Positions 1-64,000 of a stretch of DNA of 64,000 nucleotides are shown here, piece by piece. Under the pieces are notes generated by a model. That model did no database searches. It saw nothing but the letters and a program-made list of their open reading frames with translations, and was not told the origin of the DNA. This DNA comes from Halobacteriales archaeon YIM A00013. Its GTDB lineage: Archaea > Halobacteriota > Halobacteria > Halobacteriales > Haloarculaceae. The first letter of the stretch is position 1, and every line of letters begins with the position of its first letter. The position numbers and the translations under genes are program-made. The stretch lies in contig JAKCFM010000002.1 in assembly GCA_025041195.1 (NCBI GenBank), forward strand, positions 496,001 through 560,000. The letters run 5' to 3'.

Positions 1-564
1 ATCCGTTGGTGGCGCGTCCGGATCGAGACCGGCCGATTCGAACAGCGACCGGTTGTAATAGATGCCGATCGGATGGGCATCAAGCGGCAGTGCAAGCTGT
101 TGGTCGTCGACGGTCATCCGATCGTACAGTGTTGGGACGTACTGCGACCGTGAATCATTGGGAAGATAGTCGTCAAACGGATCTAGCATCGCCTGAAAGC
201 GGCTCATCAGCGCCTGGTGCATGATGGCGATATCGGGTCCGGTGTCTGCAACGAGCGCGGTGTACAGCTTGGTGTAGTATTCGTTCCAGGGAATGCGCTG
301 GCGCTCGATGCGAACGTCGCCAAGGGGTTGTTCGTCGTTAAACCGTTCGACGATCGATTTCATTGCCGCACCGTCGCCGCCGCTGAACAGCGTCCAGAAC
401 TGAACCGTGGTTGCGGCAGTGGAATTTGGATTGCCGAGGACACCCGCAAGCGAGCTACACCCCGACAGTCCCATGGTACCCGCCACGGTTGCACTCCCGA
501 GAAACGCTCGCCTTGAGAGACGGTGGCGGTCGACACCGGGTGCTGGTGGATCGAATGCTGTCAT
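1..564 (-). CDS. ABC sugar-binding lipoprotein (partial, N-terminal part)
   Basis: Reading from the ATG at 564 towards base 1 gives 188 open codons, so the gene continues beyond the window. The N-terminus has a Tat motif (SRRAFLGS, residues 17-24) and a lipobox ending at Cys36, so the product should be exported folded and lipid-anchored outside the membrane. The following sequence (TTVQFWTLFSGG, then a segment with PDIAIMHQ) is typical of family 1 extracellular solute-binding proteins of the MalE/UgpB type, which deliver sugars to an ABC importer. The gene starts 28 bases after the stop of the MalK-type ATPase on the same strand, so the two are probably cotranscribed; the permeases should lie beyond the left edge. 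The sugar cannot be told. The family is fairly secure. Confidence 0.85.
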   Translation of the reverse strand, partial: MTAFDPPAPGVDRHRLSRRAFLGSATVAGTMGLSGCSSLAGVLGNPNSTAATTVQFWTLFSGGDGAAMKSIVERFNDEQPLGDVRIERQRIPWNEYYTKLYTALVADTGPDIAIMHQALMSRFQAMLDPFDDYLPNDSRSQYVPTLYDRMTVDDQQLALPLDAHPIGIYYNRSLFESAGLDPDAPPTD

Positions 565-592
565 TGATTTTCTCGTGTGTCTACTACGGTTC

Positions 593-1723
593 TCATGGTG
601 TCTCTGCGCTGGTTTCGGTGGTGGTCGGTGCCGATGGGTCGACCAGGAGATTCCGTCCGGTCGTCTGATCGAACAGATGGATCTCCGATTCGTCGAATGC
701 GACGGTGATCGAATCGCCCTCTTCGTGGTCGACCGATCCTAGCACGCGCATGGTGAACTCGGTGTCGCCGGTGCGGAGATACAGATAGTTGTCATCACCA
801 ACTGGCTCTTGCACATCGAGCACCGCACTGATGGCATTTCGATCATCCACGTTCGCAAACCGCATGTGCTCCGGACGAATGCCGAGATGGCCACGCTGTA
901 TCTGGGCATCCTCTAGCCGGGTCGCGAGCGATTCCGAAACGGAAACGCTGATGTCGTTGCCAGAAAGCGTCGTTCCAGAGATAGTTACGTCGAAGAAGTT
1001 CATCGATGGGCTCCCAATGAACTCCCCGACGAACCGGTTGGTCGGCTGAGCGAACACCTCCCGCGGCGTGCCAACTTGCTGGATCGCTCCCTCGTTGATC
1101 ACCACGACACGATCGGACATCGTCATCGCCTCCTCCTGGTCGTGGGTAACGTAGACCGTCGTCGTTTCGAGGTCTTCCTGGAGGCGCTGGAGTTCAGTCC
1201 GCATCGTCGTTCGAAGTTTCGCGTCGAGATTCGAGAGTGGTTCGTCCATCAAAAACGCCGCGGGATCGCGAACGATCGCCCGTCCGGTCGCGACGCGCTG
1301 TTGTTGACCGCCAGAGAGTTGGCTGGGTTTTTTGGACAGCTGATCCTCGATGCCCAGCATCTCGACGGCTTCGGTGACGCGCTCATCGATCGTCTCTGCG
1401 TCCAGATCTGACGTGAGCTCCAACCCGTACGAGAGGTTCTGCTCGACGGTCATGTGTGGATAGAGCGCGTAGTTCTGAAACACCATTGCAATGTCTCGAT
1501 CCTGTGGTTGCACGTCGTTAACGAGCTGGCCCCCGATGTGGATTGCACCGCCAGTAATAGTCTCAAGGCCGGCGATCATTCGGAGTACTGTGGATTTACC
1601 CGACCCCGATGGGCCCACGATCGTGATGAACTCGCCGTCCTGAATCTCCAGATCGAACGACTCAACGGCGGTCGTCTCCTCGTCATACGTCTTGCTGACG
1701 CTATCGAGTACGATTCGGCTCAT
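593..1723 (-). CDS. MalK/UgpC-type sugar ABC transporter ATPase
   Basis: This 376-residue cytoplasmic ATPase powers a sugar importer. It shows Walker A GPSGSGKST (residues 37-45), Q-loop region VFQNYALYPH (81-90), signature LSGGQQQR (136-143), Walker B FLMDEP (157-162) and D-loop SNLDAKLR. The C-terminal third (about 240-360) fits the OB/TOBE regulatory domain of MalK/UgpC/MsmX proteins, and the length is normal for that family. The binding-protein gene follows 28 bases downstream; the GH93-like gene lies 37 bases upstream on the same strand. A TATA-like GCTATATG (about 1753-1760, minus strand) could give it its own promoter. Next to arabinan-degrading enzymes an arabinose-containing substrate is plausible, but that is inference. 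Confidence 0.93.
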   Translation of the reverse strand: MSRIVLDSVSKTYDEETTAVESFDLEIQDGEFITIVGPSGSGKSTVLRMIAGLETITGGAIHIGGQLVNDVQPQDRDIAMVFQNYALYPHMTVEQNLSYGLELTSDLDAETIDERVTEAVEMLGIEDQLSKKPSQLSGGQQQRVATGRAIVRDPAAFLMDEPLSNLDAKLRTTMRTELQRLQEDLETTTVYVTHDQEEAMTMSDRVVVINEGAIQQVGTPREVFAQPTNRFVGEFIGSPSMNFFDVTISGTTLSGNDISVSVSESLATRLEDAQIQRGHLGIRPEHMRFANVDDRNAISAVLDVQEPVGDDNYLYLRTGDTEFTMRVLGSVDHEEGDSITVAFDESEIHLFDQTTGRNLLVDPSAPTTTETSAETP

Positions 1724-1760
1724 GCCTGTCCACCAACAATATTCTCAATAGACATATAGC

Positions 1761-3056
1761 TTACCATGGTGGCTGTTCACTTTCAAGCTGGGGAAGCGGC
1801 CGTTTCGCATGGCGGATTTCACAGAGATCTCGGTCTGGAAGATACGTTGAGGTCATCTCCAGGACGTGATTATGTACTGGAACGAGTGGTGACGTCCAGC
1901 CCACGTAGATATCACCCGTTTCGATCTCGTCGTCGTAGTGCAGTGGTGATTGTACCGCCGCCCACTCTGCTGTCGGAGCAGATGCAGCCAGCATCGTCGA
2001 CCCACTTCCAGGAGCCGGTGAGCCGTCGGGATTGCGCAGGGTTTTCCCCGACACGAGCAGGGTTCCCCCGTTACTGCCGCGGGAAGTCCAGGTTACGTAC
2101 GGACCGTTTGCCAGATACCGACCGTCTGGCGTTGCGACTGGGGTTCCCATCGCCGTTGGATCGCCCCAGTCGAGGCCATCGGGTGAGGTTCTGATGTACA
2201 CCGCACCGTGACGGTGTCGAACGATTTCGTAGGTCATCACGTACGTTCCGGTTGGAAGCCGTTGAACAACCGGCATTCCAGGACGCCGACCCGGGACGCC
2301 GTCAGCCAGTGCGACATCGAACGTCTGTGGCTCCCAGGTCAGTCCGCCGTCCAGCGACCGTTTGTGTGTCACCAGCTGGTCGTACCCCTGCTCCTTGTGC
2401 CGTTCATCCGAGAAATAGCAGACCAGATTACCCGCTGCGTCGAGTTCGAGTTCTGGCTCCCAGACCGGATCAGCGCCGTCTGTCGGAACGGCACGCCCAC
2501 CAGTTGCGACGGTGCTGACGTACTCCCACGTTCGACCATGATCCTCGCTGGCGTAGAGGACGATCTGCGTTCCCGACAGATCGTCCGGGACGAGATTCCC
2601 GGCGGCCAGCACGGTGCCAGCGTCCCAGGGGCCAGTCGCACGGGGAAGCGCAAAGAGTGTCGGCTGGTAGCGTAGTCCCCAGCTCGTCTCAGTGTCGTGG
2701 ATCTCGGAGATCTTCCGCCACGTTCGGCCACCGTTTTTGCTGCGAAACACCGGAAAATACGGCTTTTCGGCGTGTTCGTCCATCGTGGAGCGGTACTGCT
2801 CAAACGTGGCAAGCAACACCGAGCCACCAGAGTGATCGTGAGAGAGCCGCGTCACACGTGGATACATTGCGCCCGGTTTCGGCGTCGTTGCAGGTGGTGT
2901 GTACAGAGAACGACCCGTGGTGGGTTGTTTGGCCTGGGCCCTCTCTACAGACACTGAGCTTGCGAGTCCAGCAGTCACTGCACCAACACTACGGAGAAAT
3001 CCCCGTCGGCCGGTTGCTACGCTCTGCCTTGATGACCGTTGGTCATCGTCAAACAT
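1761..3056 (-). CDS. secreted beta-propeller glycosidase, GH93-like exo-arabinanase
   Basis: The 431-residue product has a Tat signal (GRRGFLRSVGAV at about 16-27, cleavage near residue 42). Several Asp-box/BNR turns follow (SKNGGRTW, SEDHGRTW, SLDGGLTW, SPDGLDW), which indicate a sialidase-like six-bladed propeller. The segments VWEPELELD (Glu200), LVCYFSDERH, RRPGMPVVQ and YVMTYE (Glu277) recall GH93 exo-1,5-alpha-L-arabinanases, and the two glutamates are spaced as expected for that family's catalytic pair; this assignment is from memory of the family. The gene is divergent from a GH51 arabinofuranosidase, which fits arabinan degradation. The alternative is an unspecified GH33-like sialidase-fold hydrolase. 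A TATA-like sequence lies about 30 nt upstream of the ATG. Confidence 0.72.
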   Translation of the reverse strand: MFDDDQRSSRQSVATGRRGFLRSVGAVTAGLASSVSVERAQAKQPTTGRSLYTPPATTPKPGAMYPRVTRLSHDHSGGSVLLATFEQYRSTMDEHAEKPYFPVFRSKNGGRTWRKISEIHDTETSWGLRYQPTLFALPRATGPWDAGTVLAAGNLVPDDLSGTQIVLYASEDHGRTWEYVSTVATGGRAVPTDGADPVWEPELELDAAGNLVCYFSDERHKEQGYDQLVTHKRSLDGGLTWEPQTFDVALADGVPGRRPGMPVVQRLPTGTYVMTYEIVRHRHGAVYIRTSPDGLDWGDPTAMGTPVATPDGRYLANGPYVTWTSRGSNGGTLLVSGKTLRNPDGSPAPGSGSTMLAASAPTAEWAAVQSPLHYDDEIETGDIYVGWTSPLVPVHNHVLEMTSTYLPDRDLCEIRHAKRPLPQLESEQPPW

Positions 3057-3196
3057 ACGTCCGTACTGGCAATTGATTGGTTATTAAATTTTCTTCAGTT
3101 ATCATACATATAGATGTGGAGCGCCCATCCGCAGTCGGTGACCGAGTTGCCTCAACCAGTTGATTTATAGCACACCAACCGCCACACCGAGACTGC
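3057..3196. promoter_or_regulatory. divergent promoter region for GH93-like and GH51 genes
   Basis: These 140 bases separate two divergent genes. A minus-strand TTTAATAA (3082-3089) lies about 30 nt before the GH93-like ATG at 3056. A plus-strand TTTATA (3164-3169) lies about 31 nt before the GH51 ATG at 3197. Both spacings suit archaeal TATA boxes giving very short or no leaders. The shared region suggests joint control of extracellular arabinan cutting and intracellular arabinose release. Confidence 0.55.
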
Positions 3197-4690
3197 ATGT
3201 CGGATGTTCAGATCACGGTCCATCCAGAGGCACGCATCGATCGGATTGCACCCGAGCTCCACGGTCATTTCTCGGAGCATCTCGGTCGGTGTGTGTACGA
3301 TGGACTCTATCACGATCCGTCGTCGCCAGAGACTGGCTTTCGATCGGATGTCGTATCGTTGCTGTCGGCCCTCGATATCCCGGTGTTGCGCTGGCCGGGG
3401 GGCTGTTTCGCCGACGATTACAACTGGGAAGATGGCATTGGGCCACAGGAAGACCGCCCAGCACGGCGGAATCTCTTCTGGGCACAGGGTCGCGAGGAGC
3501 GTCCTGAAGAGCCCAACAGTTTTGGCACGGACGAGTTTCTCCAGTTGTGCGAGCGAATCGGAACCGAGCCGTATCTCGCGGCAAACGTTGGATCGGGTGA
3601 CCCCCAGCAAGCCACGGACTGGGTTGAGTACTGCAACTACGATGGCGATACCGAACTCGCCGACCGTCGGCGTGAAAACGGTCATCCTGAGCCCTACGGG
3701 GTCAAATACTGGGGGATAGGCAACGAGAACTGGGGCTGTGGCGGACAGATGACTCCAGAACAGTACGCCCGCGAATACCGGAAATTTGCGACGTACGTTG
3801 GGTCGATGGACAAACTGCTGCTCGATCACGACCTTGAGCTCATTGCCTGTGGCTTTGAGGGCCACGAATGGAATCGAAGATTCATGGAAGAGATCGGGAC
3901 GAACGCCTGGGGCGTCGAGTTCCCGCTGGATCACTTGACGCTCCATCATTACTACGGCCGAACGATCACGATCGAGGAGGCAGACACGGACGCGTTTGAC
4001 AGATTTCTCTGTGAAGCGCTGGAGATCGAATCGCACATCGAACGGATCGCAGCCGCGATCAACGCCGTCGCCACCACTCGCGATATCGGTGTGATCATCG
4101 ACGAATGGGGTGCCTGGCACCCAGAGGCAGTCGCCGAGAGCGGCCTCGAACAGCCAGGGACCGTGATCGATGGCGTCTCTGCGGCGGCAGTTCTCGACGT
4201 CTTCAACCACCACAGCGACGTGATGACGATGTCCAACATCGCACAGACGGTCAACGTCCTCCACTGTCTCGTCGAGACCGACGGCGAGGCGGCCTGGGCA
4301 CGCCCAACCTACCGGGTGTTCGATCTGTACGCACCACACAAAGGAAACACCGCCGTGGAAACCTCCATTGCGACACCGACGCGGGCGGTGGGAGATGACG
4401 AACTCCCATTTGTTGGTGGCTCGGCATCAGTCGCCGACGAAGAGACGTATCTCACGCTCACGAATCTGGATCATGCCGCCGCACACGACGTCGATATCAC
4501 CCTGCCTGGAGCGAACGCTACGACCGACGTTTCGGGATCGCTGCTGTTTGGCGATCAGTCGGCTGATGCGGTCGTTGATGCATCGAACGAGGAGGCGTTC
4601 GAATCAACCGCCCTCGACTGTGTCGTTGACGATCACACCCTGTCGGTGGAGCTCCCACCACTGAGTGTCGCCGGGATCACCGTCCGGTAA
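3197..4690 (+). CDS. alpha-L-arabinofuranosidase, GH51
   Basis: This 497-residue enzyme is predicted to release terminal arabinofuranose from arabino-oligosaccharides. Diagnostic GH51 segments are HFSEHLGRCVYDG near the N-terminus, VLRWPGGCFADDYNW (63-77), the acid/base region GIGNENWGCGG (Glu177) and the nucleophile region IIDEWGAWH (Glu303), followed by the C-terminal beta-sandwich. There is no signal peptide, so it should act in the cytoplasm on imported oligosaccharides. The ATG at 3197 is preceded by a TATA element 31 nt upstream. It is divergent from the secreted GH93-like gene and near a sugar ABC transporter, a complete cut-import-hydrolyse set. Confidence 0.93.
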   Translation: MSDVQITVHPEARIDRIAPELHGHFSEHLGRCVYDGLYHDPSSPETGFRSDVVSLLSALDIPVLRWPGGCFADDYNWEDGIGPQEDRPARRNLFWAQGREERPEEPNSFGTDEFLQLCERIGTEPYLAANVGSGDPQQATDWVEYCNYDGDTELADRRRENGHPEPYGVKYWGIGNENWGCGGQMTPEQYAREYRKFATYVGSMDKLLLDHDLELIACGFEGHEWNRRFMEEIGTNAWGVEFPLDHLTLHHYYGRTITIEEADTDAFDRFLCEALEIESHIERIAAAINAVATTRDIGVIIDEWGAWHPEAVAESGLEQPGTVIDGVSAAAVLDVFNHHSDVMTMSNIAQTVNVLHCLVETDGEAAWARPTYRVFDLYAPHKGNTAVETSIATPTRAVGDDELPFVGGSASVADEETYLTLTNLDHAAAHDVDITLPGANATTDVSGSLLFGDQSADAVVDASNEEAFESTALDCVVDDHTLSVELPPLSVAGITVR

Positions 4691-5588
4691 TACCGGTTCG
4701 GTCGTTCGTCAGTTCCGTTGGGAGACAGCCCTGAACTGGCCAGTATCAGTGGCAGCACCCTTTCTTCTCTCCGTTCTGTACTGCGTTCCCAAATTGTTGA
4801 ATGTGCGTTCCTCGATCGTTCCTGCGCTGACAGGCACTCGATCCCGAGGTGCACGAATCAAGGCGGGGGTCAACAGGTTCAGTAACTGCATCCGCTATCG
4901 TGGAACAACGCCACGGGCAGTGTGGACGCTTTCAGTATTGGTGAGTTTCACTACGCGGAAGCATGCCGGGAACACAACCGCCCATTACAAGTGTACGCGT
5001 GTAACTCCATTGTGGACGACTGATCAACCAGCAACCAGCAAATTCGATGGATCAGGTCGACTATGGACAGCACTGATTGGAAATAGCGCCACTGCGCTAT
5101 CGATCACGGTGGCGCTTCGATTAAAGGATGAAAGGTAAGAATGCGAAAGGATTATGTTGTGCCAGTATAATATACATTACTAGAGGGGTTGCTATCGAAA
5201 ATAGCCCTATAGTCTCTGAACGGACGTTTCCACCAATGACATCCAGATGATTCCTCCAGCTCCGAGTATACCAAAACACCGCTACCGCTTCACCCAGCCA
5301 CGTGTGTAATAACATTCTCCAGTGCTATCCGATTCTGTCGAGTCCGTTGTGAGTGTACGAATTCGGCGGTGTGTGATGGGGCAGGCCCCTGCGCTCTGTT
5401 GATGGCGCACGGTGGGGCTGGATTGTCCGCACGACTCCGAGCACCATCTAGTGAGCGCAATGTGGCATATTCATGAGTGAACTGGCAATTCATCGTTGCA
5501 GGAAACGACGGTGCTCAAACGGATTCGGTTGTGGCGCACGGCCGTGTGCCACGACCGGATGCAAAGTGAAACCGCACGGAGAAGGCAG
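4691..5588. other. about 900 bases with no supportable gene
   Basis: The open frames here lack halophilic (acidic) composition and recognisable motifs. The longest, on the plus strand to 5138, starts inside the GH51 gene and looks like chance. The stretch ends in what appears to be a membrane-protein remnant, so it may be decayed genes. I saw no RNA gene or insertion-sequence ends. Confidence 0.5.
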
Positions 5589-5753
5589 TTACGTCGTACT
5601 GGTCGTCGATCGATTTGCGTGCCGTGGGGATTCGACCGACGACTGTGAACGAGGACCATCCACTTCGGTCCAGACGAGCATGCACCCGACGACCGCAAGC
5701 ACCCCACCAAACGCAAACGTGGCACCCGTGGCCCACGTGCCACTCAGTAGTAG
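5589..5753 (-). pseudogene. C-terminal remnant of a membrane protein (MFS-like last helix)
   Basis: A frame on the minus strand from 5753 to a TAA at 5589-5591 encodes about 54 residues: a glycine/alanine-rich hydrophobic helix (GTWATGATFAFGGVLAVVG, then CMLVWTEVDGPRS) and a polar tail. It looks like the last transmembrane helix and cytoplasmic tail of a major-facilitator-type transporter. It has no start codon: an in-frame TAA directly precedes it, and it overlaps the last codons of trmO by a few bases. Together with the 900 empty bases beside it, this suggests a transporter gene that has been deleted or decayed. A small functional protein using an internal GTG cannot be excluded. Confidence 0.4.
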
Positions 5754-6220
5754 TTAGCCATCAGCTCACCAGCCCATGCTGGCTGTCTCACGGGACCGTT
5801 CGGGCCGAAATCTTCCATATACGGTTTCAGTCCGAGAATCGGGGTTCCATCGATGGCGTCCAAGCCCCGTATGGCAACCGTCAGTTCGTCAACGCTCATG
5901 ATCTGACAGCGTGACAACCCGAGGCGGTTGGGTCGACTTTTTGCCCGTTGTGCAAAAATGCCAACAGACGGCCAATCCGGATTGTTTCGGGGATGTCGAT
6001 CATTCCACTCGATTTCTTCTTCCCGAACGCGGTCCATGAAAAAGATGACTTCCGCATGAGAGAACTCAGCAAGGCCGTTCAGGGCAGCTGGATCGAACTG
6101 GTCGGCATCGAGCGTGATCGTTGATTCGACCGCGCCCCACTCATCATCCCGTCGGTTCTTCCTGGGGGAACTGACAACACCGATCGGTTCAATTGCGCCA
6201 TCGGGGATCGTCGGGTCCAT
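5744..6220 (-). CDS. trmO: tRNA (t6A37)-N6-methyltransferase, TrmO/TsaA family
   Basis: This 158-residue protein belongs to the UPF0066/TrmO family, which uses S-adenosylmethionine to methylate threonylcarbamoyl-adenosine 37 of certain tRNAs. Seen features: the N-terminal IGVVSSPRKNRRDDEWG, the SAM-binding signature GIFAQRAKSRPNRLGLS (87-103) and DGTPILGLKPYMED (124-137). The length is normal for archaeal members. It stands alone: an HTH regulator is divergent upstream, and the downstream sequence holds only a membrane-protein remnant. Confidence 0.9.
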   Translation of the reverse strand: MDPTIPDGAIEPIGVVSSPRKNRRDDEWGAVESTITLDADQFDPAALNGLAEFSHAEVIFFMDRVREEEIEWNDRHPRNNPDWPSVGIFAQRAKSRPNRLGLSRCQIMSVDELTVAIRGLDAIDGTPILGLKPYMEDFGPNGPVRQPAWAGELMANYY

Positions 6221-6322
6221 CTGTATTCGACGTACTAGTTGTGGGTGTATTAGATAGTAATTGTGGAAAATGCGTTGCCACCATCTTTTCGTGTCCCCTC
6301 CACCAACAAATCGATCACTCGC

Positions 6323-6961
6323 ATGCCCCGCGTTCGACTCGCGCTCAATACCGGCGCAACCGACGACTGGTTGGCCACGCTCTCGACCAAAGTTCCGAAC
6401 ACCGAAATCCGTTTGCTATCGAGTCACCCCGCTAGCGTTGGATTGCTTTCAGTGATGGAGCTCCGTGGCCCAGCAGTTGACACGATCATTCGTCGGTTCG
6501 AAGACGCCCCAGACGTTCGGTCAACTGATGTGCTCTCCGTCGACGACCAATCCGTACTGATTCGAGCAACAACGCCGATTCCCGCCGGATATCAGGCAAA
6601 TCACGAGTCTGCAATGCCGCCCAATTTTCCGGCACGGCTGCAGGATGGGTGGCTGCACACCGAACTGACGGGCACGCACGAACAACTCTCTCAGTACACG
6701 AGCGAGCTTGCGGATGCCGGTATTCCGTTTCAGATCGACCGGCTCTCCCAATCACATGATTCGACGGCGATGCTGACCGATCGCCAACAGGAACTCATCA
6801 CCGAAGCGGTTGAACGGGGCTACTACGACAGTCCTCGTGACTGTACGCTGACCGAGTTGGCTGAAAATTTCGATATCAATAAATCCGCAGCAAGCGGGAT
6901 ACTCCACCGGGCTGAAGGCCGCATCATCAAATCGTTTTTGAATGCTCCTGCGCACGAATGA
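6323..6961 (+). CDS. bacterio-opsin activator-type HTH regulator (HTH_10)
   Basis: From the ATG at 6323 the product is 212 residues. Two-thirds is an uncharacterised beta-rich N-terminal domain of the kind found in haloarchaeal Bat-like regulators. The C-terminus (about 151-206) is a classic HTH_10 DNA-binding domain: LTDRQQELITEAVERGYYD, then TLTELAENFDINKSAASGILHRAE. An in-frame start at 6263 would add 20 residues unlike the family, so I prefer 6323. It is probably a transcription regulator; the ligand and targets are unknown. It is divergent from trmO, and converges on the ferredoxin gene with 16 bases between stops. Confidence 0.85.
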   Translation: MPRVRLALNTGATDDWLATLSTKVPNTEIRLLSSHPASVGLLSVMELRGPAVDTIIRRFEDAPDVRSTDVLSVDDQSVLIRATTPIPAGYQANHESAMPPNFPARLQDGWLHTELTGTHEQLSQYTSELADAGIPFQIDRLSQSHDSTAMLTDRQQELITEAVERGYYDSPRDCTLTELAENFDINKSAASGILHRAEGRIIKSFLNAPAHE

Positions 6962-6977
6962 GTCGACACGAGTCGAT

Positions 6978-7616
6978 TCAATCGGTCATACACGCCTGTT
7001 CGAACGGGCGCGGGGGAAGCTGTAGCTCATCGAGCTCTGGGAGGTGTTTCAGATTGTACACCACCTGCATCGTTTCGGTCAACGGCATACCGTTGCACGA
7101 AAGGCGGATGTTTCGCTCATACATTTCACTCGGTAGAATGGTGTTCACGGGCATCTTGAGTTCGCCCGCGAGAACTGCCACCGCACAATTTGCACAGGCT
7201 CCGCCACGACAGGCAAACGGCCAGGCAAAGCCACGGTTTTCTGCCGCCTCAAGTAAACTTTCGTGCGGACGAACCAGAAATCGGCCGAAATCTTCGACTG
7301 GGAGATCCGCTCGGCGGGCGTTCCGGAACAGATCGTCATCCTCGATCGACCAGCCGAAATCATCGAGCACCTCGTAGTTGAGGTACTCCACACGAGAGGG
7401 TGGATGCCGCTGGTTTGGATCCGATGGCTCTCCGATTGCGGGCGGTTCCGACTCGCCGTTGCGAATTCGCTCGTACGCGCGGCGAACCCGCTGAAACGCC
7501 TCTACAGACCCGCCCTGATCGGGATGGGCCTCCATGATTCGATCCCGATACGCACGCTCTATTGTTGCGTCGTCCGCATCCGGGTCGATCCCGAGAACGT
7601 CGAACGAAGATTCCAC
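6978..7616 (-). CDS. J-domain/2Fe-2S ferredoxin fusion
   Basis: The start is taken as GTG at 7616 because a TATA box (7641-7648, minus strand) lies about 28 nt upstream, implying a leaderless mRNA; the upstream ATG at 7712 precedes that TATA. The 212-residue protein begins with a short J domain (FDVLGIDPDADDATIERAY, with HPD at 31-33). A linker follows, then a plant-type 2Fe-2S ferredoxin domain with Cys136, Cys141, Cys144 (ACRGGACANC) and Cys174 (LSCNG). Halobacterial ferredoxins carry an acidic N-terminal extension; here it is a J-like domain, seen in a haloarchaeal subfamily. It probably carries electrons, and the J part may bind a chaperone or assembly partner (inference). Confidence 0.88.
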   Translation of the reverse strand: MESSFDVLGIDPDADDATIERAYRDRIMEAHPDQGGSVEAFQRVRRAYERIRNGESEPPAIGEPSDPNQRHPPSRVEYLNYEVLDDFGWSIEDDDLFRNARRADLPVEDFGRFLVRPHESLLEAAENRGFAWPFACRGGACANCAVAVLAGELKMPVNTILPSEMYERNIRLSCNGMPLTETMQVVYNLKHLPELDELQLPPRPFEQACMTD

Positions 7617-7640
7617 ACGATAGATGACGGCTGGGCGGGG

Positions 7641-7650
7641 TATAAATCTG
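7641..7650 (-). promoter_or_regulatory. TATA box deciding the ferredoxin start
   Basis: The minus-strand sequence CAGATTTATA sits 25-34 nt before the GTG at 7616. This spacing places transcription start at or next to that codon. It excludes the longer reading from 7712. Confidence 0.6.
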
Positions 7651-7771
7651 ACTTCCCAGCATTCGCAAGCAATCGATGTGTCAAGGTAACACGCGACTCG
7701 CTTCCCACCCATTGCATGCTGTCGGAACCCATTTACTCAAGAGCACCGAACTGAGAATAACGGCTTCGAGG

Positions 7772-8218
7772 ATGGAAGAACACACGAATGGCTGGGATCG
7801 GTTGGTTTCGGGGACCACAACGGCGGAGGGGACACCCAGTCGTGACCACCGTCTGACGGGATCCAATCCAGAACAGCCATCGCTTTCCACCGTTCTCTCC
7901 GCCCTGGAGGATTCGCACTGTCGAACGCTGCTTGAACGTCTCGATGACCCTCAGACGGCCGCGGAGCTGATTGAAGCGACCGAGCTCTCGAGTTCGACCG
8001 TCTATCGGAAGCTCGATCGACTCTGCGAGGCCGGACTCGTGTGCGAGTACACAGAAATCCGCCGATCAGGACCCAATGCCAGCCGGTACGAGCGCGATAT
8101 CGAACGAATTTCCCTGCAATTTGGCGAAGACGGCCTTGAACTCGCGATCGACCGGCGAGCGGCAGACGCCACAGACCGGATGGCCACGTTTTTCCAGGCG
8201 ATGCAAGACGAATCATGA
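7772..8218 (+). CDS. winged-helix transcription regulator
   Basis: This 148-residue protein has a central winged helix (about 35-105): LSTVLSALEDSHCRTLLERL, then TAAELIEATELSSSTVYRKLDRL with the recognition helix, and a wing ending in ASRYERDIERISL. This matches the ArsR/TrmB-like regulators abundant in haloarchaea. The ATG at 7772 gives a normal family length; upstream in-frame starts add a basic tail. The stop overlaps the start of the following small membrane protein by four bases (ATGA), so the two are translated together. A regulator plus DUF7521-type membrane protein is a recurring haloarchaeal pair; the role is unknown. Confidence 0.85.
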   Translation: MEEHTNGWDRLVSGTTTAEGTPSRDHRLTGSNPEQPSLSTVLSALEDSHCRTLLERLDDPQTAAELIEATELSSSTVYRKLDRLCEAGLVCEYTEIRRSGPNASRYERDIERISLQFGEDGLELAIDRRAADATDRMATFFQAMQDES

Positions 8219-8493
8219 TGGATCCACTCACGTTCGCGCTGGTGTTCGCAAAACTACTGGCGATGGTGTTGGGGAGCGTCGTAGCGCTGCTCGCTTACCG
8301 CGCGTACCGCCGCACTGGACTCTCCGGATTGAAGTATTTCGCACTCGGCCTTTCGATCATCACAGCCGGCACCGTTCTCGTCGGTATCTTCCATCACTTG
8401 CTGGGTGTTTCTGTGCGTCTCGGGATGGTGATCGAGAGCCTCATTCTCTCAATTGGCTTCGTCGTGATGATCGCTGGGTTATATCAGTATTAA
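8215..8493 (+). CDS. small membrane protein, DUF7521-like
   Basis: The 92-residue protein has three hydrophobic segments: about 6-28, 40-62 and 68-90. They are separated by a basic loop (YRAYRRTGLSG) and a short loop with two histidines (FHHLLG). It overlaps the stop of the upstream winged-helix gene, which argues for a functional pair such as a membrane sensor or a target of the regulator. It resembles the haloarchaeal DUF7521 proteins. No catalytic residues are visible. Two adjacent ATGs (8215 and 8218) are both possible. Confidence 0.75.
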   Translation: MMDPLTFALVFAKLLAMVLGSVVALLAYRAYRRTGLSGLKYFALGLSIITAGTVLVGIFHHLLGVSVRLGMVIESLILSIGFVVMIAGLYQY

Positions 8494-8628
8494 ATCGTCA
8501 AGCTGGCGGCCATATCCTCGGTTCTATGCTACTCCCAGGAGCTGGGAATCTTCCAGCGCGACTAATACGTCCAGCTGATATTACATCCCAATGCGACAGA
8601 TGCAGTGGTATTTGGGAGGGACCGTCCG

Positions 8629-11097
8629 ATGAAAACCCCCAGTCGACTGCTCGGGACACTCATCGACCATCCTGGGCTCGTTCTCATTTTTGTGGTGGTG
8701 CTGACGGCCGCGGTGGGTGTGGGTGTGACACAATCAGGGACAGGCGGTTCAGAAGCGATGATTACTGGCCAATCATCGCCCGAACAGGACGCACTGGAGA
8801 CGATCGACGCAACGTATGGATCTGATACCACGACCGTCGCACAGGTCGTCGTCAGATCTCCCGACGGGAACGTGCTTTCGAAAGAATCGTTATTGGAGAG
8901 CCTCCGAGTACAGCGCTCGTACGAATCGAACGAAACGATCGCAGAGACGCTCGATGACCGTGGAGCGTTCGGCGTCGAGAATGTGGTCGCCCGTATGGCG
9001 TACGCACGACAGCAGCCAACCGCGGACACCACATCGCTCACGATCGAGGAGCAAATCGAAGCAGTTGAATCGAGTTCGGCCGCCGAAATCGAGCGCATCG
9101 TTGGCCAGCTGCTCGATGGAACGCATGCCGGCGAGCGGGACCCAACGACGTTTCTCCCCCAAGCGTACGAGCCGGGGACGACCACCGCACACGCGCGCGT
9201 AACAATCGTTACACAGAACGCATCCACGGCAACCGCCCCTGCCCAGGTCCAGATGAATGATGTCGCGAGCGAACAGTTGGATGACGGATTCGTCTTCGGG
9301 AGCGGTCGGATTGATGAAGCAAACTCGAGTGCGATTGGCGACAGCTTCATCGTTATCACGCCACTCGCGCTGGTGTTGTTGGTGATCGCGCTGGCAATCG
9401 CCTACCGTGATGTCGTCGATGTGCTCGTGAGTCTGAGTGGTGTCGCCGTCGTGATGGTGTGGCTTGCCGGCTTCAGGGGCTGGTTCGGCATCGGTGATAG
9501 TTCAATGCTGATTGCCGTCCCGTTCCTTCTTGTCGGGCTCAGCATCGACTACTCGCTCCACATCATCATGCGATACCGTCAGGCCAGCGATGGCGGGGAA
9601 CGAATCCCACGCGACGCGATGAAACGCGCACTGGGGTCGGTCGGGGCTGCACTGCTCGTCGCCGGACTGACAACGGCAGTCGGCTTTTTCGCCAACTACG
9701 GCAGTTCAATCGAGTCAATTCGTGAGTTTGCACTGCTTTCGACGGCGGGCATCCTGAGCCTGGTGTTCGTGTTCATCCTGTTCGTGCCAGCACTGAAACT
9801 CCTGCTCGAACGGGGACTCAGACACCTGGGCCGTGAGCGATCGACGGCGGCCGTTGGGCGCAACAGGGGGCCAATTCAGTCCGGTCTCACCGGAATAGCG
9901 CGCTTGACGAGTCGGCTACCGGTGGTTATTTTGATCATCGCGGTGGCATTCGGGGGCGTCGGAGCGTACAGCGCAACGAGTATCGATACGTCGTTCAACC
10001 AGGCAGATTTCCTCCCGCAGGATGCACCGGAATGGATGGACGAACTGCCAGCACCGTTTGCACCGGATGAATACACTGTCGCCGAAGAATTCAGCTACGT
10101 GAGCGACACGTTCAGTCGCCAGGACCAGCAGGCACAGCTGCTCGTCCGCGGCTCAATCACCGATCCGGAAACACTCGCGGCGATCGATCATGCCACGACA
10201 GCTGTGGGTGACGATGGCGATTCAACGATCGTGACCGGACCAACAAGGGGCTCAATCCGAAGTCCACCAGCACTGATCCGATCGGAGAGTGCCCGTAACG
10301 AAACCGTTGCCACGCTCGTCGCCGATCGGGACACCGATGGCGACGGACTGCCAGACCGGGATCTTGAGCCGGTGTACGATGCGGTGATGGACGCCCCAGA
10401 ACAAGCAGAGTCCGTTCTCTACCACGAGAACGGCACCTACGAGAGCGCGCGAATCCTGCTACCGGTCGAATCTGACGAGCCAGCGAGTGAAGTGGCCACA
10501 GACACCCGGGCAGTCGCTGCCGACATCGAAGCTGACGCGAGCGTCTCGGTGATTGCCACCGGAGAGCCGGTCATCACCGCAGTTGTCCAGACCGCGCTGT
10601 TCACCACCATGGTCGAAGGGTTTGCGATCACAGTTGGCGTGATTCTACTGGCTCTCGCTGGGCTCGCGTGGCTACGCCACCGACAGCCAACGCTTGGCAT
10701 CGTCATGCTTGTGCCAGTGGTGCTCGCGCTCGCCTGGCTTCTCGGGACGATGGCGGCTCTGGACGTGCCATTCAACAGCGAAACGGTCGTCATCACGAGT
10801 CTGGCAATCGGGCTCGGCGTGGATTACAGCGTTCACCTGACCGAACGCCTCATCGAAGAACGGAAGCGACACGAGTCGACAGAAGCATGGGTCACGGCCG
10901 GGCTGACGGGCACGGGAGGTGCACTGTTCGGCAGTGCACTCACCACTGCCGCAGGTTTTGGCGTGCTCGCACTGTCGCTTTCACCACCACTCAGGCGATT
11001 CGGACTGGTGACGGCACTCTCGATCGGATTTTCGTTTCTCGCTTGCGTAACAGTGTTGCCGGCGCTGTTTGCCTGGCGAACACCCACCGACGAGTGA
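8629..11097 (+). CDS. RND/MMPL-family exporter
   Basis: The ATG at 8629 follows a good ribosome site (GGGAGGG, 8615-8621); a GTG at 8605 is the alternative. The 822-residue protein has the internal duplication of RND proteins: one helix, a large exterior loop and five helices, twice. Helix-4-like segments with conserved acidic residues are LLVGLSIDYSLHIIMRY in the first half and LAIGLGVDYSVHLTERL in the second. The second exterior loop contains DRDTDGDGLPDRD, a calcium-binding-like string. It belongs to the MMPL/SSD branch, which moves lipids, pigments or hydrophobic compounds using ion gradients. The substrate is unknown, and no neighbouring gene suggests one. Confidence 0.87.
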   Translation: MKTPSRLLGTLIDHPGLVLIFVVVLTAAVGVGVTQSGTGGSEAMITGQSSPEQDALETIDATYGSDTTTVAQVVVRSPDGNVLSKESLLESLRVQRSYESNETIAETLDDRGAFGVENVVARMAYARQQPTADTTSLTIEEQIEAVESSSAAEIERIVGQLLDGTHAGERDPTTFLPQAYEPGTTTAHARVTIVTQNASTATAPAQVQMNDVASEQLDDGFVFGSGRIDEANSSAIGDSFIVITPLALVLLVIALAIAYRDVVDVLVSLSGVAVVMVWLAGFRGWFGIGDSSMLIAVPFLLVGLSIDYSLHIIMRYRQASDGGERIPRDAMKRALGSVGAALLVAGLTTAVGFFANYGSSIESIREFALLSTAGILSLVFVFILFVPALKLLLERGLRHLGRERSTAAVGRNRGPIQSGLTGIARLTSRLPVVILIIAVAFGGVGAYSATSIDTSFNQADFLPQDAPEWMDELPAPFAPDEYTVAEEFSYVSDTFSRQDQQAQLLVRGSITDPETLAAIDHATTAVGDDGDSTIVTGPTRGSIRSPPALIRSESARNETVATLVADRDTDGDGLPDRDLEPVYDAVMDAPEQAESVLYHENGTYESARILLPVESDEPASEVATDTRAVAADIEADASVSVIATGEPVITAVVQTALFTTMVEGFAITVGVILLALAGLAWLRHRQPTLGIVMLVPVVLALAWLLGTMAALDVPFNSETVVITSLAIGLGVDYSVHLTERLIEERKRHESTEAWVTAGLTGTGGALFGSALTTAAGFGVLALSLSPPLRRFGLVTALSIGFSFLACVTVLPALFAWRTPTDE

Positions 11098-11134
11098 TGG
11101 TAGTTATTACAACGGCCCCCTCTAGCCAAACGAT

Positions 11135-12202
11135 ATGGCACACTCGTCGAGCGATCCAACGCCGGTCGGGATCAAGATCGGATCGACTCGGACCGTCGTC
11201 GCCACTCCGGACGGGCGATCGATCGACACCGACACCACGCTCACCTGCCTCGCCGAGTATGAAGACGTGCTTTCGGGCGAACAACACGCCATTTTCGGTC
11301 AACAGGCGGTCGATGAATACCCCGAGAGCGTCGAATTTATGCTCAGAACGGGGCTCCCAGAGGACGAACGCCGAACAAAAGAGACCGCACGGTTTTTCGA
11401 ACGCATCGTCACAGCCAACGATCTGGATCCCAACAGCGTCGTTGTCTACGCGATTCCCGCCGTCAATAACGAAGCTGGCATCGATAACCTCGGAACAGTC
11501 ATCGAATCAACACCAATCGGAGACCGGCTGATTCGGGGCTATCCCGAATCGCTCTGTGGATCGATCCCGGCGTTTGGCCGCCAGCTCGCAGCGATCGGGC
11601 GGGTGTTCATTTCGATAAACCTCGGATCGACCAACATTGGGGCCTGTGGGTACCAGCGAGGGAAGCAGCTGGTTCGATTCACCACTGGCTCGATCGCAGG
11701 GAACGAAGTCGACCGGTGGATCGCCAACAACATCGAAGAAGAAACCCAGGGGCGGGTCAACGTCGATGAGTCGACGGCAAGAGAGTACAAAGAAAATCAC
11801 GGCGCCCTTGATGATTTCGAACCGTTTACGGACGCGATACAACAACCCGGCGGCGGGACCCACGAGTTCACCATCAACCGGTCTGTCGTCGATGCGATCG
11901 ATCGATACGTCGAAAACGCCGTCGAAACGATCGCTGATGAGTTTCTTCCACAGCTGGCAAACGACCACATGAAAATTTATAAACACGCTCTCGGAGAACC
12001 GATCGTGCTCAACGGTGGGATGGCCTCAATTCCCGGTCTTGTCACGACGTTCGAGGAGCGGCTCGGTCGGAAACTCCAGCACGATATCGACGTCATCGCT
12101 CCCGAAACACCGGAAACGGCGGCCGCACGAGGAGCACTCCAGATCGCTGAGCAGTTCGTCAATCAAGACTGGTTCTACGCTGCGGACGATCAGACGCCCT
12201 AA
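11135..12202 (+). CDS. actin/MreB-fold ATPase, salactin candidate
   Basis: The 355-residue protein has actin-superfamily features: a phosphate-1-like start (VGIKIGSTRTVVATPDG), a phosphate-2-like segment (ISINLGSTNIGACGY) and an adenosine-type motif near the C-terminus (PIVLNGGMASIPGL). Internal segments such as VVVYAIPAVN fit MreB/ParM-type proteins. Among archaeal actins the closest match I can name is salactin of Halobacterium salinarum, a dynamically unstable filament involved in DNA distribution. That orthology is an inference from overall form, not an alignment. leuS follows 78 bases downstream on the same strand. Confidence 0.72.
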   Translation: MAHSSSDPTPVGIKIGSTRTVVATPDGRSIDTDTTLTCLAEYEDVLSGEQHAIFGQQAVDEYPESVEFMLRTGLPEDERRTKETARFFERIVTANDLDPNSVVVYAIPAVNNEAGIDNLGTVIESTPIGDRLIRGYPESLCGSIPAFGRQLAAIGRVFISINLGSTNIGACGYQRGKQLVRFTTGSIAGNEVDRWIANNIEEETQGRVNVDESTAREYKENHGALDDFEPFTDAIQQPGGGTHEFTINRSVVDAIDRYVENAVETIADEFLPQLANDHMKIYKHALGEPIVLNGGMASIPGLVTTFEERLGRKLQHDIDVIAPETPETAAARGALQIAEQFVNQDWFYAADDQTP

Positions 12203-12280
12203 CGCGTCACTCAGAGTGAATACTGGGCGCGTTCCGTAGGAGAGAAAGGTATAGAGGTGAAACGACTCCTATCCATATCT

Positions 12281-14920
12281 ATGAACACCCAGACCGATCC
12301 GCCTGAACGGTTCGATCACGTGGCGATCGAACGGCGTGCCCAGCAACAGTGGGCAGACGCAGACGTGTTTCGTATTGACGATGAGACGACCGATCCGACG
12401 TACGTGCTCTCTATGTTTCCATACACGTCGGGGACGCTTCATATGGGCCACGTCCGCAACTACACGCTCACGGATGCGTACGCGCGATTCGAGCGACTGC
12501 GCGGTGCGTCGGTGCTCCACCCGATCGGCTGGGATGCGTTTGGGCTTCCTGCAGAAAACGCCGCCAAAAAGCAAGACACGAATCCTCGCGATTACACGCT
12601 CGACTGCATCGACACCATGGCCAACCAGATGCGATCCATGGGATTTGGCTACGACTGGGACCGAGAAATAACCACCTGTGAGCCGGATTACTACCAGTGG
12701 AACCAGTGGCTGTTTACCCAGTTCTACGAGGCCGGACTGCTCGAACGCCAGGAAACCGAGCTAAACTGGTGTCCGTCATGCGAAACCGTTCTGGCAGACG
12801 AGCAGGTCGAGGGCGACGAAGAGCGATGCTGGCGGTGTGGAACGCCAATCGAGTCGCGAGAGATGGATCAGTGGTTTTTCACCATCACCGAGTACGCCGA
12901 CGAGCTGCTCGAAGCAATCGACTCGCTCGATGGCTGGCCAGAAAACGTCAAAGAGATGCAGCGCAACTGGATCGGTCGGCAATCGGGCTACGGCCTGTCG
13001 TTCGAGATTCCAGCGCTCAACGAGTCCGTCGACGTGTTCACCACCCGACTCGACACGATGTATGGGGCAACGTTCCTTGCGCTTTCACCGGGGCATCCGC
13101 TGAGCGAACGACTTGGAGCTCGCAACGAGGCGGTCCAGGAGTATCTCGATTACGTTGAGACCGTCGAGCAGCCACCACAGGAATCCGGCGTCGAAACGGG
13201 TGTCACCACCACGAACCCGGCGACCGGCGAAGAAATTCCCGTCTACGTCGCAGATTACGTGCTCGACGACGTAGGAACGGGTGCGCTATTTGGCGTGCCA
13301 GCGCACGATGACCGTGATCATGCGTTTGCCACAGAACACGACATCACCATCAGACAGGTTATTGAACCAGAAGATGGCCGTTCGGTCGACACCGACAGTG
13401 AAGCATTCACCGAAGACGGCGTCCTGATCAGCAGCGACGAGTTCGATGGACTCACGAGCGAAACGGCGCGCGAGCGATTCCTCTCCGCCTTCGATGCCGA
13501 GGTCGAGACCACCTACCGGCTTCGCGACTGGGGCATTTCCAGACAGCGCTACTGGGGAACGCCAATTCCGATGGTCCACTGTGATGACTGTGGCTATCAG
13601 CCGGTACCTGCAGAGGATCTTCCAGTCGAGCTCCCCAAGTTCATCAACACAACGGGCAACCCACTGGATGCCGCCACCGACTGGAAGCAAGTCAGCTGCC
13701 CAACCTGTGGAGCAGACGCCCGTCGGGAGACCGACACGATGGACACGTTCGTCGACTCCTCGTGGTATTTCCTCAGATTCATCTCCCCAGGGCTCAAATC
13801 GGCCCCGTTCAACACGGAGCAGGCGAGCGACTGGCTGCCGATTGATCGCTACGTTGGAGGCAGTGAGCACGCCGTCATGCATCTGTTGTATGCCCGGTTT
13901 TTCACGAAGGTGCTCGATGATTTGGAGCTGCTAGAAGGGGTCAGAGAACCGTTCACGAAACTAACCACACAGGGAATGGTGCTGGGTGAAGACGGCGCTA
14001 AAATGTCAAAATCAAGAGGGAATGGCGTCTCACCACAGCGAATCGTTGAGGAGTACGGTGCAGACACCGCCCGCCTGTTCACCATGGAAGCGGCGCTCCC
14101 TGAACGCGATTTCGAGTGGAGTCCTGATGGCGTTGCAGCCGCATCGGGCTTTCTGCAGCGCGTCTACACGCTCGCCGACCGCATTCGCACACTGGAGGAA
14201 CCCACGGCGGTCGACGCGGACGCGACGGCGTACGTTGGGGCGGAGATCGACCGAACAGTCGAAACGGTGACGGAGTCGTACGAGGCGTTTACGTTCAATC
14301 GCGCACTCAGCGAGCTCCGTGAGCTCATCGGGTTACTCGGACGGTATCTCGAGTACGACGGTGCGGATCCAGCGACGCTGGCCGACGGCATCGAGGCCGC
14401 CGTTACCATGCTCTCCCCGGTCGCTCCACACGTTACCGAAGCGATCTGGGAGCGACTCGATACGGAGGGGTTGCTTGCGACGGCGGCGTGGCCGACTGGC
14501 AGTGTCGATGCAACCTACCATCTCGAAGAGCGGCTGATCGAAAACACCCGCGCTGACGTTCGTGATATCATCGACACCGCGGGGATCAACGATCCTCGGG
14601 AAATCACGCTAACGGTCGCCCCTGAATGGAAACACCATGCCTATGAAATCGCTGCCGATGCCGACGGAAACGTTGTCGGGACGGTAATGGCAGACGAACA
14701 ACTCCGTGAGCGCGGTGAGCAGGCCGCTTCGTTTGCAAAGGAGATTGCGGGTGGCGCTACCGAACCGCAGCTCCACCCCGATCGCGAACGATCGGCACTC
14801 GAACGAGCGGTGTGGCTGCTCGAAGACGAGTTCGGTGCGCCAGTCGAGCTCCGCGGGGCCGACCCAGACGAGCGAACGCCGGCACAGCCCGGACGCGTCG
14901 CAATCGATATCACCGAGTGA
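12281..14920 (+). CDS. leuS: leucyl-tRNA synthetase, bacterial-type body
   Basis: This 879-residue enzyme charges tRNA-Leu. It shows the HIGH-type motif TLHMGHVRNYT, the zinc-binding CPSC and CWRC pairs in the ZN-1 insertion, the editing (CP1) domain with VPAHDDRDHAFA, and KMSKSRGNGVSP. The domain order follows bacterial LeuRS, whereas the C-terminal extension (WKHHAYEIAADADG to the end) does not look bacterial. This fits published haloarchaeal LeuRS chimeras with a bacterial body and archaeal C-terminal domain. The start is taken at the ATG at 12281; an earlier in-frame start at 12257 adds a short basic leader. Confidence 0.96.
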   Translation: MNTQTDPPERFDHVAIERRAQQQWADADVFRIDDETTDPTYVLSMFPYTSGTLHMGHVRNYTLTDAYARFERLRGASVLHPIGWDAFGLPAENAAKKQDTNPRDYTLDCIDTMANQMRSMGFGYDWDREITTCEPDYYQWNQWLFTQFYEAGLLERQETELNWCPSCETVLADEQVEGDEERCWRCGTPIESREMDQWFFTITEYADELLEAIDSLDGWPENVKEMQRNWIGRQSGYGLSFEIPALNESVDVFTTRLDTMYGATFLALSPGHPLSERLGARNEAVQEYLDYVETVEQPPQESGVETGVTTTNPATGEEIPVYVADYVLDDVGTGALFGVPAHDDRDHAFATEHDITIRQVIEPEDGRSVDTDSEAFTEDGVLISSDEFDGLTSETARERFLSAFDAEVETTYRLRDWGISRQRYWGTPIPMVHCDDCGYQPVPAEDLPVELPKFINTTGNPLDAATDWKQVSCPTCGADARRETDTMDTFVDSSWYFLRFISPGLKSAPFNTEQASDWLPIDRYVGGSEHAVMHLLYARFFTKVLDDLELLEGVREPFTKLTTQGMVLGEDGAKMSKSRGNGVSPQRIVEEYGADTARLFTMEAALPERDFEWSPDGVAAASGFLQRVYTLADRIRTLEEPTAVDADATAYVGAEIDRTVETVTESYEAFTFNRALSELRELIGLLGRYLEYDGADPATLADGIEAAVTMLSPVAPHVTEAIWERLDTEGLLATAAWPTGSVDATYHLEERLIENTRADVRDIIDTAGINDPREITLTVAPEWKHHAYEIAADADGNVVGTVMADEQLRERGEQAASFAKEIAGGATEPQLHPDRERSALERAVWLLEDEFGAPVELRGADPDERTPAQPGRVAIDITE

Positions 14921-14974
14921 TTGCAAGCGCAGCCAGTATCAGTAAGTACGCCACGGCCGAAGACGAGTACGACC

Positions 14975-15715
14975 ATGACTCACGGCCAGGTACCATCGTT
15001 CGATCGCTCCGTCCACGAGGAGCTGTACGACTACATCGAACGACACGGCTCCGTGGCACCGCCTGATCTCGCCGAAGCGGTTGGCGTCGACCCGGAGACG
15101 ATGACGCACGAGATTGCGATACTGAAACGCGATGGCTACGTCGAAGAGCACGGCGGCGAATTCCAGGTTGTCCTCGAAGCCGGTACGGCAGAGGAGTACG
15201 TCTCAAGCGATCTGACGTTCGTCGTTCGACCGGCCAGACAGTCAGATCTGACGGGAATCGTCGGCACGATTCGGACGATCACGGCCGAGAAAACGTATCT
15301 GGTCGCAGAAAGCGTCGCCGAGCAGATCAATTTCGAAGGCGTCCTACTCCGAAATAACAATATTGAGCGGCGGATGTTCTTCGTCGCGACCGTGAACGAT
15401 GATGTCGTTGGCTGGGCCCACATCGAAGCGCCACAGCTAGAGAAGCTCAGTCACGCGGCAAAGCTTACCGTCGGGGTGTTGCCCGCGTATCGTCGACACG
15501 GAATGGGCAGTCACCTGCTCCACCGCGGACTCGAATGGGCACGGTCGCACGATTATAAGCGTGTGTACAACTCAATTCCCGCAACGAATCAGAACGCCGC
15601 CCGGTTTCTCGAAGACCATGGGTTCGAAACTGAGGCAATTCGAAAGGACCATTATCAGATTGAGGGCAGCTACACGGCCGAGCTCATGATGGCCCGCACA
15701 CTGGATATCACCTGA
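14975..15715 (+). CDS. HTH-GNAT acetyltransferase fusion
   Basis: The 246-residue protein begins with a winged-helix-like domain (about 8-65, VHEELYDYIERHGSVAPPDL then ETMTHEIAILKRDGYV). A GNAT domain follows (about 80-245). Motif A, VGVLPAYRRHGMGSHLL, holds the acetyl-CoA-binding R-x-x-G-x-G pattern, and NQNAARFLEDHGF is the usual motif B. The product should acetylate an amine or a protein N-terminus or lysine; the HTH may couple it to DNA or be a protein-binding module. The ATG at 14975 was chosen over one 54 bases upstream, which adds a non-acidic leader. leuS is 54 bases upstream on the same strand. Confidence 0.83.
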   Translation: MTHGQVPSFDRSVHEELYDYIERHGSVAPPDLAEAVGVDPETMTHEIAILKRDGYVEEHGGEFQVVLEAGTAEEYVSSDLTFVVRPARQSDLTGIVGTIRTITAEKTYLVAESVAEQINFEGVLLRNNNIERRMFFVATVNDDVVGWAHIEAPQLEKLSHAAKLTVGVLPAYRRHGMGSHLLHRGLEWARSHDYKRVYNSIPATNQNAARFLEDHGFETEAIRKDHYQIEGSYTAELMMARTLDIT

Positions 15716-15812
15716 CGGCGCCACAGTGGTGTGTGTTGGGTGTCGACAGCTGTCACGAAATCGAAAAGCGTGAGGATTAATTGTTCGTGTTGGTAATAGT
15801 GAATCGATATCC

Positions 15813-16655
15813 GTGCCTCGTTCAAGACCACCCAATCGCCGATCGCAGGGACCAAACAGACGATCGGGAGATTTCGATGAGGGGTCCCGCAACTGGCAGC
15901 AGTATCTGCTGTTCGGACTCGGTGGGCTCTTTCTGGTCGGCGCTATCGCCGTGATGTTTCTCGGGAGCGGTCTTCCAGGTGGCCCAACGGGCGGTACACC
16001 GACCGCGACGGACACGCCAACGGCGACTCCGACACCAACACCTACCCCAACACCGACTCCCACCCCGACACCGACAGAGCAGACCGCGTATCGAATCAAC
16101 GTCGGTGGCGAACGGATCGCTGCGTCGGATTCGGGGCCGGACTGGCAGGCAGATACTGGTGAGGCTCCCTCGCCGTATCTGAATGCACAAGCGTCGGACA
16201 CCGTCGCCTATTCGACGCCCGACTCGGTGAGACTCGGGCCATCGGTAGCGGCATCCACACCCCAGGAACTGTTCACCACCTACCGCTTCGACGACGGTGG
16301 CGGGCTGTTTGCAAGCAGCGAGACGATGGCGTATGAGTTCCCCGTCGATCCATCACACACCTACGAGGTTCGCGTCTACACGATGGAGCCGTTTTTCGTC
16401 AACGGTGAGCCCACCCGCGAAGACGAACGGGCCAACAGCGACGGAGGACCACGGGTCTTCGACATCCGGGTTGAAGGAGATACGGTCGTGAATGACCTTG
16501 AGATCCTCCAAGACGCTGGCCACGACGTGGGGACCGTGAAAACGGTCGAACTCTCGCCAAAGGACGATCGGTTGACGATCGATTTCCCACGCGAGCAAGA
16601 GAACCCGACGGTTTCAGCGATCGAAATCGTTGATAAAGGCGAACAGGAAGACTGA
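15813..16655 (+). CDS. membrane-anchored malectin-like protein
   Basis: The likely start is GTG at 15813. The 280-residue protein has a basic N-terminus (PRSRPPNRRSQGPNRR), one transmembrane helix (about 30-51) and a proline/threonine linker (about 58-88). The exterior domain begins YRINVGGERIAASDSGPDW and contains DSVRLGPS and YRFDDGGGLFA, typical of the malectin/di-glucose-binding fold. Such domains bind carbohydrates, so this may hold glycans at the cell surface, which would suit the neighbouring hydrolase cluster; that link is inference. The gene converges on the HNH nuclease gene with a hairpin between the stops. Confidence 0.75.
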   Translation: MPRSRPPNRRSQGPNRRSGDFDEGSRNWQQYLLFGLGGLFLVGAIAVMFLGSGLPGGPTGGTPTATDTPTATPTPTPTPTPTPTPTPTEQTAYRINVGGERIAASDSGPDWQADTGEAPSPYLNAQASDTVAYSTPDSVRLGPSVAASTPQELFTTYRFDDGGGLFASSETMAYEFPVDPSHTYEVRVYTMEPFFVNGEPTREDERANSDGGPRVFDIRVEGDTVVNDLEILQDAGHDVGTVKTVELSPKDDRLTIDFPREQENPTVSAIEIVDKGEQED

Positions 16656-16665
16656 GCCACACTGT

Positions 16666-16687
16666 CCAAACAGTGTGAACTGTTTGG
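16666..16687. terminator. hairpin between convergent genes
   Basis: CCAAACAGT (16666-16674) and ACTGTTTGG (16679-16687) form a perfect 9-bp stem with a GTGA loop. Further pairing of CACTG with CAGTG outside it is possible after small bulges. It lies between the stops of the malectin-like gene (16655) and the HNH gene (16717). It could stop transcription in both directions. Confidence 0.5.
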
Positions 16688-16716
16688 GTGGCAGTGCGGT
16701 GATAGTGGGTGCGTGA

Positions 16717-17775
16717 TCAGAATCCGTTGCGCGCTCGATGTTTTTCGAGAAAGATCGGATGCGGTATTGCATCGTCGTTCTCTGGAAGTTTTATCGTGGT
16801 GCCAGCAAGGTGGTGGAATTCATCGTATCCTTCTCGATCAGATGCATCTTTCACGAGAATTTCGTAGTCATCACTGATCGAGAACCATCCTGCATCGAAT
16901 GCCCAGTGATGGAGCTTGCACAACGCGATTCCATTTCGCACATCATCCGTGCCAGCCTCTTTTTTCGGATGGATGTGAGCGGCTTCGACCTCCCAGTTAC
17001 CGTCGGGCGTTTCACGTCGAACGCCACAGAAGGCACACGTTTGCTCGTACAGTCGCTTGACGCGCCTAGAAAACTGGGAGCTTCGAGTCCGTCGCCGAGT
17101 CTGGGTGTAGCCGTTCGCTTCGTCGGTCAGCTGCGGTGGGTTCGCGACTGGCAGATCAAGCGCTGTCTCTTCGTCCTGGCTTCGTTGGTTGCCCTTCGTG
17201 GATGGACTGTCTGGAGAGCACTTCTCGGACGACAGTCCTTCGAGTCCGATTTCTCTCGATCGGACAAGCGTCTTTCCTCGGGGCGTGAGCACGCTCAGTT
17301 CGTCGTGCCGTTTCACAAATCCGAGCACCTGCAGCCATTCCCGGTGTCGAATCGCAGGACCGGGTGTGGACATCTCAGCCTCCGCAAACTCGCTGACGAG
17401 CAGTTCCATCATATCCTGGTCGGTCATCGGTTCCTGACTGAGAGCATCGAGGAGTGTGTCGAAACCTTTCACCCCCGAAGAAAGTGCCTCATAAAACGTT
17501 TCAGGATCGCGGGTCTGGAGCCATTCTCGCCCATACTTCGAGAGTGAACACTGCTGCTCGGAAAGGTCGATCAATCCAATAGTATCAAGAAATCCGAGAT
17601 GTCGTCTAATATTATCTCGGCTATTCGCTTTTGTACTGGAGCTTACCCAGGTAATTAGCTGCTCTCGAGTAGGATGTGCAGAGCGGACATAATCAAGCAT
17701 CGCACGTAGATTCTGAAGCCGATTTGAAACCCCACCAAAAAAGGAATCGGTAGTCATTCGACGATTATCTGTCAT
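16717..17775 (-). CDS. HNH endonuclease with N-terminal winged-helix region
   Basis: The 352-residue protein has two helix-rich segments resembling winged helices (about 20-90, and 100-175 with LTPRGKTLV). After a variable linker comes an HNH nuclease domain: CAFCG (Cys247/Cys250), AAHIHPKKEAG (His267), NGIALCKLHHWAFDAG (Asn281, His289/290). The family usually cuts DNA using a single metal ion. Winged-helix plus HNH layouts occur in restriction-like and mobile nucleases, so defence is possible, but no methyltransferase or other defence gene is adjacent. The 5' half is visibly AT-richer than nearby genes, which suggests transfer. A second ATG at 17757 is an alternative start. Confidence 0.82.
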   Translation of the reverse strand: MTDNRRMTTDSFFGGVSNRLQNLRAMLDYVRSAHPTREQLITWVSSSTKANSRDNIRRHLGFLDTIGLIDLSEQQCSLSKYGREWLQTRDPETFYEALSSGVKGFDTLLDALSQEPMTDQDMMELLVSEFAEAEMSTPGPAIRHREWLQVLGFVKRHDELSVLTPRGKTLVRSREIGLEGLSSEKCSPDSPSTKGNQRSQDEETALDLPVANPPQLTDEANGYTQTRRRTRSSQFSRRVKRLYEQTCAFCGVRRETPDGNWEVEAAHIHPKKEAGTDDVRNGIALCKLHHWAFDAGWFSISDDYEILVKDASDREGYDEFHHLAGTTIKLPENDDAIPHPIFLEKHRARNGF

Positions 17776-18157
17776 CGTTATGTTGAGATTTCTTGATTAT
17801 GATATGATCTATTTTAACGCATCGATTTGCTAATGTGTCTAATAATTTTGACCGAAGGTGCCGAGAATAATTCGCGGTAGGGCTAGACAATTTCGAGAAA
17901 CCACGATGGCAATACACCGTTCCAAGTATTAGATAATAAATTGTAATTCTTATCTTCGATTTTTAATGCTGTATCCTGCGTTCTTACGACCGTAGCCAAA
18001 TAGACTAATTTGTGTTATTGCGGATTCTTCATAGAATAGCGACAAAGAATTCCTTTTCAGTGGTTAAATCCCCATAATACCAACATATATTTGATGTTAT
18101 CAACGTACTCCATTCATATGGTGATAATTTAAAAATATGGCAGATATATATGGCCGA
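17776..18157. other. AT-rich gap upstream of the HNH gene
   Basis: About 380 bases of clearly AT-rich sequence without a coding frame. It lies behind the last gene of the glycosidase run and ahead of the HNH gene, so it must hold the HNH promoter. I found no clean inverted repeats or attachment-site duplication. Confidence 0.5.
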
Positions 18158-18601
18158 CTATTCTAGTCTAATTTCTTCTATTGCTATTGTGCTCGATCCA
18201 CCCTGCCAGAAGTTCAATCGGAGCGACAGCGACGAATCAGTACGATCGACGCCGACCGCTTCCAGATCGACCGGCACATCAGTGAAACCCGTGGTGATCG
18301 TATCGTCGGTAACGTTCGACAACAGTGTTCGCACGCCACCCATATCGAAGAGAATGTCGTTCTCTTCGCCCCCGTTCGCACCGCGAAGCCGCAGTACGAG
18401 CGTGGCGTACTCGCTGATCTCCTGATTGAGTTGGGTCTGGAACCAGCCGCCGTTGTCGTACTCCAGGAGTAGCGCGCCATCGCTCACCGATCCACTGCCG
18501 TTTTCGAACGACCCAGCACCACACCACTGGTCCAGATCATTCCGATTGGCCGACCAACCTGGATCGCCGTCGAAATCGTCGATAACCAGCACGTCACCCG
18601 G
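18158..18601 (-). repeat. C-terminal module copy 1 (GH10 gene)
   Basis: Codons for the last 147 residues (582-728). The segment begins PGDVLVIDDF, carries WCGAG and GGWFQTQ, and ends FWQGGSSTIAIEEIRLE. Its DNA is visibly close to copy 2 over most of the length. An FN3 domain precedes it. Confidence 0.9.
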
Positions 18602-20344
18602 TGGATCACCACTGCCGGCGTCAGTCGTTGCCGTCGTAGTAGTCGCAGTCGACTCGTTGCCGGCAGCATCGACGGCCGACACACCAATCGAATAGGTGGT
18701 CTCGGGCGTGAGTTCCGACAGCGTTGTTTGTGTCGTGCCGGCCGGAACCGTCTGTGTGGTCGTTCCATCGACGGTGACGACGTACTGATCAAGCCCACTG
18801 CCACCCGTATCGGTGACTGCCTCCCAGGAGAGCGTCACCGTCTCCGCGGTCGTTTCGGCAACGGAGAGATCGCTGGGGGTAGCCGGCGGCGTCGTGTCTT
18901 CACCAGTTCCATCACCAGAAACCGTCACAGTGACGGCAGTCGGCGCCTCAGCGTCGGTTGCCCCAACGGTGGTGGTTGTGCTGTCGCTGTCGGTACTGAC
19001 GGTGATCTCGTGAGCACCCAGATAAACGTCGGTCGAAAACGTTCCATCCGAATCGGTGAGTCCGCCCTCGCTGGTCCACCACTCGCCAAAAACCAGTTCG
19101 TTCCACACGTCGTAGGCCGGCTTTTGCGACCAGTCCTGATAGAACAGGGGCGCTTCGTTCTCCCAGTGGCGACCATCCCAGAAGCCCCACATGATGAACG
19201 CATCCACGCCGGGATGGCTGAACGCGCCACGAAGATAGTTTTCGAGAACGGTCGCCCGCTCTTCGTCGTCAGTCCAGTCGTCGCCGTTGTACATATCAAA
19301 CTCCGTGATTTTCACGCGCGCGCCGTGGTCAGCCCACTGATTGATCTCGGCTGCGACCTGGCTGGCCGAAATCCTGGCGTCGGGATTCGAATCCGTATCG
19401 TTGTCACCAGTACGCGCTGCCACGTGGGCTTGCAATCCGATCGTATCAAGGTCCACACTCGACTGGAGATGATCAATCTGGGTTTCGTACCGGTTATCCA
19501 CGTAGTCGTAGGCGAACTGGTTGAAGTCGTTGACGCCAACCCCGACGTCGAGATCGTTCGACTCGATCACCGCCTCGGCTGTGGTATACCAGTCAGCGAG
19601 CAACTGAGAGCTCCAGGGGATGACGTCCCCCGTCCAGGGCGCTTCGGTGTCGATCTGGTCGCCATACACACCGCGCTGGAGCTGGTAGGCGTGCATCGCC
19701 TCATTGACAACCTCCCACTCGGTGATGTCCTCGCCGTAGTGGGTGATAATCTCCTCGATGTGTGCCATCGACCGATCGCGAATCGTCTGGGCATCGCCGT
19801 TGTCGATCGCCGTCACCACGTCGTCCGGAATCGCACTGACGCCGTCGCGACCCCAGATGCAGACGTGGCCGCGAAGATCGAGACCTGCCTCCAGCAGCCA
19901 GTCCGTGGCGTCATCTGCCAGCTGCCCTTCCGTCTCGAAAAAGCGCCATTTATGCCGATTTTCGAGCACTGCAGTGTTGAACAGCTCTGGAATGTACGTC
20001 CGGTAGTTCTCACCCACACTGGATTCGTTGAGCAGTGTGTTCGCGTTGACCGCGGTGCCAAAGTCGAAACCGTGTTCCAGCATCGTGATTTCGACCTGTG
20101 CGTCCGGAACGACCGTGCCGTCGTCTCGTTCCACGGTGATCTCAAGCGGTCCCGTTCGGTGATCATCGATCCGTTCGGCCACCGTTTTCGACGTGTCCGC
20201 CGTTTCGCCGGCAGCCGATCCGGTAAGCCCGGCGGTGAGCGCCAACGCACCCACAGTTTTGAGAAACGCCCGCCGATCGAAGCCGTCAGCTGTCTCTGAG
20301 CCATTCGATGTGTCGGTTTGTGGTGATTGAGTAGTATCTGTCAT
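18158..20344 (-). CDS. secreted endo-xylanase, GH10-FN3-C-module
   Basis: This 728-residue enzyme is predicted to cut xylan outside the cell. A Tat signal (FDRRAFLKTVGAL, 22-34) is followed by a short beta region and a GH10 barrel (about 90-420). The barrel has RGHVCIWG, acid/base Glu215 in WEVVNEAMH, nucleophile Glu348 in KITEFDMYN, and IMWGFWDGRHW. Next come a carboxypeptidase-regulatory-like stretch (to about 478), a bacterial-type fibronectin III domain (about 487-575) and the 147-residue C-terminal module (582-728) shared with the four upstream genes. It starts 2 bases after the stop of the GH5 gene upstream, so the two are almost certainly cotranscribed. Confidence 0.95.
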   Translation of the reverse strand: MTDTTQSPQTDTSNGSETADGFDRRAFLKTVGALALTAGLTGSAAGETADTSKTVAERIDDHRTGPLEITVERDDGTVVPDAQVEITMLEHGFDFGTAVNANTLLNESSVGENYRTYIPELFNTAVLENRHKWRFFETEGQLADDATDWLLEAGLDLRGHVCIWGRDGVSAIPDDVVTAIDNGDAQTIRDRSMAHIEEIITHYGEDITEWEVVNEAMHAYQLQRGVYGDQIDTEAPWTGDVIPWSSQLLADWYTTAEAVIESNDLDVGVGVNDFNQFAYDYVDNRYETQIDHLQSSVDLDTIGLQAHVAARTGDNDTDSNPDARISASQVAAEINQWADHGARVKITEFDMYNGDDWTDDEERATVLENYLRGAFSHPGVDAFIMWGFWDGRHWENEAPLFYQDWSQKPAYDVWNELVFGEWWTSEGGLTDSDGTFSTDVYLGAHEITVSTDSDSTTTTVGATDAEAPTAVTVTVSGDGTGEDTTPPATPSDLSVAETTAETVTLSWEAVTDTGGSGLDQYVVTVDGTTTQTVPAGTTQTTLSELTPETTYSIGVSAVDAAGNESTATTTTATTDAGSGDPPGDVLVIDDFDGDPGWSANRNDLDQWCGAGSFENGSGSVSDGALLLEYDNGGWFQTQLNQEISEYATLVLRLRGANGGEENDILFDMGGVRTLLSNVTDDTITTGFTDVPVDLEAVGVDRTDSSLSLRLNFWQGGSSTIAIEEIRLE

Positions 20345-20346
20345 TG

Positions 20347-20790
20347 CTATTCGAGTCTGATCTCTGTTATTTCGAGTGTGCTCATCCCGCCTTGCCAGAA
20401 GTTCAAGCGAAGCGGCAGCGACGAATCAGTACGATCGACGCCGGCCGCTTCCAGATCGATCGCCACATCAGTGAAATCCGTGGTGATCGAATCGTCGGTA
20501 ACGTTCGACAACAGCGTTTGCACGCCACCCATATCGAAGAGAATGTCATCCGCTTCGCCGCCGTTTGCACCCCGAAGCCGCATGATGAGCGTAGCGTAGT
20601 TGCTGATATCTCGATTGATCTGAGTCTGGAACCAGCCGCCGTTGTCGTACACAAGCGTGAGCACGCCACCGGATTCAGTGCCCGCATCGTTAACGAACGA
20701 ACCTGCCCCACACCACTGGCCGAGATCATTTCGATTGGTCGACCAGCCTGGATCGTCGTCGAAATTGTCGATCACCAGTGCAGACGCTGG
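20347..20790 (-). repeat. C-terminal module copy 2 (short GH5 gene)
   Basis: The last 147 residues (446-592), from PASALVIDNF to ITEIRLE, with the same WCGAG, GGWFQTQ and FWQGG landmarks and no length change against copy 1. An FN3 domain precedes it. Confidence 0.9.
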
Positions 20791-22125
20791 TGGATCAGTG
20801 TCGTCGGCCACTGTCGTTGCGGTAGTCGTCGCTGGACTCGACTGATTGCCTGCGCCATCGACGGCGACAACACCGAGCTGGTAGGTCGTCTCTGGTGTCA
20901 GTCCAGTGATGGTGCTTGACGTAGTACCGGCGGGAACGGTGTGCTCGTTCGATCCATCGACAGTCACAACGTACTGTACGACACCGGTTTCTGCATCCGT
21001 GGCGGGCGTCCAGTCAATCGCAACGGTCGTTTCGCCCGTCGTCGTCGTCAGTCCGGATGGCTCGGTTGGAGGTGTGGTATCGGCTGGTGAATCGCCGAGT
21101 TTGGCGTAGACAACATCGAAGTAGTCGCTGGTGGTGTACGAGCTCGCCGAACACGAATCACCCCAGTAGGGATCTGCCATGTTCATCGGCTCGTCGGAGC
21201 CATCACCGTTCCATGCCCAGCCAATCACTGGCCAGCCGAGCGATTTCGCGTGATCGACCACTGCTTCCCAGTCCGTCCCACTCGAACTCGCCGCCCAGTT
21301 CCCGAACTCGCCGATCAGACACGGATAGCCCGTCGCATCGAGCACGTCGAGATGAGAGGGCGAAAGCGCTTCATTGACGTGCTGATTCCACCCGCTAGGG
21401 TAGACATGAACCGAACAGATGAGGTTCGAATCGTCGATCATCGTCGTTGCCTCTGCCAACCGATGGGTCTCTTGACCCCAGCCTGGCGCGTCACAGACGA
21501 TCGGGCCATCGTACCCCACCCCCGAGCGAATCGTTGAGAGGGCTTCGTTGTAGGCACTCGCGTACTGATCGGCCGTAACGGTGTGATCACCCCACTCGTT
21601 CATCAGATTGATCGTGATCGAGGAGTCCTGCGTGAGATAGTCGTAGTGGTCCACCCACCACTCTGCAGCCGACTGGAGTGGGCCAGCATCAGGGGCGCCG
21701 TTGTCCGGATAGTGGTGGTAGCTGGCGATTACGTCGTAGCCGTTCGTCGTGGCTTCATCGATCCACCGCTTTGCGTCATCGCGAGTCGTGACTACTTCGT
21801 CGAACGAAAACGGCTCGATCTCGATGCGAACCGTCTGTATGGCTGGATACTGGTTCATCAGCCCCCATCCCAACTGCTGGTCGCCGCTACAGAAATACGA
21901 CGGCTGGAGATTCACTCCGTCGCCGAACGATGCGCCGGTGGCGCTCGTCGAACCGATTCCAGTGAACCCGAGGACCACCCCACCGGCCATTCCCTTCAGA
22001 ACTGACCGCCGTGACGTGCTCGCCCGTGCGAAGTGACACGACGCTTTCGTCGGTTCACTCTGGTTTTTAGTCGTCGCCCCAGTACTCGGTGACGTATCGC
22101 TGGTGTTTGGGTTTGTTTGTTGCAT
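20347..22125 (-). CDS. secreted GH5 beta-glycanase, GH5-FN3-C-module
   Basis: The 592-residue product has a Tat signal (TSRRSVLKGMAGG, 37-49) and a compact GH5 barrel (about 65-345). The acid/base is Glu177 in INLMNEWGDH and the nucleophile Glu273 in LIGEFGNWA, with SVHVYPSGWN between them. The short barrel and the motif wording are closer to mannanase-like GH5 branches than to the two larger GH5 enzymes of this cluster, so beta-mannan or cellulose are the likely substrates. An FN3 domain (about 352-440) and the shared C-terminal module (446-592) follow. Its ATG overlaps the stop of the GH12 gene by one base (TAATG), and its stop lies 2 bases before the GH10 gene. Confidence 0.9.
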   Translation of the reverse strand: MQQTNPNTSDTSPSTGATTKNQSEPTKASCHFARASTSRRSVLKGMAGGVVLGFTGIGSTSATGASFGDGVNLQPSYFCSGDQQLGWGLMNQYPAIQTVRIEIEPFSFDEVVTTRDDAKRWIDEATTNGYDVIASYHHYPDNGAPDAGPLQSAAEWWVDHYDYLTQDSSITINLMNEWGDHTVTADQYASAYNEALSTIRSGVGYDGPIVCDAPGWGQETHRLAEATTMIDDSNLICSVHVYPSGWNQHVNEALSPSHLDVLDATGYPCLIGEFGNWAASSSGTDWEAVVDHAKSLGWPVIGWAWNGDGSDEPMNMADPYWGDSCSASSYTTSDYFDVVYAKLGDSPADTTPPTEPSGLTTTTGETTVAIDWTPATDAETGVVQYVVTVDGSNEHTVPAGTTSSTITGLTPETTYQLGVVAVDGAGNQSSPATTTATTVADDTDPPASALVIDNFDDDPGWSTNRNDLGQWCGAGSFVNDAGTESGGVLTLVYDNGGWFQTQINRDISNYATLIMRLRGANGGEADDILFDMGGVQTLLSNVTDDSITTDFTDVAIDLEAAGVDRTDSSLPLRLNFWQGGMSTLEITEIRLE

Positions 22126-22568
22126 TATGAGAGATGGATCGATTGGATGGCGAGCGTGCTGTTTCCACCCTGCCAGAAATTCAGTCGGAGGGAACTGGAC
22201 GGATCCGTTCTGTCAACGCCAGCTGCAGTGAGATCGACCGTGAGATCAGAAACTGTCGTTCCGATCGAACCGTCAGTGACAGTTGCGAGCAACGTCCGGA
22301 CGCCACCCATATCGAAGAGAATATCGCTCTCTTCGCCGCCGTTCGCACCCCGAACCCGCATGACGAGCGTGGCGTAATCGCTGATATCGCGGTTGAGCTG
22401 CGTCTGGAACCAGCCACCGTTGTTGTACTCCAGGAGTAGCACACCGTCGCTCACCGATCCACTGCCGTTTTCGAACGAGCCTGCCCCACACCACTGGCCG
22501 AGATCGTTCCGATTGCTCGACCAGCCTGGATCGCCGTCGAAGTCGTCGATTACCAGCACATCGCCCGG
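22125..22568 (-). repeat. C-terminal module copy 3 (GH12 gene)
   Basis: The last 147 residues (320-466), beginning PGDVLVIDDF like copy 1 but ending IQSIHLS, and varying most around LATVTDGSIGTTVSDLTVD. A TPT-type linker precedes it instead of FN3. Confidence 0.9.
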
Positions 22569-23525
22569 TTGCTCAGTGTCGGTCTGGGTTTCCGTTGGCG
22601 TGTTCGTCTCTGTCGGCGTGTCGGTGGCCGTTGGGGTGGGCGTCGGCTCTCCGTCGCTCCCCGAGTGATACGTTGATCCGTTGATCGTGACATCGAACGT
22701 TTCGTAGGTCATCTCACCGACGGCGTTCTGCCAGTACTCGCTGCCGAGTTCGATCCCAGAGACGTAGAGATCCTCTCGAACGCCATCGGCCGTCAGATAG
22801 TCGACGATCTCGGTCATGTCGATCTTGCCGCCGTCGTGGCCGTCCTGGATGCGGAAAATATAGAAATAGGCGTCCGTTCCACCGGAGTCGTAGGTCGTCC
22901 ACAGATCGACCGTGTTTCCAAACTGGTCGGTCCAGGCCGCTTCGTCCTGAACGGAACCGTGATTGTGACCACCACCCCAGTCGAGCAACAGCATCACTTC
23001 ATACTGGTGGGTTTCGGGCTGCTGGCTCGGTGGCTGTTCGAGCAGCCACCACTCTTCGGCCCAGTCCCACTCGCCGTTGCCCATCGAATAGCTGGCCGCA
23101 ACGTCGATGACCAGCTCATCGATATCCCCGCGCTGGATTGGAAATTCCGGAATCCCGGTGTCTGATCCCCAGGGCCTGGTTCCGGCGAACACCTCGGGAT
23201 AATTGATTCCTCCACCGGTGTTTCTCGCGTCGAACTCGTAGCCGTAGCTACCGTCGTCGTTGCGCCAGATGCACTGCTCTGCCGCGGGATTGCCCCATTC
23301 GTTGCCGATCAGCGAAAAGCCATCGCTGACGGAAATCGATCCCTCGCCGTTGCAGATTGCTTCAACCTTCTGTCCCATGGCTGTCGATCCATACCCAACC
23401 AGGAGACTGCCTGCCCCTAGCGCGGCGCCGGCCTTCAGGAACGTGCGCCGTGACGGCCGTGATACGCGTGTCGGTGGTTTCTCCTCGGTCGGTCTGTCGG
23501 TGTCGTGTATATCGTCCTGTGGCAT
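22125..23525 (-). CDS. secreted GH12 endoglucanase with C-module
   Basis: From the ATG at 23525, preceded by GAGAGG, the product is 466 residues; an in-frame start at 23579 adds 18 residues before the Tat signal (SRRTFLKAGAALG). The catalytic part (about 57-285) has GH12 features: NEWGNPAAEQCIWR, then PIQRGDIDELVIDVAASYS. The nucleophile strand is YEVMLLLDW (Glu176) and the acid/base strand GIELGSEYW (Glu259). GH12 enzymes cut beta-1,4-glucans or xyloglucan. A TPT-rich linker (about 293-318) leads to the shared module (320-466). It overlaps the next GH5 gene by one base. A TATA-like TATATTT near 23672 may start this part of the run. Confidence 0.86.
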   Translation of the reverse strand: MPQDDIHDTDRPTEEKPPTRVSRPSRRTFLKAGAALGAGSLLVGYGSTAMGQKVEAICNGEGSISVSDGFSLIGNEWGNPAAEQCIWRNDDGSYGYEFDARNTGGGINYPEVFAGTRPWGSDTGIPEFPIQRGDIDELVIDVAASYSMGNGEWDWAEEWWLLEQPPSQQPETHQYEVMLLLDWGGGHNHGSVQDEAAWTDQFGNTVDLWTTYDSGGTDAYFYIFRIQDGHDGGKIDMTEIVDYLTADGVREDLYVSGIELGSEYWQNAVGEMTYETFDVTINGSTYHSGSDGEPTPTPTATDTPTETNTPTETQTDTEQPGDVLVIDDFDGDPGWSSNRNDLGQWCGAGSFENGSGSVSDGVLLLEYNNGGWFQTQLNRDISDYATLVMRVRGANGGEESDILFDMGGVRTLLATVTDGSIGTTVSDLTVDLTAAGVDRTDPSSSLRLNFWQGGNSTLAIQSIHLS

Positions 23526-23688
23526 CGTAAAACCTCTCGTAATTCGTGTTTTGCGTTCTCCACTGCCACGCCGACCCACAGTGCTCGATCGGACGGTGGT
23601 GTGTGAGTGGGCGTTTCTCGGATGTGACAGTGGTGTCCTGTGTCCGTTTGTTTCAAATCTACAGAGAGAAATATAGCCGCGAGTGTGA

Positions 23689-24132
23689 TCAGGCCAGGAA
23701 GATTTCCTCGATTTCGAGCGTGCTCGTGGCGCCTTGCCAGAAGTTCAGGCGCAGCGAGATTGACGACGCCGTGGTGTCAACCCCAGCAGCATCCAGATCA
23801 ACGCCAACGTTCGAGAAGCTCGTGGTGATCGAATCGCTGGTGACAGTCGAGAGCGGCGCTCTGACGCCCGGCATGTCGAAGACGAACTCGCTCTCTTCGC
23901 CGCCATTTTCGCCTCGCATCCGCATGACGATCATCGAATAGTCGCTGATATCCTGGTTGACCTGCGTCTGGAACCAGCCGCCGTTGTCGTACACAAGCGT
24001 GAGTACGCCGCCGGATTCACTGCCTCCACCGTTTTCGAACGATCCGGCACCACACCACTGGCCGAGATCGTTCGAGTTCGTCGACCAGCCCGGATTCCCG
24101 TCGAAATCGTCGATCATCAGCGCATCACCCGG
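23689..24132 (-). repeat. C-terminal module copy 4 (Thr-linker GH5 gene)
   Basis: The last 147 residues (520-666), from PGDALMIDDF to IEEIFLA. It is the copy with ENGGEESEFVFDMPGV where the others read ANGGEE/ANGGEA and FDMGG or FDMAG, yet it has no insertion or deletion. Confidence 0.9.
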
Positions 24133-25689
24133 TGGCTCCGTTGGTGTTGGTGAGGGGCTGGTTGTGGTTGTTGTGGTCGTCGAAGTCGTGGTCGTGGTGT
24201 CGGTGGTGGTCGTCGTCGACGTCGCCGTTGGCGTTGGCGTCCCGTCATCACCACCGGGCAGATCATCACTCTGGTGCTGGGCGAGATACTCACGCCACCA
24301 CTGACCGGGACGGGCCTCGTAGTCCCAGATCTCCCAGGTGCCGTCCTGACTGGTATCGTGCTGGAAAAACGCCGGCTCCCAGGTGTGATCGAAGTTCCAG
24401 CAGATCGGATGGACCGGATAGTTTTCGAGGAACTGCTCGAAACCCGGCGCATACTCCGAGGCCGTCCCTTCGAGGAATGCGAAATCGTCCTTGCCACCGC
24501 CTTCTGCCCAACCGAACTCGCTGAAGAAGATCGGGACCTCCTGTGCGGGTTCGCCGAAATACGTCGACAGCGGCCGCATCGAGTCGTGCGTGTAGACGTG
24601 ACCGGTGTAACAGATGTTGTCGCCCGAAAATTCGTTCTCTGGGGCCCAGTAGGTGTACTGGCTCCATCGCGGTGACCCGATCGTGACCAAATTCTGCGGA
24701 GCATTCTCCTGAACAATGTCGACCCAGGGCTGGGCCCGTTCGACCCACATGTCCCAGTACGCCTTGGACTCGGTATTTGTCACGTCGGTGTCGTCGCCAC
24801 CTTCGTCGTTGCCATCATGCGGGAGTGAATCGGGGGCCCCCCAGTCACCAGCGTACGGGCCAGTGGGCTCGTTGTACACGTCGTACAGGACGTGCGAGCG
24901 ATTTGCGTATCTTGGAGCGACGAAACTCCAGTACATTCGGAGTTCGTCATCGAGCGCAGCGGCGTACTCCTCGGTGTAGCCGTCGAGTTCTGCAGCCTGG
25001 TCTTCCGAGTGCCAGAGCACGCCTCGCTCGCCACAGAAGCCGATATCGTTGGGAAAGCTCTCGTTCCCACACTGATACTCGCCGAGATCCGCCTCGTGCT
25101 GGGGCTGATGGAAGATCGGAAAATGCCGGTGATAGTCGATCATCACGTAGAGCCCTTGTTCCTCGGCTGCATCGACCAGCGGGTCGATATAGGTGTTGAA
25201 GTACGTCTCCAGATCCGCCTGGCTGAACTGACCGGGCAGCAGTGGCCCCCAGTCGTCACCATGGGCCATCTGCAGGCTGTTGTTCACACCACTGATGTCC
25301 TGTGGCTGCGTCGGAATCCGAATAATCCGATTGTACCAGTCCTCGTCAGTGTTCGTTGCCTTCTCGAACACCGCCACCGCGTCTTTGCTGCGCCAGCTCC
25401 TGGCCAGCCGCGCCGGATCCGCAATGTTCACCCCCCGGAGAATCACCGTGTTATCGCTGGGATCTTTGATCAGATTGCCATCTCGGTGAAGCCAGGGCGT
25501 CGGAATGCCAACCGCTGACACCGAGCTGACCAGCGCATCTGCGAACCCGAGCGTGAGCGCCCCAGCGCCGGCCGCCTTCAAAACACTCCGTCGGGTGAAT
25601 CGGCTCGTGTGTGTGGTCGTTTGTGTTGTCGATTCCGTCGATTGAACCGTCTCTCCGCTGTCCGTTGTATCGTCCGTGTTGTGTGTCAT
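23689..25689 (-). CDS. secreted GH5 endoglucanase with Thr-rich linker and C-module
   Basis: The start is the ATG at 25689, 7 bases after the upstream gene's stop; longer readings run into that gene. The 666-residue protein has a Tat signal (FTRRSVLKAAGAG, 31-43). A large GH5 barrel (about 62-480) opens with TPWLHRDGNLIKDPSDN and LRGVNIADP. Acid/base Glu274 lies in LYDVYNEPTG and nucleophile Glu391 in FFSEFGWAEGG. A threonine-rich linker (about 485-519) joins the shared module (520-666). The best guess is a cellulase. The barrel is a clear paralogue of the enzyme encoded just upstream, but with several insertions holding extra cysteines (YQCGNESFPNDIGFCG). Confidence 0.92.
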   Translation of the reverse strand: MTHNTDDTTDSGETVQSTESTTQTTTHTSRFTRRSVLKAAGAGALTLGFADALVSSVSAVGIPTPWLHRDGNLIKDPSDNTVILRGVNIADPARLARSWRSKDAVAVFEKATNTDEDWYNRIIRIPTQPQDISGVNNSLQMAHGDDWGPLLPGQFSQADLETYFNTYIDPLVDAAEEQGLYVMIDYHRHFPIFHQPQHEADLGEYQCGNESFPNDIGFCGERGVLWHSEDQAAELDGYTEEYAAALDDELRMYWSFVAPRYANRSHVLYDVYNEPTGPYAGDWGAPDSLPHDGNDEGGDDTDVTNTESKAYWDMWVERAQPWVDIVQENAPQNLVTIGSPRWSQYTYWAPENEFSGDNICYTGHVYTHDSMRPLSTYFGEPAQEVPIFFSEFGWAEGGGKDDFAFLEGTASEYAPGFEQFLENYPVHPICWNFDHTWEPAFFQHDTSQDGTWEIWDYEARPGQWWREYLAQHQSDDLPGGDDGTPTPTATSTTTTTDTTTTTSTTTTTTTSPSPTPTEPPGDALMIDDFDGNPGWSTNSNDLGQWCGAGSFENGGGSESGGVLTLVYDNGGWFQTQVNQDISDYSMIVMRMRGENGGEESEFVFDMPGVRAPLSTVTSDSITTSFSNVGVDLDAAGVDTTASSISLRLNFWQGATSTLEIEEIFLA

Positions 25690-25696
25690 TTTCAGT

Positions 25697-26140
25697 TCAT
25701 TCGAGATAGATGTGTTCGATGTCGATCGTACTGGCACCGCCCTGCCAGAAGTTGAAGCGAAGCGAGCCAGACGACGCCGATCTGTCGACGCCAGCCGCCG
25801 CAAGATCGACGGCTACATTCGAAAACTCGGTACTGATCGAGTCGTCGGTGACGTTCGCGAGCAGCGTTCGCGTGCCGGCCATATCGAAAAGCAGTTCGCT
25901 TTCTTCGCCGCCGTTCGCACCGCGAACGCGGATAACGAGCGTGGAGTACTCGGTGATCGCCTGGTTGATCTGGCTCTGGAACCAGCCGCCGCTGTCGTAT
26001 TCGAGTGTGAGGGTGCCGTCGGATTCGGTGCCACTGCCGTTGACGAACGACCCAGCACCACACCACTCACCGAGATCGTTCGAGTTCGTCGACCAGCCAG
26101 GGTCGCCATCATAATCGTCGATCACGAGCGCGTTTGCGGG
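25697..26140 (-). repeat. C-terminal module copy 5 (first GH5 gene)
   Basis: The last 147 residues (542-688), from PANALVIDDY to IEHIYLE. It has WCGAG and FWQGG but GGWFQSQ in place of GGWFQTQ. An FN3 domain precedes it, as in copies 1 and 2. Confidence 0.9.
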
Positions 26141-27763
26141 TGGTTCGGTCGTCTCGTCGCCATCGTCATCGGGCGACGTCGTCGCGGACACCGTTACGAC
26201 GCCTGATTCGTTGCCAGCACCATCGAGAGCTGAGACGCCGACGGAGTAGCTGGTATCAGGGCTGAGTCCTGCAAGTGTTGCGCTCGTGGTCCCCACAGGA
26301 ACCGTCTGTGTCTGTTGTCCATCGACGGTGAGGAGATACGAATCGACACCCGTACCGCTGTCGCTCGACCCGTCCCAGCTGACCGTCACGGAACTGGCCG
26401 TCGTCTCTGTCACGGTGAGATTCGATGGCGGTGTTGGTGCTGTCGAGTCTTCATCATCACCACCGTCGTCGCCTGGAATGCCGTCGTTACGGTAGTCGTT
26501 GAGGGCGGCTTTCACATCGTCACCCATCGATCCTGGACCAGTGGTAAGCGACCACTCACAGGGCCGGTCTGGACAGTCCGTTGGCACCGTCCCGTTGTAC
26601 GGATCACCGACAGAATCGTCTGCGTTGTCTGCGAACGGTCGATCGAACATCACCGGCTGCCAGACCGGATCAGCGACCCAGGCGGTCCAGTGGATGGCGT
26701 TGTGACTTTCGAGCCAGTCGAGGAACGGCACGCCGAATCCTGCATCCGTGCCACCGATATACTGACCAGCCCCCTCCGCCCAGCCAAACTCCGTGACGAA
26801 CAGCGGTGCCTGCTCGTAAACGCCGGCGACGCCCTCGCCGTTGTTCGTTGCATCCTCCCAGTCATTTTGCTGACTGGAGTTGTGCCCGGGATAGATATGA
26901 TAGGTGTAGGCGATATCCTCTCCGTCGAACTCCTCGACGAGTGCGCCTTCCGGACTCTGTGACCAGCTGGGCGAGCCCATCAGGATGAGATTGTCCGCGT
27001 GTGAGCGGATCGTATCAACCCAGGGCTGGGCCATCTCTAGCCAGAGCTGCCAGATGTCTGCGACCCACTGCGTTGTCGTCGGATCGTTCCACATTCCTGG
27101 CTCCTGGGGTTCGTTGTACACCTCATAGAGCACGTGCGATTCATCCGCGTATCTGGGGGCCACAACGTCCCAGAACAGATTCACCTCGTCCTGGAGTGCC
27201 GTGTTCACTGGCCCCGATTGACCCTCCGCCCACGACACATCACGGTGTCTGTGGTAGTCGATGATGCAGTAGACCCCGCGCTCGTTACAGCGCTGGACGG
27301 CCGCGTCGAGGTGGTCGTCCATGTAGCTGATGAGCTCTGCCTCCGTGAACGCAGGGATTGGTGGCCCAGAACCCGGCTCGTACTCGCCGATGTCAACTGG
27401 CTGAACCGGCAACCGAATCACCCGTGGATACCAGCCGTTCGACGTGTCCGTCAGGCTGTCGATCACCTGCACCGCAGTCATTCCCCTGGCCGGGGCCGTT
27501 ACGTCGATTCGTTTTGGATCTGCAATGTTCAACCCTCGAAGGGTCACTCGATTCCCGTCCGGATCACGGAGCAAATTCCCGTCTCGGTGAAGCTGTGGGG
27601 TTGGTATCTCTGCCGCGTTCGCCGTCGAGACTGCACCCGTCCCTAACAGCGCTATGGAACCGGTCGCCGCCGTCGCCCGGAGAAAATCCCGGCGGGACGC
27701 GCCCAGTCCTGTGCCCAGAGAGCTCGATTCCTCGGTCGTTCGATTGGTACTGTTGTCACTCAT
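25697..27763 (-). CDS. secreted GH5 endoglucanase, GH5-FN3-C-module
   Basis: The first gene of the glycosidase run. From the ATG at 27763 it encodes 688 residues; an ATG at 27820 is possible because TATA-like sequences lie at 27826-27831 and 27855-27861. A Tat signal (SRRDFLRATAATG, 23-35) precedes a GH5 barrel (about 52-440) with TPQLHRDGNLLRDPDGN, LRGLNIADP, acid/base Glu218 in LYEVYNEPQ and nucleophile Glu325 in LFVTEFGWAEG. An FN3 domain (about 445-535) and the shared module (542-688) complete it. The predicted role is cellulose or mixed-glucan hydrolysis outside the cell. The neighbouring GH5 gene starts 7 bases after its stop. Confidence 0.92.
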   Translation of the reverse strand: MSDNSTNRTTEESSSLGTGLGASRRDFLRATAATGSIALLGTGAVSTANAAEIPTPQLHRDGNLLRDPDGNRVTLRGLNIADPKRIDVTAPARGMTAVQVIDSLTDTSNGWYPRVIRLPVQPVDIGEYEPGSGPPIPAFTEAELISYMDDHLDAAVQRCNERGVYCIIDYHRHRDVSWAEGQSGPVNTALQDEVNLFWDVVAPRYADESHVLYEVYNEPQEPGMWNDPTTTQWVADIWQLWLEMAQPWVDTIRSHADNLILMGSPSWSQSPEGALVEEFDGEDIAYTYHIYPGHNSSQQNDWEDATNNGEGVAGVYEQAPLFVTEFGWAEGAGQYIGGTDAGFGVPFLDWLESHNAIHWTAWVADPVWQPVMFDRPFADNADDSVGDPYNGTVPTDCPDRPCEWSLTTGPGSMGDDVKAALNDYRNDGIPGDDGGDDEDSTAPTPPSNLTVTETTASSVTVSWDGSSDSGTGVDSYLLTVDGQQTQTVPVGTTSATLAGLSPDTSYSVGVSALDGAGNESGVVTVSATTSPDDDGDETTEPPANALVIDDYDGDPGWSTNSNDLGEWCGAGSFVNGSGTESDGTLTLEYDSGGWFQSQINQAITEYSTLVIRVRGANGGEESELLFDMAGTRTLLANVTDDSISTEFSNVAVDLAAAGVDRSASSGSLRFNFWQGGASTIDIEHIYLE

Positions 27764-27958
27764 GATGGTACCCACCCATCGTCCGCTGCTGTAGTCACGC
27801 AATTCTGCGTGGTACGTCATTGTATGATATACTCCAATCTATTAATTCTTACTACTATATACCTCTGGAAAATGAAATATAGACCATGGAGATGGTGGTC
27901 AGTCAGTTCGAGGTGGTCACTCCTTGACCGCCGTCCGTGCTATACAGCGGCGAAGCAT

Positions 27959-29059
27959 TCAGTCCGTGACCTGGGATGTCGGGGTTATTGCACCGGTTTC
28001 GACGAGCGATTCGAGTGGATGGTCTGCTATCGAGAGCGGGAGATCAATCCGTTCGCGCCGACGGACCGATTCGTAGCCGGCGAACAGAATTTCCGCCGTG
28101 TTGAGGCCGATCCGCCCGGATAATGTCGACTCCCGCCCGGTTTCCAGTGCGGTGAGCATCTCGTCGATTGCCCGGGAGTGGAGTCGAGAGCCGTAGAGAT
28201 CGCTATCGGCGGGCGTGTGATGAATCGATTCGCCATCCACGTCGATCGGCGACGTTTTCCCGTCTTGTGTGAGTTCGAGCGTGGCTCCATCGGTGGGATC
28301 GATGGCGATCGTGCCATCAGTTCCCCGAAGCACCATCGTCGCGTCGACGAGCTGGCTGGCCTCGCCGGTGGCGAGCATCCCGTGGACACCAGAGTCGTAC
28401 CGCCATTGTGCCCACATCTGATTTTCCTGGTGGGTACCAAAGCGAACGTCCTCGGAGTGGTAATCCAGCTGGGCGATAACCCACTCTGCTGGCCGTTCGC
28501 CGACGAACATCCCGGCGAGATCGACCGTGTGAGCACCGGTGTCGAAAAAATCACCCCAGCCGATTTCGATGCGCTCTAGCGTGCCGATTGCATTTGCATC
28601 GAGCAAGGCCTTTGCTTCTGTGAACGGCTTTGAAAACCGGCGCTGGCGATTGAAAGTGAGTTGCGTTCCGGTCCGCCAGGACGCCTGGACCAGCCGCTGT
28701 GCACCCAACCAGGTGTCGGCAATCGGCTTCTCGCAATGGATTGCCTGTACGCTGTCGTGTGCGCCACACTCCGTGACGACGGCTTCATGGGCTGACGGCG
28801 GGACGGTGACGCTGACGATCTCCGGCGCAAGCGAATCGAGCATCGTTGCAGTGTCGGTAAACACTGCCGAATCCGGGAGATCGAACTCATCGGCAAACGC
28901 AACCGCGTGCTCCTCGATCAGATCGACACACCCTACGAGTTGACACTGGTCATTCGCTCGATACGCTTCTGCATGCCGGTATCCCATCGCGAACCCCTCC
29001 ACCGTCGGAGTGGCCGGATCGGGACCGGTTCCAATGATTGCTACTGTGTGCTGACTCAT
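27959..29059 (-). CDS. Gfo/Idh/MocA-family oxidoreductase
   Basis: The 366-residue protein starts at the ATG at 29059, chosen because a TATA box lies 29 nt upstream; the open frame extends further but without family similarity. An N-terminal Rossmann fold (VAIIGTGPDP) and the conserved HCEKPIADTW (the EKP lysine) mark NAD(P)-dependent sugar or inositol dehydrogenases. The WGDFFDTGAHTVDL segment supplies the usual C-terminal-domain histidine. It probably oxidises a sugar released by the neighbouring glycosidases. It is divergent from a sugar isomerase-like gene with which it shares the promoter region. Confidence 0.87.
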   Translation of the reverse strand: MSQHTVAIIGTGPDPATPTVEGFAMGYRHAEAYRANDQCQLVGCVDLIEEHAVAFADEFDLPDSAVFTDTATMLDSLAPEIVSVTVPPSAHEAVVTECGAHDSVQAIHCEKPIADTWLGAQRLVQASWRTGTQLTFNRQRRFSKPFTEAKALLDANAIGTLERIEIGWGDFFDTGAHTVDLAGMFVGERPAEWVIAQLDYHSEDVRFGTHQENQMWAQWRYDSGVHGMLATGEASQLVDATMVLRGTDGTIAIDPTDGATLELTQDGKTSPIDVDGESIHHTPADSDLYGSRLHSRAIDEMLTALETGRESTLSGRIGLNTAEILFAGYESVRRRERIDLPLSIADHPLESLVETGAITPTSQVTD

Positions 29060-29084
29060 CCGCACAGTAACACAGAGTGTACCT

Positions 29085-29120
29085 GATAAATAGCAATTTC
29101 GTTCCAGGAATACATATTTA
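29085..29120. promoter_or_regulatory. face-to-face TATA boxes of a divergent leaderless pair
   Basis: TATTTATC on the minus strand (29085-29092) is centred 29 nt from the ATG at 29059. ATATTTA on the plus strand (29114-29120) is centred 27 nt from the GTG at 29144. Both genes should be leaderless. The two boxes are only about 22 nt apart, so their pre-initiation complexes would compete or be jointly controlled. Confidence 0.65.
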
Positions 29121-29143
29121 TCATCGGAGACAAAACGGCAACC

Positions 29144-29863
29144 GTGAGCTCTACAGCAATCCAGTTGTACACGCTCCGAGAGATCGATCACCCATTGCCC
29201 GTGTTGCTCGAGCGAATTGGGGAGACTACCATCGACGGCGTGGAGTTCGCGCATCGATTTGATGAGAGCGACACTGCGGCGGTGAACAGAGTACTCGAAC
29301 GGACCGGCCTTGCGGCGGTCGGTGCGCACGTCGACATCGAGCGGCTCGAAACCGATCTTGAGGGCGTTATTGAAGCGTACAGTGCTGTCGGTTGTGATAC
29401 GTTCGTCGTGCCGTGGCTCGATCCGGAGGCGTTTACGGCCGACACGATCGAGGAGACTGCAACGAGACTTTCCGCGCTCGCTCAGGACGTTGACGCAGCT
29501 GGCGCGTCACTACACTACCACAATCACGACCACGAACTTCGGGAACTCGGCACGTCGACAGGACTGGAACTGCTCATCGAGCAGACCGACGAGGCCCTCG
29601 GATTCGAATTCGACATCGGCTGGATCGAAGCCGGAGGGGGTGATCCCGTCGAACTCCTCGAACGGTACGGCGATCGGTGTGACCTCCTCCACGTTACCGA
29701 CTGCGATAGTGAAACCCGAACTCCCGTTGAAGTAGGAACTGGCGACGTTGCGATTCAGGAGTGTCTCACCGCGGCCGACCGCTCCGTGCATGTGTATGAG
29801 CACGACGAACCGGTGAATCCGCTCCAGTCGCTCGAAACCGGCGCAGCCATCCTGAATCGATAG
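29144..29863 (+). CDS. sugar phosphate isomerase/epimerase-family TIM barrel
   Basis: The GTG at 29144 is supported by a TATA box 27 nt upstream. The 239-residue protein resembles the xylose-isomerase-like/AP endonuclease 2 superfamily: IQLYTLREIDHPLPVLLERI at the start, DGVEFAH, and the metal-binding strands SLHYHNHDHEL, FEFDIGWIEAGG, LLHVTDCD and VHVYEHDEP with the expected His, Asp and Glu residues. Such enzymes isomerise or epimerise sugars and inositols, often alongside Gfo/Idh/MocA dehydrogenases like the divergent neighbour. The substrate is unknown. Confidence 0.85.
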   Translation: MSSTAIQLYTLREIDHPLPVLLERIGETTIDGVEFAHRFDESDTAAVNRVLERTGLAAVGAHVDIERLETDLEGVIEAYSAVGCDTFVVPWLDPEAFTADTIEETATRLSALAQDVDAAGASLHYHNHDHELRELGTSTGLELLIEQTDEALGFEFDIGWIEAGGGDPVELLERYGDRCDLLHVTDCDSETRTPVEVGTGDVAIQECLTAADRSVHVYEHDEPVNPLQSLETGAAILNR

Positions 29864-30373
29864 GGTACAGTTCACCCCCTCCATTGTTTGAGTGTATCTA
29901 ACACAATATCACCGTGGATTCTTGCTCGTATCAGTAATTGCCTGACAGGCCAGTCGCCACACGATCACAAACGCAAGAATGGTACGAACACCGTCGTTTT
30001 ACACTGTCAAACGCAATCCACACCCCGTGTTACATCCGTACATGTGTAACGGACATGTAATCAGGAATCGTGGTCAATGTCCCGTTACGCGTGAGAGTAT
30101 CAATCAATCGATTCGGATTACTACCGTGTTTCGACACTCGAAACTGTAATTGACAGTATCAAACAGCTCCATGAGGGTGGCGTACCGTTGTACAAAATCA
30201 AACGAGCGACCGTGTTAGGCCACGGAAACAACTGGTTTGGAGACGAATGCCGGTAACAAGGAACATTCGACGCACGGCAAAGCCCCCGGGGATTGATCGT
30301 CGGTGACGCGTGTGGAGATAGTCCTCAGGTTGACGTTTCCATCGCGTGAACGCCCGGTTCATCAGTTGAGCAA
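29864..30373. other. about 510 bases without a supportable gene
   Basis: No open frame has haloarchaeal composition. A short frame around 30139-30256 reads like coding sequence (DSIKQLHEGGVPLYKIKR) but lacks a start and a recognisable family, so it may be a relic. No RNA gene was recognised. Confidence 0.45.
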
Positions 30374-30607
30374 TTAGAACGATCGGCGGCGGCGATAACT
30401 GTAGGCGAACAGAACGACGGTCGTTCCTCCAGCAATCACGATAAGTCCGATATTTATCAGTCCGAGCCGATACGACGCCGTCCCCGGCGTTCCAAACGCC
30501 AGCGGGACGAGCGAGAGGACGAGCATACAGGTGAGAAACGCCAGCAGAAGGACTCCATACGCGCGTTGTTCGTAAACGTACGCCCAGAACGAATCTACCC
30601 AGGACAT
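30374..30607 (-). CDS. small two-helix membrane protein
   Basis: This 77-residue protein has two hydrophobic helices (about 18-38 and 48-68). They are separated by GTPGTASYRLG, and the tail is basic (SYRRRRSF). Composition and helix spacing are convincing, but no family or function is recognisable. It is divergent from the Opp/Dpp-type transporter operon, with a 117-base gap holding promoter-like AT-rich sequence. A transporter-associated role is possible only by position. Confidence 0.6.
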   Translation of the reverse strand: MSWVDSFWAYVYEQRAYGVLLLAFLTCMLVLSLVPLAFGTPGTASYRLGLINIGLIVIAGGTTVVLFAYSYRRRRSF

Positions 30608-30724
30608 GACTATGTGTTTGGGTGAAATCGTATGAATATTCGTATCTACTGCGTTAGAATATCAACGATTGGTGTTATTACCATAACATTTATTGTCCAG
30701 TGTGTCTCGTAGTTAACGTGTAAC

Positions 30725-32530
30725 ATGGTAGAGACCGACGCAAGCCGACACATGCAGTTGAATCGGCGTCGATTTATCGAACTGAGCGGCGCGGCAGGTG
30801 CGATTTCGCTAGCTGGGTGTGCAGATCTCGTAAATAATGACGGGAGTGGAACAGATGGAGGTGGTGGAGGTGGGTCTGGAAGCCGTCACATCAGTATGAC
30901 GAATAAGATCCCTTCGGAGCTCCAGTGGAACAACTCCAATCCGTCTACCCGCGCGGAGATCTCCAGACGCGCCATCTTCGACAGATTCGTGGCGTACAAC
31001 ATCAAAACCGGGGAGTTCGAGGGATACGCGATCTCCGACTGGTCGCATGACGGAAGTTCGTTCGAACTGACGGTTCGAGAGGATCTCACCTGGGAGAACG
31101 GCGACGACGTGACGGCCGAAGACGTTGCCACCCAGTTGAACCTCGGGCTGAAAACCGGTGCATCGTACGCCGGTTACACCGAAAGCATCGAGGCATCCAG
31201 CGAGAAGACGGTGACGTTCACCTTTAACTCCGAGCTCGGTGAGCAGATTCCCAAATACGACATCCTCGCTGCCCGGTATCTCCATCAGAAAGCGAGCGAG
31301 TTCGGGAAGTTCCTCGATCAGATCGAGGAAGACGAAGAGGCCGGACTGCAGGCACTCACCGAATTCGCGTACTCGGAGCCGATTGCGAGCGGTCCCTGGA
31401 CGATCGAGAGCAAAGACCAGCAACAGCTGCTGTTGACAAAACGAGACGACCACCCTGATTCCGGGAACATCAATTTCGACGAGTACGTCTTCAAATACTA
31501 TGAGGATAACAACTCGGTGTATCAGGCCCTGAAAAACGACGAAATCGACTCGGCGTTCAACCTGTACGCTTCGCCCGACGTCGTGGAATCGTTCCCGGAG
31601 AACTTCATGCAGGTCCAGACGCCGGGAGCGTGGGGCTACGGGTTGATTCCAAACCATGACCATCAGCACATGGGTGATCGTGCGGTCAGACAGGCAATCC
31701 AGTACGTGATCAACCGCAAGCAGGTCGTCGAAAACGTCTCTGCGGCCTCGAAATCGGTGCCGCCGTATCCAGTTGGAATCCCCTCCTCGAAACAAGAACA
31801 GTGGATCGGAGACCATACCGACGCCTTCGACGATTACGGCGCTGATAGCAGCGCGACGGACAAAGCGACGACAGTGCTCGAAGACGCTGGCTACGCGCAA
31901 CAGGACGAAAACTGGGTGGATTCCGATGGTAATGTCGTCGAGATCCCAATTATCGAGCCAAGTGGCTGGAATGACTGGAACGATGCGACGAAAACGATCG
32001 TCGACCAGCTCAGTTCATTTGGCTTTGCGGCGAGTTCGGAGTCGCGCGATTACGGGACGCTGACCGACACCGTCTGGCCGAATAGCGAGTTTGCCATCAC
32101 CACCGGCGGGTGGCTTGATGGCGTCCCACAGGGGATCTATCCGTACTTCTCGCTTCACCACCAGCTGGTGAAAAATTCCCGGGGATTTTCGTACAACTAC
32201 GCGGCAGCTGATACAACCCGTGGTGGCGACCGTGGTGAGGTGACGGTGCCAGCGATGGACGGCTCTGGCGAGCTGACCATTACTCCGTCCGACCGGCTGG
32301 ACGAGCTTGCGGTCGCGTCTGATGAATCGACGGTCACCGAAATTACGGTTGAACTCGCGTGGGTGACCAATCAGGACCTCCCGATGGTGCCCGTTATGGA
32401 GAAGATGGGACAGTCGTTCATCGACGCCCAGGGCGAGTGGAGCGTGCCCGAAGAGGGAACCGACTCACTCGGCATCAGATATCCGAACACCTGGCTCCCA
32501 CGAACTGGCGAGCTGGAGTACACGGGCTAA
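30725..32530 (+). CDS. ABC substrate-binding lipoprotein, family 5 (Opp/Dpp type)
   Basis: The 601-residue protein has a Tat motif (NRRRFIELSGAAG, 13-25) and a lipobox ending at Cys32, then a glycine-rich tether. The body has family 5 features: a DWSHDGSSFELTVREDLTWENG segment split by short loops, VTAEDVATQLNLGL, and ASGPWTIESKDQQ. It begins a five-gene operon. Family 5 systems import peptides, but several archaeal ones (for example the Pyrococcus cellobiose system) import cello- or xylo-oligosaccharides. Given the cellulase and xylanase cluster nearby, oligosaccharide uptake is the more likely role (inference). Confidence 0.92.
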   Translation: MVETDASRHMQLNRRRFIELSGAAGAISLAGCADLVNNDGSGTDGGGGGGSGSRHISMTNKIPSELQWNNSNPSTRAEISRRAIFDRFVAYNIKTGEFEGYAISDWSHDGSSFELTVREDLTWENGDDVTAEDVATQLNLGLKTGASYAGYTESIEASSEKTVTFTFNSELGEQIPKYDILAARYLHQKASEFGKFLDQIEEDEEAGLQALTEFAYSEPIASGPWTIESKDQQQLLLTKRDDHPDSGNINFDEYVFKYYEDNNSVYQALKNDEIDSAFNLYASPDVVESFPENFMQVQTPGAWGYGLIPNHDHQHMGDRAVRQAIQYVINRKQVVENVSAASKSVPPYPVGIPSSKQEQWIGDHTDAFDDYGADSSATDKATTVLEDAGYAQQDENWVDSDGNVVEIPIIEPSGWNDWNDATKTIVDQLSSFGFAASSESRDYGTLTDTVWPNSEFAITTGGWLDGVPQGIYPYFSLHHQLVKNSRGFSYNYAAADTTRGGDRGEVTVPAMDGSGELTITPSDRLDELAVASDESTVTEITVELAWVTNQDLPMVPVMEKMGQSFIDAQGEWSVPEEGTDSLGIRYPNTWLPRTGELEYTG

Positions 32531-32589
32531 CCACCGGATAGAATCGAATACGAACACTCACCGAGTACACATTCCATTTCGATGAACGA

Positions 32590-33597
32590 ATGACCAACTA
32601 CTACTTGCAACGCACTGCCCGTGCGATCCTGACGATCTGGGTCGTTATCACGGCCACCTTTGGGATGATTCGGCTGCTTCCCGGTGGACCACTGGCCCAA
32701 CTTGAGGCAAAGCTCCTCCGGCAGGGTGTGCCGGCGGGACAGGTGGATGCGATGTTGCAGACGTATCAGAACGTCCATCCAGACAAACCAATCGAAGTAC
32801 AGTACATCGACTACGTTGTGGCGCTATTACAGGGTGATCTCGGGACATCGATCTCGCGAAACAAACCGGTAATGTCGATCATTGCTGACGCCCTGCCGTG
32901 GACCATTTTCGTCATGGTGACGGCAACGTTCCTGATCTTTGCGATCGCAATCGTCTGGGGCGCACTGATGGCGTATCGAGAGGGCGGATCGTTCGATCTA
33001 TTCTCGTCGGCCGCCTCGATTGTGCTCTCTTCAATTCCGTTCTACGTCATCGGTATTGCGCTCATCATCGTCTTTGGCTACCAGCTGGAGCTGTTGCCCA
33101 CGGGCTATCGCTCGACATCAGGTATCGATCCAGAGTCTGGGCTGTTGGTGTTTTTCCTTGACGCACTGGATCACGCGTATCTCCCCATTCTGTCGATGGT
33201 GCTCGCAGGTGTCGGACTGCAGGCGCTTGCAATGCGAGGCAACGCAATTCAGGTGCTCGGCGCAGATTACGTGCGCGTTGCCCGGCTCCGTGGACTCCCA
33301 GATCGGCGGGTTGCCGTTCGATATGTGGCCAGAAACGCCATTTTGCCGATGTACACCGGATTTCTGACGCTGATTGGGTTCAATCTTGGCGGATCAGTGA
33401 TTCTCGAAGAGGTGTTCAACTACAACGGGATCGGCTACTACATGTTTCTCGGCCTCGATAACCGGGATTATCCGTTGATGATGGGGATTTTTCTCATCAT
33501 CACCACGGCACTGGTTATCTCGGTGTACGTCGCGGATCTGACGTACGGACTGATCGATCCACGGATCACAACGGGTGAGTCAAATGAAACCTACTGA
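32590..33597 (+). CDS. ABC permease, DppB-like
   Basis: The 335-residue integral membrane protein has an N-terminal helix (AILTIWVVITATFGMIRLL), a conserved entry region GDLGTSISRNKPV and five further helices. The coupling loop runs through ADYVRVARLRGLPDRRVAVRY, followed by GGSVILEEVFNYNGIGYYMF, which is typical of DppB/OppB proteins. It forms the translocation pore with the next gene. It sits 59 bases after the binding protein and overlaps or abuts the DppC-like gene. Confidence 0.93.
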   Translation: MTNYYLQRTARAILTIWVVITATFGMIRLLPGGPLAQLEAKLLRQGVPAGQVDAMLQTYQNVHPDKPIEVQYIDYVVALLQGDLGTSISRNKPVMSIIADALPWTIFVMVTATFLIFAIAIVWGALMAYREGGSFDLFSSAASIVLSSIPFYVIGIALIIVFGYQLELLPTGYRSTSGIDPESGLLVFFLDALDHAYLPILSMVLAGVGLQALAMRGNAIQVLGADYVRVARLRGLPDRRVAVRYVARNAILPMYTGFLTLIGFNLGGSVILEEVFNYNGIGYYMFLGLDNRDYPLMMGIFLIITTALVISVYVADLTYGLIDPRITTGESNETY

Positions 33598-34645
33598 GAC
33601 GGATGGCGGCGAGCAACCGTCAATTGTCGCAACTGCTACCGATGAGGATGGGTCCTTTTCGTTCGAATACGACGACGACGACATCGAAATAACGCACCGA
33701 GAACGGGCGCGAGAGCTGTTCGATGAGTTGATCTACAAGCCTGCAATCGTCGCGGTGAAAGATCGGCGGACCGTCATCGGAGGGCTGATATTTCTAGGCT
33801 ACCTGCTGATGGGTTCTGTCGGCGTGCTGTTCTATCCAGCTCCCACGTCGAATCAGGTTGACCGATCGATCGCACCATTCTCCACGATGGACGCGCCACT
33901 CGGCTCGACGGCCATCGGTGAGGACGTGCTCTCGATGATTATTCATGCGACGCCGGAGATGCTCCAGATGATCTTCGCTGGGGGTATCTTCGCGACGGGC
34001 ATCGCGACGCTGATCGGCACCGTCGCCGGATATAAGGGTGGGCGCATCGATCGCGCAATCACGTCGTTTTCGGACGCGGCGATGTCGATTCCTGGGTTGC
34101 CGTTGATTATGGTGCTGGCAGTCGTGTTCCGGCCATCGAACCCGTGGGTGATCGGTGTATTGCTCACGATCAACTACTGGGCTGGCTTGGGTCGGTCCAT
34201 TCGATCACAGGTGTTGACGCTGCGGGAAGCGCCCTACGTCGAAGCCTCACGGACGATGGGCGTGAGTACGTGGAGAATTCTCCGCAAGGACATCATTCCA
34301 AATCTCATGCCGTTTATACTCGTGAACTTCGCCAACGCAGCCCGGTATGTGGTGTTCACATCCGTCGGCCTCTACTATCTGGGAATTCTGCCAACATCCG
34401 TCGAGAACTGGGGACTCCAGCTCGATGTGGCGTACAAAAACGCTGGCGCGCTCGTGGCTGATGGCAATCTCTACTTGCTCGTCTTTCCCATGGTCGCGAT
34501 CATGGGCATTGCGCTGTCACTGATTCTGTTGGCACAGGGACTCGATCGCGTCTTCAATCCACGGGTCAGAACTCGACTCGCCGGAGAATCAGAATCGATC
34601 ACAGACGACGCTGACGAGCAACGCTCCACGGAGCTGATTCACTGA
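33584..34645 (+). CDS. ABC permease, DppC-like
   Basis: This 353-residue permease starts at the ATG at 33584, overlapping the upstream stop by 14 bases and preceded by GGGTGAG; a GTG at 33575 would add three residues. It has an acidic cytoplasmic N-terminus (EYDDDDIEITHRERARELFDE, two runs) of about 60 residues, longer than in bacterial DppC. A helix, an exterior loop with PLGSTAIGEDVLS, and the EAA-type coupling loop EASRTMGVSTWRILRKDIIP follow. It pairs with the DppB-like protein. Its final base is the first base of the next gene's start codon. Confidence 0.93.
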   Translation: MKPTETDGGEQPSIVATATDEDGSFSFEYDDDDIEITHRERARELFDELIYKPAIVAVKDRRTVIGGLIFLGYLLMGSVGVLFYPAPTSNQVDRSIAPFSTMDAPLGSTAIGEDVLSMIIHATPEMLQMIFAGGIFATGIATLIGTVAGYKGGRIDRAITSFSDAAMSIPGLPLIMVLAVVFRPSNPWVIGVLLTINYWAGLGRSIRSQVLTLREAPYVEASRTMGVSTWRILRKDIIPNLMPFILVNFANAARYVVFTSVGLYYLGILPTSVENWGLQLDVAYKNAGALVADGNLYLLVFPMVAIMGIALSLILLAQGLDRVFNPRVRTRLAGESESITDDADEQRSTELIH

Positions 34646-35685
34646 TGGCACAAACAGACCACCCAGACGACCCGATTGCGACGCTTGAGGACGTTTCGGT
34701 CACCTACGATGATGGCACGTCGTTCGTCCTTGATGGGGTTTCTCTCCACGTCGAACGCGGTGAAATTCTTGGAATAGTCGGCGAGAGCGGCTCTGGAAAG
34801 TCGATGCTCGCATCATCATTGCTCGATGCGGTTCCGGATCCGGGCTATCTCAGCGGATCGATTACCTATCGGAGTGACGACGAGACTATCGACGTGCTTG
34901 AGCTGGGTCAATCCGAGCTCCGGTCGCTTCGCTGGGAGGAGATTTCAATGGTGTTCCAGGGCGCGATGAGTTCGTTCAATCCCACCATGCGGATTCGAGA
35001 TCACTTCATCGAGACGATCGATGCTCACGACGGCAATGTCCAGGCCGGGATGGATCGAGCCCGCCAGCTGCTCGCCGATCTGTATCTCGATCCCGATCGC
35101 GTGCTTGAGAGCTTTCCACACGAGTTGAGCGGTGGCATGCAACAGCGTGCGCTGATCGCACTGTCACTCGTGCTCGATCCAGAGCTGCTCGTGATGGACG
35201 AACCCACCGCAGCCCTGGATCTGTTGATGCAACAGTCGATACTGTTGTTGTTGCGAGAGCTCCAGGAAAAATACGAGCTGACCATGATCTTCATCACGCA
35301 TGATCTGGCGCTCGTTGGGGCGCTCGCAGACCGGTTGGCGGTGATGTATGCGTTCGACATCGTTGAACTCGCACCGAAACAGCAGTTGCTCTCCAATCCC
35401 TCGCACCCATACACCCGAGCGCTGTTGAACTCGACGCCGAATCTGCAGGCGCCGTTGGCACAAATGCGCCCGATCGAGGGCCAGAGTCCCGCACCGATCA
35501 ACGTCCCGAGTGGCTGTTCGTACAACCCTCGGTGTCCGCTCGCCACTGAAGAGTGTCGCACGACCGATCCCCCAATGGATGCACCAGCACCAGAGCACAG
35601 CGTTGCGTGTTTCTACTGGGAAAAAGCACAATACGAGATCGAACTGAACTATGCAACGGAGCAGTCAGGCGGTGATTACTCATGA
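34645..35685 (+). CDS. ABC transporter ATPase, DppD-like
   Basis: The 346-residue ATPase has Walker A GESGSGKSM, in which the usual second Ser/Thr is methionine. It also has MVFQGAMSSFNP, signature LSGGMQQR, Walker B LLVMDEPTAALD and H-loop FITHDLALV. The C-terminal oligopeptide-transporter domain has the conserved cysteine set CSYNPRCPLATEEC; equivalent cysteines hold an iron-sulfur cluster in some Dpp systems. It overlaps the DppC-like gene by one base and the DppF-like gene by four, so translation is tightly coupled. Confidence 0.94.
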   Translation: MAQTDHPDDPIATLEDVSVTYDDGTSFVLDGVSLHVERGEILGIVGESGSGKSMLASSLLDAVPDPGYLSGSITYRSDDETIDVLELGQSELRSLRWEEISMVFQGAMSSFNPTMRIRDHFIETIDAHDGNVQAGMDRARQLLADLYLDPDRVLESFPHELSGGMQQRALIALSLVLDPELLVMDEPTAALDLLMQQSILLLLRELQEKYELTMIFITHDLALVGALADRLAVMYAFDIVELAPKQQLLSNPSHPYTRALLNSTPNLQAPLAQMRPIEGQSPAPINVPSGCSYNPRCPLATEECRTTDPPMDAPAPEHSVACFYWEKAQYEIELNYATEQSGGDYS

Positions 35686-36761
35686 GTGAAGACCCTCCAT
35701 TACTCGAACTCGATACTGTTTCTGTAACGTTCGAAAATCGACCCGGACTGTTCGAGTTCGGTGACGAAGCCGAACAGGTCAGGGCCGTCGATGACGTCTC
35801 GCTCACGATTGAATCAAACGATGTCGTGTCGCTCGTCGGCGAGAGCGGCTGTGGGAAGACAACGCTTGGGAAGACGGCAATTGGTCTCCAGCGACCGACC
35901 AGCGGGACGGTTCGATTCCGTGGTGAAGACATCTGGGCGATTCGAGATGGATCGACTGAGACAACACAAAGCTGGGCGGACGTTCGGGCGTCATTACAGA
36001 TCATCCACCAGGATCCGGGCAGCTCACTCAATCCCAATCGTCGACTCTTATCAATTCTCTCCGAGCCACTCCGGCAGGTCAGACCGACCCTCGGTGCAAG
36101 CGAGCGGCGTGAGCGAATCTACTCGCTGCTCGAACGCGTGGGCATGAATCCTGCGCCGGATTTCGCTGACCGGTATCCACACCAGCTCTCAGGTGGCGAA
36201 CAACAGCGCGTTGCGCTCGCACGGGCGCTGTTGATGAATCCCGACGTGATTCTCGCTGATGAGGCGATCAGTGCGCTCGACGTTTCGCTTCGCGTCGAAA
36301 TGATGGATCTCATGCTCGAACTGCAGTCCGTGTTCGATACGTCGTTCATCTTCATCTCACACGACCTCTCGAATGCCAGGTATTTCACGCAGCACGCGAA
36401 CGGAAAAATTGCGGTGATGTATCTCGGACGAATCGCAGAGATCAGCTCGGCAGAGCAGCTGATTCACAACCCACAGCACCCGTACACGTCGGTGCTTCGG
36501 TGGGCAACGCCGGATCTCGGTGCTGACGTCTCCACCCCTGAAGCGATTCCAATGCGAACGATTGACGTTCCGGATCCGGTTGATCCACCGAGTGGGTGTC
36601 GGTTCCACACGCGCTGTCCGGAGGCGAGAGAACACTGCACGGCTGTTGAGCCCGATCCACTCCCTGCGGGCGGTGCAGATGTGCGGTGCTTTCGCGTTCG
36701 CGATGGAAGTCCGTACTGGAACTCTCCACCGCTCGACGAGGAAGAATCTTCATCGTCGTAA
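35682..36761 (+). CDS. ABC transporter ATPase, DppF-like
   Basis: The 359-residue ATPase has Walker A GESGCGKTT, IIHQDPGSSLNPN, signature LSGGEQQR, a Walker B variant VILADEAISALD (Ala in place of the usual Pro after DE), FISHDLSNA, and the C-terminal CRFHTRCPEAREHC domain. It is the second nucleotide-binding subunit of the Opp/Dpp-type importer. The ATGA overlap with the DppD-like gene shows one operon. The following oxidoreductase begins 31 bases downstream and is probably in the same transcript, linking import with oxidation of the product. Confidence 0.94.
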   Translation: MSEDPPLLELDTVSVTFENRPGLFEFGDEAEQVRAVDDVSLTIESNDVVSLVGESGCGKTTLGKTAIGLQRPTSGTVRFRGEDIWAIRDGSTETTQSWADVRASLQIIHQDPGSSLNPNRRLLSILSEPLRQVRPTLGASERRERIYSLLERVGMNPAPDFADRYPHQLSGGEQQRVALARALLMNPDVILADEAISALDVSLRVEMMDLMLELQSVFDTSFIFISHDLSNARYFTQHANGKIAVMYLGRIAEISSAEQLIHNPQHPYTSVLRWATPDLGADVSTPEAIPMRTIDVPDPVDPPSGCRFHTRCPEAREHCTAVEPDPLPAGGADVRCFRVRDGSPYWNSPPLDEEESSSS

Positions 36762-36792
36762 ACGGTTTGTGTGTGGGAAGTAACACGAACCC

Positions 36793-37872
36793 ATGGATCC
36801 GACGACCGAGCTTGACATTGGGATTGTTGGGCTGGGGACCCACGGCCAACACCGAGCTCGCCTGCTCGATAACGCCGGCCAGCGAGTGTTCGGAGCCGAC
36901 GCCAGCCGGGACGCTCGCAACCAGTTCGACCGCCAGTTTGACGCGCTCCAGGTGACCGATCCGGCCGGACTGTTCGAGATGGAGCTTGACGGCATCATCA
37001 TTGCAACTCCGAACAAGTTCCACGCTCCGGCCGCGATCGAAGCGATGGAGCGCGGCCACGACGTGTTCATCGAAAAGCCCCTCGCACACACGCTCGAAGC
37101 CGCACGCACTATTCAGCGGGTGGCGGCATCGACCGGCCAGCTCTGTCTGGTTGGCTATCAGAGTCGATTTTTAAACGTCTGCAAGATTCTCAAACAGTAT
37201 ATCGATGAGGGATTTTTCGGTGAGATTCGCCACGTCGAAACCTCATATCGACGCAGAAGAGGTGTCCCAGGGCGTGGCTCGTGGTATACGGCAAAGGAAA
37301 TCGCTGGTGGCGGCGCGTTGATCGACATTGGGATCCATGTCTTCGATTTATTATTATATTTTCTAGAAGAGACGGACGTTTCAGAGATGATGGCAACAAC
37401 ACGGTGTGATTTTGGCTCCCGTGAATCGTATGCGTATCTCGATATGTGGGGTGAGGACGACGATGCGAACATGTTCGATGTTGAGGACTCCGTGTCAGCA
37501 TTTCTATCATTTTCCGGAGGAACAACGGCGGCAGTGGAGGTGGCGTGGGCCACCAACGCAGAATCAGCCCATCAGTATCACATCCACGGGACGGAGGCGG
37601 GCGCGTTGCTCGACATCACGGACGTGTTGAACGCGTCGACGGACGTTCACCAGTCGTTGACGTTCTACGAAGCACGCACTGGTGGGGCCCACCATTATCT
37701 CGATTCGACGGTCACGACGAGACCGAATGATCCGTACGTCGCCCAGATGGAGACGTTTCTTGAGGCGGTTGCAACGGGGAATGAGCCCTCGATCAATACG
37801 CTTGAGCAAGCACTCGCGATACAGCGTCTCGTGCACAGGATCTATGCCGACAACGACGAGCTGATCGAATGA
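36793..37872 (+). CDS. Gfo/Idh/MocA-family oxidoreductase
   Basis: This 359-residue protein has a Rossmann start (DIGIVGLGTHGQHRARLL), IIATPNKFHAPAAIEAM, the catalytic-lysine motif VFIEKPLAHT and the C-terminal-domain segment GGGALIDIGIHVFDLLLYF. It should use NAD(P) to oxidise or reduce a sugar derivative in the cytoplasm. It is not a close copy of the similar protein encoded at 27959-29059. Its place as the last gene of the Opp/Dpp operon suggests that it acts on the transported sugar after hydrolysis. A small patch near 37340-37370 is AT-rich (FDLLLYFLEE codons). Confidence 0.9.
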   Translation: MDPTTELDIGIVGLGTHGQHRARLLDNAGQRVFGADASRDARNQFDRQFDALQVTDPAGLFEMELDGIIIATPNKFHAPAAIEAMERGHDVFIEKPLAHTLEAARTIQRVAASTGQLCLVGYQSRFLNVCKILKQYIDEGFFGEIRHVETSYRRRRGVPGRGSWYTAKEIAGGGALIDIGIHVFDLLLYFLEETDVSEMMATTRCDFGSRESYAYLDMWGEDDDANMFDVEDSVSAFLSFSGGTTAAVEVAWATNAESAHQYHIHGTEAGALLDITDVLNASTDVHQSLTFYEARTGGAHHYLDSTVTTRPNDPYVAQMETFLEAVATGNEPSINTLEQALAIQRLVHRIYADNDELIE

Positions 37873-37941
37873 GTTTCCCTTTTCTGTCAAAATTATTTCC
37901 GTTATAAGAGATTATTTAGTGCGGGTCCTGTAGCTACTGGT

Positions 37942-38715
37942 ATGGACGAGGGTGTGTCAGACGGGAAAACGATCAAATCGGTGGAAAACGCGATTGCGAT
38001 CATGGAGGTGATTGCACAGACCGATGAAATCGGCGTGACGGCGCTCAGCGATCGTGTGGACCTGTCGAAAGGGACAGTGCATCATTATCTAACGACGCTG
38101 TCGAATCACGATTTCGTTGAGCAGTCAGCTGGGAGATACAGATTGGGGTTGCGGTCGCTCACCTACGGTGGAATCGCCAGAGAGCGCGAGTGGGTCTACC
38201 GCGTTGGCAAAGACGGGATCGACCGACTGGCAACGTATACGGAGCAAACGGCTCGATTGGCCGTCGAGCGCGGGGGCTACGCGGTGACGGTGTATCAATC
38301 GACAGCAGACAGTGAGCCGGTCGGCGACACCCATCTCGGGAGTCGCGAGCCCCTGTACGCATCGGCGACCGGTAAAGTGCTGCTGTCAGCGATGGATGGG
38401 GATGAACGAACGCGTGTCCTCGATCGGGCTGACCGAGCGGCGAGCACACCGCCGGATCGTGCACAGCTCACCGATGAGCTCGCCGATATCAGACGGCGTG
38501 GAATCGCATTCGACGACGAGGATAACAACGACGGCATCCGGTGCGTTGCGACCGGGCTTGCCACGGAAGCCGACCAGCTCCTGGGTGCGATCGCCGTCAG
38601 CGCCCGCGCCGAATCAATCGATGATGATACGTTCTACGAAACGCTCCCACAGGAGATTCGAAACGTCGCTGGCGTGATCGAGATCAACACCACGTATCGA
38701 GGGTGGATGGACTAG
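37942..38715 (+). CDS. IclR-family transcription regulator
   Basis: This 257-residue regulator has the N-terminal IclR winged helix (KSVENAIAIMEVIAQTDEIG, then LSDRVDLSKGTVHHYLTTLS). The effector-binding domain has DTHLGSREPLYASATGKVLL, RRRGIAFDDEDNNDGIRCVA (in two parts) and GAIAVSARAESID. Haloarchaeal IclR proteins such as XacR and related ones control sugar catabolism. It lies 69 bases after the oxidoreductase, on the same strand, and may control the transport operon, the glycosidase run or both. It converges on the subtilisin gene. Confidence 0.92.
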   Translation: MDEGVSDGKTIKSVENAIAIMEVIAQTDEIGVTALSDRVDLSKGTVHHYLTTLSNHDFVEQSAGRYRLGLRSLTYGGIAREREWVYRVGKDGIDRLATYTEQTARLAVERGGYAVTVYQSTADSEPVGDTHLGSREPLYASATGKVLLSAMDGDERTRVLDRADRAASTPPDRAQLTDELADIRRRGIAFDDEDNNDGIRCVATGLATEADQLLGAIAVSARAESIDDDTFYETLPQEIRNVAGVIEINTTYRGWMD

Positions 38716-38790
38716 CGATCACGCCGGCCACTGGGTGGCTGCCGTTTCTGAACGCAAAATGGCGGGGGGAATCCCGCGCTTCCTGACCGA

Positions 38791-41700
38791 TTACCCGGTG
38801 GCAGACACCGTCCCGGTCATTGGTGTGAGCAGTTGCGATCCGTCGCCCGATTCCTCGACAGTAACCGGACCGACAGCGGTCTCCTGTATTGAGGAGACGG
38901 CGTACTCATACTCACCCGGGGACGCGTCGCTTGCGACCTGATACGTGAACGAGAGCCGTGTCTGCTCACCACCGTCGAGCGTGACCTGTTGGACGGCGGT
39001 GGGCTGGAACGCTGCAGTCATCTTCGCCGAGCCAACGGCCGACGGAGCAAACGAGCCCGCTTGTTCACTGGCCATGAAAAAGAGGAAGACCGACTGTGTG
39101 CCGGTTTCATCGCCCGTGTTCGTGACCGTTGCGTTCACGGTGATCGTCTCGCCGGGTGCAGTGTGCTCCGGCCCAGTGAGGTTCGACACCGCGAAGTACG
39201 CCGGCTCGGAGCCGACTGCTTCGACCGAAAGCTCAACAGAGACCGCGTTGGTCTCTGTCTCGACGCTGTGATTGAAGGTTCCAGTCGCCTCTGAGAGCGT
39301 GTGATCGAACAGCACCGTTGTGGTCGCGCCGGCCTCCAGGGTGACGTTTTTCGTCATCACGAGTTCTCCGTCGAAATGATAGCTGACCGGCCCGCTCACG
39401 GTCGAATTCCCATCGTTGCTGACCGTGGCGTTCACGCCAATCGTCGCTCCAGGCGTGGCTGATTCCGGTGCTGAGACGTTTGTCACGCGGAGATCCTCGG
39501 TGGGCTCGGGCTCGGTGCCTTCGATCGTGATGGTAGTTGTGGCCACCTCATCCGCCGAGATGCCGTGTTGATACTCGTCCGGTGAGAGCGACTCCTCGAC
39601 GGTGTACTCGAACGTCACCGTTGTGCTCTCACCACCATCGAGCGTCACGGTCTGGAATCCGTCGATTGCCTCTGTGAACTGGCCGTCACTGAACGGCGTT
39701 CCAGGGGGGAAGTAGACGACCGACCGACTGACCGATTCGGTGCCGACGTTCGTCACCGTCGCCTCGACAGTGATCGTCTCTCCGTGGGTTGCGTTCGCTG
39801 GCCCTTGCATATCCGTGACGGTGAGATACGAGCCCACCGTGAAGTTCTGTTCGACGGTCTCTGTCGCGCCAACTTCGACAAAGGAGATATCCGTCTGATT
39901 GTAGTCCGGCGCATCGACGCGGAGCGCGTAGGTGCCGCGGTCGAGTTCCGGAATCTCATAGGCGCCGTCTTCTCCGGTCGTGACGTTGAACGCGTTTCCA
40001 TCAGCATCGAGGACGTGCGCGTCTGCAACCGGCGCGCCAGCCGCATTCGTTACATAGCCGGTGATCGTCCCCGTTTCCGGGGTGAGCTCGAAGTCAACGT
40101 CTGTTACGGACTCGTTTGGCCCAACAGTGATTATCTGCTCGGCACCGTACTCAGGTGGCCCATCGGCTACGTTCACGACGTAGTAGCCCGGCGCCACCGA
40201 CGCTTCATACGTGCCATCAGCTCCAGTCGTCACTGTGGTGACGGCGCTGCTATCATCTTCGAGACGGATCGTGACGTTCTGAATTGGATCGCCGGTATCA
40301 GCAGCGGTGACGACACCACCGATCGTCCCATTGCGTGGCTCGACGGAGAGATCGACCGTCGCGGTGTCGCCGGATTCGATCACTACCGATTCCGAGGTCG
40401 CCTGATACGTATCCGACCTGACAGTGATCGTGTGTGACCCGACAGGGACAGTATCGACCGAATACGTCCCGTCGGCATCAGTGCTAGTGGTGTAGTTGCG
40501 TGAGAGATTCTCACCACCAACGGTTACCGTCGCGTTCTCGACCGGATCACCGGTGGCAGCCGATGTGATCGTTCCGGAGACACCACCAGTTGGTGGTCGA
40601 ACCGTCACTGGCTTCGAGACGGTCTCGTCGTCGGTGCTGAATACGTGCTGGTACTCCTGGGGTTCCGTAACCGACGACGGTGCGCTGTGCGTCAGCGTCA
40701 CCTGTGTTGACGCGCCCGGTTCGAGCGTTACGGTCTCGTTCGCTCCGTTCGTCTGGGTAGCGCGTCCGGTCGCCGAGGCCACATCGTTTGCCCACGTCAC
40801 TGCGTTTGCCAACAGAGCATCAGCTTCAGGCGTGAAATCCTCGTTTTCGACGAAATACTCCCGACCGAGCGTGCCAGCAAGCACGGTCGCCGAATCAGCA
40901 TCGACGCCGAGTGCGGGCCCGCCAGCCGAGGCACCGCTCGCTGAAACGGTTGCTATCGTCTGCCCGCTGTACTCTTCATACCAGCTGCGATCACCGAAGC
41001 TCGCCTGGTGGATCGGAATCTGCTCGCCGGGCGCACCGAGTCCCTCCAGGATGGGATGCGATTCGGTCACCGTGTAGGTGATCGGCGCGTCGCCAGCGTC
41101 GTCCTGGTCCGTGCTCGCAGGATCGCCGACGGCGTTTGATCGCTCTTTGATGGCATCAGAATCGCTTCCCCAGTTGTCGAGCCAGACGACACCAACGCCG
41201 GCGTCGTTCGTTGCCTCCACGAACGCCGGTACGTCAAGCGCTGTCGGTGAGACGTCCTGCATCACGAACACGTCGTGGGAATCGATCGCGGCCGTTGCGT
41301 TCGCATCCTTGACGAGCGTGACGGTGTAGCCCGCCGGGAGTGAGGCGTTGAGTGCCGACGCCACCTGCGGGCCATACCCCTCATCGGAGTCGACAACCGC
41401 AACGGACGGTGGTGATTCAGCGAGGCTGTACTCAACCTGCTGAGTATCTGCGGCGTTGCCCGTGTTCGTTACCGTCACGTTCACGTCGTAGGGCTCGCTG
41501 GCAGAGACGTTCTCGGGGGCCTGTGTTTCCGTGATGGAGAACGCTCCTGCCCGCACGGTAATCGTCTCGGTGGCTGCGTCATCAGCCGTGGCGACGCCAT
41601 GCGTGATGGAGCCCCGAAGCGACGTGACGGTGAGCTCCTCGAACGTCACCTGTGTTGACGCACCAGCGTCGAGCGTCACGTTCTGTGTGGCAACGGTGGC

Positions 41701-43815
41701 GCCATCACGCTGATACTGGACCGTCTTCGTGGCCGGTTCGTTGCCGTCGTTGGCTATCGTCGCCGAAACTGTGTACTGCGCGCCCTGCTCGACTGCATCG
41801 GGAGCAGTAAACTCCGAGACGACGAAGTTCGCGCCAGCGATTGTCAGCTCCCCGGTCGCACTGTCGTCGGCCGACACCACCGCATGATCGTACGTTCCGG
41901 GTGCATAGTCGTTCGTTTCGAGCGAAAACGTCACCGTCGTGGATTCACCAGGGCCAAGTTCGACCGGTGTCGTCGCACGCTCATTCGAGTCGAACTGATA
42001 GGCGACCGTGTCATAGACGCCTTCATCTCCCGGATTCGTCACCGTTGCGGTGACAGTTGCGGTCTCGCCGTGGTCGACCGTTTCGGGCGCACTCAGATTT
42101 GAGAGCTGCAGTTGACCGGGCGTGATGTCACCACGGAGCTTCAGCTGTAACAGCTGGAGATCGTCGTACGTGATCGACCCATCGCGGTCGAGATCCGCGA
42201 GATTCTCGTGGAACGTCGCGTCCGAATCGAGTGTTCCGGCGAGATGCTGTTGCAGGCGCTGTACGTCCTGGACGGTGAGGGTTCCGCTTGCATCCACATC
42301 ACCCAGCTCGTGTTCCGGGATGGTTTGGAGTTGCTGGGCGGCGGCGTACGCATCGACAACACCGGTTCCATATCGCGTGTCATTTCCTTCGCGCGGCGAA
42401 CAGCTTGGTGAACAGTCTGCTGGCTTGAACGCCGACTGATACAGCGTTCGCTTCACCTGATCTGGGCCCATCTCCTCGCCGCCAATCGAAAGCAACAGCG
42501 CCGCGACGCCAGCAACGTGGGGCGTTGCCATTGACGTTCCGCTAAACGAGTCGTAGCCACCACCGGGAACCGAGCTTTTCACCTGCGCACCCGGTGCGGC
42601 GACATCCGGCGCGACGTAGCTGTCAGGCCACTCGGCCGGCGGATCGGGGAACGTCTCGCTCGTATCGATCTCTGCACCGCCAGAGAACTCTGGGACGCCC
42701 AGCGCCTCGTTCGTTGCCCCAACGGATATCGATTCGTAGACGGCACCCGGTGACCCAATCGTTCCTGGTCCCGAGTTGCCGATCGCGGCGACGACGAGTG
42801 AGCCTGCTGCATCAGCATTGCGAACGGCAGACACCATCGATCCATCGGCCGGTCCACCGAGACTCAAGCTGATCACGTCGGCATCGTTGGTGACCGCCCA
42901 CTGCATCCCAGCGATCACTTCCACTGTCGAGCCACCACAGCCAAACAGTGACTGTTCGGTCAACACCGCACCGTGCATCAGCTCAACATCCGGTGCAACG
43001 CCGATCCACTCGCCGCTCTCTTTGCCACCGGCAACGGTCCCGCTCGTGTGCGTGCCGTGGTCGCCACAGACTGCGCTGGGCTCGCTGTCGGGAACCTGCT
43101 CACCGTCAGTGTTGAACTCTGCCCAGCCACCCGGATACGTTGGATCGCTGGCGTTGTCCGTGTGTAACTCGAGATCTGGATGGTCAAGCGCAATGCCGCT
43201 GTCGAGAACGGCCACCTGCACGCCATCACCCTTTGTGTCGTAGTCGTTCCACACCTCGGTGGCGTTGACCTGATCGAGTCCGTAGGTCGTGTTTTGCACT
43301 GCCGACGCTGACTCGCTCGAACTCGATTGCTCGTCGGGGTCGGGCGTGTAGTAGCGCCGATTCGGTGAAAGTCGTTCGACGCCCGAGACGGCCGCGAGCG
43401 CTTTCAGTCGAACCTTCGAGGTGTCAACCTCAAGCAACACCGCGTTCGACAGCCAGAGCTGTTGTTTCACCGTTATCGCATCCGAGTGAGATTTTGCAAA
43501 CGAGATCACGGGTTGTTGGGTCCGTTCGGCGTGCTCGCGGAGCGTCGAGCTCGCATTGACTGCCGAACTTGCCCGTTTGCGGTCGATCTCTGTTACCTGT
43601 ACGAGAACCTCTACCGTTCCGGTTGCCTCCTGTAACGTCTCATTGATCGTTCCCTGTGAAGTGGCCGTCGCGTCAGAGAACGTCTGCTGTGCCGTGGCTG
43701 ACTGGGTCGCACTGTCTCCACTAGTGTGACCGGAAACTGCCGGTGCTACCACTGAGAAGACCAGAACAGCCACCATTACGATCGTCCGTAACCGTTTGGT
43801 CCTTCCTGTAGTCAT
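38791..43815 (-). CDS. giant secreted subtilisin with dockerin and CARDB domains
   Basis: The 1674-residue protease has a Sec-type signal (about 1-29) and a propeptide. The S8 domain (about 178-495) holds Asp205 (VAVLDSGI), His253 (DHGTHTSG) and Ser428 (SGTSMATPHVAG). A type I dockerin follows (about 504-562), with paired calcium-loop repeats DVDASGTLTVQDV and DLDRDGSITYDDL. After it come CARDB-like beta domains, one carrying a glutamine-amidotransferase-like insertion (from VAVVDSDEGYGPQVASAL to ALLANAVTWAND), then three carboxypeptidase-regulatory domains (for example GGVSGTITSAATGDPV) and further CARDB repeats to the C-terminus. There is no PGF-type sorting tail, so it may be released or docked through the dockerin. 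Upstream sequence is AT-rich. Confidence 0.92.
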   Translation of the reverse strand: MTTGRTKRLRTIVMVAVLVFSVVAPAVSGHTSGDSATQSATAQQTFSDATATSQGTINETLQEATGTVEVLVQVTEIDRKRASSAVNASSTLREHAERTQQPVISFAKSHSDAITVKQQLWLSNAVLLEVDTSKVRLKALAAVSGVERLSPNRRYYTPDPDEQSSSSESASAVQNTTYGLDQVNATEVWNDYDTKGDGVQVAVLDSGIALDHPDLELHTDNASDPTYPGGWAEFNTDGEQVPDSEPSAVCGDHGTHTSGTVAGGKESGEWIGVAPDVELMHGAVLTEQSLFGCGGSTVEVIAGMQWAVTNDADVISLSLGGPADGSMVSAVRNADAAGSLVVAAIGNSGPGTIGSPGAVYESISVGATNEALGVPEFSGGAEIDTSETFPDPPAEWPDSYVAPDVAAPGAQVKSSVPGGGYDSFSGTSMATPHVAGVAALLLSIGGEEMGPDQVKRTLYQSAFKPADCSPSCSPREGNDTRYGTGVVDAYAAAQQLQTIPEHELGDVDASGTLTVQDVQRLQQHLAGTLDSDATFHENLADLDRDGSITYDDLQLLQLKLRGDITPGQLQLSNLSAPETVDHGETATVTATVTNPGDEGVYDTVAYQFDSNERATTPVELGPGESTTVTFSLETNDYAPGTYDHAVVSADDSATGELTIAGANFVVSEFTAPDAVEQGAQYTVSATIANDGNEPATKTVQYQRDGATVATQNVTLDAGASTQVTFEELTVTSLRGSITHGVATADDAATETITVRAGAFSITETQAPENVSASEPYDVNVTVTNTGNAADTQQVEYSLAESPPSVAVVDSDEGYGPQVASALNASLPAGYTVTLVKDANATAAIDSHDVFVMQDVSPTALDVPAFVEATNDAGVGVVWLDNWGSDSDAIKERSNAVGDPASTDQDDAGDAPITYTVTESHPILEGLGAPGEQIPIHQASFGDRSWYEEYSGQTIATVSASGASAGGPALGVDADSATVLAGTLGREYFVENEDFTPEADALLANAVTWANDVASATGRATQTNGANETVTLEPGASTQVTLTHSAPSSVTEPQEYQHVFSTDDETVSKPVTVRPPTGGVSGTITSAATGDPVENATVTVGGENLSRNYTTSTDADGTYSVDTVPVGSHTITVRSDTYQATSESVVIESGDTATVDLSVEPRNGTIGGVVTAADTGDPIQNVTIRLEDDSSAVTTVTTGADGTYEASVAPGYYVVNVADGPPEYGAEQIITVGPNESVTDVDFELTPETGTITGYVTNAAGAPVADAHVLDADGNAFNVTTGEDGAYEIPELDRGTYALRVDAPDYNQTDISFVEVGATETVEQNFTVGSYLTVTDMQGPANATHGETITVEATVTNVGTESVSRSVVYFPPGTPFSDGQFTEAIDGFQTVTLDGGESTTVTFEYTVEESLSPDEYQHGISADEVATTTITIEGTEPEPTEDLRVTNVSAPESATPGATIGVNATVSNDGNSTVSGPVSYHFDGELVMTKNVTLEAGATTTVLFDHTLSEATGTFNHSVETETNAVSVELSVEAVGSEPAYFAVSNLTGPEHTAPGETITVNATVTNTGDETGTQSVFLFFMASEQAGSFAPSAVGSAKMTAAFQPTAVQQVTLDGGEQTRLSFTYQVASDASPGEYEYAVSSIQETAVGPVTVEESGDGSQLLTPMTGTVSATG

Positions 43816-43994
43816 CGTTTGGCTGGTAATTAGTTGAAAACTATTCTTGTTTCAATTTAATATTATTTCTAATTGTACGTTCTTATCGGTATACAATTAA
43901 ATGTGCAATAAATCCTTTTGGAATAAAATGGGTACTGGCCCATTACCTTCGGCATAGATGAGCAGTTAGTACCCACTAGTGAACAGAACTGGGA

Positions 43995-44009
43995 CGGCTC
44001 ATCGAGCCG
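43995..44009. terminator. hairpin after the PIN-domain gene
   Basis: CGGCTC (43995-44000) and GAGCCG (44004-44009) form a 6-bp stem with a 3-base loop, about 46 bases beyond the stop of the RNA-ligase partner gene. There is no T-run, so the terminator role is only suggested by position. Confidence 0.35.
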
Positions 44010-44054
44010 GTCGGTGGTTCGATTGGGTGGACAGGAAAGCGACCGCTGAGAGGG

Positions 44055-44741
44055 TCACTCTCTCCGCTCGATTGCTGTGCCGGTTGCACGGAGATACTCC
44101 TCAAGGAGGGTGGGAAACGCCCCCGCACGAACGTATCGGAGACCGAACTCGTCTGCCCAGGAGATGATACCACGGTCTTCTGTAACGACACCAGCATCGA
44201 GTTCTCGCGCGAGAACGAGTAGATCGAAATCCTCCCTGGAGTCGAGAACGCCTCGACGGAGCGCTTTTCGGTATTTATCTCGCATGTTCGAGAGAATCCG
44301 ATCGGCCTCAGTCATGTACTCACTGTCGCCACCACTCCCTTTCGACAGTTCGGCCGGATCTAGCTGTTCAACCTCGCGAATGGCCTGTTCAGACACACGG
44401 CGTCCCCGGTTGACCCGGTGGCTCATCTCGTCGATGAACTCGTAGACGATATCAGCTGGGATGGTGACGCCGTACCGATCCGGACTCTTTCGAACGATCC
44501 ACGTGTCGATCCGAGAGTGAACGGCTTCGCTGACGGAGCGGTCTCGAAGCATGCCTGCGAGCTCGTCGTGAATTGATGGTGGCATATAACAGGAGATGTT
44601 CAGTTCGAGCCGGGCTGTCGTCACGAGATCCAGGAGATGGATAATCGCTGTCTCAAGAGACTCGTCGTCATCACGGATCGCTTCCGTGATGAACAGCGAG
44701 GTGTCCAGCACGAATCGCTGGCGTGGCAGTGTACCCGGCAT
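44055..44741 (-). CDS. RNA ligase partner protein, PIN domain
   Basis: The 228-residue protein starts at the ATG at 44741. It has a PIN nuclease fold: [12 protein letters not shown] (Asp13), an acidic mid-region, [30 protein letters not shown] (two runs) and the ending [16 protein letters not shown]. This is the layout of the archaeal RNA-ligase partner family, whose genes usually adjoin an ATP-dependent Rnl3-type RNA ligase; a ligase of that family is encoded at 49093-50214 here. The likely role is trimming or cutting RNA ends before joining, or a toxin-like RNase activity (inference). Catalytic acids appear intact. Confidence 0.85.
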
Positions 44742-44807
44742 GGGAGGTGGTTGGGCCGCCGACCACAAAGCGTTCAGCCTACCAGTCGGTTCACCAACTC
44801 GTTGTCG

Positions 44808-45398
44808 TTACTGCTCGCAGATGACGCCGTAATGGTGTGGTGGAACGGCCACGGTTTGGAACGACGCAAACGGCGCGGTAGACAGCCGTTCGATCGTTTC
44901 TTCGGGAGTCGTGCGCAGTTCGTGTGGTGGCCCGCGTGGCGATCCAGCAACCTGAGTCGCTTCGGGTGGCTGATCCTGCCAGTTCAACACGATCAATCGA
45001 CCATCAGGGGTGAGCGATTCGTGCGCCTGTTGGGCGAATACGCCGGGTGAGTCGATGCCGTGGAATGTGTTCGCAAGGAGAACTACGTCGACTGGCGCTG
45101 GCAGCAGGCGATGCAGTTTTCGTGCGTCACCCTGGATCGTCCGGACGTTCGAGCAACCACGCCGGTCAGTGGCCGCGTTGAGTTCATCGAGCAGCTCCTG
45201 ATCGATGTCAATCGCGTAGACTGTCGCTGGGTCGGCGATTTCGGCTCCAGGAAGTGTGAAATAGCCGTTTCCCGCACCGACGTCGGCAATGCTCTCTCCG
45301 GGACGGATCGCAAGCGATTCGAGAATAGCTTTGGGATCGTCCCAGAGCACCGACCACCACTCCCAGTCGGGCTGACGGGTGTTCTGATAGCGGTCCAT
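44808..45398 (-). CDS. class I SAM-dependent methyltransferase
   Basis: The 196-residue protein has motif I IADVGAGNGYFT (37-48), an acidic post-I strand VYAIDIDQELLDEL, and motif IV-like VDVVLLANTFHGID. The N-terminal RQPDWEWWSVLWDDP is reminiscent of UbiE-like small-molecule methyltransferases. The acceptor is unknown. It is divergent from the HtpX-like protease gene (102 bases between starts) and lies 66 bases upstream of the PIN-domain gene on the same strand. Confidence 0.85.
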   Translation of the reverse strand: MDRYQNTRQPDWEWWSVLWDDPKAILESLAIRPGESIADVGAGNGYFTLPGAEIADPATVYAIDIDQELLDELNAATDRRGCSNVRTIQGDARKLHRLLPAPVDVVLLANTFHGIDSPGVFAQQAHESLTPDGRLIVLNWQDQPPEATQVAGSPRGPPHELRTTPEETIERLSTAPFASFQTVAVPPHHYGVICEQ

Positions 45399-45500
45399 AC
45401 TACGAACAACGTTCCATTGGGGTTAACCCACGTGCTTTCACGACGAGAAAACCGACTTGACACCCCGGGTTTTTTGAGGGAATGTGACAAACTAGCTACC

Positions 45501-46499
45501 ATGTACTGGTCCCTCGACAACGAACTGCGCCGTCGGATGGCCCTGACCCTCCTCGGGCTGTTGGCGTTGACCCTGGCGTTTGCGGCCGGCATCACCGGCG
45601 TTCTGGCGTGGGGAATCGGATGGCTCGAAGGGCTGTTCGACGTCTCGATGGCGTTTGAAACACAGCTCCTCATAGGCGCCGTGGTAACCATTCTGGCGGG
45701 AGTCGCCGTATTGTATCGGGCGCTCAAAACGGACGCCGTCGATACGTTCGGTGCCCGGGCGGTTGATCCGGACACTGAGCCACAGTTGCATGCGACAGTG
45801 GCGCGGCTGTCGCAGTTGGCTGACGTGCCACTGCCCGGCGTGTATCTGTCACATCGTGACCGGCCGCTGGCGGTGACGACCGGACTCACGGCGGATAAAA
45901 CGAAGCTTGTCGTCTCGACGGGACTGCTTGAATCACTCGATCAATCAGAGCGTGAGGCCGTCATTGCCCACGAGATCGCCCACATCAAAAACCGCGACGC
46001 GGCGGTGATGACGCTCGTCGAACTGCCACTGTCGAGTGCCAGAGCGCTTGGAAGATCGTTTCAATATCAGACCGGGCATCTTCAACTGCTGGCCATCGGG
46101 GTGGCCTCGTACTGCTACTGGGCATTCGGTCGCTTGCTCGTCGCGTCGCTCGCCAGATCACGGGAGATCGCCGCCGATCGCGGAGCGAGTGCGCTCATTG
46201 GCGATCCAGCCTCGGTGGCCAGTGCGTTGCGAACCCTCGACGGAACGGTTCCAGAAGCTCCAGACAGAGACGCCCGGGAGGTTGCGCTGGCATCGATGTC
46301 GATCGTGCCGGATGGAGACGACGATCCCGGACCGGCACTGACGTACTCTGGCGGCCGTCCATCGTTCTGGTCGATTCGCCGTCAGGTGCGTCGGCCCCTC
46401 CGCTGGCTGAACGTTCGATACGTCCATCCCGCCCTGAAAACGCACCCGGAGACGACAGAACGAATTGAACGGCTGCAAACGATCGAACGCGACACGTAA
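45501..46499 (+). CDS. HtpX-like M48 zinc metalloprotease
   Basis: The ATG at 45501 gives a normal 332-residue HtpX-like protein; an open frame from 45060 runs through the neighbouring gene and is not used. Two N-terminal transmembrane helices (about 15-38 and 55-73) precede the catalytic motif HEIAHIKN (His157, Glu158, His161). Two hydrophobic segments follow (about 195-218), then SREIAADRGAS with the third zinc ligand, Glu222. HtpX proteins degrade misfolded membrane proteins. The final part (FWSIRRQVRRPLRWLN) is basic and probably cytoplasmic. Confidence 0.9.
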   Translation: MYWSLDNELRRRMALTLLGLLALTLAFAAGITGVLAWGIGWLEGLFDVSMAFETQLLIGAVVTILAGVAVLYRALKTDAVDTFGARAVDPDTEPQLHATVARLSQLADVPLPGVYLSHRDRPLAVTTGLTADKTKLVVSTGLLESLDQSEREAVIAHEIAHIKNRDAAVMTLVELPLSSARALGRSFQYQTGHLQLLAIGVASYCYWAFGRLLVASLARSREIAADRGASALIGDPASVASALRTLDGTVPEAPDRDAREVALASMSIVPDGDDDPGPALTYSGGRPSFWSIRRQVRRPLRWLNVRYVHPALKTHPETTERIERLQTIERDT

Positions 46500-46564
46500 G
46501 TCCATTTGGACGGCTACGGGTATCCAATCACAACCGTTTTGATCGCGTCGATGAGGGATTGAGT

Positions 46565-47521
46565 ATGAACGATACACCCGCAGCACATCGACCATCGAGC
46601 AGCCAGTCGCCAGCGACCGAGTCCGAATCCCCTGTCGACGTGGTGATCGTTGGCGGTGGCCCGGCCGGCTGTAGCACTGGAATCAGTGTCGCCAGATATG
46701 GACTCGAGACGCTCGTCTTCGACCGGGGAAAGGCATCGCTCCGACAGTGTGCGTATCTGGAGAACTTTCTTGGATTCCCTGGCGGTATCGACGTTCCAAC
46801 GTTTTACGATCTCATGCACGATCACGTTGTGGCAGCTGGCGGCGAGGTAATCGCCGATTGTGTGGACGACGTCACGACAACCGATACGGGGTTTCGAGTG
46901 GCCACTGCTGATGGTCGCAGTGTTCGGACGCGGTTCGTCGTGGCAACCTCCTCGTACGATGGCAGCTATCTCCGGGGCCTTGACGACGACACGGAGCTGT
47001 TCGAGACACACCAGCACGACGGCGAAACGCACGAGCAGTTCGATAGCGAGTACGTGCAAGCACAGGGCCGAACGCCAATCGATGGGCTCTACGTTGCAGG
47101 CGGGCTGGCTGGCCACGGTGAACAAGCACTGATCGCTGCTGGTCATGGCATGACCGTGGGGCGTGCACTGCTCGAAGACGTTCGGCGAGCCGACGGCTGG
47201 TGGGATGCAGTCGCTCCACATTTTGACTGGCGCAGACGGACGGAATCGTTTCGGCACGACTTCGACGACACCGAAGCTCTCCATGAGCTGTTCGATGCAA
47301 CCAGAGTTCCCGACGATCAGGAGATCGACGACAGCGTGCACGAGCGCGTTCGTGCGAGAACAATCGAGCTGTTTACAAACTCACACATCGATCGCGACAC
47401 CGTCGATCAACGGATTGAAGCGGGATACGATCGACTTGTTGCCCAGTTGGACCAGACCCAACTGCTCGAACGGATTGATGATGACGCAATCGAGCGCTAT
47501 CGTCGCGAATCAGACCACTAA
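46565..47521 (+). CDS. FAD-dependent NAD(P)H oxidoreductase, TrxR-like
   Basis: The 318-residue flavoprotein has the FAD dinucleotide motif VVIVGGGPAGCSTGI (26-40), and GLYVAGGLAGHGEQALIAAGHG as the second FAD signature (two overlapping runs). The segment QCAYLENFLGFPGGID recalls thioredoxin reductases, but the redox CxxC of true TrxR is absent, and the NAD(P) domain seems abbreviated. The C-terminal 90 residues are acidic, helical and unique. It is probably an oxidoreductase of unknown substrate. It starts 65 bases after the HtpX-like gene. Confidence 0.82.
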   Translation: MNDTPAAHRPSSSQSPATESESPVDVVIVGGGPAGCSTGISVARYGLETLVFDRGKASLRQCAYLENFLGFPGGIDVPTFYDLMHDHVVAAGGEVIADCVDDVTTTDTGFRVATADGRSVRTRFVVATSSYDGSYLRGLDDDTELFETHQHDGETHEQFDSEYVQAQGRTPIDGLYVAGGLAGHGEQALIAAGHGMTVGRALLEDVRRADGWWDAVAPHFDWRRRTESFRHDFDDTEALHELFDATRVPDDQEIDDSVHERVRARTIELFTNSHIDRDTVDQRIEAGYDRLVAQLDQTQLLERIDDDAIERYRRESDH

Positions 47522-47584
47522 TTGAGCAACGATCGACTGTCATCCTTTTATTCCGATCAAAATATTCTCGAAAAACACGACACG

Positions 47585-47590
47585 TATTTA
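47585..47590 (+). promoter_or_regulatory. TATA box of the AtoE-like gene
   Basis: TATTTA lies about 31 nt before the ATG at 47619, in the gap after the FAD oxidoreductase. It is consistent with a separate, near-leaderless transcript. Confidence 0.45.
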
Positions 47591-47618
47591 CCTGATCATT
47601 CACGATGTCATTCGTATA

Positions 47619-49016
47619 ATGTCATCACAATACAGTGGGACGGTGATACAGCGAACTGGCGCGCGAATTGCTTCGTTTGTCGAGCGGTGGATGCCGAGTC
47701 CGTTCGTGTTCGCGATCGGACTGACCTACGTGGTGTTTCTGGCCGGGCTGCTCGTCGAGGGTCGCAGTCCCGTCGAGATGGTGCAGTTCTGGCAGGACGG
47801 GTTCTGGAATCTGCTTTCGTTTGGCATGCAGATGGTGTTGATTCTCGCGACGGGCTACGTGCTGGCGTATCACCCACTCGTACAGCGCGGCATCGACCGA
47901 CTGACGGCTATGCCGTCAACTGGTCCACAGGCTGTGGTGCTCGTGGGAGCGGTTTCGATGGTGGTGGCCTGGATTCAGTGGGGGTTGGGGTTGATCGTCG
48001 GTGCGATTCTCGCACGGGAGATGGGTCGCCGGGCACACAAACGCCAGATTCCGGTCCATTATCCCCTGCTCTGTGTGGCGGGCTACATGGGACTGGGGCT
48101 GACCTGGCACTGGGGGCTGGCCGCCTCTGGACCACTCCTGATGAACACCCCCGGAAACGTCTTCATCGAGGCTGGAATCGTCGATGGGCTCGTTTCGACC
48201 TCCCAGACGATCTTTCATCCGTACACCCTGGCGCTCGTCGTCCTGGGGATAGCGTACAGTCTCGGTGTGTTGTACGTGCTAACGCCACCGGAGAGCGAAA
48301 GCGAGCCAATCACGGCATTTCTCGACGAAGCCGAACGAAGCGCTACTACCGATCGATCGAGCGGTAGAACGAACGACGCGAGCGGGCAGTCCGAGGACGG
48401 GTGGACAACGGGACGCTTGCTAGGTGGACTGCTCGCAGTCGGTGGGGTAGTCGTGACCATCGCGACGTTCGTCACGGAGGGACTCGGAGCACTGAACCTC
48501 GACGTAGTTAACTTCGGGATGTTGTTCGTCGGGCTTGCGCTGTATTCGGCACCACAGGCCTACCAGGCCGCCTTTGATGATGCGATCACCGCCACATCCG
48601 GGATCGTCCTACAGTTTCCGTTCTATGCGGGGATAATGGGCATGATGAACGCATCCGGGTTGTCAGCAACGATCGCAGACCAGTTGATTGCTGTTTCGAC
48701 ACCAACCACGTTTCCAGCAATCGCCTGGCTCACCGCAGGCATTGTCAACGTGTTCGTTCCGTCCGGTGGCGGAGAGTGGACCGTCATCGGCCCCTCAATC
48801 CTCACTGCGGCAGCCGATCTCGGCGTTCCCGTGGGACAGGCAACGGTCGCCTATGCGGTCGGCGACGCACACACGAATCTGTTACAGCCGTTCTGGGCGC
48901 TTCCGTTGCTCGGCATCACTGGAATGGCCGCCCGGGACGTTTTTGGCTACGCTGTCACCATGTTGCTCGCCCTGATTCCGTTCCTTGCCGTCGCATTGAT
49001 CGTGATACCGTACTGA
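47619..49016 (+). CDS. short-chain fatty acid transporter, AtoE family
   Basis: This 465-residue protein has about a dozen hydrophobic segments. It matches the AtoE/TIGR00366 layout: an opening with RIASFVERWMPSPFVFAIGL, the region WNLLSFGMQMVLILATGYVLA (two runs), AWIQWGLGLIVGAILARE, and FVPSGGGEWTVIGPS near the end, a characteristic signature. The family is associated with butyrate or acetoacetate uptake. An acidic cytoplasmic insert (about 215-265) is a haloarchaeal touch. No fatty acid oxidation genes are nearby. Confidence 0.9.
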   Translation: MSSQYSGTVIQRTGARIASFVERWMPSPFVFAIGLTYVVFLAGLLVEGRSPVEMVQFWQDGFWNLLSFGMQMVLILATGYVLAYHPLVQRGIDRLTAMPSTGPQAVVLVGAVSMVVAWIQWGLGLIVGAILAREMGRRAHKRQIPVHYPLLCVAGYMGLGLTWHWGLAASGPLLMNTPGNVFIEAGIVDGLVSTSQTIFHPYTLALVVLGIAYSLGVLYVLTPPESESEPITAFLDEAERSATTDRSSGRTNDASGQSEDGWTTGRLLGGLLAVGGVVVTIATFVTEGLGALNLDVVNFGMLFVGLALYSAPQAYQAAFDDAITATSGIVLQFPFYAGIMGMMNASGLSATIADQLIAVSTPTTFPAIAWLTAGIVNVFVPSGGGEWTVIGPSILTAAADLGVPVGQATVAYAVGDAHTNLLQPFWALPLLGITGMAARDVFGYAVTMLLALIPFLAVALIVIPY

Positions 49017-49092
49017 CGGCGAGTTCGGATCGCAGTAGGGGCGTTCTGGAACCATGTGAGCACTTTTCACGCTTGGAGCCGGAATAAAATAT

Positions 49093-50214
49093 ATGGACAA
49101 GCGGGAGTGTTTCGAACGGCTCGATTCGAAGGCTGGCGATCCCGAGAGTCTCTTCGAGCATTTCGAACGCCGTGCGTCCGATCGATACAACTATCTAGCG
49201 CTATCAAACGCCAGACATGGTATCGAGCGCGGAACGGTCGTACTCGAAGAGCCGTCGGTGATCGTCCGTGGCTATCCGAAGATTCCCCGGATTCTACGGC
49301 TCGATACGGGAATCGAGTCGTTTTTCGACGGGAAAATCGCTATCGAGGAGAAACTTGACGGCGTCAACGTCAGAATCGCTGGCGTCGACCCACCAATGGC
49401 GTTCACTCGAAGTGGGTACCACTGTCCGTACACCACCGCCAGGGCCCGCGAGATGCTGGAGTTGGAGGCGTTTTTCGATCGCCATCCGGAGAAACTGCTT
49501 TGTGCCGAACTCGTTGGCCCGGAGACACCCTACACCACACACGACTATTCGGATATCGACTCCCACACGTTCTGTGTTTTTGATGTGTGCAACCGAGAGA
49601 GCGGTGAGTCGCTTTCAGTATCCGAACGACGCGCGCTCTGTGCGGAGTTTGGCTTCGATCAGCCCACTCTGTTCGAGACGGTCGAGACTGAAACCGCACC
49701 GAGCGTCGTTCGATCGATCATTCAGGAACTCGATGCCACTGACCGGGAGGGTGTCGTGCTGAAATCCCTTGATGGGACGGTGATGGCAAAGTACACGACA
49801 CGATCACAGCACCACAACGAACTGGCGTATGGGTTTTCGTTGCCGTTCGATCGCGGCCGCGATTTCGTCTTCTCACGCATCGTTCGCGAAGCGTTTCAGG
49901 CCGCCGAGTTCGAGGATGACGACGAAGCGCTGCGTGAACGCGCCCGAACGATGGGAGAATCGATTCTCCTCCCCATGGTTGAGACCATTCGAGCCGTCGA
50001 AAACGACGAGCCGATCGGTGAACGATTCGTCGTCCGAGGGACCCCAACGCAGATTGACGCGTTGTTCGACCACCTAACGGACCAATCGCTTCGATTGGTG
50101 GTGCTCGACGACGACACCGAACGCGGCGAGCGCGTCGTCGAGTTCGTCAAAACAGCCGAGTCCACCCGTGATCAGATCGAGTATTATTTGGAAGAAGGTG
50201 TCAATCGTGAATGA
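49093..50214 (+). CDS. ATP-dependent RNA ligase, Rnl3 type
   Basis: The 373-residue protein carries the adenylylation motif EEKLDGVNVR (Lys87). Further nucleotidyltransferase motifs are LLCAELVGPE, TFCVFDVCN, REGVVLKSLDG and VMAKYTTR. It matches the archaeal Rnl3 family (Pab1020/MthRnl), dimeric enzymes that join RNA ends and can circularise RNA. The C-terminal helical part (EAFQAAEFEDDDEALRERAR and on) is normal for the group. The usual partner, a PIN-domain protein, is encoded 4.35 kb away on the other strand instead of next door. The start lies just after an A/T-rich stretch. Confidence 0.9.
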   Translation: MDKRECFERLDSKAGDPESLFEHFERRASDRYNYLALSNARHGIERGTVVLEEPSVIVRGYPKIPRILRLDTGIESFFDGKIAIEEKLDGVNVRIAGVDPPMAFTRSGYHCPYTTARAREMLELEAFFDRHPEKLLCAELVGPETPYTTHDYSDIDSHTFCVFDVCNRESGESLSVSERRALCAEFGFDQPTLFETVETETAPSVVRSIIQELDATDREGVVLKSLDGTVMAKYTTRSQHHNELAYGFSLPFDRGRDFVFSRIVREAFQAAEFEDDDEALRERARTMGESILLPMVETIRAVENDEPIGERFVVRGTPTQIDALFDHLTDQSLRLVVLDDDTERGERVVEFVKTAESTRDQIEYYLEEGVNRE

Positions 50215-50256
50215 GTTGCTCGGTGAATTTACATAGTTCAATGAGAATGAATTCAT

Positions 50257-50679
50257 ATGCGACTACCTGGGTTTCTCAGAAGTCAGCCCTCCAACGAATG
50301 GGCGTCAGCGATCGGGGTGGGCGTTCTTGTGGTTGTGGTGTATGGTGTCGCCGGGCTGTTGTTCGGTGGCTGGAGCATCACCGAATTTATCAATCATCTA
50401 TCTGTCGAATCAGTCGGCTGGCTGCTGCTACTGGTTGTCAGCACCATCGCTGTGGTTGCGATCCCGATCATTGCCTATCGTCAGTTCAATCTCGTGATTC
50501 CGCTAGTGGTGTTCGGCCTTGTAATGCTGTTCTGGCTCAGCATTGCCCTCAGAAACGGACTGTTGAGTGTTGAGACGATCTTCGGACTCGGGCTGTACGC
50601 CATCGGGCTCGGGCCGGCGTATTTGCTCGTCTATCTGGGTGGTGGGGTCGTCGAATATCTCGTTCGAACAGGGTGGTGA
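50257..50679 (+). CDS. four-helix membrane protein of unknown function
   Basis: This 140-residue protein has four hydrophobic segments: about 17-38, 52-73, 78-98 and 104-128. The loops between them are short and polar, and the composition is convincing for a real gene. No motif suggests activity. It lies 42 bases after the RNA ligase gene on the same strand and converges on uxuA with 6 bases between the stops, so read-through antisense transcription is likely. Confidence 0.68.
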   Translation: MRLPGFLRSQPSNEWASAIGVGVLVVVVYGVAGLLFGGWSITEFINHLSVESVGWLLLLVVSTIAVVAIPIIAYRQFNLVIPLVVFGLVMLFWLSIALRNGLLSVETIFGLGLYAIGLGPAYLLVYLGGGVVEYLVRTGW

Positions 50680-50685
50680 GAGCGC

Positions 50686-51630
50686 TCACTCAAGCAGTCC
50701 TTTGATATAGCCGATGGCGAACAGCCGACCCATATCCGTGTATCCCGTCATGGTCTCATCACGATCGTCTTCATCAAGCATCTTCGGGACGTGATCCGGA
50801 CGAATTGGGCCATCGAAGCCAATCGATCGATAGGCTTCGATAGCAGCCTTCATATCAGTGGGACCGGCGTCGTGCCACGTTTCAACGAACGAATCGGCGG
50901 TTCCGTCGACATCCCGGAAATGAACGAAATGAATGCGATCGCCAAACGAGCGTATCACGTCGGGGATGTCTGCCCCCATTGCGGCAAAGTTGCCCTGACA
51001 GAACGTGATCCCGTGGCGGTCGCTGTCTGACAGCGACAGAATCCGTTCGTAGTTCTCGACGGAGGTGGCCAGCCGGGGAACGCCGCGGACGGGTGACAGA
51101 GGCGGATCATCCGGATGCAAGGCCAGATTAACGCCCGCAGATTCGGCGACTGGAACGACCGCATCCAAAAAGTACTCAAGATTCTCCCAGAGCTCGCCTT
51201 CAGGGGTACCGGCACGAGGATGGTCAGGACCCCGCTCTCCGAGCTGATGGTCGTAGCCCACCGTCCGGGACCCACCGCGGGCGGGGACCGAATCAGAGGT
51301 CCGTACCACCCCAACGGGATTTTCCGTCCACACCCAGCAGTACGTCTCGATGCCGAGGCGGCCCATATTCTGCAGCAAGCGTTGGACCCGTTCTATCTCC
51401 GCATCCCGACCATCACGACCGAGCACTGTTTTCGTCATCGGCGGCCGATCCTCCACGACATCGAGTGAGAATCCGTGGTCGTCGAACCGAGTGACTGTCC
51501 GTTGGAGGGAATCGAACGTCCACCAGGATGATTCCCCCCAGAACCGCACGACAGCAGTGGAAATGCCGAGCTGTTTCGCGAGTGTCCATCGACGATCTGG
51601 CCGAGATGGAAGCAGCATTGTGGGCTCCAT
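50686..51630 (-). CDS. uxuA: mannonate dehydratase-like protein
   Basis: The ATG at 51630 has a TATA box 28 nt upstream, so the mRNA is probably leaderless; a longer frame to 51666 reads through that TATA. The 314-residue protein has UxuA landmarks: WSPLPRDRRW-like start (LLPSRPDRRWTLAKQLG), ALHPDDPPLSPVRG, ITFCQGNFAAMGAD, RIHFVHFRDVDG and the C-terminal GYIKGLLE. The enzyme dehydrates D-mannonate to 2-keto-3-deoxygluconate. It ends a minus-strand series with a sugar ABC transporter, an AGE-family isomerase and a dehydrogenase, suggesting uronate use; glucuronic side chains of xylan would be a source. Confidence 0.87.
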   Translation of the reverse strand: MEPTMLLPSRPDRRWTLAKQLGISTAVVRFWGESSWWTFDSLQRTVTRFDDHGFSLDVVEDRPPMTKTVLGRDGRDAEIERVQRLLQNMGRLGIETYCWVWTENPVGVVRTSDSVPARGGSRTVGYDHQLGERGPDHPRAGTPEGELWENLEYFLDAVVPVAESAGVNLALHPDDPPLSPVRGVPRLATSVENYERILSLSDSDRHGITFCQGNFAAMGADIPDVIRSFGDRIHFVHFRDVDGTADSFVETWHDAGPTDMKAAIEAYRSIGFDGPIRPDHVPKMLDEDDRDETMTGYTDMGRLFAIGYIKGLLE

Positions 51631-51654
51631 ACGTAGTACAGTTGCCAACCACAC

Positions 51655-51662
51655 ATAAATAT
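51655..51662 (-). promoter_or_regulatory. TATA box of uxuA
   Basis: ATATTTAT on the minus strand is centred 28 nt before the ATG at 51630. GTTGCCA (51641-51647) lies between them, 11-17 nt before the start, which is the same half-site and nearly the same position as in the GH32 promoter. Confidence 0.6.
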
Positions 51663-51780
51663 TCACTCACCGAACCGGTATGGTTTCAGCGCCCACTATG
51701 CGCAGCGAACAGCTTGCGTTGGTGGGCAAGCTCGGCCTCATGCGTGGGTGCAAACGGGACGCGGCGAAAGCTGAGCCGGC

Positions 51781-52815
51781 TCACAGATCCGAAAGCAGTC
51801 GCTCTCGATACTGATGAACGACGGTGTAGAGCAAAATCGCCGCCAGGAGGACGATCCCGTTCACCGTCTGAATGACCGTTGGATCGATGTTCAACATCAC
51901 GAGCCCGGCACTGATTGTCCCGAGCAACAAAACACCACCGAGTGTGTTGACCACGTTTCCACGGCCGCCAAACAGGCTAATTCCACCGATAACCGCCGCA
52001 GTAAACGCTGGAAACAGCTGTGACGTTCCAGTCGTTGGGGTTGCACCACCATTGAATCCGGTGAGCAACAGTCCACCTGTCGCTGCGAGGACGCCCGAAA
52101 TGACGTAGACGGTGATGATGACGCGGTCCGTAGCAATGCCAGCCTCAGCCGCTGAGGCTTCGTTCCCACCGACCGCGTACACCGCCCGCCCAAATCGCGT
52201 CCGAGACAAGACGAACCAGAGACCAACAAACAGTCCACACATGATGAAGATCGCCACCGGAATTGGGTTGATCACCGGAATCGAAATGACCGCCTCACCG
52301 GGCCACAGATAGCTTTCTGGGAGTCCATACACGGATTGCGATGAGAGGACGAGAATACCACCCTCGAATATGATGAGTGTTGAGAGCGTTTGCAAAAATG
52401 GATTGACACCCATCTTGGCGATCAAGACGCCGTTTAACAGCCCGATCGCTCCCCCGACACACAATACGACGAGAATGCCACTCACTCCAGGGGCGCCCGG
52501 GGCCCACTCCGTGAGAAATAACGCGCCAGCCATGGCGGAGAATCCGGCGACTGAGCCGACCGATAGATCAAAATTACCACTAATCAGACAGATGCTTTCG
52601 GCGAGGGTGATCGCTCCCAGTCCAGCGCTGGTGTAGAGCAAAAATCGAATGTTGCGGTACTGCGTGAAAATCTCTGGCAACAACGCGGAGAAAAAGACGA
52701 ACGCCACCAACAGAATGGGCCAGATAAGGTTATCCAGTGTGAACAGCACCAGCTTCGTTCGGTTTGATTCTCTGAGCGTCTGAAGCGGGGCGAGGATTGG
52801 TGATTGATTGCTCAT
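51781..52815 (-). CDS. ABC sugar permease, RbsC/XylH family
   Basis: This 344-residue permease has about nine transmembrane segments. RbsC-type landmarks are ISGNFDLSVGSVAGFSAMAG, AKMGVNPFLQTLSTLIIFEG, SRTRFGRAVYAVGGNEASA (the cytoplasmic coupling loop) and VIGGISLFGGRGNVVNTLGG. It forms the pore of a pentose or monosaccharide importer together with the ATPase and binding protein encoded upstream. It starts 12 bases after the binding-protein stop, so cotranscription is near certain. A 150-base gap separates it from uxuA. Confidence 0.93.
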   Translation of the reverse strand: MSNQSPILAPLQTLRESNRTKLVLFTLDNLIWPILLVAFVFFSALLPEIFTQYRNIRFLLYTSAGLGAITLAESICLISGNFDLSVGSVAGFSAMAGALFLTEWAPGAPGVSGILVVLCVGGAIGLLNGVLIAKMGVNPFLQTLSTLIIFEGGILVLSSQSVYGLPESYLWPGEAVISIPVINPIPVAIFIMCGLFVGLWFVLSRTRFGRAVYAVGGNEASAAEAGIATDRVIITVYVISGVLAATGGLLLTGFNGGATPTTGTSQLFPAFTAAVIGGISLFGGRGNVVNTLGGVLLLGTISAGLVMLNIDPTVIQTVNGIVLLAAILLYTVVHQYRERLLSDL

Positions 52816-52827
52816 AGTCGGCGTCGT

Positions 52828-54057
52828 TCAGTTGCTGGATTCATATTTGCGTGCTACATTGCCGTAGAGATACGACGCGTCGGCGTTCTCCTTCGTGATC
52901 GTGGCGTGGTTACACTGCAACCAGGGCCACCAGGACGTACCCTCAGATTCGTAGGTGCGCATCTCGGCGGGGCCCCAGAACTGTTTGCTCCAGGGCTGGA
53001 TTTCGAACACCGTCTTGTTCTCGATCGAAAGCCCATCGCCGGGAGTGACTGTGCTGTCCACTGCAGGGAGTGCATCCTTGCCTGCATCGAGATACGCCCA
53101 CAGCAGCTCCAGGGTCAGTGGTGCATACATGTGGAGTGGCTGATCAATGGCGAAATCGTAGTATCCCGTACCTATCTCCTGGTTAAGCTCTGGACCACCA
53201 TCGATTCCGAACGCCATCACGTGGTCGTCGTGGTCCGTTTTGTGATAGGCACCAAACTGCTTCAGCGCCGTCAATGCGCCCATTCCACTGCCCACGTTGT
53301 TCGAGTAAATCGCATCAACGTCGGGATTTGCCTGGAGTGCGCTCTGTGTCTTTGGCGCGGAGGCTTCTGCAGTCCCGTCGCTCTCAATCCGATTGACGAT
53401 CTCCACGCTATCGGGAACGTTTTCGGTGAATCCCCGCAGTCGTTGTTGGCTCGTCGTTGACTCGAAATTGAAAACGCTCGTTATCACGGTTGCACTCTCC
53501 ATTCCTCGCTCGTCCATCAATTCGGTGAATCGCTCGGCCGCAACCTTCCCACCACGGTACTGACCGAACATGGCACCCAAAAGCACATCTTTCGAGAGCG
53601 TCGCTGTATCGAAGTTCATCACCGGTACGTCCGCCTCAGTTGCGGCCTCTACGATCTGTGTCGACGCCTTCGCATCGAACGGATTCAGGAGCAATCCATC
53701 AATACCCTGATTGATCAGAGTAATCGCGTCCTGATTCTGCTTCGTTGCATCAAGCTGGCCATCGAGAACGGTTACCTTCACATCGGACATGTCCTGAGTG
53801 TACCACTTTGCGGCTTGCCCCTGGACGAACAGTCCAGCCTGGCCCATCCCCTTCATTGAGACCCCGAAATGCTGTGTGCTCTCTGACGACGTTGTTCCAC
53901 CGCCACTAGAATCACTTCGGAGACAGCCCGCAATACCAACTGCGAGTCCTGACGCCGCTGTTGTCAAAAACCCTCGTCGGCCAGTGGTGGTCAACTGTTC
54001 GATGCTATCACGAGTCAAGCTAGTCGCTCCCCTACTTGGGGCGTCTTTGCGTGACAT
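52828..54057 (-). CDS. ABC sugar-binding lipoprotein (periplasmic binding family 4)
   Basis: The 409-residue protein has a Tat signal (GRRGFLTTAASG, 26-37) and a lipobox ending at Cys45. The body is a type I periplasmic-binding fold of the RbsB/XylF kind: MGQAGLFVQGQAAKWY, INQGIDGLLLNPFDAKAS, ADVPVMNFDT, DAIYSNNVGSGMGAL and MAFGIDGGPELNQ. It captures a monosaccharide for the neighbouring permease and ATPase. A separate TATA box 27 nt before the ATG would allow higher expression than the ATPase, common for binding proteins. The sugar is not evident. Confidence 0.92.
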   Translation of the reverse strand: MSRKDAPSRGATSLTRDSIEQLTTTGRRGFLTTAASGLAVGIAGCLRSDSSGGGTTSSESTQHFGVSMKGMGQAGLFVQGQAAKWYTQDMSDVKVTVLDGQLDATKQNQDAITLINQGIDGLLLNPFDAKASTQIVEAATEADVPVMNFDTATLSKDVLLGAMFGQYRGGKVAAERFTELMDERGMESATVITSVFNFESTTSQQRLRGFTENVPDSVEIVNRIESDGTAEASAPKTQSALQANPDVDAIYSNNVGSGMGALTALKQFGAYHKTDHDDHVMAFGIDGGPELNQEIGTGYYDFAIDQPLHMYAPLTLELLWAYLDAGKDALPAVDSTVTPGDGLSIENKTVFEIQPWSKQFWGPAEMRTYESEGTSWWPWLQCNHATITKENADASYLYGNVARKYESSN

Positions 54058-54080
54058 ACACGTCCAATATTTTGTTAGAT

Positions 54081-54087
54081 AATAAAA
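54081..54087 (-). promoter_or_regulatory. internal TATA box for the sugar-binding protein gene
   Basis: TTTTATT on the minus strand is centred 27 nt before the ATG at 54057, inside the 129-base gap after the ATPase gene. It is consistent with an extra, leaderless transcript. Confidence 0.55.
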
Positions 54088-54186
54088 GTACTGGAGTCAG
54101 TTAGCATTGCCAACCATGAAAATCCGTCCAGAGGATGCAGAATGGATTGCTTCTGGACGCCACACGTCCATCGCGTGAACACCGAC

Positions 54187-55008
54187 TCAATCCGAGGGAG
54201 AGTGCTGTGCGGTCGACGACTGCCCAGTTCCAGCCGTTGCAGGGTCAGCAAGCGGTTTACCCGACACCATCATCGACACGATATCATCCCGTGAAACCGC
54301 TTCGGTTTCAAGTGTATCGACAGTGCGGCCCTGAAAGAGTACGGTTATCCGATCAGTCATCGATCGCACCTCTTCGAGATTGTGGTCGATGATGATAACT
54401 GAGTGACCAGACTCCTTGAGTTGCTCCACCAACTGCTCGACGCGCTCGACGGCGGCTTTCGACAGCGCAGACGTGGGCTCATCGAGTAACACGATGTCCG
54501 GATCGGTGACGAGTGCTCGACCGATGGCGATCGCCTGTCGCTCACCGCCGGAGAGATACTCAACCGGTGTGTCAGGGTCGAGTTTAATGTCGAGCCGATC
54601 GCGAAGGATTCGTTCTGCTCGCTCGGTCATCGTCTCTTCGTCGATGACGGGCACCACACCGCCGAGCTTTCGAACCGGTTTTCGGCCGAGAAAGAGATTC
54701 TCCGCAACCGACAGCGCATCAACGAGCGCGAGATCTTGATACACCGTGCCAACACCCATCGACCGGGCGTGTTTCGGTCCATCGATCGTCACCGGTTCGC
54801 CGTCAAACCGAATCTCGCCTGCATCCGGTTGATGAATGCCGACGAGCGTTTTGATGAGCGTCGATTTTCCCGCCCCGTTGTCGCCGACGAGTCCGAGCAC
54901 CTCACCCTCGTTGAGTGTCAGTGAGACGTCCGACAGCGCCTCGACAGTGCCGAATCGTTTCTGAACGCCCGCTACCTCGATACGTGGATTCGTTTCTGTT
55001 ACAGTCAT
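54187..55008 (-). CDS. single-domain sugar ABC ATPase (RbsA/XylG-like half)
   Basis: This 273-residue ATPase has Walker A GDNGAGKST, a Q-loop region GVGTVYQDLALVDAL, signature LSGGERQ, Walker B IVLLDEPTSAL and H-loop VIIIDHNLEEV. RbsA-type proteins usually carry two ATPase domains; here there is one, as in the shorter family branch, and it would work as a homodimer. It is the first gene of the transporter set ATPase, binding protein, permease. A palindrome overlaps the probable TATA box 49-56 nt upstream. Confidence 0.93.
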   Translation of the reverse strand: MTVTETNPRIEVAGVQKRFGTVEALSDVSLTLNEGEVLGLVGDNGAGKSTLIKTLVGIHQPDAGEIRFDGEPVTIDGPKHARSMGVGTVYQDLALVDALSVAENLFLGRKPVRKLGGVVPVIDEETMTERAERILRDRLDIKLDPDTPVEYLSGGERQAIAIGRALVTDPDIVLLDEPTSALSKAAVERVEQLVEQLKESGHSVIIIDHNLEEVRSMTDRITVLFQGRTVDTLETEAVSRDDIVSMMVSGKPLADPATAGTGQSSTAQHSPSD

Positions 55009-55047
55009 TGGATAGGCGTCACCAACTATCGTCCACTATTAGGTCGT

Positions 55048-55066
55048 TGTATTTGTTATAAATACA
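55048..55066. promoter_or_regulatory. palindromic operator candidate over the ABC-operon TATA box
   Basis: TGTATTT-GTTAT-AAATACA is a perfect 7-bp inverted repeat with a 5-base centre. On the minus strand it includes TTTATAAC, the best TATA candidate for the ATPase gene at 55008. A regulator bound here would block TBP, so it may be a repressor site. Confidence 0.5.
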
Positions 55067-55163
55067 TTATGGTGTACCGTGCTGACAGCGGACACACTGG
55101 CTATGCTGGCCCGGTCAGTTGGTCGACCAATCGGCTGTGCTCACGGGCGCAGAGACGCACTGA

Positions 55164-56351
55164 TTACAGCGATCGAATCGCCTCGAAACACGCTCCAATG
55201 GGGTGATAGCCGGGTTCAACGGCGATCCCAGAGCGCGTTGGCACCGGGTCGTTTTCCGCAGTGACTTTCGTCACCCAGTTCTGCTGGCGTGGGGTGATCA
55301 TCGTTGTTGTCGCATACGACCAGAACCGTTCGTACCACGCCAGATACTCCGGATTCTCCGTTCGTTCGTAGAGGGCTATTGCGGCCCCGATCGCCTCGGC
55401 AACTTCCCAGGAATACTTCTCCGTGACGACTGGCTCACACTCCAGATCCACCGAATAGTACAACCCACCACGCTGGTCATCCCAGCCGTGCGTGACGGCG
55501 GCTTCAAACAGCTCACTCGCTCGCTCGCAGAGCCACGATTCATCACTGTGTCGTGAGAGTATCGCGAGCAGCTTTGCCCACTCGATCTGGTGGCCGGGTT
55601 GGAACCCCCATGGACGGAATGTATCGTCCGGATTGTCGCGGTTGTACTCGAAATCTGGCTCCCAGTCCTCGGTGTAATGCTCCCACACCATCCCATCAGT
55701 CGGTGTGGCCAATTCAACAGTCACGGTTTCGGCCACCGTCAGCGCCCGTTCGAGATATCGCCGATCGCCCGTCGTCTCGTAGGCGGCGATCAGGGCCTCA
55801 CACATGTGCATATTCGCGTTCTGCCCACGGTAGGCGCTCTGAGACGTCCACTCTGCGTCGTATTCGCTCCGATACAATCCATGGGTGGGTTCCCAGAATC
55901 GTTCGTCAATCACCCGAGCAACCGATGGGAGCCAGTTCGTTGCTGTGCGAATGGAGAGTGCAGCCGCGCGAGCAAGCGCCAACAGGCCGAATGCGTGGCC
56001 ATAACACAGCCGCCGACGGTCAGTGGGCTGGCGCTCGGTGATAATCCAGTGAAAGCCCTCGTGATCGTCGTCCCACTGCACCGATCGGAGAAATTCGAGC
56101 CCGTGTTCGACTGCTGATCGAGACCAGTCTCGTCTGCCGTGTTGGTATCCAATGCTGTAGTTTCGGATGAATCGACACATTGCAACGAGATGTTTCGACC
56201 GACTGTCGTAGATCGTTCCGGTCCGCTCGTCGAACTGGGCAATGTATCCACCATTCTCATCGTCGAGACAGTCCGGATGGTAGAATTCGAGGATGGTGTC
56301 GAGATGCGTACGCAGAGAGTCTGGAACCTGCGGATCGATATCAACGCTCAT
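55164..56351 (-). CDS. AGE-family sugar isomerase/epimerase
   Basis: The ATG at 56351 gives 395 residues, typical for the N-acylglucosamine 2-epimerase family with its alpha/alpha barrel. Seen signatures: GYIAQFDERTG, SKHLVAMCRFIRNYS, RLCYGHAFGLLALARA, NANMHMCEALIAAYE, the active-site FQPGHQIEWAKLLA, and EKYSWEVAEAIGAA. Members interconvert glucose, mannose and fructose, or epimerise cellobiose or N-acyl sugars. Cellobiose 2-epimerase or mannose isomerase are attractive here, but the sequence alone does not decide. It is 58 bases downstream of the dehydrogenase gene on the same strand. Confidence 0.88.
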   Translation of the reverse strand: MSVDIDPQVPDSLRTHLDTILEFYHPDCLDDENGGYIAQFDERTGTIYDSRSKHLVAMCRFIRNYSIGYQHGRRDWSRSAVEHGLEFLRSVQWDDDHEGFHWIITERQPTDRRRLCYGHAFGLLALARAAALSIRTATNWLPSVARVIDERFWEPTHGLYRSEYDAEWTSQSAYRGQNANMHMCEALIAAYETTGDRRYLERALTVAETVTVELATPTDGMVWEHYTEDWEPDFEYNRDNPDDTFRPWGFQPGHQIEWAKLLAILSRHSDESWLCERASELFEAAVTHGWDDQRGGLYYSVDLECEPVVTEKYSWEVAEAIGAAIALYERTENPEYLAWYERFWSYATTTMITPRQQNWVTKVTAENDPVPTRSGIAVEPGYHPIGACFEAIRSL

Positions 56352-56409
56352 TGGCTGAACGCACGAACGTTCTGAGCCGGCTCTCAAAATTGTTGTGAAT
56401 CAACGGTAA

Positions 56410-57288
56410 CTACCAATCGCGCCAGCTGTACTCTGGTTCCCATCCGAGCAGGTCGGCGGCTTTCTGACAGCTAATGAGACTTTCATGGCCTGACCGTTCG
56501 GCTTCGACCGTGGCGTCGGGATAGAACGTCTCGATCAGTTCGTCGGTTGGAACTGCCGCCGTCGTATCGGTCGCTGTAATCCAGAACGGTTCGTGTCCAT
56601 CGAACGTCGCTTCGATTGCACACCGTGCGGCCGCGGCTGCATCGCTGATGTGGAGGTACGAGAAGAGGACATCGCGGGTGGTTGCGTCGGCTGCTGTCCT
56701 GAGTCCGGCCAGTGATCGATCGGCGTCGATGAACGCATCGTGGATTTCACTCGCTGTCGCCACCCAGGGATAGCGGAGCGAGGCGATGGTGAGCGACCCC
56801 CGACGGCCGAATCCATCAGCGGTGACCTCCATGGCGTGTTTTGCAATGCCGTATGAATCCCCAGGTCGTCGTGGATGTCGTTCGTCAACCGGGAGATAAT
56901 CAATCTGTGCTGGGCGGGGCTGGTGTTCGCTGCCGATCGCGTTGATGCTTGAGGCCAGACAGACTGATTCAATACCGAGGGCCTCACTCGCTTCGAGAAT
57001 GTGCACCGCAGAGAGGACGTTGCTCTCGTACGTTGTGTGGTCGGGATGTGAGTAGGGGTCCGGAATCGTTCCCATGTGGATGACTGCGTCTGCGTCGGCT
57101 TTCGCGAGGGCTCCGTACGTGTCACCAGCATCAAGTAGATCCGCCGTGATGTAACTGTCTGCACGGTGCTCCTGGCGGTTTCCACAGGAGATGTTCACCG
57201 TTTCATAACCGTATTCCGAGAGGTAATCAACGATTGCCGATCCAATTTTGCCGTTCCCACCGGTGACTGCGACTGTCGAACGGGCCAT
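56410..57288 (-). CDS. NAD-dependent epimerase/dehydratase-family protein, possible uronate dehydrogenase
   Basis: This 292-residue extended short-chain dehydrogenase has the nucleotide motif VTGGNGKIGSAIVDYL, a VIHMGTIPDPYSHPD segment, the catalytic serine region CLASSINAIG and YGIAKHAME with Tyr-x-x-x-Lys. The compact size and these segments resemble uronate dehydrogenases, which oxidise glucuronate or galacturonate and occur in Haloferax. A sugar-nucleotide epimerase is the alternative. A TATA-like TTTTTAC 26 nt before the ATG supports the start. It heads a series with the AGE isomerase and the sugar ABC genes. Confidence 0.8.
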   Translation of the reverse strand: MARSTVAVTGGNGKIGSAIVDYLSEYGYETVNISCGNRQEHRADSYITADLLDAGDTYGALAKADADAVIHMGTIPDPYSHPDHTTYESNVLSAVHILEASEALGIESVCLASSINAIGSEHQPRPAQIDYLPVDERHPRRPGDSYGIAKHAMEVTADGFGRRGSLTIASLRYPWVATASEIHDAFIDADRSLAGLRTAADATTRDVLFSYLHISDAAAAARCAIEATFDGHEPFWITATDTTAAVPTDELIETFYPDATVEAERSGHESLISCQKAADLLGWEPEYSWRDW

Positions 57289-57310
57289 ATCCGGAGGTGT
57301 ATGTGATATC

Positions 57311-57317
57311 GTAAAAA
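57311..57317 (-). promoter_or_regulatory. TATA-like element of the dehydrogenase gene
   Basis: TTTTTAC on the minus strand is centred about 26 nt before the ATG at 57288. The spacing implies a leaderless transcript. Confidence 0.4.
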
Positions 57318-57374
57318 GATATGGGATTCACCCACCAGCGACCGGATCGCCGCAGTTTGTTTTTTGGACGTGTA

Positions 57375-59396
57375 TTACCCGATGCGTTCGAATCGCCATT
57401 TCTGATTGTCACCGCCCCACCACTCCCACTGCATTCCCGGTGCACCGTTCGAGCGAGCTGCGTCCGTGATATCGAGTGTGAGTGAGCTGTTCGCGTTCCG
57501 CACCCGATAGATTCCATTCTCGATCTGTTGTGGGAGCCACTGTTGACTTGCTGCGCCCTGGTACTCCCGCTGGATCGTCTGGGCGCCTGCTTCTACCGAA
57601 CCGGAGTCGATGTCGAGCGCCTTCGAGCTGTGGACGCTCTCGAACCAGAACTGATCCGGAGAGAGCTCGTGTGCGATCCATCGCTGGTGGTCGTACCCCA
57701 GATCCTCCCACTGCTGTACGACGGCGCCATCACTCGTGTCGCCGTTTCGAACATCAAGCACGTTCCCACTATTGACGTTCTCAATCCGATAGACGCCACC
57801 ATCTTCGATCACAGGGTGGAGACTATACACCGAACACTCCGTGAGAACTGCCCGCCCACCGGTCGCGCTAACCGTTGTGTCGGTGCTCGTCTCATCCGGA
57901 AACAGGCGGGCTGACAGCCATTTTTCGCCGCCGTTGGCGATCGTCGTTATCGAACTCCGATCGACCAGCACCCTGAGACGAATGGTTCCGTCCGCAGTTG
58001 GCTGCAGGGAATGGCTCGTGGTGGTTTGTGGCCGGTCACCGAAAAAGACGCCAGCATCGGATCGGTCAAGCGTCAGCTGCTGCTGTCGACAGTCGTAGAT
58101 GATCCGGGTTTCCTGTCCGATGCCGTGGTCGACGCGCGTCGCGATCGTCACTGCATCCGCCGTGCCAGGATCAATCTCCGTGACGATTTCGTAGTACGGA
58201 ACACCGATCGTCTGGTGATCGGCGAGCGGGTCGGTCGTGGCCGTGACCGGTGCATTCTCAATTTCTACGAGGGGATGGTGGCGGCGGTTGAAAAACGACG
58301 CATCGAGCGTCTGTTCCGGGACCACTCCGTTTTCGGTCATCGTCAGCGTGAGTCGACGGGGATAGGACTGCACACCACGCCAGCCACTGGGTGGCGTCTC
58401 CGTTGCGTACGCCCAGTTGTTCATCCATCCCACTAGTAATCGATCATCCACCGCTGGCTCGTTGCTCCAGGACTGGGCGGCATAGAAATCCCAGCCGAAA
58501 TCTGCGGGTACTGTTTTCTCGACAGTGAACGTCGATCCATCGAACCAGCCAATGTGGTGCTCAACGTGATCAAACTCCGATGAGATAGTGATCACCCATC
58601 GGTCCATCTCGGTGTCAGACACGGGAAGTCGGTAACAATCCGGACACTCCCACGGAACGCCGTCCGATTCATACGTGCTCAGATACCTCCAGTCGCGGCA
58701 ATCGTCTGAGGCGTAGAATTCGATGCCCGCCGGTCGGTCCGCGCTGTTCGCACTCACACGCGCGATAGCCATCCGCCAGGAGTCGTCGGGGGCGTACCAG
58801 AACGGATTGGGGTCGCGCCAATCATCGTGGCCGTCGGAGAGGATCGGATTGTCCGCGAACTTCCGTACGGTGTCACCGCCATCGGTGCTGTACGCCATTC
58901 GCTGGTCTTCGACCCCCGTCGCGGAGTGGTGGCCCGTGTAGAAACACACGATCGATTCTGACCCGAAGCCGGCAGTATTCTCCGTATCGACGACCGCACC
59001 GCCTGAAAACGCCTGTATAGTGTCCGTGTGTGGAATTTTGGTGCCGTGGTGCGTCCACGATATGCAATCCTGACTCGTCGCATGATCCCACCGACGCAAC
59101 TCTTCTCCTGCCTGGTAGAACAGGTGGTACGTTCCGTTGTGATAGACCAATCCATTGGGATCGTTCATCCATCCCTGCGGTGGCGAGACGTGGTAGGCCG
59201 GTCGATACGGCGCCGCACCGTTCGTTCCCCTAACTAGTTTGGTCAGCGTTGCTGTCCCAAGAACTCCCCCACCGAGCGCTGCCCGCAGCAATGGCAGATT
59301 TTTCATCGATTGGAGTATCGCTCGCCGGTTACACGATCGTCGACAATCCCAGCGCACGGAGTGGGAGTCGTCTGTATTGCGGTTGTCGTTCGTCAT
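57375..59396 (-). CDS. secreted GH32 fructosidase with ricin-type lectin domain
   Basis: The 673-residue product has a probable Tat signal (NRRAILQSMKNLPLLRAALG, 23-42). The GH32 five-bladed propeller (about 63-375) has WMNDPNG (nucleophile Asp79), WRDPN (Asp195) and WECPD (acid/base Glu250). A beta-sandwich follows to about 530. The last 140 residues form a ricin-B-type beta-trefoil with repeated QQW/QKW turns (VVQQWEDLG, ASQQWLP, NQKWRFE). It should cut levan, inulin or sucrose outside the cell, with the lectin holding the substrate. It lies downstream of pfkB and glpR, a coherent fructose unit. The ATG at 59306 would remove the signal. Confidence 0.93.
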   Translation of the reverse strand: MTNDNRNTDDSHSVRWDCRRSCNRRAILQSMKNLPLLRAALGGGVLGTATLTKLVRGTNGAAPYRPAYHVSPPQGWMNDPNGLVYHNGTYHLFYQAGEELRRWDHATSQDCISWTHHGTKIPHTDTIQAFSGGAVVDTENTAGFGSESIVCFYTGHHSATGVEDQRMAYSTDGGDTVRKFADNPILSDGHDDWRDPNPFWYAPDDSWRMAIARVSANSADRPAGIEFYASDDCRDWRYLSTYESDGVPWECPDCYRLPVSDTEMDRWVITISSEFDHVEHHIGWFDGSTFTVEKTVPADFGWDFYAAQSWSNEPAVDDRLLVGWMNNWAYATETPPSGWRGVQSYPRRLTLTMTENGVVPEQTLDASFFNRRHHPLVEIENAPVTATTDPLADHQTIGVPYYEIVTEIDPGTADAVTIATRVDHGIGQETRIIYDCRQQQLTLDRSDAGVFFGDRPQTTTSHSLQPTADGTIRLRVLVDRSSITTIANGGEKWLSARLFPDETSTDTTVSATGGRAVLTECSVYSLHPVIEDGGVYRIENVNSGNVLDVRNGDTSDGAVVQQWEDLGYDHQRWIAHELSPDQFWFESVHSSKALDIDSGSVEAGAQTIQREYQGAASQQWLPQQIENGIYRVRNANSSLTLDITDAARSNGAPGMQWEWWGGDNQKWRFERIG

Positions 59397-59407
59397 AGAC
59401 TGTGTTG

Positions 59408-59424
59408 GTTGCCACCGTGGCAAC
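59408..59424. promoter_or_regulatory. inverted repeat just upstream of the GH32 gene
   Basis: GTTGCCA-CCG-TGGCAAC is a perfect 7-bp inverted repeat lying 12-28 nt before the ATG at 59396. Position and centre (CCA..TGG) resemble the palindrome before glpR, so it may be an operator for the same or a related regulator. Confidence 0.5.
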
Positions 59425-59518
59425 TAATACCGTGAGAAGCTCCAATTCCTTGTAATGATTGGTGTTTTTGAAGCCGACAGTGCTGGGCCAGGCATCCATA
59501 CTCGCGGTGAGTACCGTC

Positions 59519-60430
59519 TCATATCGGTGTGACTGGAACGCGCGTGGGATCGCAGTCACGGACAATCGCTTGCGGAAGACTGGTTCCTTGGACGCCGACG
59601 GCACAGGAAGCCAGTTCAACTCCCAGACGCAGGGCGTCTCGATAGCTCTCCCCATCATCTCGTGCGGAGAGAAATCCGGCGAGCAACGCATCACCCCCGC
59701 CGGTTGTATCGACGACGTCCGTTTCTACGGCCTGAGCGTGTAAATTCTCGGTTTCAGTTACCAAAATGGCACCATCCGTATCGAGAGACCCAACAACCAC
59801 CTCGAAGCCACCATCCTCGCGCAGGGCCTTTGCCGCGGAGCAACACGCAGAAACCGACTCGACCGGCCGATTGGTTGCCACGGAAAGCTCCGTGCGGTTT
59901 GGCTTGCAGATGTCGAATCCTGCCGGCAGTGCTCCGAGCGTTTGGCCAGAAACATCGATCACTGTGGACCACGACCCAGCAGTAGCAATCCGCGTGAGCG
60001 AGGCCGGCCTGATCTGTTCCGGGAGGCTCCCTGCAATCAGCACTCGTTCTGGATCGTGGCGCTTGACGACAGCGACGACCGCATCCAGCTGTGAATCAGT
60101 GCCAACAGGGCCGGCCTGATTGATTTTATACTCGGCTGTGCTCGTGAGCACGGTCGTGTTCAGCCGTGTTGCGTGTTCAGTCTCGACGAAGTCGTGGGGG
60201 ATGGAGGCTCGATCGAGGGCTGCCTGAAGATAGTCGCCATGAACGCCGCCAACCAGACCAGTGGCGACCGTTGCTGTGCCGAGTGCATCGAGATACGTTG
60301 ACACGTTAATGCCTTTGCCGCCAGGATCGAGCCGAGCTGTGTCCGTCCGGGCGATCTCGTCGGGCCCCGGTAGCGTATCGATCCGAACCGTATAGTCCAC
60401 GGCTGGATTCAGGGTTATCGTCGCAATCAT
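59519..60430 (-). CDS. pfkB: 1-phosphofructokinase, PfkB family
   Basis: This 303-residue kinase has TITLNPAVDYTVR at the start, RLDPGGKGINVSTYLDALG as the first PfkB signature and VVDTTGGGDALLAGFLSA as the second; the usual GAGD is GGGD here, with the catalytic Asp kept. It should convert fructose 1-phosphate to fructose 1,6-bisphosphate. In Haloferax volcanii pfkB is cotranscribed with glpR, and here the two overlap by four bases (ATGA). The GH32 gene follows 122 bases downstream. No PTS genes, the usual source of fructose 1-phosphate, are in the window. Confidence 0.9.
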   Translation of the reverse strand: MIATITLNPAVDYTVRIDTLPGPDEIARTDTARLDPGGKGINVSTYLDALGTATVATGLVGGVHGDYLQAALDRASIPHDFVETEHATRLNTTVLTSTAEYKINQAGPVGTDSQLDAVVAVVKRHDPERVLIAGSLPEQIRPASLTRIATAGSWSTVIDVSGQTLGALPAGFDICKPNRTELSVATNRPVESVSACCSAAKALREDGGFEVVVGSLDTDGAILVTETENLHAQAVETDVVDTTGGGDALLAGFLSARDDGESYRDALRLGVELASCAVGVQGTSLPQAIVRDCDPTRVPVTPI

Positions 60431-61194
60431 GCCTGCAAACCATCGATTACCTCGACGCCGGCACTCTCGAACGGCTCACGAGTTTCAGTCGCGAGTTCGC
60501 CATCCGTGATAAACACATCAAGATCGGAAATCTCCGCGAATCTGATGAAACTTTGTTTGCCAAGCTTCGTGATATCGGCTGTGAGCACGACTTTCGTGGC
60601 ATTGTCGATCATGAGCCCTTTCAGTCGGGCTTCCGCTTCATTCGGGGTCATCAACCCGCTTGACGGATCGATACCGTTCGTGCCGAGGAAGAGGCAATCA
60701 AACGTTCTCTGTTTGATAAATTTCTCGGCCGTCGGGCCGACGAGTGCACGTGTAGGCTGGCGCATGGATCCGCCGGTGAGCTGCACCGTATCGCAGCAAG
60801 CGCCGAGTTCGAGCGCGAGCACTGGTGAATTCGTCACCCCGATGAATGATCGATCCTCGGAGAGCGCCTGAACAATCTGCATGGTCGTCGACCCAGAATC
60901 GAACAGTGCCACCTGTCCATCCTGGAGTTCTGTCAGGGCAGCCTGCGCAATGTGGCGTTTGCCCTCAAGGTTCTGGAGCTCCTTTTGGCCATGCGTTTGC
61001 TCGTTTCCGACGGCGGTGGCTGGGACGGCACCACCGTGGGACCGTTCGATGAGATTTCGATTCGCCAGGTGGTCCAGATCACGACGAATCGTTGCTGCAG
61101 AACAGTCCATTTCAGCCGCTAGCTCGGTGACCGAACAGCCATCTTGGTCGGTGATCAACTCAACAATCAATCGCCGGCGTTTTGCAGGTACCAT
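60427..61194 (-). CDS. glpR: GlpR/DeoR-family repressor
   Basis: The ATG at 61194 gives 255 residues starting MVPAKRRRLIVELI; a start at 61230 would run through the palindromic operator candidate. The N-terminal DeoR winged helix contains VTELAAEMDCSAATIRRDLD, and the effector domain has ALFDSGSTTMQIVQAL and FLGTNGIDPSSGLMTP. In Haloferax, GlpR represses fructose and glucose enzymes and is cotranscribed with pfkB, as it appears to be here. Autoregulation through the palindrome at 61207-61220 is likely (inference). Confidence 0.92.
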   Translation of the reverse strand: MVPAKRRRLIVELITDQDGCSVTELAAEMDCSAATIRRDLDHLANRNLIERSHGGAVPATAVGNEQTHGQKELQNLEGKRHIAQAALTELQDGQVALFDSGSTTMQIVQALSEDRSFIGVTNSPVLALELGACCDTVQLTGGSMRQPTRALVGPTAEKFIKQRTFDCLFLGTNGIDPSSGLMTPNEAEARLKGLMIDNATKVVLTADITKLGKQSFIRFAEISDLDVFITDGELATETREPFESAGVEVIDGLQA

Positions 61195-61206
61195 CGTAGT
61201 CGTTAC

Positions 61207-61220
61207 GTCCCAATTGGGAC
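61207..61220. promoter_or_regulatory. perfect palindrome upstream of glpR
   Basis: GTCCCAATTGGGAC is a 14-bp perfect palindrome 13-26 nt before the glpR ATG, close to the expected transcription start. A second repeat, ATAAC-AGTCC-GTTAT (61229-61243), lies next to it over the TATA-like region. Candidate autoregulatory operator. Confidence 0.55.
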
Positions 61221-61286
61221 CCACCGACATAACAGTCCGTTATTGCAGTAGATCGCGACTGGTGGCAGTTCCGTATCAACAGCTGG

Positions 61287-62435
61287 TTATCCCGTCTCAG
61301 AGCTGACCGCACTCGCGTAGGTGTCGGCGTACATGAGGATATCCTCATAGGAGGGTGCGTTGCCAGACCGAACGAACGACCCAGCGACGGTGTTTCCGAG
61401 CGCGGTGAGTGCGCCCTCGTTCATGCCTTCCAGGAGCCCTAACCCAACACCGACGTTGAAGTGATCACCGGCGCTGGTGGTGAGCACGGGATCGTTTGTG
61501 TGGTGAGTCTCGACGCGCGCTACCGTCTCTGTTGTCGCAGTTGCGGCGCCACTGGGTCCGTGCGCTATGAACCGATCCACTCCCAACTTCGCTCTGACGT
61601 TCGTTGCCATCGTAGCCAGCGAGTCATGCTCGACGTCATCGGTGGCGAGCGCCGCGAAGGCGATGGCCTCCCCTCGATTTGCACTGACAGTTACGGGAAC
61701 GGTTTCGTTGAGTGTCCGCAGCGGGTCGATTCCGGCTGCCAGTCGTTCGGACGGAAAGTGACGGATATCGGCCGGATCGAACAGCACGTCCGCTGGTGGT
61801 GACGAAAGGGTTGGCCACAGCTCCGTCGCCAACCCCTCGATGATCGATGGGAGCCCGGGAATCATCGCCCAATAGCCAACACCAAGCAGATCAACCCCAT
61901 TGAGGTAGTTCGCCAGACGGTCGTGACCAATGCGTCGTTGAAGCGTGGCCCAGTCGAGATCCTGGTGCCCCGTCGCTTCGGTCAGGAGTAATTTTCCGTC
62001 GTTGAATTCAACCGCCGCCGTCCGTCCAGGCGTTCCAAGCGATGCTTTCGGAAACGCAGCGAATTCGGATTCGAACTCGCTCGTGATCGGATCGCCGAAA
62101 AATCCAATCATTCGCGGTGTACAGCCCAGTTTGGCGAACGCCCGCGAATGGTGGGCGACGAGCCCACCCGTTCTGGTGCCGTTATCGATCCACTCGATCG
62201 TCACTGAGGACTCATGCGCGGCAGACGCAGCAATTCGATCTGTCAGCGTCGACAGCTCATTGATTCGAACGTAGTCGTCTGGACCCCGTCTCTGTGCGAC
62301 CATCTCCCGGATCGTATCGATCACGCCGTCGAATCCGAACGCAACAGTGTGCGAACCGGGTGTCGCAGGGAGCGAAGACAGGCAGGCTTCAACGGCCGCC
62401 TCCGTGTCGAAATCCACCGACCTGCTTGCGTTCAT
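61287..62435 (-). CDS. PfkB-superfamily sugar kinase of unknown substrate
   Basis: The 382-residue protein has ribokinase-fold landmarks: VAFGFDGVIDTIRE at the N-terminus, GGLVAHHSRAFAKLGCTPRMIGFFGDP (two runs), and TTSAGDHFNVGVGLGLLEGM as the anion-hole/catalytic Asp region. It is longer than ordinary ribokinases, and the first domain departs from known sugar kinases, so the substrate cannot be named. The C-terminal third carries the usual helix after SAGD. The ATG at 62435 is preferred to one 9 bases upstream. It lies 92 bases upstream of glpR on the same strand, and may belong to the fructose or uronate pathways. Confidence 0.8.
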   Translation of the reverse strand: MNASRSVDFDTEAAVEACLSSLPATPGSHTVAFGFDGVIDTIREMVAQRRGPDDYVRINELSTLTDRIAASAAHESSVTIEWIDNGTRTGGLVAHHSRAFAKLGCTPRMIGFFGDPITSEFESEFAAFPKASLGTPGRTAAVEFNDGKLLLTEATGHQDLDWATLQRRIGHDRLANYLNGVDLLGVGYWAMIPGLPSIIEGLATELWPTLSSPPADVLFDPADIRHFPSERLAAGIDPLRTLNETVPVTVSANRGEAIAFAALATDDVEHDSLATMATNVRAKLGVDRFIAHGPSGAATATTETVARVETHHTNDPVLTTSAGDHFNVGVGLGLLEGMNEGALTALGNTVAGSFVRSGNAPSYEDILMYADTYASAVSSETG

Positions 62436-63216
62436 AACTTGCAATTTTGCCCCCTACTAAACAATGTTTCGAGAGAATCGAGCGTCACACTCCAGTTGTC
62501 CGTCTGGATGGCACCGCTGACTCATGATTCGATCTGATACTCCCACCCCATATTTGAATCTGCTAATATCATATTAAAATTAAATGAGATTATTTATAAA
62601 TTATATGTTTGCTAGTTATATTTACTGGGCAGATCGTCTGCGAGGAGCGAGGGAACCTGGATGAATACTGCGTGTTGAGAGCGGACTCCAAAATCTACCA
62701 ATCCAGTACTCAAGAGGATGTGTTGCGAACAGCATCGATGGTAACTGTCGATGTATGTTTATTCATGATTGAGAAATTTATGATTGTACTGAAATTGATA
62801 CGTAATAAATACGGAGTGGACGATCCATTCATTGACAGCGCGACTCAATGGGTCACTAACCGGCCCAAATGGTCGGGGCCCATCGAATTCGAAGCGCCAC
62901 GCAAGACACATTACAGGCGTACTGTTGTAATCATATAGAGCCCTCAAATGACGCCTACGACTCCCAGTGACCAACGGTAAGCGCCACTCCAGGAGCGACC
63001 GAACGCTGGTTTGGCTAGAACGAAAATTCGCGTCGCTCGAAAATGGTTTCGGGGTCCGTTCATTCGGTACGGTAGAGCGTCTGCTACTGGTGACTACTGT
63101 AACGATGTCGGGCACTGACCTGGCTATCGCATGTTACGGCATGGTTCACACATCGGAACATGCAAATCGCACTGCTAACCAGGAAATTTATATCAGTTCG
63201 GGAATCAACTCGAATC
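62436..63216. other. about 780 bases with no convincing gene
   Basis: The first 200 bases are AT-rich and include the promoter of the sugar kinase gene. The open frames between 62609 and 63115 are basic, have no known motif and overlap on both strands, so I do not call them. Degenerate coding sequence is possible. No RNA gene was recognised. Confidence 0.45.
63187..63193 (+). promoter_or_regulatory. TATA box of the VOC-family gene
   Basis: TTTATAT is centred about 27 nt before the ATG at 63217. It rules out the longer reading from 63160 and implies a leaderless transcript. Confidence 0.6.
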
Positions 63217-63591
63217 ATGGAGGTATTACACAACGCGGTGTGGGTTTCGGATATCGAGACAACCCTTTCGTTCTACGTCGATGCGCTCGGCCTTGAGAAG
63301 TCATGGGAGTTCGTCGGTGATGATGGAACCACGAACGTGTTCGTGTCGGGGGCTGGCGAGGCTGAAATCCAGTTCAAACATCGTTCAGATCGCGAACCAC
63401 CAGAATCCGACGGGTTCGACCACGTGGCTGTCGGCGTCACAGATATAAATGCCGAGTTCGAGCGCCTGGTTGATGAAACCGACTGTCCAGTGCGTCTTGA
63501 ACCCACTCACTCCGATGGTGCAGATACGCAGGTCGCCTTCGTCGAAGATCCGGACGGCTACGGGGTCGAACTGGTGGAAGTGGTGAACTGA
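63217..63591 (+). CDS. VOC-family protein (glyoxalase/dioxygenase fold)
   Basis: This 124-residue protein is a single vicinal-oxygen-chelate unit pair: LHNAVWVSDIETTLSFYVDALG opens the first beta-alpha-beta-beta-beta motif, GFDHVAVGVTDINAEFERL the second, and EDPDGYGVELVEV ends it. The expected metal positions are partly altered (the first is His4, followed by His78 and Glu120 by count), so a lactoylglutathione lyase-like or dioxygenase-like activity is uncertain. The start is fixed by the TATA box. A NUDIX gene follows 63 bases later, on the same strand. Confidence 0.85.
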   Translation: MEVLHNAVWVSDIETTLSFYVDALGLEKSWEFVGDDGTTNVFVSGAGEAEIQFKHRSDREPPESDGFDHVAVGVTDINAEFERLVDETDCPVRLEPTHSDGADTQVAFVEDPDGYGVELVEVVN

Positions 63592-63627
63592 GCGGTCCCA
63601 GAAAGTGAGCGCACGGATAGTCAGAGA

Positions 63628-63633
63628 TTTATA
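63628..63633 (+). promoter_or_regulatory. TATA box of the NUDIX gene
   Basis: TTTATA is centred about 25 nt before the ATG at 63655, implying a leaderless transcript. A nearer ATG at 63635 is out of frame. Confidence 0.5.
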
Positions 63634-63654
63634 AATGACAGAGAACACATCCAC

Positions 63655-64000
63655 ATGGCCTGTGTTATCCCATACGAAGACACAATCTACTGTCCCGCCT
63701 GCGGTGAGCGTCTTCAGGAACGGACGCGAGAGACCGGTCCCACCCCGTACTGTCCAGATTGTGAGCTGACACTCTGGCGGAATCCCACACCAGCCGCCTG
63801 TGCCACCGTCGTGGACGACGATCGCGTACTGCTCATCGAACGGGGACGCGGTGCAGATGTTGGGAAATGGGCGCTGCCGGGCGGGCACATCGAAAGCGGG
63901 GAATCTGCACGCGCGGGAGCCGCCAGAGAACTGAACGAAGAGACGAATCTCGTCGTCAATGCTACCGACTTGACACTCATCGGGGAGGGATTTCTGACCT
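63655..64000 (+). CDS. NUDIX hydrolase with N-terminal zinc ribbon (partial)
   Basis: 115 codons are visible before the window ends. Two Cys pairs (YCPACGERL and YCPDCELTL) form a zinc ribbon, then a linker WRNPTPAACATVVDDDR leads to the NUDIX box GGHIESGESARAGAARELNE and EET. The conserved Gly after EET is Asn here, while the metal-binding REL-x-EE is kept. The order resembles NudC-like and ADP-ribose pyrophosphatase-type enzymes that hydrolyse nucleoside diphosphates linked to another group. The C-terminal part is missing, so substrate class is open. Confidence 0.85.
   Translation, partial: MACVIPYEDTIYCPACGERLQERTRETGPTPYCPDCELTLWRNPTPAACATVVDDDRVLLIERGRGADVGKWALPGGHIESGESARAGAARELNEETNLVVNATDLTLIGEGFLT

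Follow-up and report, generated by a model that had tools for sequence, protein, structure and literature searches.

Halocatena salina and Actinarchaeum halophilum YIM 93972 are congeners of the genome that supplied the window analyzed here, the whole stretch of 64,000 nucleotides. On its minus strand, at positions 18158 to 27820, lie five tandem glycosidase genes, each of which ends in an identical type of C-terminal module. A first-pass annotation, made from the sequence alone, had proposed five consecutive glycosidase genes with the catalytic order GH10, GH5, GH12, GH5 and GH5, and this order was borne out by Pfam.

18158..20344, minus strand: gene 1, Tat signal (RRAFL), GH10 (~19109-20074; PF00331, E 3.9e-33), fn3 (~18638-18880; PF00041, E 5e-12), module
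20347..22125, minus strand: gene 2, Tat signal (RRSVL), GH5 (~21202-21783; PF00150, E 6.7e-19), fn3 (~20827-21060), module
22125..23579, minus strand: gene 3, hybrid gene, Tat signal (RRTFL), GH12 (~22680-23129; PF01670, E 5.1e-6, barely past the cut-off), Thr/Pro linker, module
23689..25803, minus strand: gene 4, Tat signal (RRSVL), GH5 (~24391-25203; PF00150, E 1.7e-17), Thr-rich linker, module
25697..27820, minus strand: gene 5, Tat signal (RRDFL), GH5 (~26672-27466; PF00150, E 2.2e-29), fn3 (~26201-26431; PF00041, E 4.7e-14), module
18158..18601, minus strand: module copy 1, 147 aa, C terminus of the GH10 enzyme
20347..20790, minus strand: module copy 2, 147 aa, C terminus of a GH5 enzyme
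22125..22568, minus strand: module copy 3, 147 aa, C terminus of the GH12 enzyme; source, the module of a lost GH5 neighbor
23689..24132, minus strand: module copy 4, 147 aa, C terminus of a GH5 enzyme
25697..26140, minus strand: module copy 5, 147 aa, C terminus of a GH5 enzyme
27959..38715, strand not specified: rest of the utilization locus, a Gfo/Idh/MocA oxidoreductase, a sugar isomerase-like TIM barrel, an ABC transporter, a second Gfo/Idh/MocA oxidoreductase and an IclR regulator

The twin-arginine motifs given above stand at the front of all five proteins, and the catalytic motifs NEP/NEW/NEA and TEF/SEF/GEF are visible in the GH5 and GH10 sequences. In the window enzymes, no hydrophobic or transmembrane segment was found after the signal, nor any C-terminal anchor or sorting motif following the module. 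For gene 4, an ATG near 25689 is a more likely start than the listed TTG, which overlaps gene 5. The ABC transporter is of the SBP_bac_5 oligosaccharide type, with a binding protein, two permeases and two ATPases. Judged by gene content, the five genes and their neighbors probably constitute a polysaccharide utilization locus, and H. salina has the same gene order around a glycosidase set of different composition. Beside the cluster lies a malectin-domain protein whose linker is a long (Pro-Thr) repeat (15813-16655, plus strand), and a malectin protein occupies the corresponding place in H. salina; the utilization locus is adjoined by a subtilase of 1674 residues with CARDB and carboxypeptidase-regulatory-like repeats (38791-43815, minus strand). 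The window also holds a second polysaccharide enzyme, which is without the module, a GH32 (fructan-type) enzyme with a ricin-type beta-trefoil lectin domain (57375-59423, minus strand), and a strong match to the actin-like protein of haloarchaea, salactin (11135-12202, plus strand; PF25229, E 3e-161), flanked by an MMPL-type transporter and leucyl-tRNA synthetase.

The five module copies align over 147 columns with zero gaps and, counted from the conserved V/M-ID onward, are 68 to 79% identical in pairwise comparisons, a likeness far above chance; the window genome holds no further copy. The first-pass annotation had described 147 residues without indels and a set of fixed landmarks. Constant length holds for the five window copies but not family-wide, since the length varies between 133 and 148 residues among 96 distinct members, and the 147 residues comprise a homologous module of 142 residues (from V/M-ID) and 5 linker residues before it. 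The landmarks generally hold, but copy 4 begins MIDDF instead of VIDDF. Among the 46 sequences of the window subtype, W16, N21, D22, L23, W26, C27, W53, Q57, N130, F131 and W132 are invariant. Q57 and C27 vary in the other module subtypes and are therefore candidates for subtype-specific function. Cys27, which lies in the WCGAG motif, is the sole cysteine of this secreted module; it has no partner, yet it is kept in all 46 members.

Two checks proposed in the first-pass annotation, a Pfam HMM search and a structure prediction, were run. Searches of Pfam and NCBIfam with the five window proteins and 77 members gave no family match for the module; the 77 members yielded sub-threshold Pfam leads only, to CBM60 (E 0.004), CBM11 (E 0.0047) and CBM30 (E 0.051). 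Module profiles retrieved nothing real from the sequences of the PDB, no homologue was found in viral contigs and phages, and the open-access papers searched contained no description of the module. The earlier remark that the module was not recognizable as a named CBM family was thus borne out for Pfam, NCBIfam and PDB sequences. The module appears to be of a known kind, a CBM on a glucanase, with a sequence family unnamed in Pfam and NCBIfam. Its designation as a new CBM family is provisional, being judged against those two libraries; CAZy numbering of CBM families stood at or beyond CBM112 by 2026 (PMC13357471).

Structure prediction (AlphaFold, AF2) from a 77-sequence alignment gave a confident beta-sandwich (pLDDT 96.3, pTM 0.91). 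The best match of this predicted model in a Foldseek search of the PDB was CBM30 (1wzx; E 2.3e-5, probability 1.00, TM 0.58), followed by CBM8, a xanthanase, CBM11, a mannanase, CBM4, CBM29, CBM86 and CBM15. These results uphold, for a predicted structure, the galactose-binding-like beta-sandwich suggested earlier. TM-scores to solved CBMs were 0.5 to 0.6, which indicates similarity at the level of fold only, and the matches also include a complex I assembly intermediate and reelin, so the fold is present in non-sugar-binding proteins as well. Fold matches in BFVD were uninformative. Together, the Foldseek ranking and the sub-threshold Pfam leads support fold-level kinship to type B CBMs, but not membership of those families.

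CBM30 (PF21582; Clostridium thermocellum Cel9D-Cel44; PDB 1wzx, 1wmx, 2c24), which binds cellulose/beta-glucan by way of conserved tryptophans, is the best structural match, and the predicted model shares its fold; both are beta-sandwiches on secreted cellulases of GH5/GH9-type systems. In sequence, however, identity is 18%, the lowest E value among the 77 members fails the curated Pfam cut-off, the five full proteins have no match, and the module is ~25-30 residues shorter. PF21582 was not found in 295 genomes of the phylum, a search in which no positive control matched either. CBM11 (PF03425; PDB 1v0a, 6r31) resembles the module in fold class, in its beta-glucanase context and in the occasional presence of fn3, but identity is 10 to 12%. 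Membership of CBM11 is not supported, as the Pfam lead is below the cut-off and hhalign against one archaeal CBM11-like domain gave a probability of 1.7. CBM4, CBM15, CBM29 and CBM86, type B beta-sandwiches that bind single beta-glycan chains, match at the level of fold, whereas identity is 10 to 14% and the searches run gave no sequence-profile match.

The company that the module keeps is that of a CBM. GH5, GH9, GH10 or GH12 domains were present in 18 of 23 scanned module proteins, some of which also contain CBM3 or CBM6; the other five have no recognized catalytic domain. As is general for CBMs, the module forms a separate domain without catalytic function, joined to carbohydrate-active enzymes, with a sharp recombination boundary at its start, and its partners favor the CBM-like role, with presumed carbohydrate binding, put forward in the first-pass annotation. 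Its position varies, with C-terminal, N-terminal and internal copies. Within the archaeal family the module occurs in 21 of 146 genomes and 5 of 22 genera (136 matches, including a few fragments). A sample of 393 genomes from the phylum adds two clear occurrences, both outside this family in another one. All 20 family genomes with GH12 carry the module, and GH5 was found in 32 of the 146, including all 21 module genomes. Co-occurrence of module and GH12 gave a Fisher P value of 1e-23 by genome, which ignores shared ancestry, the genomes not being phylogenetically independent, and of 3.8e-5 by genus (5 of 5 genera shared). In these tallies two genomes of the genus, G002 and G006, are to count as one, since they share an identical contig (C1:1092256-1097923); one of the two is probably contaminated or redundant. 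Of the other genome labels, G001 coincides with locus L009 of CP071307, and the H. salina plasmid NZ_CP096020 corresponds to the coordinates of G003.

Outside the archaea, the actinomycete Nonomuraea gerenzanensis has a DUF4832 and fn3 protein with the module at its end, 42% identical to the window GH12 copy over 98% of the length (E 6e-20). Confirmed or predicted growth on cellulose has been described for Halosimplex, Halomicrobium, Halorhabdus and Halococcoides (PMC10267330), and the module-bearing genera, some of whose names were inferred, agree with these cellulose-growing haloarchaea; the literature searched gave no report of Halocatena growing on cellulose. A published cellulase, Huta_2387 of Halorhabdus utahensis (PMC3102087), possibly belongs to the module enzymes.

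Two further sets of module proteins were observed in other genera. At or near cluster ends there recurs a protein with a Tat signal, an N-terminal module, a Thr/Pro linker and ~390 residues in which Pfam finds nothing and many His/Asp are invariant (GHWNNPHRP, GHPQRD, NHDEPYHMRT). The protein is possibly an undescribed enzyme; the AF2 model of these residues is poor (pLDDT 47). In a Halococcoides-like genome, the C termini of module proteins match dockerin type I below the threshold, and the short proteins of L067 and L073 are barely more than a module with an EF-hand/dockerin-like tail.

L066:17273-19195, plus strand: N-terminal-module protein
L074:12628-14505, plus strand: N-terminal-module protein
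L075:15174-17012, plus strand: N-terminal-module protein
L077:3692-5632, minus strand: N-terminal-module protein
L067:3342-5276, plus strand: N-terminal-module protein
L068:1799-5209; L069:3076-5388; L070:1781-4414; L067:2425-3438; L073:3018-3797: dockerin-like module proteins

We consider it highly probable that the module is a non-catalytic CBM with a CBM30/CBM11-like fold, which would tether secreted glucanases to insoluble plant polysaccharide and whose tandem copies recombine. It is best read as a putative unclassified type-B-like carbohydrate-binding module. The Tat-secreted, free beta-1,4-glucan and xylan hydrolases of one locus would then all be held on one insoluble polysaccharide of plants, for which cellulose or mixed-linkage beta-glucan is the likeliest candidate, by a binding face predicted to include the invariant residues Trp26, Trp53, Gln57, Asn130 and Trp132 (module numbering 1-147). 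A different ligand, hemicellulose (xylan or glucomannan) or a wide range of beta-glycans, is possible but rather unlikely. It would suit the copy on the GH10 xylanase-type enzyme, the presence among the Foldseek neighbors of the xylan binders CBM15 and CBM86 and the mannan/glucan binder CBM29, and the weak Pfam lead to xylan-binding CBM60. However, the majority of copies are on glucanase-type enzymes of GH5, GH9 and GH12, the association with GH12 is complete, and the best fold match is CBM30.

In the tree and by identity, modules group by genome or lineage and not by enzyme. Modules on different catalytic domains are 92 to 97% identical within each of H. salina, G005 and G002 (dS 0.19 to 0.27, the range that separates the modules of two GH5s and the GH12 in H. 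salina), and G005 and G002 show the pattern independently. Orthologous module pairs of H. salina and G005, in contrast, differ by dS 0.70 to 0.86, with 0.56 to 0.69 for the catalytic parts. In most pairs of paralogues, identity leaps from ~0.3-0.6 to 0.95-1.00 at the module start; in the pairs s4-s3 and t5-t4 it rises earlier, within the last 20 codons ahead of the module. These observations amount to concerted evolution in which the module is what recombines, and gene conversion, which would even out the copies in the related species, is the probable route. As in the gene-conversion concerted evolution of tandem repeats, paralogues within a genome are closer than orthologues between species; the unit here, unlike in tandem repeats, is one C-terminal domain on non-homologous or distant catalytic domains.

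The first-pass annotation had offered recent shuffling or strong constraint as causes of the constant length. Shuffling and homogenization were seen directly, but constraint is moderate: in four truly orthologous pairs, module dN/dS was 0.15 to 0.38, compared with 0.08 to 0.18 for the catalytic parts, and was the higher of the two in each pair except w2-a2, where they were about equal. These values suggest moderate purifying selection on the module. Strong constraint was rejected as the main cause, since module dN/dS is generally not below that of the catalytic parts, and constant length is therefore better explained by common ancestry and exchange.

The window GH12 gene bears the mark of such an exchange. 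Compared with its YIM 93972 orthologue, it has 92% nucleotide identity upstream and 74% in the module, whereas its module shares 87% identity with the module of the adjacent YIM 93972 gene, a GH5 (L059:9840-11777), a counterpart of which is absent from the window genome. By blastn against YIM 93972, two collinear blocks, at window positions 18158-22547 and 22155-28500, lie ~1.9 kb apart in YIM 93972 and overlap inside the GH12 module only.

22155..22547, minus strand: block overlap inside the GH12 module, the place of recombination, with ~1.9 kb removed

Past the GH12 stop, the window sequence matches that past the YIM 93972 GH5. The catalytic part of the lost GH5 has relatives, 68 to 74% identical, in Halosimplex-, Halomicrobium- and Halorhabdus-type clusters and in two other Halocatena genomes, which makes loss from the window lineage the simpler direction of change. 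The window GH12 gene is thus a hybrid, in which a ~1.9-kb deletion between two module copies dropped a GH5 and handed its module to the GH12 enzyme. One exchange between two module copies accounts jointly for the gene number, the hybrid and the intact frame.

That within-genome similarity reflects repeated recent acquisitions from outside, and not homogenization of resident copies, seems improbable. Transfer does happen, as the homologue in a distant bacterium indicates, but the copies in each genome are nearest one another, the Halocatena catalytic parts remain orthologous and syntenic, and resident copies alone suffice for the hybrid GH12. Anchoring is a further alternative. Bacterial surface-anchoring modules usually have the layout of one shared C-terminal module across many secreted enzymes, as is the case here, and the first-pass annotation had named the cell envelope as a possible shared surface. 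That the module fixes all five enzymes to the envelope or S-layer is very improbable, however: a haloarchaeal or S-layer anchor would combine C-terminal position with a transmembrane or sorting signal, and no such signal follows the module, copies occur at the N terminus and internally, genomes without these glucanases also lack the module, Nonomuraea has a different envelope, and the fold neighbors include glycan binders. Least probable of all is that the module serves protein-protein contact, for example dimerization through the lone Cys27 invariant in the window subtype, or salt stability without glycan binding, since other subtypes share the architecture without a conserved Cys27 and the invariant Trp, Gln and Asn and the CBM fold neighbors suit glycan binding better.

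Polysaccharide hydrolysis by archaea is almost unknown (PMC10267330). The grip of secreted enzymes on an insoluble substrate in brine would be accounted for by a common, unclassified binding domain, which would also provide a salt-stable binding tag. The module is also a clean example of domain-level concerted evolution, testable from sequence alone. Near-identical copies in tandem allow the module DNA to recombine in frame, and this recombination would keep the same tether on every enzyme. Tentatively, we propose a new haloarchaeal/actinomycete CBM family whose tandem copies may act as in-frame recombination cassettes that, through gene conversion and unequal exchange, hold one specificity on all glucanases of a locus and make new enzyme-module combinations. 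If this proposal is true, the binding target of an archaeon's entire cellulase set could change together.
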